Under the pieces are notes generated by a model. It did no database searches and was not told the DNA's origin. It saw only the letters and a program-made list of their open reading frames with translations. From IMG/VR virus record IMGVR_UViG_3300044624_000829, positions 1 to 55,092 of that record: a stretch of 55,092 nt of DNA; one strand, given 5' to 3'. This stretch comes from a virus. The stretch's first letter is position 1; the number at the start of each line of letters is the position of its first letter. The position numbers were made by a program, and so were the translations under genes. This document shows positions 1 through 55,092 of this stretch, piece by piece.

Positions 1-3000
1 TTACCCATTTTACCAGCATAAGAACTTTCAAATAAAGCTGATCCAAATATCCATACTTTATCTGTTTCTTTAAACTTAGTTGTTTTAGAAGCTAACTTTT
101 CAGGATATAACCTTTGTATTTCTGTAGCGTAAAATGTTGCAACGCTAGGTTTAGCAATCATATCTGTTTCTTTTCCTATAGCAATAGTAGAACTATTTGC
201 CATTTGTTCATCTACAAAAGAATGTTTAGCTCGCTTTTCTTCTGAAAATGCAATAGATATGTTGTCTTTAGTTTGACCTATTGATTTTGGTCTAATTTCA
301 ATAACGTCTCCTGTATTATCAATACCAAAATAATCCATTAGTATTTCATCTAAAGCTTCTTGTAAATATTCATCTTGAACATGAAATTTAGTTTTGTTAA
401 TTACTGCTACAGGTTTTCCTTTAACAGCATCTAAAAACTCCCAGTTAATATCCAAACCAGGTGAACTTAAATCTAACTCTGCACCTTTTTTAATCTGTTC
501 TGCTTGAGAAGAAGTTGTAGTTGATTGTTGAGTAGATACAATAGCTGGTGCTGTAGGCATACCAGGTTCTAAAGGCATTACTCTTCTCATAGTAATAGTA
601 ATCCTGTGAGAACCGGCAGGATATGTTTTACCATCAATTTTTGTAGTAAGTTCTGGTAAGAATGTATTTTGTGGAGTTGGAAATGTTCTATGCCATACTT
701 CTCTATTAACACCATCTACTCCAAATATATAACCTGTCCCAGCTTCTAAATTTAATTGACCTTCTCCTGGTATTCTTTCAATTGAGAAATTGCCTTTACC
801 GCCAAGATTAATCCCAATTACTGGATACTTGCTAGCTGATCTACTTTCATCTACATCATTATGAGAAGATATAAAAGTATCTTTCTCATAAAGATTAATA
901 ATTGCACCATCATAGTTTGTCATATCAACTCCGGTAGCTTTTTGCATCAGCTCTCTAAATCTTGGTGAAATCTGTCCAAGTGGTTGATCATTAATAGATA
1001 CATCATAATATCCATATTTGTTTTTATTACTTGGATTAATTACATCCGGAATATTAACAGCAGTTCTTCCTACATTGTTACTTTTATAATCCCATCTTAA
1101 ACCAAGACCAATCATTTTACTAGCTTGTGCTCCTTTATTAGTTTTAGCAGCTTGTTCTTCAAGATAGGGTTTTAAATAATCAAACAACTCAAGTTGTTCT
1201 TCTTTAGTTAAAGCAGCTTGATTTACGTATATTCCAGGTACTACTTCTTCACCTTTAGGTTTATTAATATTACTTACTGGTGCTTTAGTTGGTTGAGTAG
1301 ATGGTTGAGTAGACATTGCTGTATCAATAAGCAAGTTATCAAGAGTTAATTTTGGATAAGGAATATTTACTCCATCAAATTTAGTATATGCTTTTACAAG
1401 AACAGTACTTAGATTATTTAAAGCTTTTCCTTCACTTTCAAATTCAAATTCATCAATCATTAAGTTAAGACCTTTTTTACGCTGATACCATTTAGGTACT
1501 GATTCACGTTGGTACACTTCCACAAACTGATCTAACAAAGGAACTTTAATATCTTTCATTGGAATGCCTTGACGCATTTGAGATACCCCTTCTTCTAATT
1601 GTTTTACAATTTCAGAAACACCAATTTCTTCTTCAATTGTGCTATAAAATTTAGATTGGTCTATTATACGAGACAAGTTAGTAATACCAGAACTAGAAGC
1701 TCCAGCTTGTAAAATTGCTAAATGATCAAATAACTCAAATAATTCTGCTACTTCCGGATATTCACTATTTTTTAAATCAGCTAAATTTTCTTTATATGTA
1801 TTAACTAACAATGGATCTTCCAAGTCATCGATATAAAAATTTGCTTTTTGTGTAGCTACTGTGTACTCTCTTCGTAAATCTGCTATAAACTGAAAACGTT
1901 CTTTTAAATCTGGATGTTTTTTCTTCATAGATTCAATCATCGTAACAACACCCATTCTCATATCAAAAAATGCTACATTATTACGAGATCTCCATAAAGC
2001 TAATTTATCTTTTATAAACGAAATAGTATTAGTTGTACTACCCATATAATAATATTTAGCTCGTATTTCTTTATCTGTTAATTGAGAAAATTCAGCTTCT
2101 ATTTTTTCTAATTCAACTCTATATCTTAAATAGTGCCCTTTTGTTGGAAAAAATTCAGTTTCATATTTTATATTAAAGTCTAATATACTTCCTTCAATTA
2201 ATGCGGGACTATAGTAAATTGTATTGCCTTCAACATTTATAGGAACTTGTATATTTTCATTAGCAACAAATTCATAACCATCATAATTTTGAGATTTAAA
2301 AAATGCATTTTGATATAAGAAAAATCCAAAATCATCTTTAAATCCAATATAAGCTAATTCCTTATCAACATTTTTAGGTCTATCTACAAATAAAGATTTC
2401 TTCATTGTCATAGGGTTATTCCTAATGGCAAACCTACTAGCAAAGAGATCAATTATAAATTGATCGTTATTAAATATTCCTAGAATAGATCCAAAAACTC
2501 CATTTTCATCTTTCTCTAACAATTTTTCATACCACATAAAAGGAATGGCCGATTTTGTATTAGCTCTTAATTTTACTAATTCATCAAGTCTTGCTTGATA
2601 TTCTGTTAGAGATTGAGGTTTTTGAGTGTCAAATTTAGTAGCCATTGTAAATGCTGTAAAATCTTCAGCCATATCTTCTACTTGAAAATAATGCGCTAAT
2701 AGTTTATAATGATCAGCTACATTGTCTTCAGTTATATCTTGTGTTACTCTATCAGATAAATACTTATCAGCCATTAAATCTAATGGATTTAAACTATTTG
2801 CCATAAATGCATTGTATTCATCATCTGGCATTATTTCTAACTGATCTTTCATTAGCATTTCTTGATAACGTGCTAATATTTGAGCTCTTGCTACAGTTTT
2901 AGTGTTGTTTGATGCAAATGGAGCCTTTTTGTATTCTTTAGTAATACCACTAAACACACCTTTCATTTCTTCTTTTAGTGTATTATATTCTATTACCATT

Positions 3001-6000
3001 GGCAATGATGCAAAATTAACAACATCATCTACTTTCATTCCGGCCATTACCATTAATAACATTTGCGGAACATTTTGCATATTACCTTGAACATTGAATA
3101 TCCAAGGATTTGCTGCAACATCTACAAAGCCGTTAATTAATTGTCCAATAACATCTTGAATTGTTTTTCCATCAATATTTTCTAAATACCCTAATGCTAT
3201 TTTATTACCATCTTTATTATGTGGAAACTTTATAGTTAACGCTTTTGGAAAACTTGCTAATGTTTCTTTTGCTTTTGCTAATTTATTTTCATTTATAGCT
3301 TCTCCATTTAAAGATCGAGTAACAATAAGTAATGCATCATTATATATTTCTTGTTGCGAATCACTTAATCCATTTAATGTGCCGCCAAATTGAGTTAGTA
3401 ATGCATAATACGTTGAAGTAACCGCAGCAATACCCAATGCATCCATTCCTTTAAAATTCTCTTGGTGCTTTAGTAAGTTATAACGGTAATCAAAAATGGT
3501 ACTATTTGCAATTGTAGAATTTTCATTAATAGGCGCAACAGGTACATTATTACGTATGTCTTCAACAGTTCTATTATCAAACTTATTGTAAGCTTTAGTA
3601 AGCTTTCTACCTAAGTCTGCAGCAATGCCGTCAAACATATCAGTAGAGTTAGGTTCAGCTAAAGATTTAAACATTGAAGGATTTGTAATACGCTGATTTA
3701 ATAGAGATACAATTTTATTTTCAATTGCCTTTCTACTCTTACCGTATAATCTACGTAATGCTAAATCTAATTTTTCATTAGCTTTAGCTAAATCTTCAGA
3801 CTTTAATCTTTCTATTTCATCATCGTATGCAGCATATTCTTCAGAAATAATTTCACCACCCTCAAGTTTTATTTGATCGTGTAGTTTATTAATTTCATCA
3901 TTTAATTCTTTAATTCTAGCTGTTGTACCATTTGGACCATGATGAAATTTATTCTTTTTACTTTGATTCCAATTCTTATATTTTCCTTCTCCTTTAAATA
4001 CTTTTTCTGCTTCTTCTCTTAAAGTTTTACGTTCTGAACGTAAAGAATTCATGTTATCATATACTTCTGAAAGAATTTCTTTTACTTGAGCGCTAACGCT
4101 TTCTTTATTTTTAAAAAGCCATTCTTTACCTGAATATTCTTTATTAATTAAATCTTGAACTTTTTCTACTTCTTGACGTGCTAATTCAACAGCATCTGAT
4201 AATTCAGTGCGCGTTTCCTTAATACCTGGTATGTATTCCGCTAATTCAATATTTCCATTTATGTTAACAATGTTAGGATACAATGAAAACAATTTATCAA
4301 TATCGAAGTCAGATCCAGACTTAGCTACAATTTCAGAAGGTAGAATAACTATAGGTCCTGCAATAGGAGGGAGAAATTCTTTTACCCTAGCTGATTCTAA
4401 CATTGAGAATTGTGATGTAGGAATACGTGTAGCTGGTAATGTAATAAATTCTTCGTATAAATCTAACCATTCTTCATCTAGTAAGGCTTCATTAAGTCTT
4501 TTTAAAGACGCATCAAAGTCTACTTGATATTTAAACTCTTTTGTTTTTTCATCAAAGACAGATTCATATTGAATAATTTTTTGTCCTTTAAATTGTGTGT
4601 ATAAAAGTTTTTTAAAATCTCCTTGTAAAGAAATTTTAATTTCCATGCTTTTTACATATTTAAGATCATTTTCAGATGTAGCAACTGTGCCATCTTCTTT
4701 TAATCCATAATATGTAGATAATCCATTATTACCGTATTGAAATACTTCTTCCGTACTAGCAAGTCTAGGTTTTTCTACAACACCTTCAAGCATTGTTCCC
4801 GGAACTTGCACTAAAGGCTCTCCATTAACTTCCAAACGTCTTAATTCATCATCTGCAAGTTTAATTAACACCTCTTCAATTTTTGAAGAGTTTAATGATA
4901 AAGAAAGATCTGGTATTAACTGGTTAGTAGATTTATCATAAATAAAAGCTACTTCTTCAGCTGTTAATTGTTTATTTGAAAGTTGTTCTTTAATATATTG
5001 AGCAAACTTTTCAGTTGTACCTGAGTATTCTATTTCACCTGTAGTAGGATTAACTACACGTCGTAATCCTAAATCTTCTACAATTTCATCTCTAGCAATA
5101 GCTACTAAATTGTCCATTGTAGAAATATATTCTTGAATCCATTTAAAGTTTTCAGAAGCTGCTAATTTTTCGTTATAAGATAAATTTTTCCACTTCTTGC
5201 GTCCTTTATAATCTCTAGGCACATCGTTCTTATCAAAAAGTCCTGTCAAATTAATTTTACGCATCTGAGAAGGTAAAGTAACTGTGCCATGATAACCTTC
5301 ACTTTGTTGACTTACACTTTTTAAATGTCTTACGTGTATTGTATTTTTTGTAAACTTAATATCTCTATTTAAAGATCTAACATCAATATCTACTTCCTTA
5401 CCATCTATAGTTGTTTTTTCCTTATTAATAACATAAGGATTATCATATTGCGGCCCATCTTGATTTATTCTAACTACGTTAGATAATTTAGAACCAGTTT
5501 GAAAAGTAACGTAATCAATACCTTGTTCCATCATCATTTGATGAACTTGCTCTAATGGAGCACCTTCAATTAATGTAGGTATCAATGGTATAACCGAATA
5601 TTTATGAAATGATATAAGTTGTAATCTAACTTGTTCACTTATATCAGCATTTAATAACGGACCATATTCTTGATATTTACGTACAGGAAAAGTAGCTTTA
5701 ATTTTTAATTGGTTAATGTTTTCTCCACGTAACATAGCTTGATATACATCTTCTTGTTCGTCTGACCATTCTTGATGAGATTTACTTAATAAACGATATG
5801 TGTCAAATGAAATATAAGCTGCGCCATCAGCTTCTTTCATTTCGCTATACTTCTCTTGAGGAATACCTAATACTTCTGCATAATGTTTTCTGTAAACAGA
5901 ATCGGATTTAGCTTCTAATATGATAGCTGTTTGTAAATGACCATTGTAAATTCTTTCTTGATATGTATCAGTTAATCCTAACTCTTGTCTTCTTTCTTGA

Positions 6001-9000
6001 GATAAACTATCAAAATGGTTTTTACTAAACCCATCTCTTTCGTATTTACTTGAATTAATATAATTATACCATGATTCACTATGACGCATCATTCTACCAG
6101 TAGATATTTTACCGGCAATACGTTTATGAAAAGCTTCTTCAGACACTCCATAATTAGCTGGATCACCTAAGAATGTACCGTAATTTAAATTCTGAATGTA
6201 ATTGTTAATTATAAAAATCTGAAATAACCTCATACGAGTTGTAAATTCAGACTCTTCTCCTAGTGTATATTCTTCAGAAATATTATCAGCAACTGTTAAT
6301 ATCTTATCTTTTTCAGTATGCAACTGAGTAGCTCTCCACCCAAAATAATCTTTTAAATCTTTCTCTATATCTTGAATTAAAGTAGGATCAAATTCATTAA
6401 TTGCATCTACAATAGTAAAAGATTCTTCTAATTGTAATTCCTGTAACCGGTCTTTAACAGATTTAGATAATAACGAACTAAACTTAAACCAGGTTTTACC
6501 TCTTGCTAAAAACTTAGGATCAAATAAAACTGTTTCACCATTATCAATACGCTCCTGAACTTTATTTAAACGTGTCATACGTAATAATTCAGATTCAATA
6601 TGACCTTTAAATACATCAAATAATAAAGTTCCGTTATAATTATCCTGATACATTTGAAACGTTTCCAGATTATTTATCCATAAACCTTTACGAATTTCAG
6701 TTTCATTATCTTTTTTAATAGGATGATTTGTAACCATAGAACTACTTTTATCAGAAGTTCTCATGATCTCTTGATAGTTTGCTAAGGTTTGTCCAAAATC
6801 AGTATTAAACTTTGTACGTTCATCAGATTTTCTAGATTTAACACCTTTTTCAACTCCATTATGTACAACTTTTGCACCAGTTAAATGTTGTAATGTTATT
6901 TTAATATCCAAATTTCTTTTACCATAATCACTGTCTGTTTTATCCTTATCCAAATTGTACATTTTTACAATAGTAAGGTTAGCTGAAACTTCCGGATTAT
7001 TTTCATAATTGTAATGTTGCATACCTGGAGTATTAATCAAATCGCTATATACTACAGGTCTATACTCTCCAAGAGTTCGATCATAAATTTCAGTTCTATT
7101 CAATAGTGATAACTCAATTGAAAGAGATGAATGCAAAGACTTAGTAGACATACGTTCACCATATGCCGTATATTCCATAAATGACATCGCTACTTCATCA
7201 AGAGATAAAGCCAGATTAGCAAGTTTAGTTAAATAACCTGTTAGAGATACTTGCTTACTAGAAGATTTGGAATTTTCATTTTGCAAATAATCAAAGGATC
7301 CAAAAACAAATTTTAAATTTGTAATTATTCTTTGAGATTCTTTTATAGCACCTTCTCTATTGACTATTGAATTATAAATATATTCAGTCATTTTAGGTTC
7401 TATATCGTACTCTGCTGAACCTTCTAATAAAATTCGTTGCAACTCTTCTGAATATGAAAAATCAATTCCCAGATCTCTATAAAAACCTACAGGATCCATC
7501 TTCCACATTACTTGTTCTTTAACTTTAATTCCTTCTTTTTCTAATTGATTTCTTCGTTCAATACTTGTAAAGTAATTTGTTTCATCACCTTTAATATAGT
7601 ATGCAATTGCTCCCCATTTATTTTTAATAGCTGTTGGCAACAAACCAGTTTCTAGCTTACCGTTTATAATATCTTCACCATAAACATCTAAAACGCCATC
7701 AATAACATTCTTTTGAAAATCAAAATCCCAATCTTTTATTTGACTATTTGTATTGTTGTGAGTTTTACCTACTTTAGCTATTAACCTACTTTCTTCTTTT
7801 TCAGCATTGTCTTCTTTTTCTAATTGATAAGCCAATAATTTAATGTCAGCTTTATTAAGACTTCTCCAAAAATTTCCCCATTGATCAATCTCAAAAGGAG
7901 TAATATTTGGATTAGTAGGATCACCCAATCTTTCAACTAATTGTTTTAATACATTATCTTTTGCTGAAGCTTTAACTAAAGCGTGATACATTTCTTCTTC
8001 AGTAGTTCCTTTATTAGCAGTAGCATTAACAACTTTAACCAAAGCTGTCGCAAATGGTAATAATTTAGGTATACCCAAACTACTCATATTTGCAACTGTG
8101 CTTCTTCCAGCTTTTTGATAATCGTATAATGTACTTAATATAAATTTTGTAAAGCCGTCAACATCGTCAGCTATTTTCTTTTCTGTTCCTGTTTTATCAA
8201 AATTCCAATCTTCCGGATTTATATCTTTTTCATCTTGTACATATTCAACACCTTTTAAATTAAGCGGTGTAAAATTGTTTAAGAAGATACCCATTATTGA
8301 TGTATTGTCGCCATCTAATGCGTCAAACCCTTCAGTAATTACATTGTAATCACCAAAATATTCTAAGGCTTTACTTAGCATTACTACGTCTTGCAAATCC
8401 GTTCTATTAACTGAAGATTCTATATTAGAAATTGTGGCTTTAGCTTTTTGTACTAAATCTTGATTTAAACTTTCATCCGTTAATGACTGCTTAACTAATT
8501 GCATAGCCTCAATATACGCATCTATTTTTCCTTCTGTAATTCCAGCACCTTTAAGTTTTACTTTACGTAATTGATCCATACGTATTTGAATATATTGAAT
8601 AGCATTCAATAACATTCTAGGATTTCTTTGTAAAGCAATAGAGTTACGTCCACTAAAATTTTCAGCTGACTGTTTATACTTTGTTCTAAAACTTACGGTA
8701 GCTTTTTTAAATCTTTCTTCAAAAGGTTCTATTGCTGTTTTATTTAAAGGATCAATGCGTGCTATATCTATCCATGCTGTTGTGGCCTGGTCAAATATTT
8801 CATCAGATGCAAAAATAGGATTGACTACATTGTCAATATAGTTTACATATAATGTTTGCATTGTTGACATAGCTTTATGCATTTCTGCATTTGTCATATT
8901 TATGTCTTGATCAAATTCAAAACTCTGAAATTTTTCAAAATTACTTTGAGGTGCAACAAATTGAGAAATATCTATTTGTCCATCATATAATTGTTGAAAG

Positions 9001-11405
9001 TGAGTTTTAACTTTATTAGATACAAACCCTAATGTAACAACTTCACTATAAGATCTATTACCAAACATTCTTTGAAATAAATCTTTAAGAATTTCAAAGA
9101 ATCTTGCGATTGGAGATTTTAATTCTTTATTATATTTACTTCTATTACGAGCATATTTTCTAAATTCTTCTGCTAAAAATTCTTCTAGTTCTAATTCTGT
9201 TGCTGTATCAAAAGATCTGGTTTTCTTTTTACCTTGTACAGTTACAGTAAAAGTCTTTCCTTTATTTTCAGTACGTAATGAATTATATATTTCATTTCGT
9301 TGTGTTTCAGTTAATAGTCCTTCAAAATAAGCGTGAAATACTTCGTGATATAAATCTGTATTATTAGATCCTTTCCATAAACTAATTGTATTCCCAATAA
9401 AAGATGCTACAAACTTTGGACCTTTAGCATGAAAATCATCACTCATTGCTAATTTTAATACTTTCAACCATCCTGAATTCTTTAACCAAGTCATAGCTAA
9501 AGTATCTTCATTCCAAAACAAATTGCTTTCTAAATCATTTATACGTGACTTATCAGCTATAGATTGAAACATTATATCTTCAGAAGGTGCTGTATCTTCT
9601 GTATTAGGCATAGTTGGATTAAATGCCAAATAAGGAAACGCAGGTCTTATATTTTTACTTGCATCAACAACAATAGTAGTATCTGTACTTTCAATAATAT
9701 GTTGTTTTAACGGTTTTGTTTTTACAGTTAATACGTTACTTTGAATAGAATCTATTCTATATATTTCTCCAGTTTCAATACTAAGTGTGCTGGGTAGTAA
9801 TCCAAAACTAACTGTAGGTTTCATAAGAATCATAGGTCGTCCATTAACTCTTACATATTGACCTTGCTTTATATTTTTTAATTTTCTTAATATTTCTTGT
9901 TCTGTTTTGCCTTCTACAACTGTATAATTTGTAGGAGCTGTATAGTTATTTGAAACAGGAACAAAATGCCATTTACTAATATGTTCTTTAAAAGCAGTTC
10001 TAAAGTTTTCAATATTTGCTCTTAGTTTCTCTTTATCTTTAACTGCAGTAGTACTTATGGTATAATTTTGACCAGCCAGCACAATTCCCGTTACTTGATT
10101 AAACGTGTTAAATTTAATTTCAAATCCTACACCACTTGTTCCTCCATGCGATAATATAGGCATGTATGATCTTATAAATTTTTCTCTAACATCTTTTGAA
10201 ATAGAAACACCTTGATATCTTAAACTATTATTAGTCAATAAATCAACAAATAAATCTATTTCATCTTCAGTTAAAACTTCAGCAAAAGCTCTTTCTCGTA
10301 ATGGTTCTATAACATCATAGTTAGGAATTCTTATAGCCGCACCTTTAAATGTACCAGTAGCATTTATTTCAAAACGTAATTGATTTAGATTAGCTACCTC
10401 TACTAGCGGTGTAGCTAGTAAAGTGTGATGTTCAATAGTACCTTGACTACTACGCGATAAATCTATTGTAAAAAATACTTCATTTTCTGCTTGTACTTGT
10501 TTAATACCATCTTTTATAAATTGTAAGTAAACATCAACTTCTTCATTAATTTCTGCAAGCGCTTGTTGTTTAGTTTTATTTTTTGAATTTTCTACGTATG
10601 CTTTTATTTGAAATTCAAATGCTTTCTTATTAGTCTTTATAGGAAAAATAGGAAATACGCCGTTATCATCTAAAACACCTTGCTCATTAAACGTAACTAA
10701 ATTTCCACTAGAATTAACGAGCACCATTACATATGGACCAGCATTAATTTGTTCTTCTGCAGTTAAAGTTTCACGATATGCCGGATTATTAATTACATCC
10801 TTTTTATTTACAAGTTTAAATTGTAAATTTTCAGAATTTGAAGAATTATAAATTCTTAATTGTATTTTAGATACAATTTCTTTTTTAGGATCTAACTTAT
10901 TTAATTTATAAGATCCGTCTTCATCTTTTGTTGCTTCTTGATTTATTACTGTGTATAAAGGAATTTTAACACCTTCAAATCTTCCAATTATTATTTCTTG
11001 TAACGGAACATAAATTTCTTTTGATCCTACTGCGGATCCAATATTTTGTACAACACTTTTAAAATCTTCTGTATTATCTGACTGAACAGCTTTAATAATT
11101 AATGCACTATTTTCATCTAACTCTTTTTTAATAGATGAAAAATTATTTGCAAGTAGCGGATTAGTAGCAATATATGTACTAATAAGTTGTGGAGCAACAG
11201 TTAAATGTTGCAAAACTAATTCTTCTAAAGATATATCTTCAGCAGCCAATGAAACCTGTTCAGCATTAAAATCAGAAAGAGCTTCATTATAAAGCTCTGT
11301 TAATATCTGATCGTAGGTTTTATTTTCTTTTACTATATCTGGCAGTTTTCTATTAAAATAAGTTGATAATAATTTTAATGAACTAGGCGAAATACAAACT
11401 TTCAT
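1..11405 (-). CDS. Giant virion RNA polymerase polyprotein with zincin and AlkB-like domains (partial)
   Basis: The frame starts at ATG 11405, one base after the previous stop, and stays open to the left edge, giving at least 3801 residues. I translated about three-quarters of it by hand and checked the remaining lines for stop codons; none occurs. Order of parts: N-terminal region; zincin-type HEVFH at 687-691; RNA polymerase DPBB1-like segments (DGAAYISFDTYR near 1860, RKYQEYG with K1910, HK at 1934-1935, TGSK ending K1973); DPBB2 with RIPT at 2327 and catalytic DFDID at 2366-2370; a helical region with FVDVAANPWIFN near 2760; Gln/Thr/Pro linkers; an AlkB-like domain (about 3480-3610); and a possible Rossmann-like domain cut by the edge. 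Known crAss-like phages carry a virion RNA polymerase in such giant proteins, injected to transcribe early genes. The full length is unknown. Confidence 0.9.
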   Translation of the reverse strand, partial: MKVCISPSSLKLLSTYFNRKLPDIVKENKTYDQILTELYNEALSDFNAEQVSLAAEDISLEELVLQHLTVAPQLISTYIATNPLLANNFSSIKKELDENSALIIKAVQSDNTEDFKSVVQNIGSAVGSKEIYVPLQEIIIGRFEGVKIPLYTVINQEATKDEDGSYKLNKLDPKKEIVSKIQLRIYNSSNSENLQFKLVNKKDVINNPAYRETLTAEEQINAGPYVMVLVNSSGNLVTFNEQGVLDDNGVFPIFPIKTNKKAFEFQIKAYVENSKNKTKQQALAEINEEVDVYLQFIKDGIKQVQAENEVFFTIDLSRSSQGTIEHHTLLATPLVEVANLNQLRFEINATGTFKGAAIRIPNYDVIEPLRERAFAEVLTEDEIDLFVDLLTNNSLRYQGVSISKDVREKFIRSYMPILSHGGTSGVGFEIKFNTFNQVTGIVLAGQNYTISTTAVKDKEKLRANIENFRTAFKEHISKWHFVPVSNNYTAPTNYTVVEGKTEQEILRKLKNIKQGQYVRVNGRPMILMKPTVSFGLLPSTLSIETGEIYRIDSIQSNVLTVKTKPLKQHIIESTDTTIVVDASKNIRPAFPYLAFNPTMPNTEDTAPSEDIMFQSIADKSRINDLESNLFWNEDTLAMTWLKNSGWLKVLKLAMSDDFHAKGPKFVASFIGNTISLWKGSNNTDLYHEVFHAYFEGLLTETQRNEIYNSLRTENKGKTFTVTVQGKKKTRSFDTATELELEEFLAEEFRKYARNRSKYNKELKSPIARFFEILKDLFQRMFGNRSYSEVVTLGFVSNKVKTHFQQLYDGQIDISQFVAPQSNFEKFQSFEFDQDINMTNAEMHKAMSTMQTLYVNYIDNVVNPIFASDEIFDQATTAWIDIARIDPLNKTAIEPFEERFKKATVSFRTKYKQSAENFSGRNSIALQRNPRMLLNAIQYIQIRMDQLRKVKLKGAGITEGKIDAYIEAMQLVKQSLTDESLNQDLVQKAKATISNIESSVNRTDLQDVVMLSKALEYFGDYNVITEGFDALDGDNTSIMGIFLNNFTPLNLKGVEYVQDEKDINPEDWNFDKTGTEKKIADDVDGFTKFILSTLYDYQKAGRSTVANMSSLGIPKLLPFATALVKVVNATANKGTTEEEMYHALVKASAKDNVLKQLVERLGDPTNPNITPFEIDQWGNFWRSLNKADIKLLAYQLEKEDNAEKEESRLIAKVGKTHNNTNSQIKDWDFDFQKNVIDGVLDVYGEDIINGKLETGLLPTAIKNKWGAIAYYIKGDETNYFTSIERRNQLEKEGIKVKEQVMWKMDPVGFYRDLGIDFSYSEELQRILLEGSAEYDIEPKMTEYIYNSIVNREGAIKESQRIITNLKFVFGSFDYLQNENSKSSSKQVSLTGYLTKLANLALSLDEVAMSFMEYTAYGERMSTKSLHSSLSIELSLLNRTEIYDRTLGEYRPVVYSDLINTPGMQHYNYENNPEVSANLTIVKMYNLDKDKTDSDYGKRNLDIKITLQHLTGAKVVHNGVEKGVKSRKSDERTKFNTDFGQTLANYQEIMRTSDKSSSMVTNHPIKKDNETEIRKGLWINNLETFQMYQDNYNGTLLFDVFKGHIESELLRMTRLNKVQERIDNGETVLFDPKFLARGKTWFKFSSLLSKSVKDRLQELQLEESFTIVDAINEFDPTLIQDIEKDLKDYFGWRATQLHTEKDKILTVADNISEEYTLGEESEFTTRMRLFQIFIINNYIQNLNYGTFLGDPANYGVSEEAFHKRIAGKISTGRMMRHSESWYNYINSSKYERDGFSKNHFDSLSQERRQELGLTDTYQERIYNGHLQTAIILEAKSDSVYRKHYAEVLGIPQEKYSEMKEADGAAYISFDTYRLLSKSHQEWSDEQEDVYQAMLRGENINQLKIKATFPVRKYQEYGPLLNADISEQVRLQLISFHKYSVIPLIPTLIEGAPLEQVHQMMMEQGIDYVTFQTGSKLSNVVRINQDGPQYDNPYVINKEKTTIDGKEVDIDVRSLNRDIKFTKNTIHVRHLKSVSQQSEGYHGTVTLPSQMRKINLTGLFDKNDVPRDYKGRKKWKNLSYNEKLAASENFKWIQEYISTMDNLVAIARDEIVEDLGLRRVVNPTTGEIEYSGTTEKFAQYIKEQLSNKQLTAEEVAFIYDKSTNQLIPDLSLSLNSSKIEEVLIKLADDELRRLEVNGEPLVQVPGTMLEGVVEKPRLASTEEVFQYGNNGLSTYYGLKEDGTVATSENDLKYVKSMEIKISLQGDFKKLLYTQFKGQKIIQYESVFDEKTKEFKYQVDFDASLKRLNEALLDEEWLDLYEEFITLPATRIPTSQFSMLESARVKEFLPPIAGPIVILPSEIVAKSGSDFDIDKLFSLYPNIVNINGNIELAEYIPGIKETRTELSDAVELARQEVEKVQDLINKEYSGKEWLFKNKESVSAQVKEILSEVYDNMNSLRSERKTLREEAEKVFKGEGKYKNWNQSKKNKFHHGPNGTTARIKELNDEINKLHDQIKLEGGEIISEEYAAYDDEIERLKSEDLAKANEKLDLALRRLYGKSRKAIENKIVSLLNQRITNPSMFKSLAEPNSTDMFDGIAADLGRKLTKAYNKFDNRTVEDIRNNVPVAPINENSTIANSTIFDYRYNLLKHQENFKGMDALGIAAVTSTYYALLTQFGGTLNGLSDSQQEIYNDALLIVTRSLNGEAINENKLAKAKETLASFPKALTIKFPHNKDGNKIALGYLENIDGKTIQDVIGQLINGFVDVAANPWIFNVQGNMQNVPQMLLMVMAGMKVDDVVNFASLPMVIEYNTLKEEMKGVFSGITKEYKKAPFASNNTKTVARAQILARYQEMLMKDQLEIMPDDEYNAFMANSLNPLDLMADKYLSDRVTQDITEDNVADHYKLLAHYFQVEDMAEDFTAFTMATKFDTQKPQSLTEYQARLDELVKLRANTKSAIPFMWYEKLLEKDENGVFGSILGIFNNDQFIIDLFASRFAIRNNPMTMKKSLFVDRPKNVDKELAYIGFKDDFGFFLYQNAFFKSQNYDGYEFVANENIQVPINVEGNTIYYSPALIEGSILDFNIKYETEFFPTKGHYLRYRVELEKIEAEFSQLTDKEIRAKYYYMGSTTNTISFIKDKLALWRSRNNVAFFDMRMGVVTMIESMKKKHPDLKERFQFIADLRREYTVATQKANFYIDDLEDPLLVNTYKENLADLKNSEYPEVAELFELFDHLAILQAGASSSGITNLSRIIDQSKFYSTIEEEIGVSEIVKQLEEGVSQMRQGIPMKDIKVPLLDQFVEVYQRESVPKWYQRKKGLNLMIDEFEFESEGKALNNLSTVLVKAYTKFDGVNIPYPKLTLDNLLIDTAMSTQPSTQPTKAPVSNINKPKGEEVVPGIYVNQAALTKEEQLELFDYLKPYLEEQAAKTNKGAQASKMIGLGLRWDYKSNNVGRTAVNIPDVINPSNKNKYGYYDVSINDQPLGQISPRFRELMQKATGVDMTNYDGAIINLYEKDTFISSHNDVDESRSASKYPVIGINLGGKGNFSIERIPGEGQLNLEAGTGYIFGVDGVNREVWHRTFPTPQNTFLPELTTKIDGKTYPAGSHRITITMRRVMPLEPGMPTAPAIVSTQQSTTTSSQAEQIKKGAELDLSSPGLDINWEFLDAVKGKPVAVINKTKFHVQDEYLQEALDEILMDYFGIDNTGDVIEIRPKSIGQTKDNISIAFSEEKRAKHSFVDEQMANSSTIAIGKETDMIAKPSVATFYATEIQRLYPEKLASKTTKFKETDKVWIFGSALFESSYAGKMG
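579..990 (-). other. AlkB-like 2OG-Fe(II) dioxygenase domain in the giant protein
   Basis: Read by hand: NLY, then HND at residues 3515-3517 (855-863), then H3572 (690-692) in VWHRTFP, then RITITMR with R3601 and R3607 (585-605). In E. coli AlkB the corresponding residues are N120/Y122, H131-x-D133, H187 and R204...R210. The spacing N to H (11) and H to distal H (57 versus 56) fits closely. Strands such as YPVIGINLGG and AGTGYIFG also fit the jelly-roll. Fe and 2-oxoglutarate ligands all appear present, so the domain is probably active. Confidence 0.82.
4250..4480 (-). other. RNA polymerase DPBB2 catalytic region (DFDID)
   Basis: RIPT (R2327), then FLPPIAGPIVILPSEIVA, then the triple-aspartate DFDID at 4296-4310 (D2366, D2368, D2370), followed by K. 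This matches the DxDxD signature that binds the catalytic magnesium in all two-barrel RNA polymerases. Crassvirales enzymes often have DxDxD rather than DFDGD. Confidence 0.85.
5440..5860 (-). other. RNA polymerase DPBB1-like region of the giant protein
   Basis: Segments DGAAYISFDTYR, RKYQEYGPL, FHKYSVIPLIP and TFQTGSK occur in this order. They supply basic residues (K1910, K1935, K1973) of the kind that line the first double-psi beta barrel in two-barrel RNA polymerases (beta-like). The order agrees with my recollection of crAss-like giant polymerases. Confidence 0.75.
9165..9347 (-). other. Zincin metalloprotease motif inside the giant protein
   Basis: HEVFH (9333-9347, residues 687-691) is preceded by a hydrophobic strand and by DLY. 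About 55 residues later comes EEFLAEEF (residues 741-748), which can supply the third zinc ligand, as in gluzincins. A likely role is self-processing of the giant chain or cleavage of partner virion proteins; this is inference. Confidence 0.7.
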
Positions 11406-11406
11406 A

Positions 11407-14400
11407 TTACTTACAAGTTTTAAATTGTTCTGCTATTTGAGATCTTAAATCTTCTTCGTTAAGATCTTTATCAACATCAGACATGATATTATTAAAGTTA
11501 CTAAAAAAATCGGTAAAACTAGCCTTAATTATCTCAACATCATTATTATTTAAAGATAAATCTATAGGGTTAGTGTTTAGTGTACTACCTGGTTCATATA
11601 TATCAGCAATGCTAGGAAATAGTTCTGTGATACCTTCTACTTGAAATATCTCATTTGTTAACTGATTCCTTAATCCAAAAAGTACACGTTGATCTGTATT
11701 AGTATTTATAGGCGTTATTTCGTATACACCTGCCGGAACAACATCCGTTGAAGATTGAAATTCATTAATTTTTATAGTACGAGAAGGACTAAATATCTGA
11801 TTGCTAAATGATGCTAAACGATATTTAATAGATCTAATAACTGCATTTTTTTGATTATCGCTATATGCTGTAGATGTATTGTACAATGACAAGTAAATAT
11901 AAACCAAATCTTCAAACTTAGAATTAGCTGTAATTAAGTTGAACATTGTTCCTACTTTTTGTGCTGGATTCATACCAGAGATAGTATTTACATCATACTC
12001 TCTAACTTTTTTTACAATAGGATCAATTGCTGTTTTAGGAACAAAATCTTCTTCTTCTACATCTTCTTCAACGTCTGGTTTTTTTGTTGTATCCTTATAT
12101 ATTTCATCATAAGCTCTACGTTCTACATCATTAGCAAGGTCTTCTCTTGTACCTTGATATGTTCCGTTGAGTATTTGCCCTAACGTAGTTGCTTCAAAAT
12201 CTAAATAAATTTGATTTACGTTTGAGCCTTCTGATTCCCAATAAGCATTTAAAATTTGATTATATTCATATGCTTCTTGTTCTTCAGCTTCTTTAAATTC
12301 TCTATTACGTTTTTCTTCTTCTGTTTCTTCTGTTTCAATTTCAGGTTGACCATAAGTATTTATTAATTCATCTATCATTTTAGATATACCGCCAAATCTT
12401 AAAATTACATCTACAACTTCTTTTTTAGCATCCTCGGTATCAAAATTCATAGCTTCAGTACGATTCTCCCATATAATATGTGCAAGTCCATCAAGTGTTA
12501 CTCCTGTTGTATTATTAAGAATACTCATTCTTGCGGCACTTTCAGCTTTAATACTTTTAGGACCTTTTAAGCTTTTTGTATTACCTAATAATTTTTGTAT
12601 AACTGAAGAATTTATTTTACCTCCTTTAATAAACCATTTTAAAACTAATGCTCGCACATCATTACCAGTATCAACAAGTAACGCTTGTTCTTTTCTAGAA
12701 AGCTTTGTTGATTTTGTATCAAGCTTATCTTGTTGTTGCTGCATAGTATCAATCTGCGCTTGAGTTTTAGTTGTAATTCCATAGTTACCAACTTTTCTTT
12801 TACTTTCACTCCAGGCAATAGTTAAATTAGATCTAACAGCATTTAATTTTTTGTTTAAAGCGTTTACTAATTCAGATGTTATTGCTCGATTATTTGCCGC
12901 ATTATTTAATTGTGTACGAACATAATCTTCAACTTGCGTAACAGATTTATTTTTAACATTAAACTTACTTACTGTTTCAGCCAACCTGGAACCATTAGAT
13001 AAATATTTTAAAACAGCATCAACAAAATCTAAATGCTCTAGTCCAAACAAACTTATTTGAAAATTACGCAAATACGCAAGGTCTCGTTTATTAATACTCC
13101 ACGTTGAAAATCTCGAAGCATAGCCTTTATTAGTTCCTTCGTAGTTATGTTTAGATGTATCTAAATAATTCCAATTATACTTAACATTACTTGTTACTTC
13201 ATCAAATTCATCAGCAGGCACCCCAGAAGATTGTTTTAATTGATCTTCAGTTTTTAAAGTTCCTAACGTTGAAAAATCAATAGGTGTTGTAAATGATGAA
13301 GTTGTGGTACTTTTACTTTTGTTAACAGGACTTAATACAGGTAAATCTATTTGAACAACTGAACCCGTTTGAGCAACCGGGCCCGTAGGTTTTTTCCAAT
13401 ATATATTATTCTCATTTAATCCAAACTTTTGTAAATAAGGTAACAATGCAGCTTTTACCTTTTCAAATTCTTCTTGAGTTTTAACTTTTATATTTGGAGT
13501 TTTAACGTTTGTATTTTGAAACGCATCCTGATTTAGATCTATCCCTAGTTCATTTACTATTGCGTCACCATTTATAGAAACTCTATCTGTTATTAGATTA
13601 CCATTTTCATCATATTCTAATTGATATGTGTTTCTATCTATTTGATTACCCCATATTCTAAGTCCATCAGTAGATATACTAGTTTTTTCTGTGTACTTAT
13701 GATCAGAGGGTAGTCTTTCCTGAACAGAAGACATCATTGTCTTAAAGTTCTCTTTCTTTTTATTATCTACTTCTGCGTTTCCAGTTTCTTTGTTTTCAAA
13801 TTTAGAACTCCACTTATTTGTTGGTTTTCCATTTTCGTATATTCTATAATATCCTACAAAATTCTCTTCTGAAAACCCGCTTATTACAGTATCTATTAAT
13901 CCAGTTTTTTCATTTGCATATGTAGCTACAGCTATTCCATTTATCACATCAACAGTAACAGGAATTGCATTTTCTGCAGATCCTGTTGGTAACGTTGCTC
14001 CTATAAATAAATCATCAACGCCTTCTTCTTTTAGTTTAGTTTCTGTTTCTTGATTCATCCGAGTTATTTCAGATGTATCAATGCTACTAGGATTTTTTAC
14101 TTCTGCAACTGGTATATCAAACGTAAGACCATCTGTAAATCCTTCAGTAATATCAAACAATGTTTGATCAAATGCTTCTGCTAATTTTTTAAATTCCTCA
14201 ATAGATGTAGCATTTGCAAGTTCAGTAGCAAACTCGTTTAATTGTTCCGTAGTAAAGACAGTTGTTAAGTCAATATCAGGATACACTGATTGTATATCTT
14301 CTACTGATTGTATAGGAGAGGTATACTCAATTTTAGGTTCTTTACGATTAGGATCAAATGGAACAATAGAAGCTTTTGTTGTAAAGTCAACAATATAGTT

Positions 14401-17400
14401 TACTTTATCTTCTGCTTTTGATACAATCCCTGTATCCGTTTCAGTAAAGGTATATATCATACCTGAACGACCAACTAAAATATTGTATCGTTTATTTGCA
14501 TCACTTCGCGTAGCATAAATTTGATAGTTGCCTTGCGGTGTAATCTTAACTTTATCAATAGTAATTGTTACTTTAGCTTCTGTACCCCTATCACCTATTA
14601 TAGCTTCAAATTCTACACCTACAATATTATTAATATTGTTAGCCCATCCATTTTCAGAATACGTATCATTAATAAGTTGTTCTAATACAGTACGAGAATT
14701 TTCCGTTATTGTTACTTCTTCTCCTAAATGATTTATAAAAGTTGTAGTATAACGTAAGTTACGATCAATAAAAACCTCTTGAATGTTATCTAAAGCCCTT
14801 TGATTTGCATCATTTAATTCTTTGATAGCTTCAGCACTAAGCATTAAAGGTTTTGCTTCATCATTTTCTTCCTCATCTTCTTCCTCTGTAGTTTCTGTTA
14901 CAGCAGGTGCAGGTTGCTTATTTGCATTCCTATTATATTCTCCAATAATATTAATAAAAGACGTAGTAGGCATTAAGTCTTGTATCTCTTGTATCTGCTC
15001 GTCAGTTAAATAATCCAAAGCTTTTTCATCTCCTTGTAAAGCCAATAGATTAAACCCTCTAAAAACTGCTTCCTTAAATGCTACAGCATCGTCTTCTGAT
15101 ACCTTTTTTAAAAAACCTTGTACATTATCAGGTATATCTTTCTCATCCCTAGCTTGTAATTCTTGTAACTTCTCAATAGAAATAAGGGGAGCTTTACCTT
15201 TATTATTATTAAGATAAAACGCAGCTAACTTTAATTGAAGGTCTAACGGTAAATTTATAAATTCTGAACGGCTAGTGACAACTTGATTACTATCATCGTC
15301 CTCTTCATTTAACACAGGAGTTTTCAAATCAGGCTTTGCTCCAGTTGGAGTTTCTGTAACTGACTTTTCTTTTTGCTCAATACTCTTTAATTCTTTTATT
15401 AAAGTATCTACTTCTTTTTGTATAGCCAGCTTTTGTTTCTCTAGTTGTCCTATACGTCTAAACTTTAATCTACTTGTTCTATTAATCTCTGAGTTAATAC
15501 CATTTACATCTTGCTGTAATTTTTTAATTTTTAAATTAATTACTTTCTTTCTATCAGCTAATTCATTTAAATTAACAGGTACAGGTGCCGGCTCTTCAGT
15601 TACTTGTTCTTCTTCTACTTCTTCTTCCGGAGGTACGTTTGCTACGGGTGCAGTTTCTTCACCTTCCATTTCTTCAGGAGTAGGCTCTTCATCTTCTTCT
15701 ACCTCATCAGTTTCATCAGTTTCTTGTATAGGACCGCTTTCAGCAGTGTCTTCTATTATAGCTTCATCAATACTTAGTTGAGTTATACCCAGTATAGAAT
15801 CTAATAAAGATCCTTTAATACCATTTGCCCCTAATTCATCACGTAATTCATTATTTAAATTTCTCCATAATGATTCTTGGTTGACATCTGTTGAATTAAC
15901 AGTAGATGCTAAAAAATTTTGAAAGTTTATATTAGCATAAGCTTCTGTTAAAAATACCAAAGGATTATTAAAAATGTCAGAAGTTTCAGCTTGCGCTATT
16001 TCCATGCGTTTCTGCTGATCATCCTTATTGCTATTGTTAATGTTGTTAATGTGAGAAGTCTTTGCTAAATCCATTAACGTGGTAATGTTATTTTTTAACT
16101 CTTCATCAACTTGAAAACGTTTAACAAATACATTTTGTACAATTCCAGAAATAGCAATATACTCAAATGGCGTAGCTCTAAGTGCACGCACACCTTGATC
16201 ATATTGAGATTCTGTAATTTTATTTGAATTAACAGCTTTATCTAATTCAGCAATACTAGAATACTTTACTCCATTTATTTCATAATTAGCTCTAGCAAAA
16301 TCAAATGCCCCAAACCTTACATCTAATACCAGATCGCCATTTTCATTAAACGATACAGGACTTTCTGCTTCATCTGTAAGAATTACATTTCCGCTTAGTA
16401 TTTGATTTGTTATATGATACTCTTGTAACTTTTCTAATATGCGAATTTCAGATTTAGATAAATATCTATTTCCATAAGCCATCATATTATTTACAAAGTC
16501 TATAATAGGAACAGGAACGCCTTTATTTTTAGCTCCTACATATTGTTTAATTATTGTAGCTGCTCTACGTTTATCTGTTTTAGATTTATCTCTTGTTGCT
16601 CTTACACCAGTTTTAGCCCCTATAAGTTTTTTACCTTTAAGCTTTTTGTAATACTTTTCAATTATTTTAACTGCTTGTTTATACTTTTCGGCACTAATCT
16701 CTTCTTTACTATTAACATCAAATAATGTAGAAGGCATTACACCTTTATCGTACAAATCATCTAGTTCATCTAATTCAAAGATGATTCCATTTTCTAATAA
16801 CTCATTAAGCATATCATCTGATACTTCACGAGTTTGCCATGCTTCAATAGCTTTTTCTATATAAGCTTTTTTGTTTTTACCAAATTCAACAAGCATTTCT
16901 CTATTGGCACGTAACCATTGTGAACTATATTCCGGATTACTTAAAAGATCTGCATAGTATTCTAACTCTTTTGATTCTTCATCTAATCTGTAAAAATCAA
17001 ATAAAGAAGCAAAACGTCTTTTATATCTTTGATACAAATTTTTATCACTTGCTAACGCACTTGCATCTGGCATACTATTTAATTCAGTATTTACAGCAAG
17101 CATATATCTAGCAAATGCATCTTCCATGGCATCACGTTCTTTTTGAACAGAAGTAGCGTTAGATCTATCAAATTTAGGATCATTAAATTTTGTTAAAGAT
17201 TCTTGTAATGATTTTAAAGCGTCTAGCTTAATTACAAGTTGTTGATGTTCTCTAGTATTATCTAATTTATACTCTTTGTTGCTTTCAACTTGAGTAGTTA
17301 ACATATCTATTTGTTGCGCTAAATCTGATTCATTAGTAAGAGCTACAACATCTAAATCCGTAAGTTTAGTATTCTTTTTTAAATCAGATTTGATATTTTC

Positions 17401-19566
17401 TTTACGTTGAGATAAATTTCTAACCTTATCTCCTGTAAACAACATTTCTTCTTTTAACTCATCCCAAGCTAATATATCAAGTACAGCTTCTTGTTTTTCT
17501 TCTGGACTTAATCTATCATTTCTAAAAACTGCATCAACGTTACCTTTTGAAGGCATTTCCTCTTCAATGCGGTCATATTCTTCTTTTAATTTTAAAATAT
17601 CTTTTTTACGCTGTTTGATCTTATCGTAATATTCTTGTTTGTTTTCTTCAGTAATATCTATTCTATCTAAAGATTCATTTAATTCTTTTGCTGAATGTTT
17701 AAGCATTTGATCTAAATGGTCTACTAATTCTCCATGCATCCCTGTTTTAAACATTGACCGCATACCTAACCTAAAGATTTCTGCTTTATTATCCTCAAAG
17801 AATTTTTGATCACCATTACGAGCAGCTTCTAGCATTTTTTCACGTAGTCCAGTCATTCGGTGTACAGGACTAGTGATATCTACTTCTAATGCTATACCTT
17901 GCTTTTTACTAATTTCCGTTAAAAACTCTGCTGTTTTTTGACGTTCTTCTAAAAGATTCTTATAATTCTTTTTTCCTTCTTTCGTCCATGCATTATATTC
18001 AGAACCAAAGCCTCTTTCTCCAAAACTATATTCACTAACAACCTTAGTAGCAAAGTTTACAGGAGAAGCAAAGATACCCATAAGGGCGCCAGACATAAAA
18101 GTTTCAATATTACTATCTCCCATAGAATTAGCCACCTGACTCCAATACGCACCTCGGCTCATATCAGATGTAGGATCTGTAATCATTTTACCATAGATAG
18201 GTATTTTTTTACCTTCTCCGTTTAATACAGGTTTGCCAAATACATCTTTTTCGTAACCTTTTATTTCAAACTTTATATCTCCATATTTTTTAGCGGCAGA
18301 TGAAATAATATCTTGTCCATATTCTTGAACACCTTCCATACTTGCTCTTACCGTACCGCCAATAACATTACCAAGTGTTAGTTCGGATGCTTTCTTTTTA
18401 ATATAATTTTTAACTGTAGGTGTAACAGCATTAAACGCAATACTTCTACTTCCTTTTCCAGCTACACTAAAATTATCAACCATACCAAATAATTTATTGG
18501 TAGGAGAAAATCCTTTTAATAAACCTTCAAAGGTTATGGCATTGGTAAGATAGATTAATCCAAAGTTTGTTTCATAAGCTCTATCGTAAGCTTTTTGCGC
18601 TTTTATATCAATAAAATTTTTAACACTTTCCGGCATTGATTGTCCGGGATTAGCTCTATTCCATTTTGCAATAGCATCCGTTGTAAGTTCATCTCTTACA
18701 AATTTTGCTTCAAGATCTGATTCTGAATGAGACATGTAAAATTTACGAGCATCACGGGCAATAGAACCAGCCCCCAAAAGAGTTTTTTGCAATCCATTAA
18801 AATCTTTTATTTTATCTGCACTACGTATAAAGTCTAATGTATTACCTAAAGGCATTAAAGCTTTACCAAATCCTCCAACACCTCGGCTAAGAGAACCTAC
18901 AGCTCCCATTCCAACAGCTCCTGCATCTTTAGCTTCTTTATACCATCGGGCATTATCAATGTTTTTCATCCATCCAAAAACACCAACGGTATTATCTACA
19001 CCTTTTAAAGTTTTATTTGCTTTGCCTAATAATGATGCACCTCGAGCAACTTCAGCACCCATTGCTGGAACTGTAGCTCCACTTAATAATCCGCCTGATA
19101 ATGCTGTTGCGCCCGCTAATAATAATTCTTCAGCAGCAATAGATGAAATAATTCCTACAGTATATCCCGCAGATAACATAGTGTTTGCAAAAAACCCGGA
19201 AACACCACCACGCTGTGAACCATAATCTTGCATAATTTTGCCAAAATCTTTATGGTTTTCAGAACTACCAAAAGCACCAAAACCAAAAGTATCAGACATA
19301 CCTACGCCTGCAAGTTTTGTCATGCCGGTAAACCCTCTAGATATATCTTTAGTCCAAGATGTAGCTTGCTGGTATTTTTTTTCATTATTGCCAAAAGGAT
19401 TATAACCTAATTGACCATATACCTTACTACCGTAAGTTAAATATCTATCAGCTCCTTCTGCTTCAAAAGAAAATGTTTTACCTGCATTTGTAAACTGATT
19501 AAAATCAGTACTACTATTTTTTGCTATTTCATCTAATGATAAAACTGGTTTTGTAGGATCTGCCAT
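11407..19566 (-). CDS. Giant 2719-aa internal virion protein of unknown function
   Basis: A 2719-residue protein. A hydrophobic, small-residue region lies at about residues 125-180 (AGYTVGIISSIAAEELLLAG). Long charged coiled-coil-like helices run from about 540 to 900. Three acidic linkers (about 1275-1325, 1560 and 2500) split the rest into blocks; the first is followed by another coiled coil (about 1330-1410) and mixed domains. I looked for an RNA polymerase DxDxD, an HExxH and other catalytic signatures in the supplied translation and found none that I trust. It is encoded directly before the polymerase giant (stop and next ATG one base apart), so the two are probably made and packaged together. 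Confidence 0.75.
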   Translation of the reverse strand: MADPTKPVLSLDEIAKNSSTDFNQFTNAGKTFSFEAEGADRYLTYGSKVYGQLGYNPFGNNEKKYQQATSWTKDISRGFTGMTKLAGVGMSDTFGFGAFGSSENHKDFGKIMQDYGSQRGGVSGFFANTMLSAGYTVGIISSIAAEELLLAGATALSGGLLSGATVPAMGAEVARGASLLGKANKTLKGVDNTVGVFGWMKNIDNARWYKEAKDAGAVGMGAVGSLSRGVGGFGKALMPLGNTLDFIRSADKIKDFNGLQKTLLGAGSIARDARKFYMSHSESDLEAKFVRDELTTDAIAKWNRANPGQSMPESVKNFIDIKAQKAYDRAYETNFGLIYLTNAITFEGLLKGFSPTNKLFGMVDNFSVAGKGSRSIAFNAVTPTVKNYIKKKASELTLGNVIGGTVRASMEGVQEYGQDIISSAAKKYGDIKFEIKGYEKDVFGKPVLNGEGKKIPIYGKMITDPTSDMSRGAYWSQVANSMGDSNIETFMSGALMGIFASPVNFATKVVSEYSFGERGFGSEYNAWTKEGKKNYKNLLEERQKTAEFLTEISKKQGIALEVDITSPVHRMTGLREKMLEAARNGDQKFFEDNKAEIFRLGMRSMFKTGMHGELVDHLDQMLKHSAKELNESLDRIDITEENKQEYYDKIKQRKKDILKLKEEYDRIEEEMPSKGNVDAVFRNDRLSPEEKQEAVLDILAWDELKEEMLFTGDKVRNLSQRKENIKSDLKKNTKLTDLDVVALTNESDLAQQIDMLTTQVESNKEYKLDNTREHQQLVIKLDALKSLQESLTKFNDPKFDRSNATSVQKERDAMEDAFARYMLAVNTELNSMPDASALASDKNLYQRYKRRFASLFDFYRLDEESKELEYYADLLSNPEYSSQWLRANREMLVEFGKNKKAYIEKAIEAWQTREVSDDMLNELLENGIIFELDELDDLYDKGVMPSTLFDVNSKEEISAEKYKQAVKIIEKYYKKLKGKKLIGAKTGVRATRDKSKTDKRRAATIIKQYVGAKNKGVPVPIIDFVNNMMAYGNRYLSKSEIRILEKLQEYHITNQILSGNVILTDEAESPVSFNENGDLVLDVRFGAFDFARANYEINGVKYSSIAELDKAVNSNKITESQYDQGVRALRATPFEYIAISGIVQNVFVKRFQVDEELKNNITTLMDLAKTSHINNINNSNKDDQQKRMEIAQAETSDIFNNPLVFLTEAYANINFQNFLASTVNSTDVNQESLWRNLNNELRDELGANGIKGSLLDSILGITQLSIDEAIIEDTAESGPIQETDETDEVEEDEEPTPEEMEGEETAPVANVPPEEEVEEEQVTEEPAPVPVNLNELADRKKVINLKIKKLQQDVNGINSEINRTSRLKFRRIGQLEKQKLAIQKEVDTLIKELKSIEQKEKSVTETPTGAKPDLKTPVLNEEDDDSNQVVTSRSEFINLPLDLQLKLAAFYLNNNKGKAPLISIEKLQELQARDEKDIPDNVQGFLKKVSEDDAVAFKEAVFRGFNLLALQGDEKALDYLTDEQIQEIQDLMPTTSFINIIGEYNRNANKQPAPAVTETTEEEDEEENDEAKPLMLSAEAIKELNDANQRALDNIQEVFIDRNLRYTTTFINHLGEEVTITENSRTVLEQLINDTYSENGWANNINNIVGVEFEAIIGDRGTEAKVTITIDKVKITPQGNYQIYATRSDANKRYNILVGRSGMIYTFTETDTGIVSKAEDKVNYIVDFTTKASIVPFDPNRKEPKIEYTSPIQSVEDIQSVYPDIDLTTVFTTEQLNEFATELANATSIEEFKKLAEAFDQTLFDITEGFTDGLTFDIPVAEVKNPSSIDTSEITRMNQETETKLKEEGVDDLFIGATLPTGSAENAIPVTVDVINGIAVATYANEKTGLIDTVISGFSEENFVGYYRIYENGKPTNKWSSKFENKETGNAEVDNKKKENFKTMMSSVQERLPSDHKYTEKTSISTDGLRIWGNQIDRNTYQLEYDENGNLITDRVSINGDAIVNELGIDLNQDAFQNTNVKTPNIKVKTQEEFEKVKAALLPYLQKFGLNENNIYWKKPTGPVAQTGSVVQIDLPVLSPVNKSKSTTTSSFTTPIDFSTLGTLKTEDQLKQSSGVPADEFDEVTSNVKYNWNYLDTSKHNYEGTNKGYASRFSTWSINKRDLAYLRNFQISLFGLEHLDFVDAVLKYLSNGSRLAETVSKFNVKNKSVTQVEDYVRTQLNNAANNRAITSELVNALNKKLNAVRSNLTIAWSESKRKVGNYGITTKTQAQIDTMQQQQDKLDTKSTKLSRKEQALLVDTGNDVRALVLKWFIKGGKINSSVIQKLLGNTKSLKGPKSIKAESAARMSILNNTTGVTLDGLAHIIWENRTEAMNFDTEDAKKEVVDVILRFGGISKMIDELINTYGQPEIETEETEEEKRNREFKEAEEQEAYEYNQILNAYWESEGSNVNQIYLDFEATTLGQILNGTYQGTREDLANDVERRAYDEIYKDTTKKPDVEEDVEEEDFVPKTAIDPIVKKVREYDVNTISGMNPAQKVGTMFNLITANSKFEDLVYIYLSLYNTSTAYSDNQKNAVIRSIKYRLASFSNQIFSPSRTIKINEFQSSTDVVPAGVYEITPINTNTDQRVLFGLRNQLTNEIFQVEGITELFPSIADIYEPGSTLNTNPIDLSLNNNDVEIIKASFTDFFSNFNNIMSDVDKDLNEEDLRSQIAEQFKTCK

Positions 19567-19575
19567 TAGTATAGA

Positions 19576-22131
19576 TTATTTAAACTGATTGTTGTATTCT
19601 TTTAAAAATTGCATTGAATTTTGTACTGCTTGATCAATGGTCATATAACTACCGGGACCTAAGTAAATATCTTTTTCTTCTTCCACGCCCGTTTCAGGAT
19701 TAGTAACACGCGCAAATAATACTTTATTACCTGCAGCATCATTATAAATATATGAATCACGAGTATATGGCATAAGTTTTTTATCTTCAGATCCATACCA
19801 TTTTAAATCTTCTCTTCCCGTCATATCATACCATTTATCATCATCATCATTATACTCATTAGATGCAAACTGTTCTCCCATTGCTTTAGCTTCACTTTTT
19901 GGCATTACAACAGATAACGTTTTTTTAGTTTTGTTATCGGTAAACATATATAAAGCTTGACCAGAATCTCTTATTGTATTTACATAGGTAAGATCATATG
20001 TAGTTTTATCTTGATTTTTAAAAAAATTAGTTATAGTTGAACTTTTAACTGATTCTTCACCTTCATAATCTTTAATACTTTCATCAAATCCCCATTCACC
20101 TTGTTTTACATAAATTCCAGCATTAGCTTTTTCTGTTTGCTGAGTAATGAAATTTATTAAATTGGCAGCGTTTTGTGATTTAGGAACACCTTTTTGTAAA
20201 TTAATATTGCCATCAATTAATGAATAATTTCCTTTTGCTGTAAGTCCTGCCATCTGAGAAGCAATGGCATAATATTGAGTTTGTGAAAAGTTATCCCATT
20301 TATCTTTATAAGCGCCTTTATAATTATTATATGCTTTTTCTATGTTATCGTTAACATTACTTTTTGTTTGACCTCTTCCCTTATAAATACTTGAATAAAC
20401 ATTTACCTCATTTAATCCTTGTTTACCAAATTTTTTTTCTACTGCTGCTTGTGCTTCAACTTCAGGCGAATAAGATGTAAAATTTGTTCTTTCTTTTTTA
20501 TAAGCTTGTTCTAATTCTTGCGTATATAATTTTACAGAAGGTGTATAGAATTCACTTGAGCTACCTTTTGTAGGCAATGCTGACCAAAATTTTTCAAAAG
20601 ATACAGGATTGCCTCCTTTATCAAACATACGTTTATTAAATACTTCAGATAAACCGTCAGCTTTAAAATAAGGAACTACTTCTCCAATATCTGAATCAGA
20701 TAGCTCATTTCTATATTTATCTTTAATGTTTTTATCCTTAGTACGTCTTTCCATTTGCTTATCTAAAGCCATACCTATTTCTTTATTTAATCTAGCACCA
20801 CGCCAACCTTGAGCAGTTGAAACATCAACACCTTTTTGTTTTGCAAAATCTTCTAATTTGCTTCCATCAACATATTTAGGTTCTGCAAAATTATCTTTGT
20901 GTTTGTAGTAAAGACTTACTTTAGAATAATAACTATATCCAGGATCATCTATTAATTTTTCTACATCATGTCTAAACGCAGAACTTTGTAATAACTTTAC
21001 TTTACTTGACCAATCTTTGCTAACTTTTGCTAATTCGTCATATACAAGTTTAGTTTTAGCTTGAATATTTTTATCTTTACTTTTAAATCCTTCTCTTAAT
21101 ATATCTTGAACATAAGAATAAGATTTTAAAATATTATCGTTATATTTAGTTGTATTATCAAATTTTCCTTTAGCTGTAGGACTGTTTAGTTTTAATGACG
21201 TAGTAGCCCAATCTCCTACAAGTAAATTTAATTTTGCTTTAAGTGCTGGCGGTTTACCGTTTACAATCTTTAAATAAGCATTGTAACCTTCATGTTTAGT
21301 AGTAACTCGTTCATCTGCTTCATCAGTTAACGCATATCCAGCAATTGCACTTCCACCCGCTGCAACTAATCCTCCTATTATCATTCCCGGCCCTGTCCAT
21401 GATGTTGCTGCTGCACCTATCATAAATCCGGTTCCAGCTGTTGTGGCACTTTTTGCGGCACCAGCAGCTTTATCAGAAAGTATTCCATCATCTTCAAGTT
21501 TTATATTTGAACCTCCCCACTCACCGCGCCGTATATCTTGATTATTTTCTTGAAAATTTTGATATGTAATAAGTTGTTTATTTTTTGGATCGTATACATA
21601 ACGATTTGCATATTCATCACTTCTAACTTTACTACCTTTTATAGTTTTATCGTATGCTTTACTTGGATCAACATTTTCATCACCTCCCAATGTTTCAAAT
21701 GCAGCACGTTGAGATAATTGATGATATTGTTGAAACTTAGCAATCATTCCGTTAAGTTCTGTGTCCTTTTCATCAGACCAAACATTTCTATTAGTATTAA
21801 GATAAGTAGCAAGTTCTTTTCCCTGTTGCCATGTTTTTTGCCAATAATTTAAAGCTAATGCTTGTTTAGGATCAGCTTTCATTGCTTTAAATGCAGCTTG
21901 ATCTTTACCCTCCATTAAATTAAAATACATAGCATTAAGGGTTCCGCTTTCATCACCACTAAATAAACGTTTCCAATCATCATTACTAATATTTGAAAAT
22001 TGAGATTTAAACGATGATTGGTCAGGTTTTGGTTGTGATTTAACGCCTACAGTAGGTGGTGTGGTACCGCTTAATTGTCCTTGTGATTTATCACGTATAG
22101 CATCTATTCTTGCTTGAGTATCTTTATCCAT
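19576..22131 (-). CDS. Internal virion protein with glycine-zipper membrane-like segment
   Basis: An 851-residue protein, mostly charged and helical. It has one striking hydrophobic stretch at about residues 225-272 (AGTGFMIGAAATSWTGPGMI, then IGGLVAAGGSAIAGYALT) with small-xxx-small spacing, typical of glycine-zipper membrane insertion. This suggests a protein that inserts into the host envelope during DNA ejection. It follows the 611-aa gene by 22 bases and precedes the 2719-aa gene by nine. No catalytic motif seen. A pore or channel role is inference. Confidence 0.72.
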   Translation of the reverse strand: MDKDTQARIDAIRDKSQGQLSGTTPPTVGVKSQPKPDQSSFKSQFSNISNDDWKRLFSGDESGTLNAMYFNLMEGKDQAAFKAMKADPKQALALNYWQKTWQQGKELATYLNTNRNVWSDEKDTELNGMIAKFQQYHQLSQRAAFETLGGDENVDPSKAYDKTIKGSKVRSDEYANRYVYDPKNKQLITYQNFQENNQDIRRGEWGGSNIKLEDDGILSDKAAGAAKSATTAGTGFMIGAAATSWTGPGMIIGGLVAAGGSAIAGYALTDEADERVTTKHEGYNAYLKIVNGKPPALKAKLNLLVGDWATTSLKLNSPTAKGKFDNTTKYNDNILKSYSYVQDILREGFKSKDKNIQAKTKLVYDELAKVSKDWSSKVKLLQSSAFRHDVEKLIDDPGYSYYSKVSLYYKHKDNFAEPKYVDGSKLEDFAKQKGVDVSTAQGWRGARLNKEIGMALDKQMERRTKDKNIKDKYRNELSDSDIGEVVPYFKADGLSEVFNKRMFDKGGNPVSFEKFWSALPTKGSSSEFYTPSVKLYTQELEQAYKKERTNFTSYSPEVEAQAAVEKKFGKQGLNEVNVYSSIYKGRGQTKSNVNDNIEKAYNNYKGAYKDKWDNFSQTQYYAIASQMAGLTAKGNYSLIDGNINLQKGVPKSQNAANLINFITQQTEKANAGIYVKQGEWGFDESIKDYEGEESVKSSTITNFFKNQDKTTYDLTYVNTIRDSGQALYMFTDNKTKKTLSVVMPKSEAKAMGEQFASNEYNDDDDKWYDMTGREDLKWYGSEDKKLMPYTRDSYIYNDAAGNKVLFARVTNPETGVEEEKDIYLGPGSYMTIDQAVQNSMQFLKEYNNQFK

Positions 22132-22153
22132 AAGTTATATTTTATTTTAATTG

Positions 22154-23989
22154 TTATCCTCCAGCTGGACCATTTTGATTATATCCGCTATTATTACTTG
22201 ACGAGCTGCTTGAATTATTTCCACCTACTGTAAAACTAGTACCTGCATATTTATTACTTAAGTCAACAAGTACCGAAGAATTAGGATAATCTTGAGCCCA
22301 CGTTTTTAATTGTTTTTTTGCATAATCATCTAATGGTGCGCCCTCAAATAATACAGGTGTATTTACTACACCGCCGGTGCCTATTTGTTTTTCAACATAA
22401 GTTAATGCTAAACGATTTGAAGTACGTTTTTTTGCAAGTAATGTTGTTTCAGCTTCCTTATAACTATTATTAAATGTAGCTAATACATTTACATCTGTAA
22501 TACCAGCTCTTACTTGTTTAAGTTTTTCTGCTCTACTTAAATTAGGATTTTCTGTTATTTTTTTTAAGTCATCTACCGCATCCCATTCACCACCTTTCTT
22601 TTGTGCAATATCATCAAGAATATCACCCATCATAGTACCTGCATATGTATAGACATCTTCTCTCGCTACTTCATAACTTTGAGCTGTTTCAAAAGAGTCA
22701 GCTTTAAAATCTGGAGTATCAAGAGCAGCTTTTAATTCAGCTTTAATAACTTCTAATTCTTTATTATGCGCAAACTCTAAGTTTTCTAAAGCAACATCAT
22801 ATTCATGTTCAATACGCATTTTTGCTTTTTCTTCTAATTTAATAGTTTGTTCATAATCCTTCCATTTTAAACTATCTACCGTTTTAATTAATTCACCATT
22901 AAAAAGATTAGCAGATGTAATATCATCTAAATAGTCTGTAAGATTATTTAAAGATTGTTGACTATGCATATTTTTTTGTGCATTTTTATATATCTGATTA
23001 TAACCATCTACATCTAAAGCATTTTTATACAAGAATTGTATTTCTTCATACTTTTTAACGTCGTCTTGAGTTAGTTTGCCAGCTTTTTCGTCTTCTTCAT
23101 ACCCTTCTAAAAGTTGTTTTAATTGATCTTTATCGTGGGTAATCTCCGCACTTCTATTATTAAATAAAGTTTCTTGTTCTTCTTTAAAAGCTTTAGTATA
23201 ACCTACAGCCGCTTCGTTAAGCGTTTTAAATTCTCCAGATTGCATTCTATTATACATCCAATCATTACGTTGATTATATGCCATAACTTTATACATATCA
23301 TGAAACTCAGGATTCTTTTCATACAACTGCTTATACATTAGCAGCATAGGCTGTGTAATTTGATTACCATTTTTAGTTGTATATTGATAATCATCTCCAC
23401 TAATAACATCTTGTGTAAAATTAAAACCTCCCATCTCTTTAAGATCCTTGAGAGCTTCTTCCATCATATTATTGTACGGAATATATCTTACATCTTGCGC
23501 GCCTAATGCTTCATCAGCAGAAGCATTTTTAAATTCTTGACGTTTATATTGCATAAACTTTTCACCATCTTCCCAATACATACCACCACACTTAGTATGG
23601 TCAACGCAATTTTTAAATGCATCTGCTCTACGCATTTGAGATTGATAGTTCTTTGTCCATACCATATCTTTAACCATATAGTTATTAGTATAGAACTGCT
23701 TAAATACATTTTGTGCTTTACTTACATTAGAATCAAGGGAAAGATCCATTCCCGCAATTTTTTGCAAATCACCTTCAACTAATTTAAAAAATTCTTCTCT
23801 GGCTGCAATATTATCATCCCGTGTTAATCCGGAACTTAATATTGTACCATACATTTTACTTAGCTTCGCATGCGCCTGATCATACTTGCTTTGCCTCATT
23901 TGAAGCAATTGCATATTAAACTGTAACCCCGGATCTGGTGGATTTAAAACAGTTACTGCGTCGGTTACATTTTGTAAATACGTTGCCAT
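22154..23989 (-). CDS. Internal virion protein, helical
   Basis: A 611-residue, almost entirely helical and highly charged protein. Long amphipathic stretches run across about residues 270-460 (YEEDEKAGKLTQDDVKKYEE and KLEEKAKMRIEHEYDVALEN), and the tail is Ser/Asn/Gly-rich and disordered (NNSSSSSSNNSGYNQ). The profile resembles podoviral ejection proteins that build an internal core or trans-envelope channel. A 48-base AT-rich gap separates it from the preceding gene. Function is inferred from position in the cargo block. Confidence 0.72.
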   Translation of the reverse strand: MATYLQNVTDAVTVLNPPDPGLQFNMQLLQMRQSKYDQAHAKLSKMYGTILSSGLTRDDNIAAREEFFKLVEGDLQKIAGMDLSLDSNVSKAQNVFKQFYTNNYMVKDMVWTKNYQSQMRRADAFKNCVDHTKCGGMYWEDGEKFMQYKRQEFKNASADEALGAQDVRYIPYNNMMEEALKDLKEMGGFNFTQDVISGDDYQYTTKNGNQITQPMLLMYKQLYEKNPEFHDMYKVMAYNQRNDWMYNRMQSGEFKTLNEAAVGYTKAFKEEQETLFNNRSAEITHDKDQLKQLLEGYEEDEKAGKLTQDDVKKYEEIQFLYKNALDVDGYNQIYKNAQKNMHSQQSLNNLTDYLDDITSANLFNGELIKTVDSLKWKDYEQTIKLEEKAKMRIEHEYDVALENLEFAHNKELEVIKAELKAALDTPDFKADSFETAQSYEVAREDVYTYAGTMMGDILDDIAQKKGGEWDAVDDLKKITENPNLSRAEKLKQVRAGITDVNVLATFNNSYKEAETTLLAKKRTSNRLALTYVEKQIGTGGVVNTPVLFEGAPLDDYAKKQLKTWAQDYPNSSVLVDLSNKYAGTSFTVGGNNSSSSSSNNSGYNQNGPAGG

Positions 23990-24037
23990 TTATTGAATTT
24001 TATCAAAAGTATTAATTATAGAATAAACAAAAATTAT

Positions 24038-26344
24038 TTAGCCTAAGTAATTATCAGGATCATATTCTGTTGAACCAGCTCCAGATACTTTATATTTTTC
24101 TGAATGCATTGCCAAAGCCATTTTAGCAATAACCTCATCTGACGCGCTTGGTAACTCTGTACGAAGTGTTTCAAAGGTAGAAGCAATATCTGTAGTTTTG
24201 CTTGTATCAGGAAAGAAATCTTTTCCTTTAACAAACATTTGAATACCTGTATTAGGATCAGTTTTAAACTGTTCTCCAATTGCAGCTTCGCTATTAAGTC
24301 TATCTGCACGTTCTTTATGCATTGCTATCTCTTGCATAGCCACAGCATTATCAGCATTAGAAGCTGCTGTACGGTATTGTTGTTTAAGTATCGCCCATTT
24401 ATCAGCATTACCTTGCATAGCTGCCGCTAATCTATTTGAAGAGTTTTGAGCAATATTAGTATTCATATTACGTTCTGCATTATATGAAGCTACGTTCTTA
24501 TCTGCATATTCACTTATAATAGAATTCATTTTCAAATACTCTTGATCAGCTAATTGATTTGCTAATTGAGTTTGTGGAGAAGCAAACATTGCTTGTTGTT
24601 CACCACGAGTAGATGACATTGATTGTAATGCGCCTATTGCTTGATCTGGACTATAGTAAGCCATATCAGTATAATAGGTTTCAGGCATTGCTGTAAAAGG
24701 AGTAATAAAAGGTATATTACGTCTGTTCTTTTTAGCTTGCGCTAATGCTCTACGGTTTTCCCATCTATATTGCATATCAATAGGAGCCGGTCCTTCATCT
24801 GGTATATTCTTTACATTCCATTTGTAAAGTTCGTCCATGATTTTTGGATCCGGTGTAATAGCTTCTATTGAACCATCTGCTTTATAACGATAACCTTCAT
24901 ATTTACCTTGACCTCTAAAGATATACCAGTTACCATCAGATGCTTGAAAACCTTTTTGTTTTACTTCACTATCTAATTTTTGATATTCATCTCCATCTTC
25001 AATATCATAGATTTTAGTATATGGTGCGCGATAATGCCATAGACCATCATTAAAACCTTTAACAATAAAAGCATCATTTATTTTACCTTCGTCATAAAAT
25101 TTTCGCAAATCTGCATTAGTAAATTCTTTTCCATTTGATGGTACTAATTTTGCCTCCTTCAACATTCGTTGAAGTTGATTATTTGGACGATGGCTTTTTG
25201 TTGCGTTATTATCTCTATTAAGAAAATAATCAGCTATAATTTTTGGATTTTTAGAACCAATGGTTTGCACATCGCGAATACTTTGCTTAACCTCTTTTCT
25301 ATAATCAGTCTTATCTTTAACTACTTCAATTTCACCAAGCCCTAATACTTTTAAAATTTCATTTAATTGCGTAGCACCTTCCTTACCATAAGCTTGTTCT
25401 GGAGTATAAGGGCTATCATCTTCTCCCCATCTTTCTCCTTCTTTAGGCGCATTTATTTTTGCTTCAGTTTCGGCACCGTTTTCTACAAATCTTGGAACTG
25501 ATTTAGTTGGTGTTGCTGGAGTTGTTTCAGTAGGAGTTGCATCTGGAACTGAACCTGCATAGGAACTACTACCTATCATTGGTTCTTCCTGTATAGGAGC
25601 AAATTGTATATCGTAATTTTTACGGAATAATCCTTTACGATTTGCTTGCATGCCAATTATTTGAGGACCTTGACCAGTTTGATTATAATCTAACGCTTGA
25701 TTTAAAACATTTTTCATAAACCCTCTTGATTGTCCACCAAAAGCCATAGGTTTATCTTCTTGCTGATCTGTAGGAGCTTCTGTTATTGAATCAGAATTAA
25801 GTAATTCATCATAACTTAATCTAGTTCTTTCTAAGAATGGTTCAAAATGACGCGAATGATCATCTTGTTCTCCTTTCTTTTCTTCATGAAATTGCTGAAG
25901 AGTAAATAGCAAACTTAATTTATAATTAGCATCGGTAATACTTTTTTCTAATGATGTTTTAGCAATCTTATCAATGTTTGTATCTGGATCAGCTAACTTA
26001 TCATTAAGTTCAGATATATTATACTGCTTACTAATTTCTGCAAAAGTTCTAGCTTTCTTACCTTTATAACCAAATAGACCTAACATTTTTTCATCTGCTA
26101 ATTTTAAATGGTCAGAAAAGATTGCACTTCCTGCAGGTAAATCTAAGAATGTACCACCTTCGGAATGTTTCTTTCCTCCAATATTAGCTAACTCTTTTTG
26201 ATTGCCAACATTACCTGAAGTAGTTAAAACCGTTTCACCTTTCTCTGCTTCTACAGTAGCTTTATTAGGATCATCTCCATGAAGTACAGGACGACTTGAA
26301 GGTTTGACACTATTATTGGGATCTTTGACAAATTTAACTTTCAT
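24038..26344 (-). CDS. Internal virion protein with conserved N-terminal GG-rich module
   Basis: A 768-residue protein. Residues about 30-110 form a conserved-looking module (AEKGETVLTTSGNVGNQ, then KKHSEGGTFLDLPAGSAIF, then SDHLKLADEKML), which I associate with Bacteroidetes-phage virion proteins. A Thr/Pro/Glu-rich linker follows (about 240-310), then a mixed domain and a long Ala/Gln/Asn-rich helical region (about 560-720). One GG segment (MAFGG, near 199) matches those in the preceding gene. Together with its neighbours it is probably packed in the head or tail and ejected. No enzyme motif seen. Confidence 0.75.
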   Translation of the reverse strand: MKVKFVKDPNNSVKPSSRPVLHGDDPNKATVEAEKGETVLTTSGNVGNQKELANIGGKKHSEGGTFLDLPAGSAIFSDHLKLADEKMLGLFGYKGKKARTFAEISKQYNISELNDKLADPDTNIDKIAKTSLEKSITDANYKLSLLFTLQQFHEEKKGEQDDHSRHFEPFLERTRLSYDELLNSDSITEAPTDQQEDKPMAFGGQSRGFMKNVLNQALDYNQTGQGPQIIGMQANRKGLFRKNYDIQFAPIQEEPMIGSSSYAGSVPDATPTETTPATPTKSVPRFVENGAETEAKINAPKEGERWGEDDSPYTPEQAYGKEGATQLNEILKVLGLGEIEVVKDKTDYRKEVKQSIRDVQTIGSKNPKIIADYFLNRDNNATKSHRPNNQLQRMLKEAKLVPSNGKEFTNADLRKFYDEGKINDAFIVKGFNDGLWHYRAPYTKIYDIEDGDEYQKLDSEVKQKGFQASDGNWYIFRGQGKYEGYRYKADGSIEAITPDPKIMDELYKWNVKNIPDEGPAPIDMQYRWENRRALAQAKKNRRNIPFITPFTAMPETYYTDMAYYSPDQAIGALQSMSSTRGEQQAMFASPQTQLANQLADQEYLKMNSIISEYADKNVASYNAERNMNTNIAQNSSNRLAAAMQGNADKWAILKQQYRTAASNADNAVAMQEIAMHKERADRLNSEAAIGEQFKTDPNTGIQMFVKGKDFFPDTSKTTDIASTFETLRTELPSASDEVIAKMALAMHSEKYKVSGAGSTEYDPDNYLG

Positions 26345-26346
26345 AA

Positions 26347-29300
26347 TTAAAGCATTTCAATTGTAAGACCTAATTGTTGTAGGTAAGGCATAAGTTCATC
26401 AAGATCGTCTTGAGTTAAATCATATTCTTGATCTATTTCAATTCCATTTTCAGCAAACTTTAATATACCACCTTTACGCGAAAATAAATTTACACCTCCT
26501 GGATTAATGTCCTCAAAGATATTATTTGCAGCACCTTCTGTATTTGCACTTTGATCTGAACCTGTGCCCGGTAATACTTTAGCTCCTGTTCTATCAGGAA
26601 TAAAGTCACCAAACTGAGTATAAAGACCTTCGTTTCCACTTCTAGGAGTTATAGGGTTAAACATACCCGCGCGTGCATCAGCAGCTTCATATTTTGATGT
26701 TGCTGAATTTAACAAACGTTTCTTTTCATTAAGATAACTACCAGTACCATAAATTGAATTTGCAATATTATCCCAATCTAAACCGCTTTTTTGTTGTACC
26801 ATTTCGGCACCTTCTTCATAACCTTGACCTTCAGAATAAGTTTCGCCAACATTATTTTGATTTGTTTTTTGTGCAAATATATTTAACGGGTTAGAAAACA
26901 TTTTAGGCATTGCCAATCCGTTCTTAGCTATAAGTGTTGGAGCGTTTTTATATTTTTTATTTTTAAAATCCCAAACAAGTTTTTCATCTAGTTCTCCACC
27001 TTGAGCATAAAATCCTCTTTCTGGATCGTAACCTTCAGAACCTGTTGGATTAAACTTTTCATATCTCTTTGTTTTGTTATTGTAATACCAACGCATACCG
27101 GATGGATCTTCCGTATCAAAGCTTAATTCAGGACGATTTGGTATCTTATAAGCTTCTTTATTGTTTTTGTATACAGGATCAAAATTATAAATTTGATCTT
27201 GTGCTTCAGCTCCAAAGTCCTTTTGTTGTTCCTCAGAAAATTCAGGTGTTAACTGCCATTGGTCCCAAAACTCTTGTTCAGAATAATCTTTTTCTTGCCC
27301 CGTGGAATTACCCCGATTAAAATAATTAGGATCATTTAATTCTGGACTACCGTAAGCTGTAGTTTTTCCTGTAATATTATTTTTAATATTATAAGCTTCG
27401 TAAAGATTATCTTTAATAGGAGTTACTGTATTTTTTACAATACTAGGATCTTGATTAAATTGATCTATGGTTAATCCATTTTCATTTAGATAATTTTCAA
27501 TTTCGTTTTGTCTTTGAATAACTGCATTACGAACATTTTCATCAGCATCATATTCATCAGGACTAATTCCTAATTGTTCTAATACATTAAAACGAAAGTT
27601 ATCTTCAGGATCACCTTTATCAGCTAACCTTAATCTTTCTTCTTCAGCATATACTTTATCTCGCACTTTAGGGTTTTTGTCAAATTGTTCTTGAGTATAT
27701 CCTAAAGTAGTTAATGCTTGATCAGTAAACCTATTTGCATATTTCTCATCAGCAGTAGGAGTATTTAAAGCAGCGGCTTCAGATTTTGCAGTATTAGCTT
27801 GTTCAGCATTATTTGTATTAGTTGGAGTATTTGTAGGAGTATTTGTAGGAGTATTTGTAGGTGTGTTTCCTGCGTTTCTATCTTTAAAGTATTCTAATGC
27901 GGCATCTCTTTCTTTTTTATCACTAGAAGTTAATAGTTTTTGCATTTTTTCATCTAATGCTCTTTGGTTTGCATCTTCAGCAGTATTGCCTTGTGTACCT
28001 TGAGATTTTAAAAATTCATCAACTGTCAAATTAGGATTTAAGTTTTGAGCTTTTAAATAATCGTTTGCTTGAGCTTCAGTAACAAATCTTTTAGATTCAC
28101 CTTGACCAATACCAAATGTACTATTTCCTTGTGGTTCAGTATAACCCGCATTTTGAGTTGTAGTAGCTTTAGGATCAGTTGCATTATCGGTAGTTACCGT
28201 TTCAGTCTTACCTGTATTAGGATTCCAAAGAATACGTGTACCAATTACTTTTTTCTTTTCTCTACCAAAAATTCCTTTTTTATGAATATCCTCAAATGCA
28301 ATTTGTCCTTTATAATTAGGATCATTTAATACTTCTCGCAGTCTTTTCATAACATCAGCTTCTGAAGAACCTGCTAATGAGCCAACACCTTGTATAAACG
28401 GATTAACGTTTCTTCTACCTAATTGCTGTGCCATATCTGTAACCGAACCTATAAACCTATTAGTAGGTCTATAGCTTTGTCCTGATATAGAACGTCCATA
28501 ATCTGAATACTGACCGGGATAATAATACTGAGCATTATTTGTGTTAGCTCCCGTATTTACCCATTGTGTTCCATTCCATACCATATTGGTATATGATCCA
28601 GGTTGCGATTGCTTACCTGTACGAATAGCAAATGAATCATAAGATTCGCCTTGATTAGGAATATTACTATTTGTATTAGTTTCTGTTTTAGTTTTAGTTT
28701 CAGTTTTCTTTGCGGGTTCTGCTGTTTCAAATAAATCTGAATTTTTCATTTGATCTTGAACAGCTTTACGATATTCTTCTTCTGTAATTACCTTATCATC
28801 CCAAGCTTTATTTAATTCGTCAATGTGTTTATATGTAACGCCTTTGATTTCAATTCCTGTTACAGCCCTAGGGAGCATTGCAACACTCTCAGGTAATTCA
28901 TCAAATAACTCTAGATTCTTTTCGGTTCTTTTCTTAATTAAACCTATTTTATTATTTGTACTTACCCAATTAGAAATAGCACCTTTTAAATTCTGAATAT
29001 AAGCTTCGGTGTTAGATGTGTCTAACTCTCCCATAGAAGAACCACCTTTGCGGTATTGCTTAATCATTTGTTGACCTATTTCCTGAAAATCTATAGGTGT
29101 AGGCCCACCATAACGCATAGCTGGAGTTGAAGTTTGACCATCTATTATTGGAGGTGCTATTTGAGATTCTCCGGGAACTACTTGCTGAACTCCTTGCCCC
29201 ATACCTTGAGGTTGAGTTTGTTTCTGTTGAATTTCAACTATAGCTTGTTCTAATTGATCAGATATAGTTTGAGCATCAGTACCTTGTTGAATCATAGTTG

Positions 29301-29805
29301 TAACCATGTCTTCAACATCTTGTTCGTTTTGCCCTGTTAACTGTGCAAATTCAATAATGTTATCGTTTAGTGCTGTTTCACCACCTAAAGCCATCATTGG
29401 TTGTCCTTCTGCAGGCGGTTGTTGTTGACCACCACCTTGTTGCATCTGAGCCATAGTGTCTTGGATCATTTGCGAAGCTGTTTGTTCATCTTGCGCCATA
29501 CCTGTCTGCATAACTACTTGCATAACCATTTCTGGAGCTAAACCACTTTGCAGTAACCCTCCAATAATAGTCATAGGATCAGCACCTTGTTCTAACATAG
29601 ATGCAACTTCTTGAAGTAACGCTTGCATTTGTTGATCCATACCTTGTGGAGGCGGACCTTGTTGTTGCATTTGTGCTTCTTGCGGTGGCATACCTTGTTG
29701 TTCAGGAGCCATTGCTTGTTCTTCAGGACGAGATCCCGGTGCTGGTACAGGCATACCTTCTTGTGCTTTAGGTAACCTTGTAAGTACAGTTCTTTTCTTT
29801 TTCAT
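26347..29805 (-). CDS. Internal (cargo-like) virion protein, Gln/Met/Pro-rich N-terminus
   Basis: A 1152-residue protein. Residues 1-150 are highly biased to Gln, Met, Pro and Gly, and about 375-430 are Asn/Thr/Tyr-rich; a TNTP tandem repeat lies near residue 645-660. Order-promoting helical segments alternate with disordered linkers. Short segments ending in GG recur (MALGG, MRYGG, YRKGG, YAQGG, RKGG). It follows the muzzle gene, where crAss-like phages encode capsid-internal proteins ejected with DNA. It starts with MKKKRTVLTR and is followed after two bases by the next gene. Role inferred from synteny and disorder. Confidence 0.75.
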   Translation of the reverse strand: MKKKRTVLTRLPKAQEGMPVPAPGSRPEEQAMAPEQQGMPPQEAQMQQQGPPPQGMDQQMQALLQEVASMLEQGADPMTIIGGLLQSGLAPEMVMQVVMQTGMAQDEQTASQMIQDTMAQMQQGGGQQQPPAEGQPMMALGGETALNDNIIEFAQLTGQNEQDVEDMVTTMIQQGTDAQTISDQLEQAIVEIQQKQTQPQGMGQGVQQVVPGESQIAPPIIDGQTSTPAMRYGGPTPIDFQEIGQQMIKQYRKGGSSMGELDTSNTEAYIQNLKGAISNWVSTNNKIGLIKKRTEKNLELFDELPESVAMLPRAVTGIEIKGVTYKHIDELNKAWDDKVITEEEYRKAVQDQMKNSDLFETAEPAKKTETKTKTETNTNSNIPNQGESYDSFAIRTGKQSQPGSYTNMVWNGTQWVNTGANTNNAQYYYPGQYSDYGRSISGQSYRPTNRFIGSVTDMAQQLGRRNVNPFIQGVGSLAGSSEADVMKRLREVLNDPNYKGQIAFEDIHKKGIFGREKKKVIGTRILWNPNTGKTETVTTDNATDPKATTTQNAGYTEPQGNSTFGIGQGESKRFVTEAQANDYLKAQNLNPNLTVDEFLKSQGTQGNTAEDANQRALDEKMQKLLTSSDKKERDAALEYFKDRNAGNTPTNTPTNTPTNTPTNTNNAEQANTAKSEAAALNTPTADEKYANRFTDQALTTLGYTQEQFDKNPKVRDKVYAEEERLRLADKGDPEDNFRFNVLEQLGISPDEYDADENVRNAVIQRQNEIENYLNENGLTIDQFNQDPSIVKNTVTPIKDNLYEAYNIKNNITGKTTAYGSPELNDPNYFNRGNSTGQEKDYSEQEFWDQWQLTPEFSEEQQKDFGAEAQDQIYNFDPVYKNNKEAYKIPNRPELSFDTEDPSGMRWYYNNKTKRYEKFNPTGSEGYDPERGFYAQGGELDEKLVWDFKNKKYKNAPTLIAKNGLAMPKMFSNPLNIFAQKTNQNNVGETYSEGQGYEEGAEMVQQKSGLDWDNIANSIYGTGSYLNEKKRLLNSATSKYEAADARAGMFNPITPRSGNEGLYTQFGDFIPDRTGAKVLPGTGSDQSANTEGAANNIFEDINPGGVNLFSRKGGILKFAENGIEIDQEYDLTQDDLDELMPYLQQLGLTIEML
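27824..27871. repeat. 12-bp tandem repeat encoding Thr-Asn-Thr-Pro
   Basis: Three exact head-to-tail copies of GGAGTATTTGTA (27824-27835, 27836-27847, 27848-27859) and a fourth degenerate copy to 27871, within the 1152-aa gene. The unit keeps frame and makes a TNTP linker. Likely length-variable by slippage. Confidence 0.9.
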
Positions 29806-29819
29806 ATTACTATATGTTA

Positions 29820-29830
29820 TAACAATATAC
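29820..29830 (-). promoter_or_regulatory. Candidate phage promoter element, copy C
   Basis: GTATATTGTTA in gene direction, about 25 bases before the ATG of the 1152-aa gene. Ten of 11 bases match copies A and B. The same distance to the ATG as copy A supports a shared function. Promoter role inferred. Confidence 0.38.
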
Positions 29831-29860
29831 TTATAATTTTTCTTGTAGAATAACTATTTT

Positions 29861-29998
29861 TTATTTGGCCTTATTCTTATTTTTCATTTTAACCGGCGGT
29901 TTTTTATTAGCTTTAGCATTTATATCTTTAAAGATATCTTTATTACCGGTCTTAACTTTAGCTGGCGTAGTGTAATACGCATCTCTATTTAAACTCAT
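29861..29998 (-). CDS. 45-aa basic miniprotein coupled to the muzzle gene
   Basis: A short frame from ATG 29998 to TAA 29861-29863. Its start overlaps the stop of the muzzle-like gene by four bases (ATGA), the usual sign of coupled translation. It encodes 45 residues: MSLNRDAYYTTPAK, then a Lys/Asn-rich tail with KKPPVKMKNKNKAK, giving a strongly positive charge. It could bind DNA or an acidic partner such as the internal proteins encoded next. I do not recognise it; evidence is the overlap and the clean fit between its neighbours. Confidence 0.55.
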   Translation of the reverse strand: MSLNRDAYYTTPAKVKTGNKDIFKDINAKANKKPPVKMKNKNKAK

Positions 29999-32900
29999 CG
30001 TTCTGAAGGTTGAAGTTTAGTATTATTTAAGAACATTAACATTTTATTATTGCCTGAAACAACACGTCTTAAAATTACTCTATTATTATTATGTCTTAAT
30101 TTTTTACGTTGAAATTCCGCTTTAGAATAATTAAGATTGACAGGGTTAAGGTTTTTGATATAACCGTTAGGTTCAGTAATCCATATTGAATTCTGCGCTA
30201 ATGTAAATTCTCCACGATCTTTTGTAATATCCCAAAACTGATTAAATCTATACTTGTGTTCTTCTTTAGAATACACTATATCAATTTGGTTTAATCCAAC
30301 AATAGGATATTGCATTAAAGCTAATACGTTATTTTTAGGAGCATTGTTTAATTTTAATAATCCGCTTACTTGTTCTGAATTATATAAAATAGCTTCATCA
30401 AAATTAAAATCTAAGACATGGTATCTATCTCTACAGTTATCACTAAATCTAAATACTTGTAAATAGTATTCTACATTTCGTATAGTAGTAATAGAAGGAG
30501 TATTATCTATTTGAAATTCTAATTCAAAAGGATAATCTACATTGTAATAATTACAATACAAATCACAACGCACGTTATGTTTCCATATTGTTTGATTCTT
30601 AGTTGTCAAAAATGTATTTGTAGCACCTATAGTTAAATCAGGATGCCAGTCATGCCATGAAATAAAGTTTTGAGATTTAGGATCAAAACTCATTGTCCAT
30701 GAGGCATTATCAAAATAACGAGAATCTCCAGTTTTAACTTGTGCTATACCATCAACTAAAAAATTACCATTACCTATATACTCTATTCGTGATAACCATT
30801 CAGGTTTAACTTTAAAATCTTTTTTACAGAAATAAAGAATAGCCCATTCATTATCATAAATAGATTGACAACCTATACCAACAACAGGATTATCTATTAA
30901 ATCATATGTTGGAAAATCTAAAAGTAATTGATACGGTAAATACTGATTAATCCAAAACGAATTAGCTTTTAAAGAAATTTCAGTTAATGATCCGGCTACA
31001 CCAAATATTTTTCCTTGATCTAAAGACATATAATACACGCCCGCAGGAGTATTAATTACACTACGTCTGCTTTGACATGAACCGTATTGATATTCTTTAT
31101 CTACATTAGAAAGAGCTTGCATATCTCTTAAAAACAATCCTCCATCGCCAACTGTAACAGATGTACCACTACGTAATTGCAATTCATCAACTCCCGGATA
31201 AATACCCGGAGAATCAGTTTCAAATAATAATAAAATACCTGTACGTTGAATTGCTTTAATAGCTGTAATCTTACTTGAAAAATCTTTGTAATTATTAGCT
31301 AAGAATACACTCCAATTATCTTTCTTTAATTCAGTTTGTTGCGGTAAAGAGTATAACAAACGTTTTGGAAATTCAGTATAACATGTTTCCGCTTTAGTAG
31401 GATTATAATCTCTATCTTGCATTTTTCCCCAACGTAATTTAGTTGCAGGATGTTGAGCTACAGATAATGATCTATCTAACGCGTAATAGTTTCCAGCGCG
31501 TATAATTTCAGTATCAAACATTTGTGGTAAATCTTGTAATACCGCCCAATGTCTTTGCGCTAATAATTCTCCGTAATCTCTATGATCAATATTTAATTCA
31601 GTTTCCACAAAGAAATCTCTAACACTTGAATGAAAAAGATACATGTATACATTCTTTAATGTAAAGAAACCTGTATTATTTAAACGATCAAAACAATGTT
31701 TATCTGAAGGTGTAACTATACTTGTAAATATATCTGTAGGGTTGCCTGATGTAAAAGCATCTGTAATTGCTTGACCAATACTATTTACAAATTCTCCAAT
31801 ATCAAATGGATCAGTATCCATCCAAAAAGCTTGATGTTGTACTGTATCATATAGATGATAATTCCATTCAGCTCTATCTGGTTGATCATATAACCATTGA
31901 TAAAAATGAAAGAATGTATTTTTCTCTTGATATCTACCTATATAAACATCACCTCCAAATATTGGGCCTGTAGTTGTTTCAGTAATATTAATAGGACAAT
32001 ATGTAGCTTGCAATTGGCGAATTCCTGTTAATTGACCATATTGATTACGCAATCTATTTTTAAAAGCTACATAATGACTAGAAGCTCTTCTATTAAATGT
32101 ATCAAATACATTATCGTTTCCTAAATCAGAAGCTTTCATATTTTTTAGCGTATCATCTTGTAATACACCTGTTAAATCTGTTACATCTGCTGATGTATCA
32201 AACGCAACTGTTTTAAAACGTACAATATTATTAATTCTATGAGTTATTCCATAATTTTGTAATTGACTATCTAAATAAACAGCTTCATTAATAAGTCGTC
32301 TTCTATTGTCATTGTAAGGAATTCCAAAATATTCATAACCACAATGCGCTACATATTGTAAGGCGAACTGTTTTACCTTACTAAAGTTTTGAATTAACTC
32401 AAGTGTTAAATTAGTACCTTCACCTAAATTTGTAGTAAACATTGGAACTGCTTGAAGAACTCGCAATACAGAAGGAGTTTGATTTTTATCTTCATAATAT
32501 ACTTCTGCACCATCCCATGTTACACCAGTTCCCGGAATAACATTTAAACCTGCACCTATATCTGCTGCAGTATTTAAAGTTGATTCAACTGTATCTACAC
32601 CTATTGCTGCACTAAGTAATCCGTTAACATTTTTATTTAAAGTTTCTGCTGCAGTAATAGATGTATCTCCGCCTTGCCATATTGCATATCCTGCAGCATT
32701 TAATCCAGGTACTGTAGTTGAACTACCAGCTACTAAGTCATAAGAATAATATGAAGGTCTTTTCATTTTAGTATTACGTTTACCCACTTGTTTAGCTATT
32801 GCTAAACCAATACCAAATAAAACACCTAGTATAAATGAAGCATCTGTTACAAATACATGTTTAGGATGTTTACGGGGATAACGATAATTACATTCAGCTA

Positions 32901-34872
32901 AACCGTATAATGCACCATAAATCTTTAATTCCTTTTGACTTAAAAAAGGTTTATTAAACATTGTATCGGGAGAATGAAATGTAAAATGTTTTTTGCTATA
33001 ATTTGGGTTAGGATTATAATCTTTTAATCCGCCTATAGTTTCATAAGATGTTTCAGTAGTTGAAGTAAAAGGATCTGGAAATAAACTATTAAAAGGATAA
33101 TTAGGATAAAGTCCTTGACGATTAACAGCAACATTATCAGGAATAGCATATTCCCTCATGTTATTAATCATTCCTTTGTACAATACTGTTTTATTGCCAA
33201 AACGAGATCCTCTTAATATTTCATATCCAGTAATGTTTGAAATTAAATTTCCATCGTTATCAGTAGGAGGAAGAATGTTTTCAAATGCTACAGCCATTAT
33301 GCGAATCTTTTTTTGATTATCCACATAATGATTAGAAATAGAACTTACACCTCCACCTGAATATAATGTATTTTCTGGAAATTTATGATGCCTAATTCGT
33401 TTACCGCAAAGATCTAACTCTGGTCTACCTAGAATATTTGAATTCCATATATCAGGATTTTTATCATCGTAAAATTCATCAGACTGCCAATAACCCATCA
33501 GACCTTCTGCTGTTACAACACCTCCATCCGGCAAAGGTATATTTACATTATATCCTAATGCTGTATTATACATTTCAAAAACATACGGAGTACCTCCTTG
33601 TAAGTTTTCAATATTGTTAGAATTAACTGGTAAGAATAAATCATCTTCATTTAATGTACCGTAACCATCAGGCGTAAGATATGGTAAAGGTCCTCTTCCC
33701 GGTATATGATAACTATTTGACTTATCTCCTGTATTATATACAAAACGAATAAAGTATGAATATACTTCATCACGCATATGTCCTACATTAACACCACCAT
33801 CACGATAATAGTCTTCAGGATATTCTACAACTTGCCACTTTGTTACAATTTGATTAGCTAACGGTTGATAGTTAAAATCAAATTTTCCTATTACATCTGT
33901 ACGAAATAAATATTTACCAACATTGAATATTCCACCTGATTTATCAGCAATAGGATTAGTTATAGGTAATTTATTTACATCAACTGCCGGTAACGCAGGA
34001 TCTACATAATCAATAGTGACTTGATTTTGATTTGTACTATATGTACCTATCTTATAAGCTGTAAGTTTTTCAGCAATAAACTGAACTAAAACTAATTCGT
34101 ATTCATCAAAGTTTTCATCTAAATTATCTATAGTTATATCTAGTGAAAAATTTAAATTGTCGTGTTCAAACAAACTTAAAAAGTTAGACATAGCAAAGTA
34201 ATCAGTTACTCTTTGGCTATCTATAACATAGGCTATTTGAACATAATAAGTTCCATTAAATATAGTACCTCCTGAAGGCCCTCGTTCTACTTTAACGCAA
34301 GGTTGTTTAATAATAGACTCTAATAGTATTTTATCACAATCTAATTCATCTGTATCAACACATGTAATACAACCACCTGGATCTTCTCCATTATCGTCTG
34401 TACAAATTTGAACCCATGGTACATCTTGAATATCTAAAGTTCTATCTGGATTTAATTTATCTTGCCAATATATTCTATATGAACAATCAAATGTTGATCG
34501 AGATGCTCCCGTAATTAAATAGCTTGTATGAAAATTTAAACATGGATCGTTTACTATTTTTTCATATGTGCATTTTTCTTCATCAAAAGTTCCTATTTCA
34601 GAATTTACATTATCTGTTGAAAATAATACCCATTGTGAATTTGTTAAATGAATAACTCCAATAATGGTATACGGAGCTGCTGTACAAAATAAATTTGCCG
34701 GCTCATTACCCATTTCACCTAAATCTCCAATATGCGTATTATTAATTGCATTACGCGCATTAGTAATTGATTGTGTATCTAAATGATAATCTCGTAAATC
34801 AGTTACTAAACCTTTATCAAACGCGTTTGTTGATTGAGGTATCGTTAATTGTTTTTTTCTCTTCTTTGCCAT
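29995..34872 (-). CDS. Large tail tube/muzzle-like protein
   Basis: A 1625-residue protein. The N-terminus (NAFDKGLVTDLRDYHLDTQSI, about 12-32) resembles the start of podoviral tail nozzle proteins of the T7 gp12 / P22 gp10 type (short N-G-L-TD segment, then NARNAI). The rest is beta-rich, with a hydrophobic Gly/Ala/Thr-rich segment near residues 685-790 (GVLFGIGLAIAKQVG and nearby). Size and place after connector genes match the muzzle protein of crAss-like phages, which forms the end of the short tail. The stop overlaps a tiny downstream gene as ATGA. Confident as a tail component; the name is by homology of layout. Confidence 0.82.
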   Translation of the reverse strand: MAKKRKKQLTIPQSTNAFDKGLVTDLRDYHLDTQSITNARNAINNTHIGDLGEMGNEPANLFCTAAPYTIIGVIHLTNSQWVLFSTDNVNSEIGTFDEEKCTYEKIVNDPCLNFHTSYLITGASRSTFDCSYRIYWQDKLNPDRTLDIQDVPWVQICTDDNGEDPGGCITCVDTDELDCDKILLESIIKQPCVKVERGPSGGTIFNGTYYVQIAYVIDSQRVTDYFAMSNFLSLFEHDNLNFSLDITIDNLDENFDEYELVLVQFIAEKLTAYKIGTYSTNQNQVTIDYVDPALPAVDVNKLPITNPIADKSGGIFNVGKYLFRTDVIGKFDFNYQPLANQIVTKWQVVEYPEDYYRDGGVNVGHMRDEVYSYFIRFVYNTGDKSNSYHIPGRGPLPYLTPDGYGTLNEDDLFLPVNSNNIENLQGGTPYVFEMYNTALGYNVNIPLPDGGVVTAEGLMGYWQSDEFYDDKNPDIWNSNILGRPELDLCGKRIRHHKFPENTLYSGGGVSSISNHYVDNQKKIRIMAVAFENILPPTDNDGNLISNITGYEILRGSRFGNKTVLYKGMINNMREYAIPDNVAVNRQGLYPNYPFNSLFPDPFTSTTETSYETIGGLKDYNPNPNYSKKHFTFHSPDTMFNKPFLSQKELKIYGALYGLAECNYRYPRKHPKHVFVTDASFILGVLFGIGLAIAKQVGKRNTKMKRPSYYSYDLVAGSSTTVPGLNAAGYAIWQGGDTSITAAETLNKNVNGLLSAAIGVDTVESTLNTAADIGAGLNVIPGTGVTWDGAEVYYEDKNQTPSVLRVLQAVPMFTTNLGEGTNLTLELIQNFSKVKQFALQYVAHCGYEYFGIPYNDNRRRLINEAVYLDSQLQNYGITHRINNIVRFKTVAFDTSADVTDLTGVLQDDTLKNMKASDLGNDNVFDTFNRRASSHYVAFKNRLRNQYGQLTGIRQLQATYCPINITETTTGPIFGGDVYIGRYQEKNTFFHFYQWLYDQPDRAEWNYHLYDTVQHQAFWMDTDPFDIGEFVNSIGQAITDAFTSGNPTDIFTSIVTPSDKHCFDRLNNTGFFTLKNVYMYLFHSSVRDFFVETELNIDHRDYGELLAQRHWAVLQDLPQMFDTEIIRAGNYYALDRSLSVAQHPATKLRWGKMQDRDYNPTKAETCYTEFPKRLLYSLPQQTELKKDNWSVFLANNYKDFSSKITAIKAIQRTGILLLFETDSPGIYPGVDELQLRSGTSVTVGDGGLFLRDMQALSNVDKEYQYGSCQSRRSVINTPAGVYYMSLDQGKIFGVAGSLTEISLKANSFWINQYLPYQLLLDFPTYDLIDNPVVGIGCQSIYDNEWAILYFCKKDFKVKPEWLSRIEYIGNGNFLVDGIAQVKTGDSRYFDNASWTMSFDPKSQNFISWHDWHPDLTIGATNTFLTTKNQTIWKHNVRCDLYCNYYNVDYPFELEFQIDNTPSITTIRNVEYYLQVFRFSDNCRDRYHVLDFNFDEAILYNSEQVSGLLKLNNAPKNNVLALMQYPIVGLNQIDIVYSKEEHKYRFNQFWDITKDRGEFTLAQNSIWITEPNGYIKNLNPVNLNYSKAEFQRKKLRHNNNRVILRRVVSGNNKMLMFLNNTKLQPSER

Positions 34873-35813
34873 CAGATAAACATTTTATAATATTTATTGA
34901 ACATAGCTGCTCTATTCATTTCCCATACTTGTTTTAATTCAGCAAAGTCTGGAGTATTTACAATAGAAAGAGAGTTAGTACGAGCCATTCTTAATTTAGC
35001 ATCAATACGTGCTACAAAATTAGGATCTACTGTTTCTTTATTTGCCATTAATGATTCTAATAATCTTTCTTTAAAAGCATATTCATAAAAGTCATTAATG
35101 TAATCATGATCTAATACAAGTAACTGACCATGTTCATCTTCAAGTAATCCTTCATAATTAAAATATATTCTACCCGTTTTAAAAGAAGTCCAAATATATC
35201 CATCTCTAAGTGAAGCTGTAATGCCTGCATGCCAACTTAAATTAGGACATAAAGGATCAAAGTCATAAGGAGTAGAAATCATTTTAATACGATAAAATTC
35301 TTTCCATTTACGGGTTTCATATTTTATCTTTTGTATTAAAGTCATTTCTTCTCCTTTACAATTTATCCATGTAGAACAATTACATTGATTACATCCACAA
35401 GGACTAGGTGCTTGACAAGGATCAGAACAATGAGGTTCAGGTGTAGGACATATAGGTGTAACTGCGCAAACATCAATTGATTTTGTACCGGGATGATATT
35501 TAGGTGCATCTAATGGCACTTCTTCTACATGAGTACCTTGCACAACAGGAGAAATTAATTCATATTCACCTAACCCTAATACATAGTTAATCACTAAGAA
35601 ATCATCCGGAAGTTTAGCTCTTCCGTTCTCAATATCTAAAACAATATTTTTTGTTTTATTAATTCTTAAACCTAATTCGTAGTTTACTCTTTTAGCAACT
35701 TTAATAAAGTGATGCGGTTTAATTAGATCTTCTAGATTATAGGCTTCAAAATCACTTTTGACTTCTGCTAAAACTTGCTCAAAAGTTTTATATTTTAAAT
35801 TATGTCTGTTCAT
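34872..35813 (-). CDS. Tail connector/stabilisation-like protein with Cys-rich insert
   Basis: A 313-residue protein. The N-terminal helical segment ends in the landmark GRAKLPDDFLVINYVLGL (about 68-85), the LPDDF kind of motif seen in phage tail adaptor proteins. A Cys-rich stretch (HCSDPCQAPSPCGCNQCNC, about 127-145) is inserted before the beta part (IYFNYEGLLEDEHGQLLVL). The end is helical (FKERLLESLMANKE). Its stop and the start of the muzzle-like gene share one base (TGATG), implying matched expression. Likely the component joining the connector rings to the tail tube. Confidence 0.7.
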   Translation of the reverse strand: MNRHNLKYKTFEQVLAEVKSDFEAYNLEDLIKPHHFIKVAKRVNYELGLRINKTKNIVLDIENGRAKLPDDFLVINYVLGLGEYELISPVVQGTHVEEVPLDAPKYHPGTKSIDVCAVTPICPTPEPHCSDPCQAPSPCGCNQCNCSTWINCKGEEMTLIQKIKYETRKWKEFYRIKMISTPYDFDPLCPNLSWHAGITASLRDGYIWTSFKTGRIYFNYEGLLEDEHGQLLVLDHDYINDFYEYAFKERLLESLMANKETVDPNFVARIDAKLRMARTNSLSIVNTPDFAELKQVWEMNRAAMFNKYYKMFI

Positions 35814-35819
35814 GATTTA

Positions 35820-36491
35820 TTATCTTAATAAGTTTTGTCCATCATCTGAACCATCATCTGGTATCTTAAGAGTTATAGTAAATTCTTGTTGCGCCATTTG
35901 TTCTACTTCTGCAAATAAATAATCAGGCATCGGTATAGTTTGTTCTTGCATAGGCATACATTCATCATCTTCTGTAGAGCAAAAACCATCTAAACTATCT
36001 TCCCATAAAGCTTCAACCATTACAGCTTCTATATCTACATCAGGAAAATATAAATATCCATTTCTAAACCAATAATACTTTGACTTATTGTATTTAAAGT
36101 TTGTAGACATTGTAATAGCAATATAAGCAGCCGGAGATATCTGAACAAACTCTAATGATCCATCAATAGAATATATCTTTCTTATTAGCGGTCCTCTATT
36201 ACCATTAAATATTTTTGGTAGTTTTTTTTCAGTTCTTTTAATAGTACAATTACTTTTAATTCCAGCACAATCAGCTTCAATCTTATCTACATCAATAAGA
36301 TCAACAAACGATAACATTTTAAATAAATCTTCATGTTTCATTAATTGATTTTGAAGTTGCTGTTTTCTTAACGTAAGTTTTGTGTATTTTGAAATAATAC
36401 TATAAACAAAACGATCAGTAAGAAATGAATCTTCCGTAGTACCTTTTAAAATACCACGCACTCTTGATATGCTTTCTCCAATTGTAATCAT
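35820..36491 (-). CDS. Connector/ring-type tail protein candidate
   Basis: A 223-residue protein. Residues 1-60 are helical (RVRGILKGTTEDSFLTDRF, then KLTLRKQQLQNQL). The centre is beta-rich with aromatic strands (YYWFRNGYLYFPDVDIEAV, about 140-158). The C-terminal helix is acidic (DYLFAEVEQMAQQEF). The helix-beta-helix design, the size and the position before the muzzle gene fit the ring proteins stacked below a crAss-like portal. The assignment is by layout; I see no diagnostic motif. Confidence 0.65.
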   Translation of the reverse strand: MITIGESISRVRGILKGTTEDSFLTDRFVYSIISKYTKLTLRKQQLQNQLMKHEDLFKMLSFVDLIDVDKIEADCAGIKSNCTIKRTEKKLPKIFNGNRGPLIRKIYSIDGSLEFVQISPAAYIAITMSTNFKYNKSKYYWFRNGYLYFPDVDIEAVMVEALWEDSLDGFCSTEDDECMPMQEQTIPMPDYLFAEVEQMAQQEFTITLKIPDDGSDDGQNLLR

Positions 36492-36493
36492 AA

Positions 36494-36997
36494 TTATTTC
36501 TTTTTGCGACTATCTATATTATTGTTGAGATAGACATATTTTTGCCAATTTTTATTAATAGCATCCGATACAGTTTTTTTAAATTCCCTATTAGGAAGAA
36601 AACCATAAAATCTACCATTCTTATTACCGTAATTATTTATGGAACTATTATACATTATTTTACACAACCTATTATCAGTATTCCAATTCATGTGATAATG
36701 TAACTGACCTGTTTCATTTGATTTACCAAAATCAATAATCTTTCTTTTAGATCGCGAAAAAGTTATAATAGATAATTTTCCAATGTTCTCAGGTAAGACA
36801 ACACCATCTCTATTTGAAATTACCGTGTTAATAATTTCACCATTAAATGCTCGTATAATATCTGAAAATTCTTTTAGAGTTAAATCCGGATATTCAGGAT
36901 ATTTTCTGCTAAATTTAGACAACTCAAAAGTATTCATAATAGATGTTGATTTTAATCTATTACGTGAAGCATTTCTATCTGGAGTATTGTATGCCAT
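36494..36997 (-). CDS. Conserved phage protein of unknown function, first gene of tail block
   Basis: A 167-residue basic protein. The centre carries a pattern I associate with a widespread Bacteroidetes-phage family (NRDGVVLPENIGKLSIITF, about residues 63-81), followed by Tyr/Trp/His-rich and Lys/Arg-rich segments and a KKK C-terminus. The basic charge would suit nucleic acid contact or a role near packaged DNA. It follows a terminator and a candidate promoter, and its stop is two bases before the next ATG. It is not IHF/HU-like: too long and without that fold's arm motif. Confidence 0.75.
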   Translation of the reverse strand: MAYNTPDRNASRNRLKSTSIMNTFELSKFSRKYPEYPDLTLKEFSDIIRAFNGEIINTVISNRDGVVLPENIGKLSIITFSRSKRKIIDFGKSNETGQLHYHMNWNTDNRLCKIMYNSSINNYGNKNGRFYGFLPNREFKKTVSDAINKNWQKYVYLNNNIDSRKKK

Positions 36998-37003
36998 AGT
37001 ATT

Positions 37004-37014
37004 TAATAATATAC
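37004..37014 (-). promoter_or_regulatory. Candidate phage promoter element, copy B
   Basis: GTATATTATTA in gene direction, 17 bases before the ATG of the 167-aa gene and directly downstream of the fibre-block terminator, where a new transcript would be expected to begin. Identical over 11 bases to copy A. Confidence 0.45.
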
Positions 37015-37069
37015 GGATTTTTTAGGAGACTTACAATGTCTTCTAGTAAAGATAGATAAATAAAATAAA

Positions 37070-37093
37070 CCCTAGCTGATTTCTCAACTAGGG
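37070..37093 (-). terminator. Hairpin terminator after the fibre block
   Basis: Arms CCCTAGCTGA (37070-37079) and TCAACTAGGG (37084-37093). The single non-complementary position becomes a G-U pair only in minus-strand RNA. It is followed on that strand by GTTTATTTTATTTATC. A second, weaker 6-bp inverted repeat (GTCACA/TGTGAC, 37103-37129) lies just before it. Together they occupy the 143-base gap between the fibre and connector blocks. Confidence 0.7.
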
Positions 37094-37140
37094 CTTTTGT
37101 CAGTCACAAAGAAACCAACCAACTGTGACATTTTAAATAT

Positions 37141-37761
37141 TTAAAGGCAGCCAACAAGATAAAGAAAATATGTGTCAGATGCTTTAGTACCTTCTGAATC
37201 AGTAACTACAACTTTAGCCATTCCTGCTCGTCCTGTATTAGAAGAAGAGCAAGCATCAAAAACATTTATTATAGCCGGATTTGCTGAAGGTAATACTTTT
37301 GCGGGATTTGTAGGATCAAGTGGATCAACACCTAATTGCCACATAGAAACTCCGCCACCAAATGTCCAATCAGCCATATACCAAGTATATGTATATGGTG
37401 CTCTACCACCAGTTACATTTGCTTCTAATCCTCGAACACTAGGTGATATTTCAACATAAAGAGGAATTGCTGATATTGTTACTGTAGTTAGATTACTTGT
37501 AACACTTATACCATCACCTTCTACTATTGATTTAGTAAATAAAGCTGGCCCAACGCCATCGTTTACAATTGATTCACCGGTTCCCACTGAACCTAAAGTA
37601 ACATCGTTACCTGATCCCGTTGATCCTTGTGGACCTTGTGGACCAACTACGCCTTGTGGACCTTGTGGACCTGCAGGACCTTGTTCTCCTTGTAAACCTC
37701 TTAATCCACGTTCTCCTCTTTTTGGAACGCAATCATCACACTTTTTACATTTAGTTGCCAT
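37141..37761 (-). CDS. Collagen-like protein with PKD/SprB-like domain
   Basis: A 206-residue protein. Order: CKKCDDC cluster at residues 4-10; about 12 Gly-X-Y triplets (about 15-50); a stalk repeat ([18 protein letters not shown], about 54-71) nearly identical to one in the 468-aa fibre; then an Ig/PKD-like domain from about residue 98 with the signature [12 protein letters not shown], and a [20 protein letters not shown] strand pair. This last type occurs in Bacteroidetes surface adhesins. It is the final gene before a terminator. A host-surface-binding accessory fibre is the best guess. Confidence 0.8.
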
Positions 37762-37773
37762 AGTTTTATTTAT

Positions 37774-38805
37774 TTATTCGCAAGGAACATTTGTTGTTAA
37801 TATACATGCTGGAACACCGTAACATTCCGAAAAAGTTGTAGAAGGATCAGGACAACTCCATGTTCCTGTAGATCCAAAACCGGCTACAGTTAAAGGTGGT
37901 AGTTGTAATAGATTTTTAGTAGAAAATAAAATATAAGGTTCTAAATCAGTTACCGTTGCACCTAATGACATTAACGATAACATTTCATTTCTAGTTCTAT
38001 TGTATATCTCTGCTCCTACACCTTTTGATCCTCCTTGATCAATACCTTCCATTATAATAGTATGTGTTCCTGCCGGAAGTGTTATAGGGAATAGATGCCA
38101 TGTCTTAAATGGTTCTTCAATAAAAGGATTAATCAATCCTCCGCTAGGACTAGTATCTGCTAGTAATGTAACTACATCAACTAAACCGCCAAAAGCTGGA
38201 GAATTAATTCTTATTCTTACTTGATTATCGCCACCTATACCTAAAACATATTCTTTTTCTTCAGGAACAACAACGCAAAATTCAAATGTAACCCATTGAT
38301 TTAACGGCCATGGATTAATCCACAACCCCGCAATATTCAATCTACCTGTTACTGAGTTTGTGGATTTAAAAATTGAATTTACAGAAGCTGCTGTAATAGG
38401 AACAGGTACTCCTATTCCGTTATTATCTTTTAAAATATATGTACTAGATGGTGGTTCAAATCCTATTACGGGCCAAGTATATACATCTAAACTACTATAC
38501 ATTTTTGCGCCATTAATGCTGTAAGCTGATAAATTATCCCCTCCTACTACATTAGCGGTAGTTCCTGTAAATGTTGCAGTTGATAAAGTTACTTGTTCGC
38601 AATCATTACTTATAGGGTTAAATATAAATCCTTCAGGACAATTACAAGGACACACAATAGGAATCCATTCACATCCGTTCCAATATTTTGTTGGACAATT
38701 TTTAGGATCTAATAGTACCCATGTATTTGTACTATCTAATAAATGAATATTACAATTACACGGATCTAACCAAGTTGTACCATCATATATTTTCCACCCA
38801 CTCAT
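37774..38805 (-). CDS. Putative receptor-binding/fibre tip protein
   Basis: I place the start at ATG 38805 ([12 protein letters not shown], 343 aa), forming a 4-base ATGA overlap with the collagen-like gene; an in-frame TTG six bases upstream is a less likely start. Residues 1-75 carry repeated short W-containing segments with cysteines ([11 protein letters not shown] and WNGCEW), typical of small virion modules. Residues about 95-270 resemble a galactose-binding or PA14-like beta sandwich ([15 protein letters not shown], then [20 protein letters not shown]). The C-terminus is Cys-rich. Such folds often bind surface glycans; binding specificity is unknown. Confidence 0.75.
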
Positions 38806-39230
38806 GTACAAGGTTCAATCCAGATATCTCCGGGCTTAATTTGATTATTTCCTGTAATATAATTTACCCCAAAACCTTCTATACCGCCGTACTGTAAATT
38901 AAAATCAGCATTTGTAGGTATAGAAATTTGAGCAAAAACAGCAATACCTCTTCCTGATTTTCCATCTACGCCGTCAGTACCATCAGTACCATTAGCACCA
39001 TTAACACCTGCAGCACCCGGAAGTCCCGGCGCGCCAGTTAAGCCAATTGATCCTGCCGCTCCAGTTGCTCCTACAGGGCCTTGCGAACCTGTTGCACCAA
39101 CGGGGCCTTGAGGTCCTGTTAAACCCGGTAATCCCGGTAGTCCTTGAACACCTTGTATACCTTGAACGCCTTGTATGCCAGGTATTCCTTGAGGGCCTCT
39201 ATCTCCATCTTTACACGGACAATTTGCCAT
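38802..39230 (-). CDS. Collagen-like fibre protein
   Basis: A 142-residue protein starting MANCPCKDGDRG. It is followed by about 28 Gly-X-Y triplets (roughly residues 9-93, rich in Pro, Val, Gln, Ala and Asn), then a short globular C-terminus ending IWIEPCT. Gly-X-Y tracts form collagen-type triple helices and are common in phage fibres. The stop TGA overlaps the next ATG as ATGA, so the globular protein downstream is translationally coupled and may be its partner or tip. Confidence 0.85.
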   Translation of the reverse strand: MANCPCKDGDRGPQGIPGIQGVQGIQGVQGLPGLPGLTGPQGPVGATGSQGPVGATGAAGSIGLTGAPGLPGAAGVNGANGTDGTDGVDGKSGRGIAVFAQISIPTNADFNLQYGGIEGFGVNYITGNNQIKPGDIWIEPCT

Positions 39231-39232
39231 TA

Positions 39233-40639
39233 TTAATAGATTTTATTTAAAACAAATATGTCACTGTAGATATTATTTCCTAAAAATGCAGTGCCCCATT
39301 GAGCTGTTACATCTAATGTATTAGAAATTGTAGTATCAAATGTTGTATTATTCACTGTGTTAAATCCAAATCCTTGCACAGAAGCATTGTTAGTTTTTGT
39401 ATAATGAAAAGAACCTAAAGTTACAATAGATGCTACACCAGCAGCTCCTATAGCTCTAATAGTAAAATCAATATTTAAAGACCAAATATCATTTACAACA
39501 CTACTCCCTAGATTCTGTATACCACTATCCAAAAGAACAATAGATCCCGCTTTAACTCTAATTGTAATATTTTGATTGTTATTAGCATTCATTACACCAC
39601 CAAACACAGCTCTAAAAGTATCTCCTACTTGAAATCCAGAATAGGCAGGCAATGTCAATGTTCCTACACCACCACCTATAAGACTGCTTTCCACAGTAGT
39701 GTTAGTGATTATAGCACTGTTTGTTGTTTGTGCAAATAGACCATAGTTTATTGTAGCTGGAGGTACCGGACTTGTATTTGTAATTTGTATTTCAGTTGCG
39801 CTAGATGTTATTGCAATACCACTTCCTGCAGTAATTGATTTAGTAGCAAGAGCTGATCCTATACCATCATTTACAATTGATTCGCCAGCTCCAACTGAAC
39901 CTAAAGTAACGGCAGATCCTAGATCTGTATTTGTAACTGTAAAGTTTGGATATGTTCCGGTAATATCAATACCCGCTCCTTCATTTAATACCACAGTTTG
40001 ATCAGGCGCAGAGTTAGTTATTGATACGGTAGCTGCAGCAGCACCAATTAATATTCCGCTACCCGCAGTAAGACCTTTTGTTGATAAGGTAGGACCTGTG
40101 CCATCAAAAACTAAACTAGTACCACCCGCAGAAGTTAACGTTACGGCAGATCCTGAATCATTATTAGTTATTGTAAATGTAGTAACTGCACCTACAGTAT
40201 TAGAAGTAACTGTAATACCAGTCCCTCCTACAATTGCATCAACAGGAAAATCAATATTATCTATTGCTAATTCTAAATTTTCTACCTGTTCACAAAAATA
40301 AGTTACAACTAGTTCTAATGCAGAATTTAAGAGCGTTCCTTCTGGAACAACAATATCCTGATCGCAAAGAATATCAGCATTTACCGTTACCGTATCGCTA
40401 GCACAAATAAAAGATATTATGTTTGATAATGCTTGTGCTACATTAGTATCTGTTTCAACAATAGTAATATTGTCGCATACTAAGTCAGCTCCTGTATATC
40501 TTATACATGCTGCTGAAAATGATTCTGCGCATTCATCAGAAGGACATACAATAGGATTACAAATTTGATTAATATGTAATGCTTCTGTTGTACAACCGCA
40601 GTTTGGATCTTGAGTTTCGTTACAATTATTGCAAGCCAT
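39233..40639 (-). CDS. Fibre protein with beta repeats and C-terminal head domain
   Basis: A 468-residue protein. Residues 1-115 are Cys-rich with helical segments (attachment part). Residues about 140-290 hold stalk-like repeats with the pattern GSAVTL..G...L..DG.G..L.TK.LTAGSGI.I and ITNT. The C-terminal part from about 300 (YGLFAQTTNSAIITN onward) looks like a beta-jelly-roll tip ending NNIYSDIFVLNKIY. The layout fits a trimeric receptor-binding fibre of a Bacteroidetes phage. One repeat is shared, even at DNA level, with the collagen-like 206-aa gene (39864-39910 versus 37556-37602). Confidence 0.8.
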   Translation of the reverse strand: MACNNCNETQDPNCGCTTEALHINQICNPIVCPSDECAESFSAACIRYTGADLVCDNITIVETDTNVAQALSNIISFICASDTVTVNADILCDQDIVVPEGTLLNSALELVVTYFCEQVENLELAIDNIDFPVDAIVGGTGITVTSNTVGAVTTFTITNNDSGSAVTLTSAGGTSLVFDGTGPTLSTKGLTAGSGILIGAAAATVSITNSAPDQTVVLNEGAGIDITGTYPNFTVTNTDLGSAVTLGSVGAGESIVNDGIGSALATKSITAGSGIAITSSATEIQITNTSPVPPATINYGLFAQTTNSAIITNTTVESSLIGGGVGTLTLPAYSGFQVGDTFRAVFGGVMNANNNQNITIRVKAGSIVLLDSGIQNLGSSVVNDIWSLNIDFTIRAIGAAGVASIVTLGSFHYTKTNNASVQGFGFNTVNNTTFDTTISNTLDVTAQWGTAFLGNNIYSDIFVLNKIY

Positions 40640-40654
40640 AATTTTATATATTAA

Positions 40655-41146
40655 TTACAATACAATAGCTTCTAAAGCAGTAACCCTAGCTACTAATTGT
40701 TGTATTGCAGTTTGTTGATTTTGAATTGTTACTTCTTGTTCACATACTTTTTGTCCAATAGCTTGTATGTAATTTGAAATTGTTTGTTGTACTCCTTCAT
40801 TTACAAAACATGCTGCTACGACAACACTTGTATCGTTAGTGGGATTTGATGTTTGATCATTACAGCAAGTAGCTTCTATATTACAAATACGATCTATAAT
40901 AATTTGAATAAACTCTCTAAATGTGTGAGGTAATTCACATGTTGCAATATCTAGACAAGCTAGATCATAAGTATCTGGATCTAATTGATCTTTAAGTGTA
41001 CACAACAAACATCCCATTTGGAATATAATATCTGAAACTGTATCACCTTTACACAAGTTTAAACATTCTATATCATTACCTTGCCAAACAACACAGTTTG
41101 ATGATGTTGGTGAACAAGGAAGAGATTTTTTATTTACAGGTTTCAT
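40655..41146 (-). CDS. Small Cys-rich fibre-associated protein with C-terminal coiled coil
   Basis: A 163-residue protein with ten or more cysteines in the first 105 residues. Its C-terminal helix (EQEVTIQNQQTAIQQLVARV, about 134-153) has heptad spacing typical of a trimeric coiled coil. Such short proteins often form the base or neck of phage fibres. It precedes the 468-aa fibre gene by 15 bases and is itself preceded by a candidate promoter. No enzyme motif. The name reflects composition and neighbourhood, not a recognised family. Confidence 0.75.
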   Translation of the reverse strand: MKPVNKKSLPCSPTSSNCVVWQGNDIECLNLCKGDTVSDIIFQMGCLLCTLKDQLDPDTYDLACLDIATCELPHTFREFIQIIIDRICNIEATCCNDQTSNPTNDTSVVVAACFVNEGVQQTISNYIQAIGQKVCEQEVTIQNQQTAIQQLVARVTALEAIVL

Positions 41147-41160
41147 ACGAATGTTATTTA

Positions 41161-41171
41161 TAATAATATAC
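41161..41171 (-). promoter_or_regulatory. Candidate phage promoter element, copy A
   Basis: GTATATTATTA in gene direction, about 25 bases before the ATG of the 163-aa gene, in a 62-base intergenic gap. The identical 11-mer recurs before the 167-aa gene and a one-mismatch copy before the 1152-aa gene. Promoter function is inferred from recurrence and location only. Confidence 0.4.
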
Positions 41172-41208
41172 GCAAATTAATTAACAATTACAAAGGCGGT
41201 GACTCAAA

Positions 41209-42018
41209 TTAACCACAATTAGCTTGACATTCTGTTAAAGTTAAGTACTGCCCTTCTGTTCCTTGTATTTCTACACAATTAAATGTTGACTCACATGTAC
41301 CTAGTCCAGTAATTGATAAAACTACAGATCCTATTGCATATATATCACTACTTGTTGCATTAGGAATTGAACATATATTAACCAAAATATTAGATTTAGA
41401 TGCAAAAAAATCTACTTCTACTTCAATACCTTCACAATTCTTATAAAATAAAGTTCCACCTTCACTTGCTTGTATAAGACATTGATATAATACACAAGTT
41501 ATTATTTCTACGCAATTATATGACACTAGAGTTGGAGGTGGTGGAGGTGGTGGAGTTTTAGATTGAATTAATAATAGTTTTATTTTTTCATTGTTTATAT
41601 AGATTTTGTCTTCATCTTCCGGACAACAATCTTTAATTCCAAATCTTTTATTTAAAACTTTTTTATATTCATTTTCAGCATATTTACAAAAAACACTTTC
41701 AACTATATCTGGATCGCAATTTCCAGTAGTATAATTTGGATCAACAATTCTAGGTTTTAACGGATAAGGTGTAGGATCTGGTGGCAAACAATCACCGCAA
41801 TCTTCATAACATTTATAAACTCCTAATACAATATCTTCTTCTACAGGTTGATATGCTATTTGAAATACTTGCCAACAACCATCTAGCGGTTTATTATTGT
41901 TATCTCTAAGAGTAATAACTTGATCTACTACTTCAGATAAATCAAAATTTGTAATTATATCCTCTTGAATATTTGCACAGTCTTCTAATCTATATGAAAA
42001 TTCCGTTTGATATAACAT
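41209..42018 (-). CDS. Cys-rich appendage protein with polyproline linker
   Basis: A 269-residue protein in two parts joined by a seven-proline linker (KTPPPPPPPT, about residues 154-163). The N-terminal part (1-150) has paired cysteines (YKCYEDCGDC). The C-terminal part (165-269) is a Cys-containing beta domain ending GQYLTLTECQANCG. The rigid linker suggests two domains held apart on a particle surface. The many cysteines may stabilise an extracellular virion protein. It lies in the fibre block; the exact role is unknown. Confidence 0.78.
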   Translation of the reverse strand: MLYQTEFSYRLEDCANIQEDIITNFDLSEVVDQVITLRDNNNKPLDGCWQVFQIAYQPVEEDIVLGVYKCYEDCGDCLPPDPTPYPLKPRIVDPNYTTGNCDPDIVESVFCKYAENEYKKVLNKRFGIKDCCPEDEDKIYINNEKIKLLLIQSKTPPPPPPPTLVSYNCVEIITCVLYQCLIQASEGGTLFYKNCEGIEVEVDFFASKSNILVNICSIPNATSSDIYAIGSVVLSITGLGTCESTFNCVEIQGTEGQYLTLTECQANCG

Positions 42019-42028
42019 TTTTTAATCT

Positions 42029-42175
42029 TTATTTATTTTGAGAACTTTTTGTTTTTAAATTAGCCTCATAAGTAGTGACACAACTTTTACAACAATGTTT
42101 ACCATCAGAGGCAACACGTTTTTGACATCCGCAACTTATACCTTTTCCACAATTACCACATTTTTGATTTGACAT
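42029..42175 (-). CDS. 48-aa cysteine-rich zinc-ribbon-like miniprotein
   Basis: A short frame with ATG at 42175 and TAA at 42029-42031. It encodes 48 residues with two tight Cys clusters: CGNCGKGISCGC at residues 6-17 and CCKSC at 28-32, next to H27. Spacing CxxC...CxC...HCCxxC is typical of small treble-clef or zinc-ribbon folds. It fills the space between the 185-aa and 269-aa genes (12 bases from the former, 10 from the latter), so it is arranged like a real gene. Function unknown; possibly a zinc-stabilised virion or regulatory peptide. Confidence 0.65.
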   Translation of the reverse strand: MSNQKCGNCGKGISCGCQKRVASDGKHCCKSCVTTYEANLKTKSSQNK

Positions 42176-42187
42176 ACAGGTTGGTTT

Positions 42188-42745
42188 TTAGCAAGTCTGA
42201 CATTTTAATTTATTTAATCTTTTAAGAGCATAGTTATATAAATCCATACCCTTATCTGCTTTATGGCAAAACTCTACCATATTTTTTGCAGCCTCAAGAT
42301 AAGATTTAATTTCCATAAGTTCCTTTAGTTTTGTTTTTTTATCTACAGGAGGATCGCATGGAGCAAGTTCTAGTTCGCATAAATGTTTATTCCATTTAAT
42401 TAAAGCTTGAGTAATTCTTAAATGATTGTATTCTACAAAAACTATTTCATTAGGAGATACGCTATATTTAATTACATATATACCATCCGGTAAACAATCA
42501 TATGTAGTTCCACAATTATTTGTTTGTATTTCTAAATTACATGCAGACAAATTTACAATAAACCCTGCTTGTATCTCTACAGGAGTAGTATCGTTAAATG
42601 TTGTAGCTGTAATAAATCCCGGAACCAATACTTGTAATGTAGGACAAGATATAGGAATTAAATCTGTATAGATACTAGAATCTTGAATTGTCAAAGACCA
42701 GTCATTCATTGTATCAGGTATAATTAAGCTTAATGCGTGCTTCAT
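42188..42745 (-). CDS. Unknown conserved protein, beta N-terminus and helical C-terminus
   Basis: A 185-residue protein. Residues 1-105 look like a beta sandwich (PDTMNDWSLTIQDSS, then VIKYSVSPNEIVFVEYNHLRI). Residues 110-185 are helical, with a Cys pair at the end (KCQTC). It opens the fibre/appendage block right after a terminator. The beta-then-helix design and the cysteines resemble other small appendage proteins next to it. I do not recognise a named family; a structural or adaptor role is inferred from position. Confidence 0.78.
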   Translation of the reverse strand: MKHALSLIIPDTMNDWSLTIQDSSIYTDLIPISCPTLQVLVPGFITATTFNDTTPVEIQAGFIVNLSACNLEIQTNNCGTTYDCLPDGIYVIKYSVSPNEIVFVEYNHLRITQALIKWNKHLCELELAPCDPPVDKKTKLKELMEIKSYLEAAKNMVEFCHKADKGMDLYNYALKRLNKLKCQTC

Positions 42746-42764
42746 AACTTATTAGTTAATATAA

Positions 42765-42799
42765 AAAGAGAGAACAGAGAAATCCTCCGTTCTCTCTTT
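42765..42799 (-). terminator. Intrinsic terminator after the 540-aa structural gene
   Basis: Perfect 11-bp arms AAAGAGAGAAC (42765-42775) and GTTCTCTCTTT (42789-42799) with a 13-base loop. On the minus strand the stem ends in TTTTTAT. It separates the structural gene from the fibre block. Confidence 0.85.
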
Positions 42800-42823
42800 C
42801 AAGAATTTTAAATAATTATCCTA

Positions 42824-44446
42824 TTAAGGCGCTGGTACAGGAACTGGAACAACAGGACAAACAACATGTCCAAACGTTTCAATTCCAGACAATAAGATCT
42901 GATCTCCAAGTGGATTTCCTGCTGCAGACAACCATACTTGCATGAAGTTAATAAATACCGTAGGGTTTGTACCTGCTGGTAAATAAATATTCAAGTTGTA
43001 TTGATCATCATCATGTACAGATGACGGGTTATTGTAACGAGGAACAATGTGTTGAATTACATACTTATCATAGAAGATAGGTTGATTCAAGCTGTTAACT
43101 GAAGGAAGTGCATTAAAAATATCATTTCCTTGAGTAATCTCACGGATACGAAGATCAGTTGAAAACTTATTTTGCAAATAAGATTCAGCAAGAATCAATT
43201 CACGAACATAAGTATCACCATAACCTTGTCCACCAAAACCACAACATTCTTGTTCAACACAAAGACCGTTAAATGTACAAGGATCTCCATTCTCATCAGA
43301 AAGAGAAATATCCATTTGTACTACCTCTCTTCCATAGTAATCAGAAGTTTGGAATGTACATGTACCAAAACGAGTATCAACATAAGCACCAATCAAACGA
43401 ATACCTGCCAATGCTCCCGGAGTATGTCCTGTAGAAACATAGTTAGTCCACACTTGAGTTGCTGGCCATCCTGCCGCTACAGCTTCTGCTGCTGTTGCAA
43501 ACCAAGGATCATTTGCTTCATCAAATACAATTGGACGTACAAATTCCTTCAAGTAAGGAGAAGTAATTATTTGGTTAGCCCAATCAATCATTACCAATGT
43601 TGAATCAACAGCTACCGGCGCAATAGAATTTTCAGGACAACATCCTGTATATGCCGCTAACAAACGGTAAGAATCATGATTTAAATAACGAAGAACTGGA
43701 GCACCATTTAAATTGATAAACAAGTTGTAAGTTTCTCCGCAAAGAAATTCAAACTCGCAATTTTGTGTACCTACTGCTGCTACAGTAAATGTAGGATATG
43801 TACCACAAACTAAACCGGTAGATGGATCTGGATCTAGTGTAACAATGTTACCTATAACATAATCAACTCCAACTTGGTTTTCTACAACAGAAACAACTAC
43901 ACCGCCAACAACAACAACGTCTACAGTCATACCTGTACCTGCTCCACCTGAAACAGGAACATTTGTGTAACTTCCGTTAGCAGCACACCCAATACCAGGA
44001 GTGGTAATAGTTAGTGTTGTACCTGATTGAAAGTTTGTAACTCCAATATGCCAAATTGACTGCTGTGACGCAGCTGAAGTCATTCTGTAAAAGTTAGTAA
44101 CCAATTTAGGATTAATATACTTTGATTTGTTAGACTCTTGATAACCTCCATGAAAAGGACCAATTTTATCATCTCCCATCAAAGAAGTTCCAGCCAAAAC
44201 CAAAGCTTGTCCTTGAGTTACTGCAGTAGATGCAGCAGTTACGGAAAGATAAGTGTTTTTGTCAAAGAATCCAAATGTACCAACACCCAATGTATTTGGA
44301 GCACCGGTATTTTTAAGAGCGTTAGTTGCAACACCCGCAGTGTCAAGGAAACCATTGTTTACAGCATTAGCCGTACCAGGTACAGCTGCTTGCGTAGCTT
44401 TAGTTCCAACAAATGCCTTATTAAAGGCGTGAGAAAAATAACTCAT
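42824..44446 (-). CDS. Abundant virion structural protein with inserted beta-rich module
   Basis: A 540-residue protein. The N-terminus is small-residue rich (MSYFSHAFNKAFVGTKATQ), followed by a conserved KIGPFHGGYQESNKSKYINP block (about residues 93-112). A Gly/Val-rich module occupies about residues 149-227 (GSYTNVPVSGG, then VVVVGGVVVSVVENQVG), after which the main fold resumes at CEFEFLCGETYNLFI. It has its own leader, a terminator right behind it and codon use like that of the capsid gene, all consistent with an abundant structural protein. Whether it is an auxiliary capsid, a tail or an appendage protein cannot be decided from sequence. Confidence 0.75.
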   Translation of the reverse strand: MSYFSHAFNKAFVGTKATQAAVPGTANAVNNGFLDTAGVATNALKNTGAPNTLGVGTFGFFDKNTYLSVTAASTAVTQGQALVLAGTSLMGDDKIGPFHGGYQESNKSKYINPKLVTNFYRMTSAASQQSIWHIGVTNFQSGTTLTITTPGIGCAANGSYTNVPVSGGAGTGMTVDVVVVGGVVVSVVENQVGVDYVIGNIVTLDPDPSTGLVCGTYPTFTVAAVGTQNCEFEFLCGETYNLFINLNGAPVLRYLNHDSYRLLAAYTGCCPENSIAPVAVDSTLVMIDWANQIITSPYLKEFVRPIVFDEANDPWFATAAEAVAAGWPATQVWTNYVSTGHTPGALAGIRLIGAYVDTRFGTCTFQTSDYYGREVVQMDISLSDENGDPCTFNGLCVEQECCGFGGQGYGDTYVRELILAESYLQNKFSTDLRIREITQGNDIFNALPSVNSLNQPIFYDKYVIQHIVPRYNNPSSVHDDDQYNLNIYLPAGTNPTVFINFMQVWLSAAGNPLGDQILLSGIETFGHVVCPVVPVPVPAP

Positions 44447-44529
44447 TTTTTTTACTTTTTAATTAAACATACACATTACAATATAATCTAATCATTTAAA
44501 CTTTAAATTCCAAACAATTAGAATACTTT

Positions 44530-45228
44530 TTAATTATTTGTTTCAACTTGACTTTCTGATATTTGATTTGTATTATAGTTTTCAATATCAGCTGCAAGTA
44601 TTTTAACAGTTTCATCAATTAACAATTCTACTATATCATCTTTAAATTCAGATTCTATATCTACTGGAGATATAGTTCCTGTATAAGGATTAGATATTCC
44701 GGCAAATTCAATACGTCTTGGTTGCTTATAATACGTGAACTTAATTTCTGAAATATCAAACTTATTATTAGTAAAGACCTTTACCGTATTACCCAATAAA
44801 GTGCAGAAAGTTTCTCTCCATTCAAAACTAGGATTCTTTAAAGGATCTCTTAAATATAAATCTATATTAGCTTCTTCTACAAGATATACTACGAAGTCAT
44901 TAGCCTCACAGCAATCCGTCTTTCCTTTAAATGATACACGTTTGTACTCAAAGTAATTATCAGGAATTGTAGCAGAATAATATTTATCTTGCTCCAATGG
45001 AGTTAACGTATCAACCGTTAATAGTATTTGTAAATCGTCAATTCTTCTTTTAGATTGTTCATCCCCGGTTTTTGTATAATTGGTGCCGTGTAATTGTCTA
45101 CGGCACCAATCTGCAGATCCTTTATTAAATGCTTCAATAATTTGCCAATCTTGGATATTATCATAGTCAAAACTAGCTAACTTATTTAGCCTTTGATATA
45201 TCTTTAATTTTAATGTCAAATTATCCAT
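44530..45228 (-). CDS. Head-tail connector/adaptor-like protein
   Basis: A 232-residue protein with an N-terminal helical part (residues 1-75), then a beta-rich centre and a C-terminal helix. The order resembles podoviral adaptor proteins of the P22 gp4 / T7 gp11 kind: helices, then a PDNYFEYKRVSF segment (about 94-105), a YYKQPRRIEF segment (about 168-177), then an acidic helix (ESEFKDDIVELLIDETVKIL). In the family the PxxY and YYxxP landmarks mark the beta part that contacts the portal. Function is inferred from this architecture and from the neighbourhood. Confidence 0.65.
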   Translation of the reverse strand: MDNLTLKLKIYQRLNKLASFDYDNIQDWQIIEAFNKGSADWCRRQLHGTNYTKTGDEQSKRRIDDLQILLTVDTLTPLEQDKYYSATIPDNYFEYKRVSFKGKTDCCEANDFVVYLVEEANIDLYLRDPLKNPSFEWRETFCTLLGNTVKVFTNNKFDISEIKFTYYKQPRRIEFAGISNPYTGTISPVDIESEFKDDIVELLIDETVKILAADIENYNTNQISESQVETNN

Positions 45229-45237
45229 AACGTATTA

Positions 45238-46245
45238 TTAAAACCAAGTCTCTTCAACCTTTTCTTGAAGAATAACTAATACATCTTCATTCATTGGATT
45301 AATCAAATATTCGTATACTTCAGAAGCATTACGTCCCAGCAATACATTTTCTGGAGTTAAATATAGTAACCCATCTCCTTTCAAAATAATAAACTTATAG
45401 AATGTTGCATCCTTAATCATTGCGCGAACTTTAAGTTCTTGCATATCCAATTCTGTATAATCTATAAATTGTTGCGCTGCTTTACGTATGCTAGATTCAT
45501 TAGCAAGACCATTAATAAATTCATCCATGTTATCATAGATTACGTCTTGCAATGTAGAATTTTTGTATTGCATGCTATTAGTAGAAATCAACTTAGCTAT
45601 GTAGAATAATTTACGCGGCATTTCATCAGAAATAGAATCTAATAGTGCCGCTGCTTTATTCTTAATCTTACTAACAGATGCTTTATTTTGTGCAGTATCA
45701 ATCTGACGATCTAAATACCATTTTCTTTTATGTAATCCGGAAATACAATCTTCTTTGCTTTTTGCAATAATAGGAAAACCTCCAGCTTCAATAGCTAAAA
45801 CTTTTAGTAGATCTTCTGTTTTATTTACAGGATCTAAAAAGATAACATTGTTAGCAACTTCTAACATAATAGTTCCCCAAAATTCAGAATTGTTTGGTTT
45901 GTACGTTTGCACCTTATTCCAAAAATCTGTATCTTCTATATCTAGGGTATTATAATGTTTTTCAAATTCTAACATTGCTACAATAGAACGTATTTCTTTA
46001 ATCTTTGCGTTTCTTTTTTCAGAATCAGCTATACCTTTTACTTCTGGTGCTGCTTCATCTAATCCGTTAAGATATCTTATTTTACCGTTTTGCTCTATAC
46101 AAGCCATAGGCTCTCTTTGAGCAGTACCAGGAAATAAAACCATGTCATATGTTTCCAAGCCCATGTTTTCTTTTCTTGGATCGCAGTAAGGTCTGATAGT
46201 CATCCTGCCTGCGTTCTGATAACGTTCTTTAATTTTTTCAATCAT
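45238..46245 (-). CDS. Unknown conserved protein after the capsid gene
   Basis: A 335-residue soluble protein, mixed alpha/beta in the first 90 residues (RPYCDPRKENMGLETYDMV), mostly helical afterwards, and ending ILQEKVEETWF. It starts with ATG just beyond the capsid terminator and is followed nine bases later by the connector-like gene. I do not recognise a function. Position between the capsid and connector genes suggests a virion or assembly factor. No signal peptide, membrane segment or enzyme motif was seen. Confidence 0.8.
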   Translation of the reverse strand: MIEKIKERYQNAGRMTIRPYCDPRKENMGLETYDMVLFPGTAQREPMACIEQNGKIRYLNGLDEAAPEVKGIADSEKRNAKIKEIRSIVAMLEFEKHYNTLDIEDTDFWNKVQTYKPNNSEFWGTIMLEVANNVIFLDPVNKTEDLLKVLAIEAGGFPIIAKSKEDCISGLHKRKWYLDRQIDTAQNKASVSKIKNKAAALLDSISDEMPRKLFYIAKLISTNSMQYKNSTLQDVIYDNMDEFINGLANESSIRKAAQQFIDYTELDMQELKVRAMIKDATFYKFIILKGDGLLYLTPENVLLGRNASEVYEYLINPMNEDVLVILQEKVEETWF

Positions 46246-46281
46246 TTTGTTGGTTTTTATGTGATAGACAAATTTAAAAAA

Positions 46282-46308
46282 ACTCCCCGATATATTTTAC
46301 CGGGGAGT
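46282..46308 (-). terminator. Intrinsic terminator after the capsid gene
   Basis: Arms ACTCCCCG (46282-46289) and CGGGGAGT (46301-46308) form a perfect 8-bp GC-rich stem with an 11-base loop. Read on the minus strand it is followed by a run of T (46281 down to 46276). It is one of very few GC-rich spots in the intergenic DNA and closes the TerL-to-capsid unit. Confidence 0.9.
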
Positions 46309-46327
46309 TGTATGATGACAAAATCAA

Positions 46328-47938
46328 TTACAAACTAAATCCTGTAACAGGGTTACGCATAACGATTTTGAGAACTTTTGTAGGATCTTCTACCCAAATT
46401 GCCGGCATAGCTTGTGTCATATAAACACGGTATCCGTTAAATTGTCCTGAAGAAGCAAACCCTTGAGTTCTTCCCATATAGTCCATAGTACCATTTTGAT
46501 ACCACCACTTCAATTCAGAATCCCACTTCTTACGAAGTAATTTGATATTATCACTTCCGTTATCAGTTACATCAAAGATGATAAATGAATAAGAAGAAAG
46601 AGGATAACCATCAATGATAGGGTTCTCAATTTTGTTCTGATGAACATTATCAAATGCTGGGTTCAATACAAACTTAACATTTGCCAAGAAAGGAATATGG
46701 TAAGAAGTGAAAGCAAATCCAAATCCTAGATCCATTCCTTTTCTTTCAATAGCACCCAATTCATATGCATTCAATACAAGACCTGATCTTACTGCTTCTT
46801 TAAGAACAGCATCGTTGATCATTTTCATACCAGCAATACCTGTTTGAACAATAAGTTCACGCTTAGAATCTGGACCTTCAAATTCAACTTTACCTCTAAA
46901 GAAGTTAAGAAGTTCTGAACGGAACATATCCAAACGGAAATCAACTTTATTGTAAACATACTTAAACGCATTGTCAAGTTGTTTCCAAAGACCGACAGAA
47001 AGACGTAGATCATCTGGACCATCTTGTGTAATACGTCCTCCCTTACCCCACATTAGGTAAGTTTCAATATCGTATGCAATCTTAGAAAGGTGAGCAGCTT
47101 CCATCTTAGTTAAGAAAGTCTTAACCATATCTCCATTTTCTACTGCACGTTTTACATAATCAGAACCTTTAGCTTTGATCATTCCGTCCAAAGAGTTGAT
47201 TGAAGGATCAAGTGATGTATCAAAAGATTTCCAAATTTCTGTAACAGGAATTTTACCATCTAATGTCATACCACCTTTTTCCATCAATTTAACACGAGAT
47301 GAAATTGAATAGTGAACGTGAGCTTCTGCGTTTCCTACATAGTTGTAGAATTCACGAGAAGATGCAGAAGTAGTCATATCAGAGAAACGTTCTCCATATT
47401 CACCTCTAGCAGAAGATACTCGGAAGTATTCAGTATTACATGCCAAATATTCAACATCAATAAATGCGTTAACATCATTATCTACAAGACGAACTGTATA
47501 GATAACTCCGTCACCCATATCAAGGATATCATCAGAAGTAATGTAAAGTTCCAATCCGTTGTACTTGTCATAAGTGATGATATCACCATGTCCAAATATA
47601 CGCTTGTTCAATTTAATTTTGAACGTAGTACCATCAATACCCGGTTGCTGAAGTCCAGAAATGTCTTCAGTAATGTAAGGTAATTCATCAGATACAGGAG
47701 TTCTCCATGTAAATTCCCCATTAGGATGTTCAACATTAATTACATTCTTTCCGTTGAAAGAAGACATTTGATATAAAGGCATCTCTACTTTTTGAAGTTG
47801 AGCCCACATATCGATAGGCCCAAGATCATCTGGCTTAGAGTCTTTCATCAAGTTCATAAGGTGATAACTATCTACGTGCGATGTAGCAACATACAAGTTA
47901 TCTCTTAGAAATAAACCATTGTTTAAACTCGGTGTCAT
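46328..47938 (-). CDS. Major capsid protein (HK97-fold expected)
   Basis: A 536-residue protein after portal and scaffold-like genes. It has the even, well-folded composition of a capsid protein and careful, less AT-rich codon use, suggesting strong expression. Segments such as FGHGDIITYDKYNGLELYI (about residue 115) and the C-terminal QFNGYRVYMTQAMPAIW resemble crAss-like capsid proteins as I remember them. A strong hairpin terminator follows 20 bases after the stop, fitting a highly expressed end-of-unit gene. The leader is A-rich with no Shine-Dalgarno site. Identification is by synteny plus family resemblance. Confidence 0.88.
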   Translation of the reverse strand: MTPSLNNGLFLRDNLYVATSHVDSYHLMNLMKDSKPDDLGPIDMWAQLQKVEMPLYQMSSFNGKNVINVEHPNGEFTWRTPVSDELPYITEDISGLQQPGIDGTTFKIKLNKRIFGHGDIITYDKYNGLELYITSDDILDMGDGVIYTVRLVDNDVNAFIDVEYLACNTEYFRVSSARGEYGERFSDMTTSASSREFYNYVGNAEAHVHYSISSRVKLMEKGGMTLDGKIPVTEIWKSFDTSLDPSINSLDGMIKAKGSDYVKRAVENGDMVKTFLTKMEAAHLSKIAYDIETYLMWGKGGRITQDGPDDLRLSVGLWKQLDNAFKYVYNKVDFRLDMFRSELLNFFRGKVEFEGPDSKRELIVQTGIAGMKMINDAVLKEAVRSGLVLNAYELGAIERKGMDLGFGFAFTSYHIPFLANVKFVLNPAFDNVHQNKIENPIIDGYPLSSYSFIIFDVTDNGSDNIKLLRKKWDSELKWWYQNGTMDYMGRTQGFASSGQFNGYRVYMTQAMPAIWVEDPTKVLKIVMRNPVTGFSL

Positions 47939-47965
47939 TTGTATTTGTTTTTAAAATTTACTTAA

Positions 47966-49249
47966 TCAATCTCTAGAAAATATATTCCTAGAATTTTTGT
48001 TTTTGTTTCGTTGAAGAGTGTTCCTTGATGGAGCATTTCTCTCTTCCCCTTGTTTGGATGATGAAGTCATACGTTCACCTTCTGCTGTTTTTAAACTTCT
48101 ATAGGTTTTAGCAGCTGCTTGTTGTTGTCCTACTGACAAAACTGACTCTCTATAACCATTAGGATCTTTTAATAACCATAGTGCCTCCAATAGGACAGAC
48201 GGATTAGCTTCTTTACCAAACTGGTACTTCTCCAAAAGATATCCTAATTCATTTGTAGGATTACCTTCTCTATCCTGATAATGCCCGGTATCAGTTAGAC
48301 CGTAATACAATGCTGTCTGTATTCTATTATTTAAACGTAAACCATTCAAATGATTTTTATTTAAAACATTAAATATGTTTTCAGCATAACTTTGTTTAGC
48401 TATTTCAGCATCTTTTCGTTTTTGTTCTTGCTCTACAAGTTGCTTTTCCATAATCTCCGCCTGCTTCTTATCAAGCTTCGGTTTAAATTGAGCAGCTTTT
48501 TTTGCCAAATTGTTACTGTCAATATACGTAGTTATCTCATCTTCAATCTCTTCATCTGAATAACTACCTAGTTGACGTAACCATTCGCGTACAATTCTTT
48601 CTTGATGGTCATCATTATCTAAACTAAGATCAGTTATCTCTTGAGCTCTAGCAACGTTTTTTAATACATTAGATATATCCGTTCCTCCATTCAAAGCATA
48701 AGATATAACATCTTGTAACTTTGGATCTAACTTGCCAAATATTTCTAAAGGAGCTTGCTTTGCTACTTCATTTATTTTAGCAATCATATTAGTTTCAATC
48801 AACTCTTCAATATCATCTAACGTGTAGCTAGATATATCAGCATTGTCTTCAAATAAATCTAATAAGCCTTTCTTTGATAACTTATCAATTACCTCAACAA
48901 GTCCAGGTTTACGTCCTACCTTATTTGCTGAACGTTGATTAGCTGAAGAATCTTCTTGTGAATCATCCTCATCCTCATCACTGATATCTTGATCTAATAT
49001 ATTAGATAAAGCATCCTTTGTTTTAGGTGTTGCTGTATTAGATGTACTTTGCGGAGTAGGATTACTATCATCACTATTCTCTGTATCATCATCCATATTG
49101 TCAAGGAACGAAGTGTCTACATCAGTATTTTCAAGTACAGACCTTTTTGATTCCTCCGTAGGTGCAATTACAGTTGCTGCTTTTGTACCTAGTAGATCAT
49201 CCATGTCTTGGAACTCTACTTCTTTTGCTGTAGTGTTTTCTTTTGTCAT
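47966..49249 (-). CDS. Scaffold-like acidic protein between portal and capsid genes
   Basis: A 427-residue protein with a very acidic, low-complexity N-terminal third (DNMDDDTENSDDSN and ISDEDEDDSQED) and a helical remainder. It includes a charged coiled-coil-like stretch at about residues 255-290 (KPKLDKKQAEIMEKQ) and ends in a basic, Asn/Arg-rich tail. An acidic, helical protein located between portal and major capsid protein is the classical profile of a capsid assembly scaffold. No catalytic protease motif was seen. It is preceded by a 126-base non-coding gap, one of the longest in the window, which could hold a promoter. The role is inferred from composition and position. Confidence 0.7.
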   Translation of the reverse strand: MTKENTTAKEVEFQDMDDLLGTKAATVIAPTEESKRSVLENTDVDTSFLDNMDDDTENSDDSNPTPQSTSNTATPKTKDALSNILDQDISDEDEDDSQEDSSANQRSANKVGRKPGLVEVIDKLSKKGLLDLFEDNADISSYTLDDIEELIETNMIAKINEVAKQAPLEIFGKLDPKLQDVISYALNGGTDISNVLKNVARAQEITDLSLDNDDHQERIVREWLRQLGSYSDEEIEDEITTYIDSNNLAKKAAQFKPKLDKKQAEIMEKQLVEQEQKRKDAEIAKQSYAENIFNVLNKNHLNGLRLNNRIQTALYYGLTDTGHYQDREGNPTNELGYLLEKYQFGKEANPSVLLEALWLLKDPNGYRESVLSVGQQQAAAKTYRSLKTAEGERMTSSSKQGEERNAPSRNTLQRNKNKNSRNIFSRD

Positions 49250-49375
49250 AAGTGTTGGTTTTTTGTTTTTGACTTAATATAATTTAATAATAATCTTTGC
49301 AATAAACAATTAATGTTTAAATAAATAGATTAATCAATTTAGAAAAATGGCAGTATATAACTAAAACTAGAGTGG

Positions 49376-52153
49376 TCATTTAGATCCGGTATTTCTTTTC
49401 TGTGCGTCTATTTCACTTTTGGTTTGATTCTCCCTTGCTATCTTCAGTTTATTTTCTGATTCTTGCCTAGCCACATTAACCTTTTCCTGTTCAAGATCTA
49501 ACTTACGGTTAGCTATAGAAGCTTTATTACTTTCGCTTTCACGTTTAAAACTCATAGTATCCTGATATTCTTCAGATGCTTTTACTTGATCTAATACATC
49601 CATGAAATCTGACTGTGCGTTTTGATTAACATCTTGCATAGCACCATATCCTGCAGATTTAATTTCAGCTTCAAGTAATCTTGCTCTACGGTCTTTTTCT
49701 TTCTCACGGGCTTGATGATCTTGTTCCATTTTCATTTCATCTTTCTTAGCCTGAATCTTCATCTGCTCAAGTTCTTGTTCTTGTTTTGCTTGCATTTGAG
49801 CACGTTCTTGAGCGCGTTTATCCATTTCTTTCAATTTGCTATTCAATGTACCTAATGAATCAGATTCTAAGATTTGCCCTAATTCATAGATAGATGCTCC
49901 AGCTGTATTATTAGTAACTGCTAAAGATTGAATTTTTTCTAGCATTGCCCGGTGATTAGCATTTGTCTTACAGAATACATTTATATCAATTAACATAAGA
50001 TCCGTACCGTTAATCTCAAAGAATGTACGTTCATCTGTTGATACCATGTTTTGTAAACGTACAGATGATTTATTAGAATGATAATACTGTGCAAGGTCTG
50101 TACGCATCTGGTGTACTCTAGGCATTAAATAATCTGAATGCTGAATAAAGTACATTTCTGTTTGTGCATATGAACCTACTACTGCTTGTTCAATAGCACG
50201 AGCTGTATCAGTTTGACCTATTTGTTGTCCTAATCTTTGTGGAGTAATACCAATAACTTCTAATGCTTGTTGCTTAAAGAAGTTTGCCATTTGAATACGT
50301 GTCATAAGTCTATTAGACTGTTCCAAGTTCAAAGTTTGGTAATGTTGAAAGTTAAGAGCATTTTCGGTATTGGTAATAGATGTATCTAAAGGAAGTATTG
50401 AAAAGTCCTTCATAGCTACATAAGCTTTAGCATAGTTTCCTTTACCCCAATCTTCTCCTAATGAATGTCTAGGAAGAGCATTTTGGTCTAGTGCTATTAC
50501 TGTACCTATTTCATCAATAAGAATATCAGCTATTTGATTGTTTACAAGATTAAAACCAATTTGAGCAGGTTTCATTAAATCAACTAAAGCTGTAGATTTT
50601 GTATTACGTTCTGTAAATACTTTACCTTCTACTGGTAGTTTACATCCGTATAATGAATCATCACCTTTAAACTGAAAACGTAGAGGCCCTATTTTGTTAC
50701 CACCTATTCCAATGTAAATAGGCATCATATCATCTTTATCTAATGTATCTTGAAATACCATACGATTAGGACCAATTTTAACACCTCCATAAACTTGGTT
50801 AATCCAGATCCATTCTATATGATCCCCAAATACTAACGTTTCAGCATTTTTACGTTTATCAAATTTATTATTGTAAACGGGAGTGTTTGATACTTTATAG
50901 TTTTCGTCTACAATTTCAACTACAGTTTCTCCACCCTCATTGATACTTGTTAAATATCCTACTTTACGTTGAGATTTCCAATAGGATGTAGTTACTCTCA
51001 ACATTTGATGATCATGAAGTATTCCTGTATGTTCACTTTGACCTATAATCCAAGCTATAATATCATCCGGATTATATGCGTTTTCATTAAAAGACAACCA
51101 CTTCTTCATTTGTAATGAAGGACTCAAGTTTTTTTCATGAGAAATTTGAGGATTATAATATGATCCATCATTTTGTAAACCATCTAATAAGTATCTACCA
51201 GCTCTAACAGGATATAATTCTTCAAGTTGCGCTAACTGTTCGGTATTTAAGAAAGGACCGTATAAGTCAATTACATCGGAAATGGTAAGCATATCAATTT
51301 TACCTACCCAACTGCCTTGTGAAATATATCTTACATCAGGAGATTTATGATAAAATGTAAGGACAGGGTTCCATAATTCAATATCATAATCTTCTTCTAA
51401 CATTTTAAAATGCCAAAACTCTCTATCAGTTATTAGCATATCTTTAAAACCTATCTCTTCTAATTCATCTAAATTAAATCTATTTGTATCTACTTGGTGT
51501 TGTTTAGCCGCCCATTGTTCTCCTAAAGTTTGATAAGTCTTAGAATAAAACTCTTCAATTTCGGGTAACTTCTTCATTGCCTCTGGATCAAATTGCTGTT
51601 GCGCTTCTGGTGAATTAGGATCTAATCCCATTTCCATCATTTTTGCTAACAGTTTTGATTGAGCGTCTTCTAATAAAACAGCTTCAATTTCAGCCATTTT
51701 ATTAGTCATGATTTCATTATATGAATATTCATCAACAGCCCTATAATCTATCTTAGTATTTCGTTTAGCAAATTCAGCTACTAATACATTAATGACATTT
51801 GGAATTATTGGGTAAAACTTTAATTCCATTGCTGAATCATCATTTTGATTATTGATAAAATCAGAAGATAAAATATCTACCAGTTCAGAAACATCACTCA
51901 TTTCAGGTGTTGGCATATAATCTTCTTTATCGATAGTACCTTTGGCAAGTTTGTAGTTTTTTAATAATCTACGAGCATTGTAACGTATTTGTTTAATACC
52001 TTGCCATTCTAACCAATCAAGATTATGTTGAGCCCATTCTTCATCTTTTTCTGTTATAGATAAAAACTGAATGGGTTGCGTAAAAGAGTTAAATCCTCTT
52101 GGATTCGGCTTACCTTCTCCGTCTCTTATTTGTAATGCGTTCTTAATTTGCAT
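49376..52153 (-). CDS. Portal protein
   Basis: A 925-residue protein directly after TerL, the standard portal position. A portal forms a dodecameric ring at one capsid vertex and threads DNA. The N-terminal half is mixed alpha/beta with several aromatic-rich segments. From about residue 790 the sequence becomes a long charged helix rich in Glu, Gln, Lys and Arg (QMKIQAKKDEMKMEQ and onward). This is a predicted coiled coil like the barrel or crown extension of long portals, with a basic tail. Length and layout match crAss-like portals. Identification rests on synteny and overall architecture, because portals have few sequence signatures. Confidence 0.88.
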   Translation of the reverse strand: MQIKNALQIRDGEGKPNPRGFNSFTQPIQFLSITEKDEEWAQHNLDWLEWQGIKQIRYNARRLLKNYKLAKGTIDKEDYMPTPEMSDVSELVDILSSDFINNQNDDSAMELKFYPIIPNVINVLVAEFAKRNTKIDYRAVDEYSYNEIMTNKMAEIEAVLLEDAQSKLLAKMMEMGLDPNSPEAQQQFDPEAMKKLPEIEEFYSKTYQTLGEQWAAKQHQVDTNRFNLDELEEIGFKDMLITDREFWHFKMLEEDYDIELWNPVLTFYHKSPDVRYISQGSWVGKIDMLTISDVIDLYGPFLNTEQLAQLEELYPVRAGRYLLDGLQNDGSYYNPQISHEKNLSPSLQMKKWLSFNENAYNPDDIIAWIIGQSEHTGILHDHQMLRVTTSYWKSQRKVGYLTSINEGGETVVEIVDENYKVSNTPVYNNKFDKRKNAETLVFGDHIEWIWINQVYGGVKIGPNRMVFQDTLDKDDMMPIYIGIGGNKIGPLRFQFKGDDSLYGCKLPVEGKVFTERNTKSTALVDLMKPAQIGFNLVNNQIADILIDEIGTVIALDQNALPRHSLGEDWGKGNYAKAYVAMKDFSILPLDTSITNTENALNFQHYQTLNLEQSNRLMTRIQMANFFKQQALEVIGITPQRLGQQIGQTDTARAIEQAVVGSYAQTEMYFIQHSDYLMPRVHQMRTDLAQYYHSNKSSVRLQNMVSTDERTFFEINGTDLMLIDINVFCKTNANHRAMLEKIQSLAVTNNTAGASIYELGQILESDSLGTLNSKLKEMDKRAQERAQMQAKQEQELEQMKIQAKKDEMKMEQDHQAREKEKDRRARLLEAEIKSAGYGAMQDVNQNAQSDFMDVLDQVKASEEYQDTMSFKRESESNKASIANRKLDLEQEKVNVARQESENKLKIARENQTKSEIDAQKRNTGSK

Positions 52154-52155
52154 AA

Positions 52156-54387
52156 TTATTTAAGTCTTCTAAACGGGTTTCTATTTTTTTTCATATCTAA
52201 ACCTATATTAGATCTACCTATGTTTTTAAACGGTACACCCTTATTTAATTTATAAATTTTATCTGAATTTTGCAAGTGTTCGTTATCTATACTTTCAATT
52301 CTTTTCTTTGGACCTTTGTTAGCAATTTGCAATTTAACAAATGCTATAAGGGCCGAAAGAGAAATTAAACGGTCAACGTTAAGTCCATGTTCATACTGAC
52401 GCATTTCTTCTAAAGCCATAGTATCAGGTATTCTCTCAATACCATAAACCACTTTAATAACGTTACCTGTATCATCTGTTTCCTCATAAATCTTTTCTTT
52501 TAAAGATTCAATAAGATAAGTTAATAAATTATTTGCAAATATAGTTCCTGTATTTTTCCAACCATATTCTTGATGGCTACTATTATTAAACCCATGTTCT
52601 TTTAGAAAGATCATTTCTGACTTTGGTACAAGATAACGTTGTAATCTATGATGTATCATATACAAGATAAATAAAGATACGTTGGCTTCCACTAACGTCC
52701 ATGCATTATACCATTTAATAATTAACTCCAATCGTTTATGTGTATCGTTAATATCATCAAATCTGCCAGCCCACGCACAGACAATTTTATCTCCTTCAAT
52801 AAAAGTCTGAGCTTTACCATGTTCAAATCTTTGTACTTGTACCGGTGTTTTGTAAACGTAAATAGAACATAAAGATTCAGAAGATGTAGTTTTACCTTCC
52901 GATACGGGATCTATAGAAGCATAATAGATACCCCATTCTGGTTTTTCCATTGGTCTTTCCCATACTACAATAGAGCCAGTTTTATCTATCATCTTTTTAT
53001 CTACAGGAAAATCTCGTATAGGTGGTTTTGTAGTTAACTTTACATCTATTGAACCATCTATTTTTTCTGATAGGTTGATTAACTCAAAAGGATATTTTCC
53101 ATCATCAACTTCTAGTTTGTGTGTATCAACAAGTGCCAAAGGAAAACGTGATTCAGTTCTTGCAGCAAAAGCTACTTGCATGTTAATAGGCCTCTGCGAT
53201 TTACGGATTTGACATGTTTCAGGTTCAAGATCGCGTTCCCATTCAGCATACAATTCTAATAATCTTTCGGTAGCTTCTTTAACTTGTGAATTACCGTAAG
53301 CATCAATAAAAGGCGGCATTGAATATTGCTCTGGTACAAACAAACCTGTTTCTTGAATATTATCTTTCCAATTAACCCATTTGTTTCTAATTGTATAAAA
53401 GCCGTTAGCTTTAGCTTTATACATGTAAGTTCTTAACGGTTTGCATTGATCAAGATCCCCCACAGTTCCGGCAGCAACAAAAAATCCTGTAGTTATATCT
53501 CCCGCTTGCATTGCTGGTAATAAAAATTCTAATGTTTTATCCATACGTGGAGCAATACCTGCTTCTTCATAAAAAAACATAGTTGTTAAACCCCCTACAC
53601 CGGCTGTATCTGATTGCTGAAAAGATATAGATTGTAATGTTCCCATTAAACCTACATCATATTTTTTACCTCCCTCTGTTACTTCTTGTTTTTGCACCCA
53701 TTCGCCAACAGTACCTGGATTCATTTCTCTTGTCCATGCTGTATGTTTATTAAGATGCGTTTTATACATTTGAGCAAACTTCCATGAACCATTTACTCCT
53801 GTAAGATAAGCTTCTAGAGATCCTCCTATTTTTAACACTGGCGCATCTTCAAACCATAGTAGATTTATAAGTTTAGCTACATGATACAAAGAAGATCCAA
53901 ACTGACGTTTCTTTAAAACTACTCCATGAAGATACTTTAACTCTGCAATAAACTCATATAAGTCCATCCAAATTTGAGTATCCCATATATCATTAAGCCT
54001 TCGTGTTTTTTTTACTTTATCTATAATTGGAAGAAAGTTAATCCAGAAGTAATAGTATCGAGTTAAATAATATTTATTTTCTCCTTTCCAATAAAATACA
54101 CCTTTGCGTGATTTTAATTTTTCAAAATCCCAATAATCTTCAAAATCTAAAGTTCCTTCTAAATAATCACAATAATAATCGTCTTGTTCAAATTTTATTG
54201 CTTGTTTTTTAAACTCAAGGATAATATCATCTAAATTATATTCTCCAGGTTCTTTAAAATATTCATCTTCTAATGTTGCGGCAAACTCTTCTCGTGAATT
54301 AAAAGATATTAATTTCCATGTACCGTTATCCCAACAAGGAATATTTTCGTATACATCACCTAACTGTTTAGAATTATACTGTATCAT
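52156..54387 (-). CDS. terL: Terminase large subunit (TerL)
   Basis: A 743-residue DNA-packaging motor with ATPase and nuclease halves, which docks on the portal and cuts concatemeric DNA. Motifs seen: a deviant Walker A at residues 159-166 (KKRQFGSS), Walker B with catalytic acids at 269-276 (TMFFYEEA), and an RNase H-like nuclease triad fitting D493 (SIDP), E567 (LVEANV) and D672 (NVDRLIS). The length is typical of large crAss-type terminases. The Walker A lacks the usual Lys just before the Ser/Thr; the lysines and arginine at 159-161 probably substitute, as in other deviant TerL families. It overlaps the upstream gene by one base and is followed after two bases by the portal gene. The assignment is firm from motifs plus context. 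Confidence 0.95.
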   Translation of the reverse strand: MIQYNSKQLGDVYENIPCWDNGTWKLISFNSREEFAATLEDEYFKEPGEYNLDDIILEFKKQAIKFEQDDYYCDYLEGTLDFEDYWDFEKLKSRKGVFYWKGENKYYLTRYYYFWINFLPIIDKVKKTRRLNDIWDTQIWMDLYEFIAELKYLHGVVLKKRQFGSSLYHVAKLINLLWFEDAPVLKIGGSLEAYLTGVNGSWKFAQMYKTHLNKHTAWTREMNPGTVGEWVQKQEVTEGGKKYDVGLMGTLQSISFQQSDTAGVGGLTTMFFYEEAGIAPRMDKTLEFLLPAMQAGDITTGFFVAAGTVGDLDQCKPLRTYMYKAKANGFYTIRNKWVNWKDNIQETGLFVPEQYSMPPFIDAYGNSQVKEATERLLELYAEWERDLEPETCQIRKSQRPINMQVAFAARTESRFPLALVDTHKLEVDDGKYPFELINLSEKIDGSIDVKLTTKPPIRDFPVDKKMIDKTGSIVVWERPMEKPEWGIYYASIDPVSEGKTTSSESLCSIYVYKTPVQVQRFEHGKAQTFIEGDKIVCAWAGRFDDINDTHKRLELIIKWYNAWTLVEANVSLFILYMIHHRLQRYLVPKSEMIFLKEHGFNNSSHQEYGWKNTGTIFANNLLTYLIESLKEKIYEETDDTGNVIKVVYGIERIPDTMALEEMRQYEHGLNVDRLISLSALIAFVKLQIANKGPKKRIESIDNEHLQNSDKIYKLNKGVPFKNIGRSNIGLDMKKNRNPFRRLK

Positions 54388-54902
54388 TATCTAAGATCAT
54401 AAGGTAATTTAGAACTTCCCCGGGCTTTTACTTTATTTTCTTCTTGAACATCTTCATAAACTCCTTTAAAAGACTCTCTAACACTTTTAAATTCTTTTGC
54501 TACTCTTAATAATGCACCAATGTTTCCATCTCTACCATCTGTAATTTCTGTATGTTTTAAATATGTGTTTAGATTTTCTAGCATTGTTTTAATAGCATCA
54601 TAGGATCTCATTGTAGGTGTCATAAACAAATCTTTGCATCTATCAATAGCATGTAAGATAGCAGGCGATTCTACATTAAATTCGGGTTGTAAATCTTTAA
54701 GTATTTTTTCTTCTCTATCTACTTCTGATATATTAAAATAAGGATTATCTGGTCCTAAATAACTCATGTAGTATATGTAAGCAAAAACTTTTACATGATC
54801 TTCCGGATGTTCATCAATAATTTTTTTTAACCAACTAATCATATAGCAATGTTCTGTTGGTTTAACGGTTCTTCCGTCTAGTTCAAATAATCTAATGTGC
54901 AT
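54387..54902 (-). CDS. Conserved small protein upstream of terminase; terminase-small-subunit position
   Basis: A 171-residue, mostly helical, charged protein beginning at an ATG. Its stop overlaps the terminase large-subunit start by one base (TAATG), which implies translational coupling. The position directly before TerL is where phages often keep the terminase small subunit. I see no clear helix-turn-helix, so that role rests on synteny only. The middle part (about residues 75-140) looks like a helical bundle. The C-terminus is basic (KARGSSK). Alternative: an unrelated conserved protein of crAss-like phages. Confidence 0.75.
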   Translation of the reverse strand: MHIRLFELDGRTVKPTEHCYMISWLKKIIDEHPEDHVKVFAYIYYMSYLGPDNPYFNISEVDREEKILKDLQPEFNVESPAILHAIDRCKDLFMTPTMRSYDAIKTMLENLNTYLKHTEITDGRDGNIGALLRVAKEFKSVRESFKGVYEDVQEENKVKARGSSKLPYDLR

Positions 54903-55092
54903 TGTATAAAACTTGTTTCTTATTAATATCTAACCACTTTAACATTGAAATTACTTCTTTTTTTAAATAAGGTAAAGCAATAGTGTTTATCTTTTTAATT
55001 ATAGGTTCTCCTTGCGGATCAGTAGCATGCACAGGATAACCATATTCATCTAAACTTTCTACTTCAAATTCTACATGATGTATTTCTAAAAC
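54892..55092 (-). CDS. C-terminal 66 residues of an unknown protein (partial)
   Basis: An open frame enters from the right edge and ends at a TAG at 54892-54894. The visible tail is 66 residues, charged, ending in ...LDINKKQVLYNAH. It overlaps the start of the next gene by 11 bases, so the two are probably translated as a pair. I do not recognise the family. It sits two genes before the terminase large subunit, so a packaging or DNA-metabolism role is possible but not shown. The start lies outside the window. Confidence 0.7.
   Translation of the reverse strand, partial: VLEIHHVEFEVESLDEYGYPVHATDPQGEPIIKKINTIALPYLKKEVISMLKWLDINKKQVLYNAH

Follow-up and report, generated by a model that had tools for sequence, protein, structure and literature searches.

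How did an AlkB-type dioxygenase come to lie inside the giant RNA polymerase chain of a crAss-like phage, and is it a fixed part of that polymerase? The question is raised by a contig of 55,092 nt (IMG/VR record IMGVR_UViG_3300044624_000829, positions 1 to 55,092), referred to here as the window, in which both enzymes are encoded by one open reading frame. The reading favored here, to which a probability of roughly 0.78 is assigned, is that the chain represents a polyvalent, virion-type crAss-like RNA polymerase and that the region outside its core serves as a payload bay for exchangeable enzyme cassettes, AlkB among them.

A polyvalent chain with a crAss-type RNA polymerase core

The giant chain is encoded on the minus strand (3..11405; ORF list and translation) in a frame that runs unbroken from 11405 to 3 and is still open where the contig ends, leaving 3801 aa and a lost C-terminus. 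Along this frame, a zincin-like motif, the RNA polymerase core, the AlkB cassette and one more module can be distinguished. The zincin-like metallopeptidase motif, HEVFH (HExxH; residue 687, 9333..9347, minus strand), is recognized as a sequence motif alone, and a Pfam search of the chain yielded no zincin match for this region. The RNA polymerase core (3261..6410, minus strand) was delimited by searching the PDB with a profile built from an alignment of 15 core sequences (A2). The sole PDB match of this profile is the RNA polymerase of phage phi14:2 (6VR4, E = 4.9e-49), and the match includes the region of the catalytic DFDID motif (4310-4296, minus strand; residue 2366); the DxDxDK signature is invariant among the 15 cores. 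By this profile homology, the core is a crAss-type RNA polymerase with a DxDxD motif, related to that of phi14:2. The continuous frame and the 6VR4 match thereby bear out the proposal of the first-pass annotation that AlkB shares one uninterrupted frame with an RNA polymerase core.

Since RNA polymerase, AlkB and the HExxH motif are united in a single chain of a phage genome, and sibling chains add NADAR, cpYpsA, ART-PolyVal and helicase modules, the protein is assigned by its domain content to the polyvalent class, which is defined by disparate enzyme domains accompanied by a zincin-like motif. The giant chains have no match in PHROGs, and tblastn searches of 50,697 INPHARED phage genomes with the C-terminal 1000 aa and the RNA polymerase core detected no relative. 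The module that follows AlkB (3..518, minus strand) is cut at the contig end and contains '..MANSSTIAIGKETD..DKVWIFGSALFESSYAGKMG'. It shows 39-41% identity to the tails of three chains that lack AlkB (L028, L029 and L030), and its own tail, DKVWIFGSALFESSYAGKMG, matches theirs. Directly upstream of the giant chain, a second giant protein of 2719 aa is encoded at 11407-19566 (minus strand), for which neither a PHROG match nor a Pfam match over cut-off was obtained.

The affiliation of the phage follows from its structural genes. The large terminase subunit (TerL) and the portal protein match phrog_6681 and phrog_6547, respectively, and the portal shares 22-25% identity with crAss-like portals in alignments that span up to 97% of its length and reach E-values as low as 3e-56. 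By homology of these genes, the phage is crAss-like. The closest named relative of the portal is that of Leptolyngbya phage Lbo-JY46 (L026, PP438436.1; 32% identity), a cyanobacterial phage to which the window portal is nearer than to those of Bacteroidota crAss-like phages. The host range of this phage group may reach past Bacteroidota.

A complete AlkB-family dioxygenase domain

The AlkB domain (585..1232, minus strand) was identified by Pfam, structure prediction and fold comparison. Residues 3392-3607 match the 2OG-FeII_Oxy_2 family (PF13532) over positions 2-194 of the 194-position model (E = 1.7e-12; 48.4 bits, with a cut-off of 31.2 bits). The landmarks named by the first-pass annotation are all present at the spacing it gave: NxY (N3504/Y3506), the iron ligands of HxD (H3515, 861..863; D3517, 855..857), the distal iron ligand 57 residues past H3515 (H3572, 690..692) and the 2-oxoglutarate-binding RxxxTxR, here R3601-ITITM-R3607 (R3601-x3-T3605-x-R3607; 585..605), all on the minus strand. 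The three iron ligands are invariant both in an alignment of 20 sequences (A1) and in a broader one of 30 sequences (A3). RxxxTxR is invariant in A1, and in A3 its first arginine is absent solely from the type-B module of locus L118. In A3, the catalytic residues are thus conserved in 29/29 sequences of the same type and the iron triad in 30/30. In addition, an HxDxDE signature is common to the window-type domains and E. coli AlkB, and a profile search of the PDB placed OsALKBH1 and E. coli AlkB on top with the HxDxDE segment aligned.

Structure prediction points the same way. An AlphaFold2 model of the domain based on the 30-sequence alignment reached a pLDDT of 91.3 and a pTM of 0.90; an earlier run on 20 close sequences had given a pLDDT of 67, which rose to 91 once divergent loci were added. 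With this model, the 23 best Foldseek matches in the PDB are all E. coli AlkB (E of about 1e-11 to 4e-10, TM 0.63-0.67; 0.65-0.67 for those at the top). This fold similarity, the profile alignment to AlkB and the invariance of the metal- and 2-oxoglutarate-binding residues serve together as a proxy for the geometry of the active site. Judged by sequence and predicted fold, the domain is a complete AlkB-family dioxygenase with intact catalytic residues. The position first proposed for it, 579-990, does fall on the domain and had to be revised in extent: the domain occupies about 585-1232 and the mobile unit described below 519-1310.

Distribution of the fusion

A profile scan recovered the AlkB domain from at least 38 IMG/VR contigs, after a first scan had given 24. 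The domain lies within a long open frame in every checked case, barring frames cut by the contig end, and most AlkB frames of sufficient length contain the DxDxD motif. No standalone copy was found among the IMG/VR contigs scanned, and the GTDB genomes gave no match to the AlkB profile. The fusion is therefore not peculiar to the window phage. As the contig is a fragment ending inside the gene, an assembly or sequencing artefact could be suspected of having created the fusion, and the first-pass annotation had named a sequencing error as grounds for abandoning it. The occurrence of the domain within long open frames of 38 contigs rules this out and leaves an artefact with a vanishingly small probability. 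The fusion of AlkB to a chain of the crAss-like virion polymerase type is thus supported, and a published description of it was not found in the literature searched.

AlkB moves between diverged chains as a DNA cassette

Comparison of AlkB-bearing chains separates the history of the domain from that of the polymerase. At the amino acid level, the window AlkB shares 94% of its residues with L002 AlkB and 88% with L005 AlkB; identity is 76-87% for most of the others and 58-60% for L021-L023. AlkB thus ranges from 58 to 94% relative to the window, whereas the cores range from 22 to 30%; among the AlkB-bearing chains in general, cores are about 21-33% identical and AlkB domains mostly 76-94%. Across 15 chains, the mean identity is 0.75 for AlkB and 0.35 for the core, and the two are hardly correlated (r = 0.14). 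TerL of the window is 49-53% identical to that of six AlkB phages and 24-31% to those of L012, L019 and L020.

At the DNA level, BLASTN of the window against L002 returns a single common stretch, which begins at the upstream linker and extends from -53 to +715 around AlkB, at 93% nucleotide identity. Similarly, the segment from -29 to +742 is 96.9% identical between L022 and L023, whose sequences on either side of it agree at about 70%. Together with the linkers and breakpoints described below, the alignment to L002 defines the mobile DNA unit of the window as the segment from linker to linker (519..1310, minus strand). The place of AlkB within the chain also varies: it lies 850-1850 residues past the core in most chains, before the core in L016 and mid-tail in L011 and L015. 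In L016 (8303-18295), AlkB is placed N-terminally to both the zincin-like and the polymerase motif, so that the usual order is inverted. The nearest core relatives of the window chain (L027-L030, 38-41% identity) are without AlkB, and the window sequences to the left and right of AlkB align to L028-L030 with no AlkB between them; the borders of this AlkB-less site are approximate, since the alignment there has 30-40% amino acid identity. These comparisons of sequence identify AlkB as a cassette moving horizontally between highly diverged chains, not as a stable domain of the polymerase.

A conserved linker box at the cassette borders

A linker scan places an exact box, ACTCAACCATCTACT (TQPST), at the upstream border of the window cassette (1296..1310, minus strand) and a copy with 2 mismatches, ACTCAACAATCAACT (TQQST), at its downstream border (519..533, minus strand). 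The full linker, ACTCAACCATCTACT(AGTGTT), is read in frame as TQPST(SV), and DNA similarity begins and ends there. Among the loci gathered by protein similarity, copies with at most one mismatch occur 36 times in sense and 0 times in antisense orientation. Another extension of the box, ACTCAACCATCTACTTCNGT, was rejected because it gave a single match in a 22-aa frame; AGTGTT is the true extension. The exact 21-mer ACTCAACCATCTACTAGTGTT is present in 43 IMG/VR contigs, in sense frames of large proteins, and has no occurrence in the GTDB genomes (257 Gb), where the number expected by chance is about zero anyway.

The association of the linker with exchange was assessed through breakpoints, defined as ends of local alignments of at least 85% identity and counted as located at a linker when within 15 nt of it. 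After contigs had been clustered for independence, 56 of the 73 breakpoints lie at linkers, compared with 3.8 +/- 1.9 by chance (maximum 10 in 1000 trials) when ends are shifted randomly by up to 1500 nt; the loci were selected for having a linker, for which this shift null allows. Before clustering, with pairs that are not independent, the count was 124/163. In some AlkB cassettes, including those of L015, L020, L175 and L176, a clear linker is missing from one border or from both. A further peptide, GKQAIRDVY(E/T)xTFK, recurs just ahead of many linkers in unrelated contigs (L145, L120, L152, L002 and L013), as if it formed the end of one widespread module.

Further modules bordered by the linker

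About 30 classes of linker-delimited modules were distinguished in the sample, many of them without a Pfam name. One is a second, divergent type of AlkB with the same linker, found in L118 (1061-1840, Pfam E = 1e-7), L123 and L143 and 32% identical to the window AlkB; in L118, the first 2-oxoglutarate-binding arginine of RxxxTxR is replaced (KYTVTFTFRR) and the iron ligands are kept. NADAR or NADAR-like modules occur in the giant chains L061, L007, L015 and L185, beside AlkB or replacing it: L061 bears a NADAR module, and one also adjoins AlkB in L015 and, as a weak match, in L007. A cpYpsA module of the SLOG superfamily is present in L133 and adjoins AlkB in L018. Additional classes comprise ART-PolyVal (L159, slightly below its Pfam cut-off), an AAA_33/zeta-toxin-like kinase (L142) and DUF7831 (L130, L149, L158 and L021), and in L010, L011 and L015 AlkB has an SF1 helicase as its neighbor. 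A cpYpsA-like cassette shared by L059-L062 and L078 shows 99.5-99.7% identity across the 621 nt between its linkers, has differing neighbors on both sides and apparently reflects a very recent swap.

Proposed mechanism

In the mechanism proposed here, modules would be swapped in frame between co-infecting phages when copies of the linker, or cassettes flanked by it, recombine homologously or anneal, and the linker would also supply a flexible Thr/Gln/Pro/Ser hinge. Homology at the linkers and within the cassettes is the most likely basis of exchange. Searches for ERF, RecT, Rad52 and RecA found none over cut-off in 18 linker-bearing contigs, which are possibly partial, with models that may miss divergent proteins. 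A bolder version, held tentatively and at somewhat less than even odds, is that the box of about 17-24 bp is itself a functional exchange site, through which a phage population would keep a common library of in-frame cassettes for injected counter-defense enzymes and swap them into its giant virion polymerases, integron-like inside one protein.

The chain would then be packaged and injected in the manner of the phi14:2 and PhicrAss001 RNA polymerase proteins, so that its enzyme modules are delivered with the genome. This step is drawn from the likeness to those two phages; in PhicrAss001, mass spectrometry of virions revealed the RNA polymerase-associated proteins, which are presumed to leave the particle together with the DNA (PMC10172136). 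Once inside the cell, AlkB would use Fe(II), O2 and 2-oxoglutarate to strip bases of alkyl (methyl) groups, either in the phage genome as it enters or in nucleic acid close to the complex of early transcription, before phage gene expression. Such dealkylation would undo marks, whether made by the host or by damage, that would otherwise prevent the initial transcription round. In a survey of jumbo phages, the AlkB proteins that occur sporadically in phages are interpreted as erasing or resetting methyl marks (PMC7824862), and the companion enzyme classes are linked to phage-host conflict (PMC5512222, PMC9503650). That AlkB acts by dealkylation as one element of a counter-defense set with NADAR, SLOG/cpYpsA and ART is given about an even chance. 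Of the inferred steps, linker-based exchange is held with the greatest confidence, packaging and injection with less, and counter-defense dealkylation with the least.

Alternative explanations

One alternative to exchange is a single ancestral AlkB fusion, kept under strong purifying selection while the core evolved very fast. crAss-like RNA polymerases are indeed extremely divergent in sequence (PMC7886860), and in the most distant pairs (L012, L019 and L020) the 4-fold sites of AlkB are saturated (32-39%; saturation at this base composition is about 41%, as estimated from site counts), so slow protein evolution contributes there. As the whole explanation, it is contradicted by the recent pairs. 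AlkB of the window and L002 shares 93% of nucleotides and 76% of 4-fold sites, that of L002 and L005 93% and 94%, and that of the window and L005 89% and 73%, whereas TerL of the window and L005 (51% at the amino acid and 60% at the nucleotide level) has fallen to 50% at 4-fold sites, near saturation. Since the AlkB 4-fold identity is high where TerL is nearly saturated, selection on the protein cannot explain these pairs. Similarity moreover stops sharply at the linkers, and AlkB changes its position among chains and is missing from the closest core relatives, which leaves the single fusion highly improbable.

Exchange might also occur without any role for the linker DNA. TQPST could be kept as a peptide only, as a hinge, protease site or packaging signal, with illegitimate recombination striking tolerant inter-domain regions and the survivors seen at the borders. 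Peptides rich in T/Q/P/S are typical of flexible linkers, the chain itself contains a zincin-like motif and the box is missing at some borders. This explanation is nonetheless considered unlikely, because 22 of the 24 TQPST peptides are encoded by the identical 15-mer, for which codon usage predicts 2.4% (the loci are partly related and the trials not independent), the proline codon is the minority codon CCA (29%) and DNA conservation extends beyond the core box to positions -2, -1 and +15 to +23. Less likely still is a dedicated enzyme, either a site-specific recombinase or a homing endonuclease, that would recognize the linker and insert cassettes there or exchange them. The conserved box of about 17-24 bp fits the length of such sites and the breakpoints are sharp at it; however, no such enzyme was found tied to cassettes or borne by them, in recombinase searches that covered ERF, RecT, Rad52 and RecA, and homology-driven exchange explains the data without one. 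As to function, AlkB could carry out ordinary repair of phage or host DNA damage, such as environmental alkylation, rather than counter-defense, which would be compatible with the cassette model. The HxDxDE signature and the closest fold are those of E. coli AlkB, a DNA repair enzyme. The co-traveling NADAR, SLOG/cpYpsA, ART-PolyVal and zeta-like kinase modules are conflict-related, and with the jumbo-phage reading of AlkB as a resetter of methyl marks (PMC7824862) they make simple repair the less probable role.

Relation to known systems

A polyvalent crAss-like polymerase with exchangeable cassettes shares features with several described systems. Polyvalent proteins are likewise giant, presumably injected chains that combine RNA polymerase with a zincin-like peptidase and ART or other effectors (Iyer et al., 2017; PMC5512222). 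Their polymerases are of the N4/T7 type, in contrast to the crAss-type core of the window chain. That work considered, with regard to a single bacterial locus, that cassettes might recombine, and its text contains no AlkB or other dioxygenase, crAss phages, linker or conserved DNA box at module borders. The RNA polymerases of phi14:2 (6VR4) and PhicrAss001 (gp47/gp49/gp50) have in common with the window a homologous core with the DFDxD motif in a giant chain; AlkB is not reported for them in the literature searched, whereas window-type chains have added and exchanged enzyme modules. E. coli AlkB and plant ALKBH1 share the fold, HxDxDE and RxxxTxR with the window domain at about 17-18% identity and are standalone proteins, unlike the domain embedded in a virion-type polymerase chain.

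A loose parallel is offered by the replicases of plant RNA viruses (Flexiviridae and relatives), which were matched in a BFVD fold search and carry AlkB inside a viral polymerase polyprotein. These are RNA viruses with an unrelated polymerase, and their AlkB is made in infected plant cells and not delivered by virions. We know of no linker-delimited exchange set in them.

Recent domain exchange within phage proteins, as seen in the window chains, has been described by Smug et al. (2023; PMC10684548), with a stress on tail proteins, lysins and replication proteins and an agnostic view of mechanism; linkers, crAss phages and dioxygenases are absent from the text. Phage NADAR, SLOG and Macro proteins (PMC9503650) belong to the same families as several cassettes and are typically standalone there, whereas here they are embedded in giant RNA polymerase-type chains. 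No literature combining crAss-like phages with AlkB was found, nor any mention of TQPSTSV, in a search that lay mostly outside subscription journals. Polyvalent proteins (PMC5512222) and domain shuffling in phage proteins (PMC10684548) are known; the literature searched describes neither an AlkB domain in a crAss-type chain nor cassettes bordered by this linker.

Implications for crAss-like phages

The long, poorly conserved and largely unassigned regions of crAss-like virion polymerases are explained in part as exchangeable payload. The cassettes also show how a phage could alter its injected enzyme set in a single recombination step while retaining its polymerase. Should the linker truly serve as an exchange site, it would represent a novel type of cassette system within a gene. 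The linker also offers a DNA signature for finding new injected effectors in metagenomes, namely by reading the sequence past TQPSTSV. Finally, the result makes it testable which host defenses are neutralized by genome-delivered proteins before phage gene expression.
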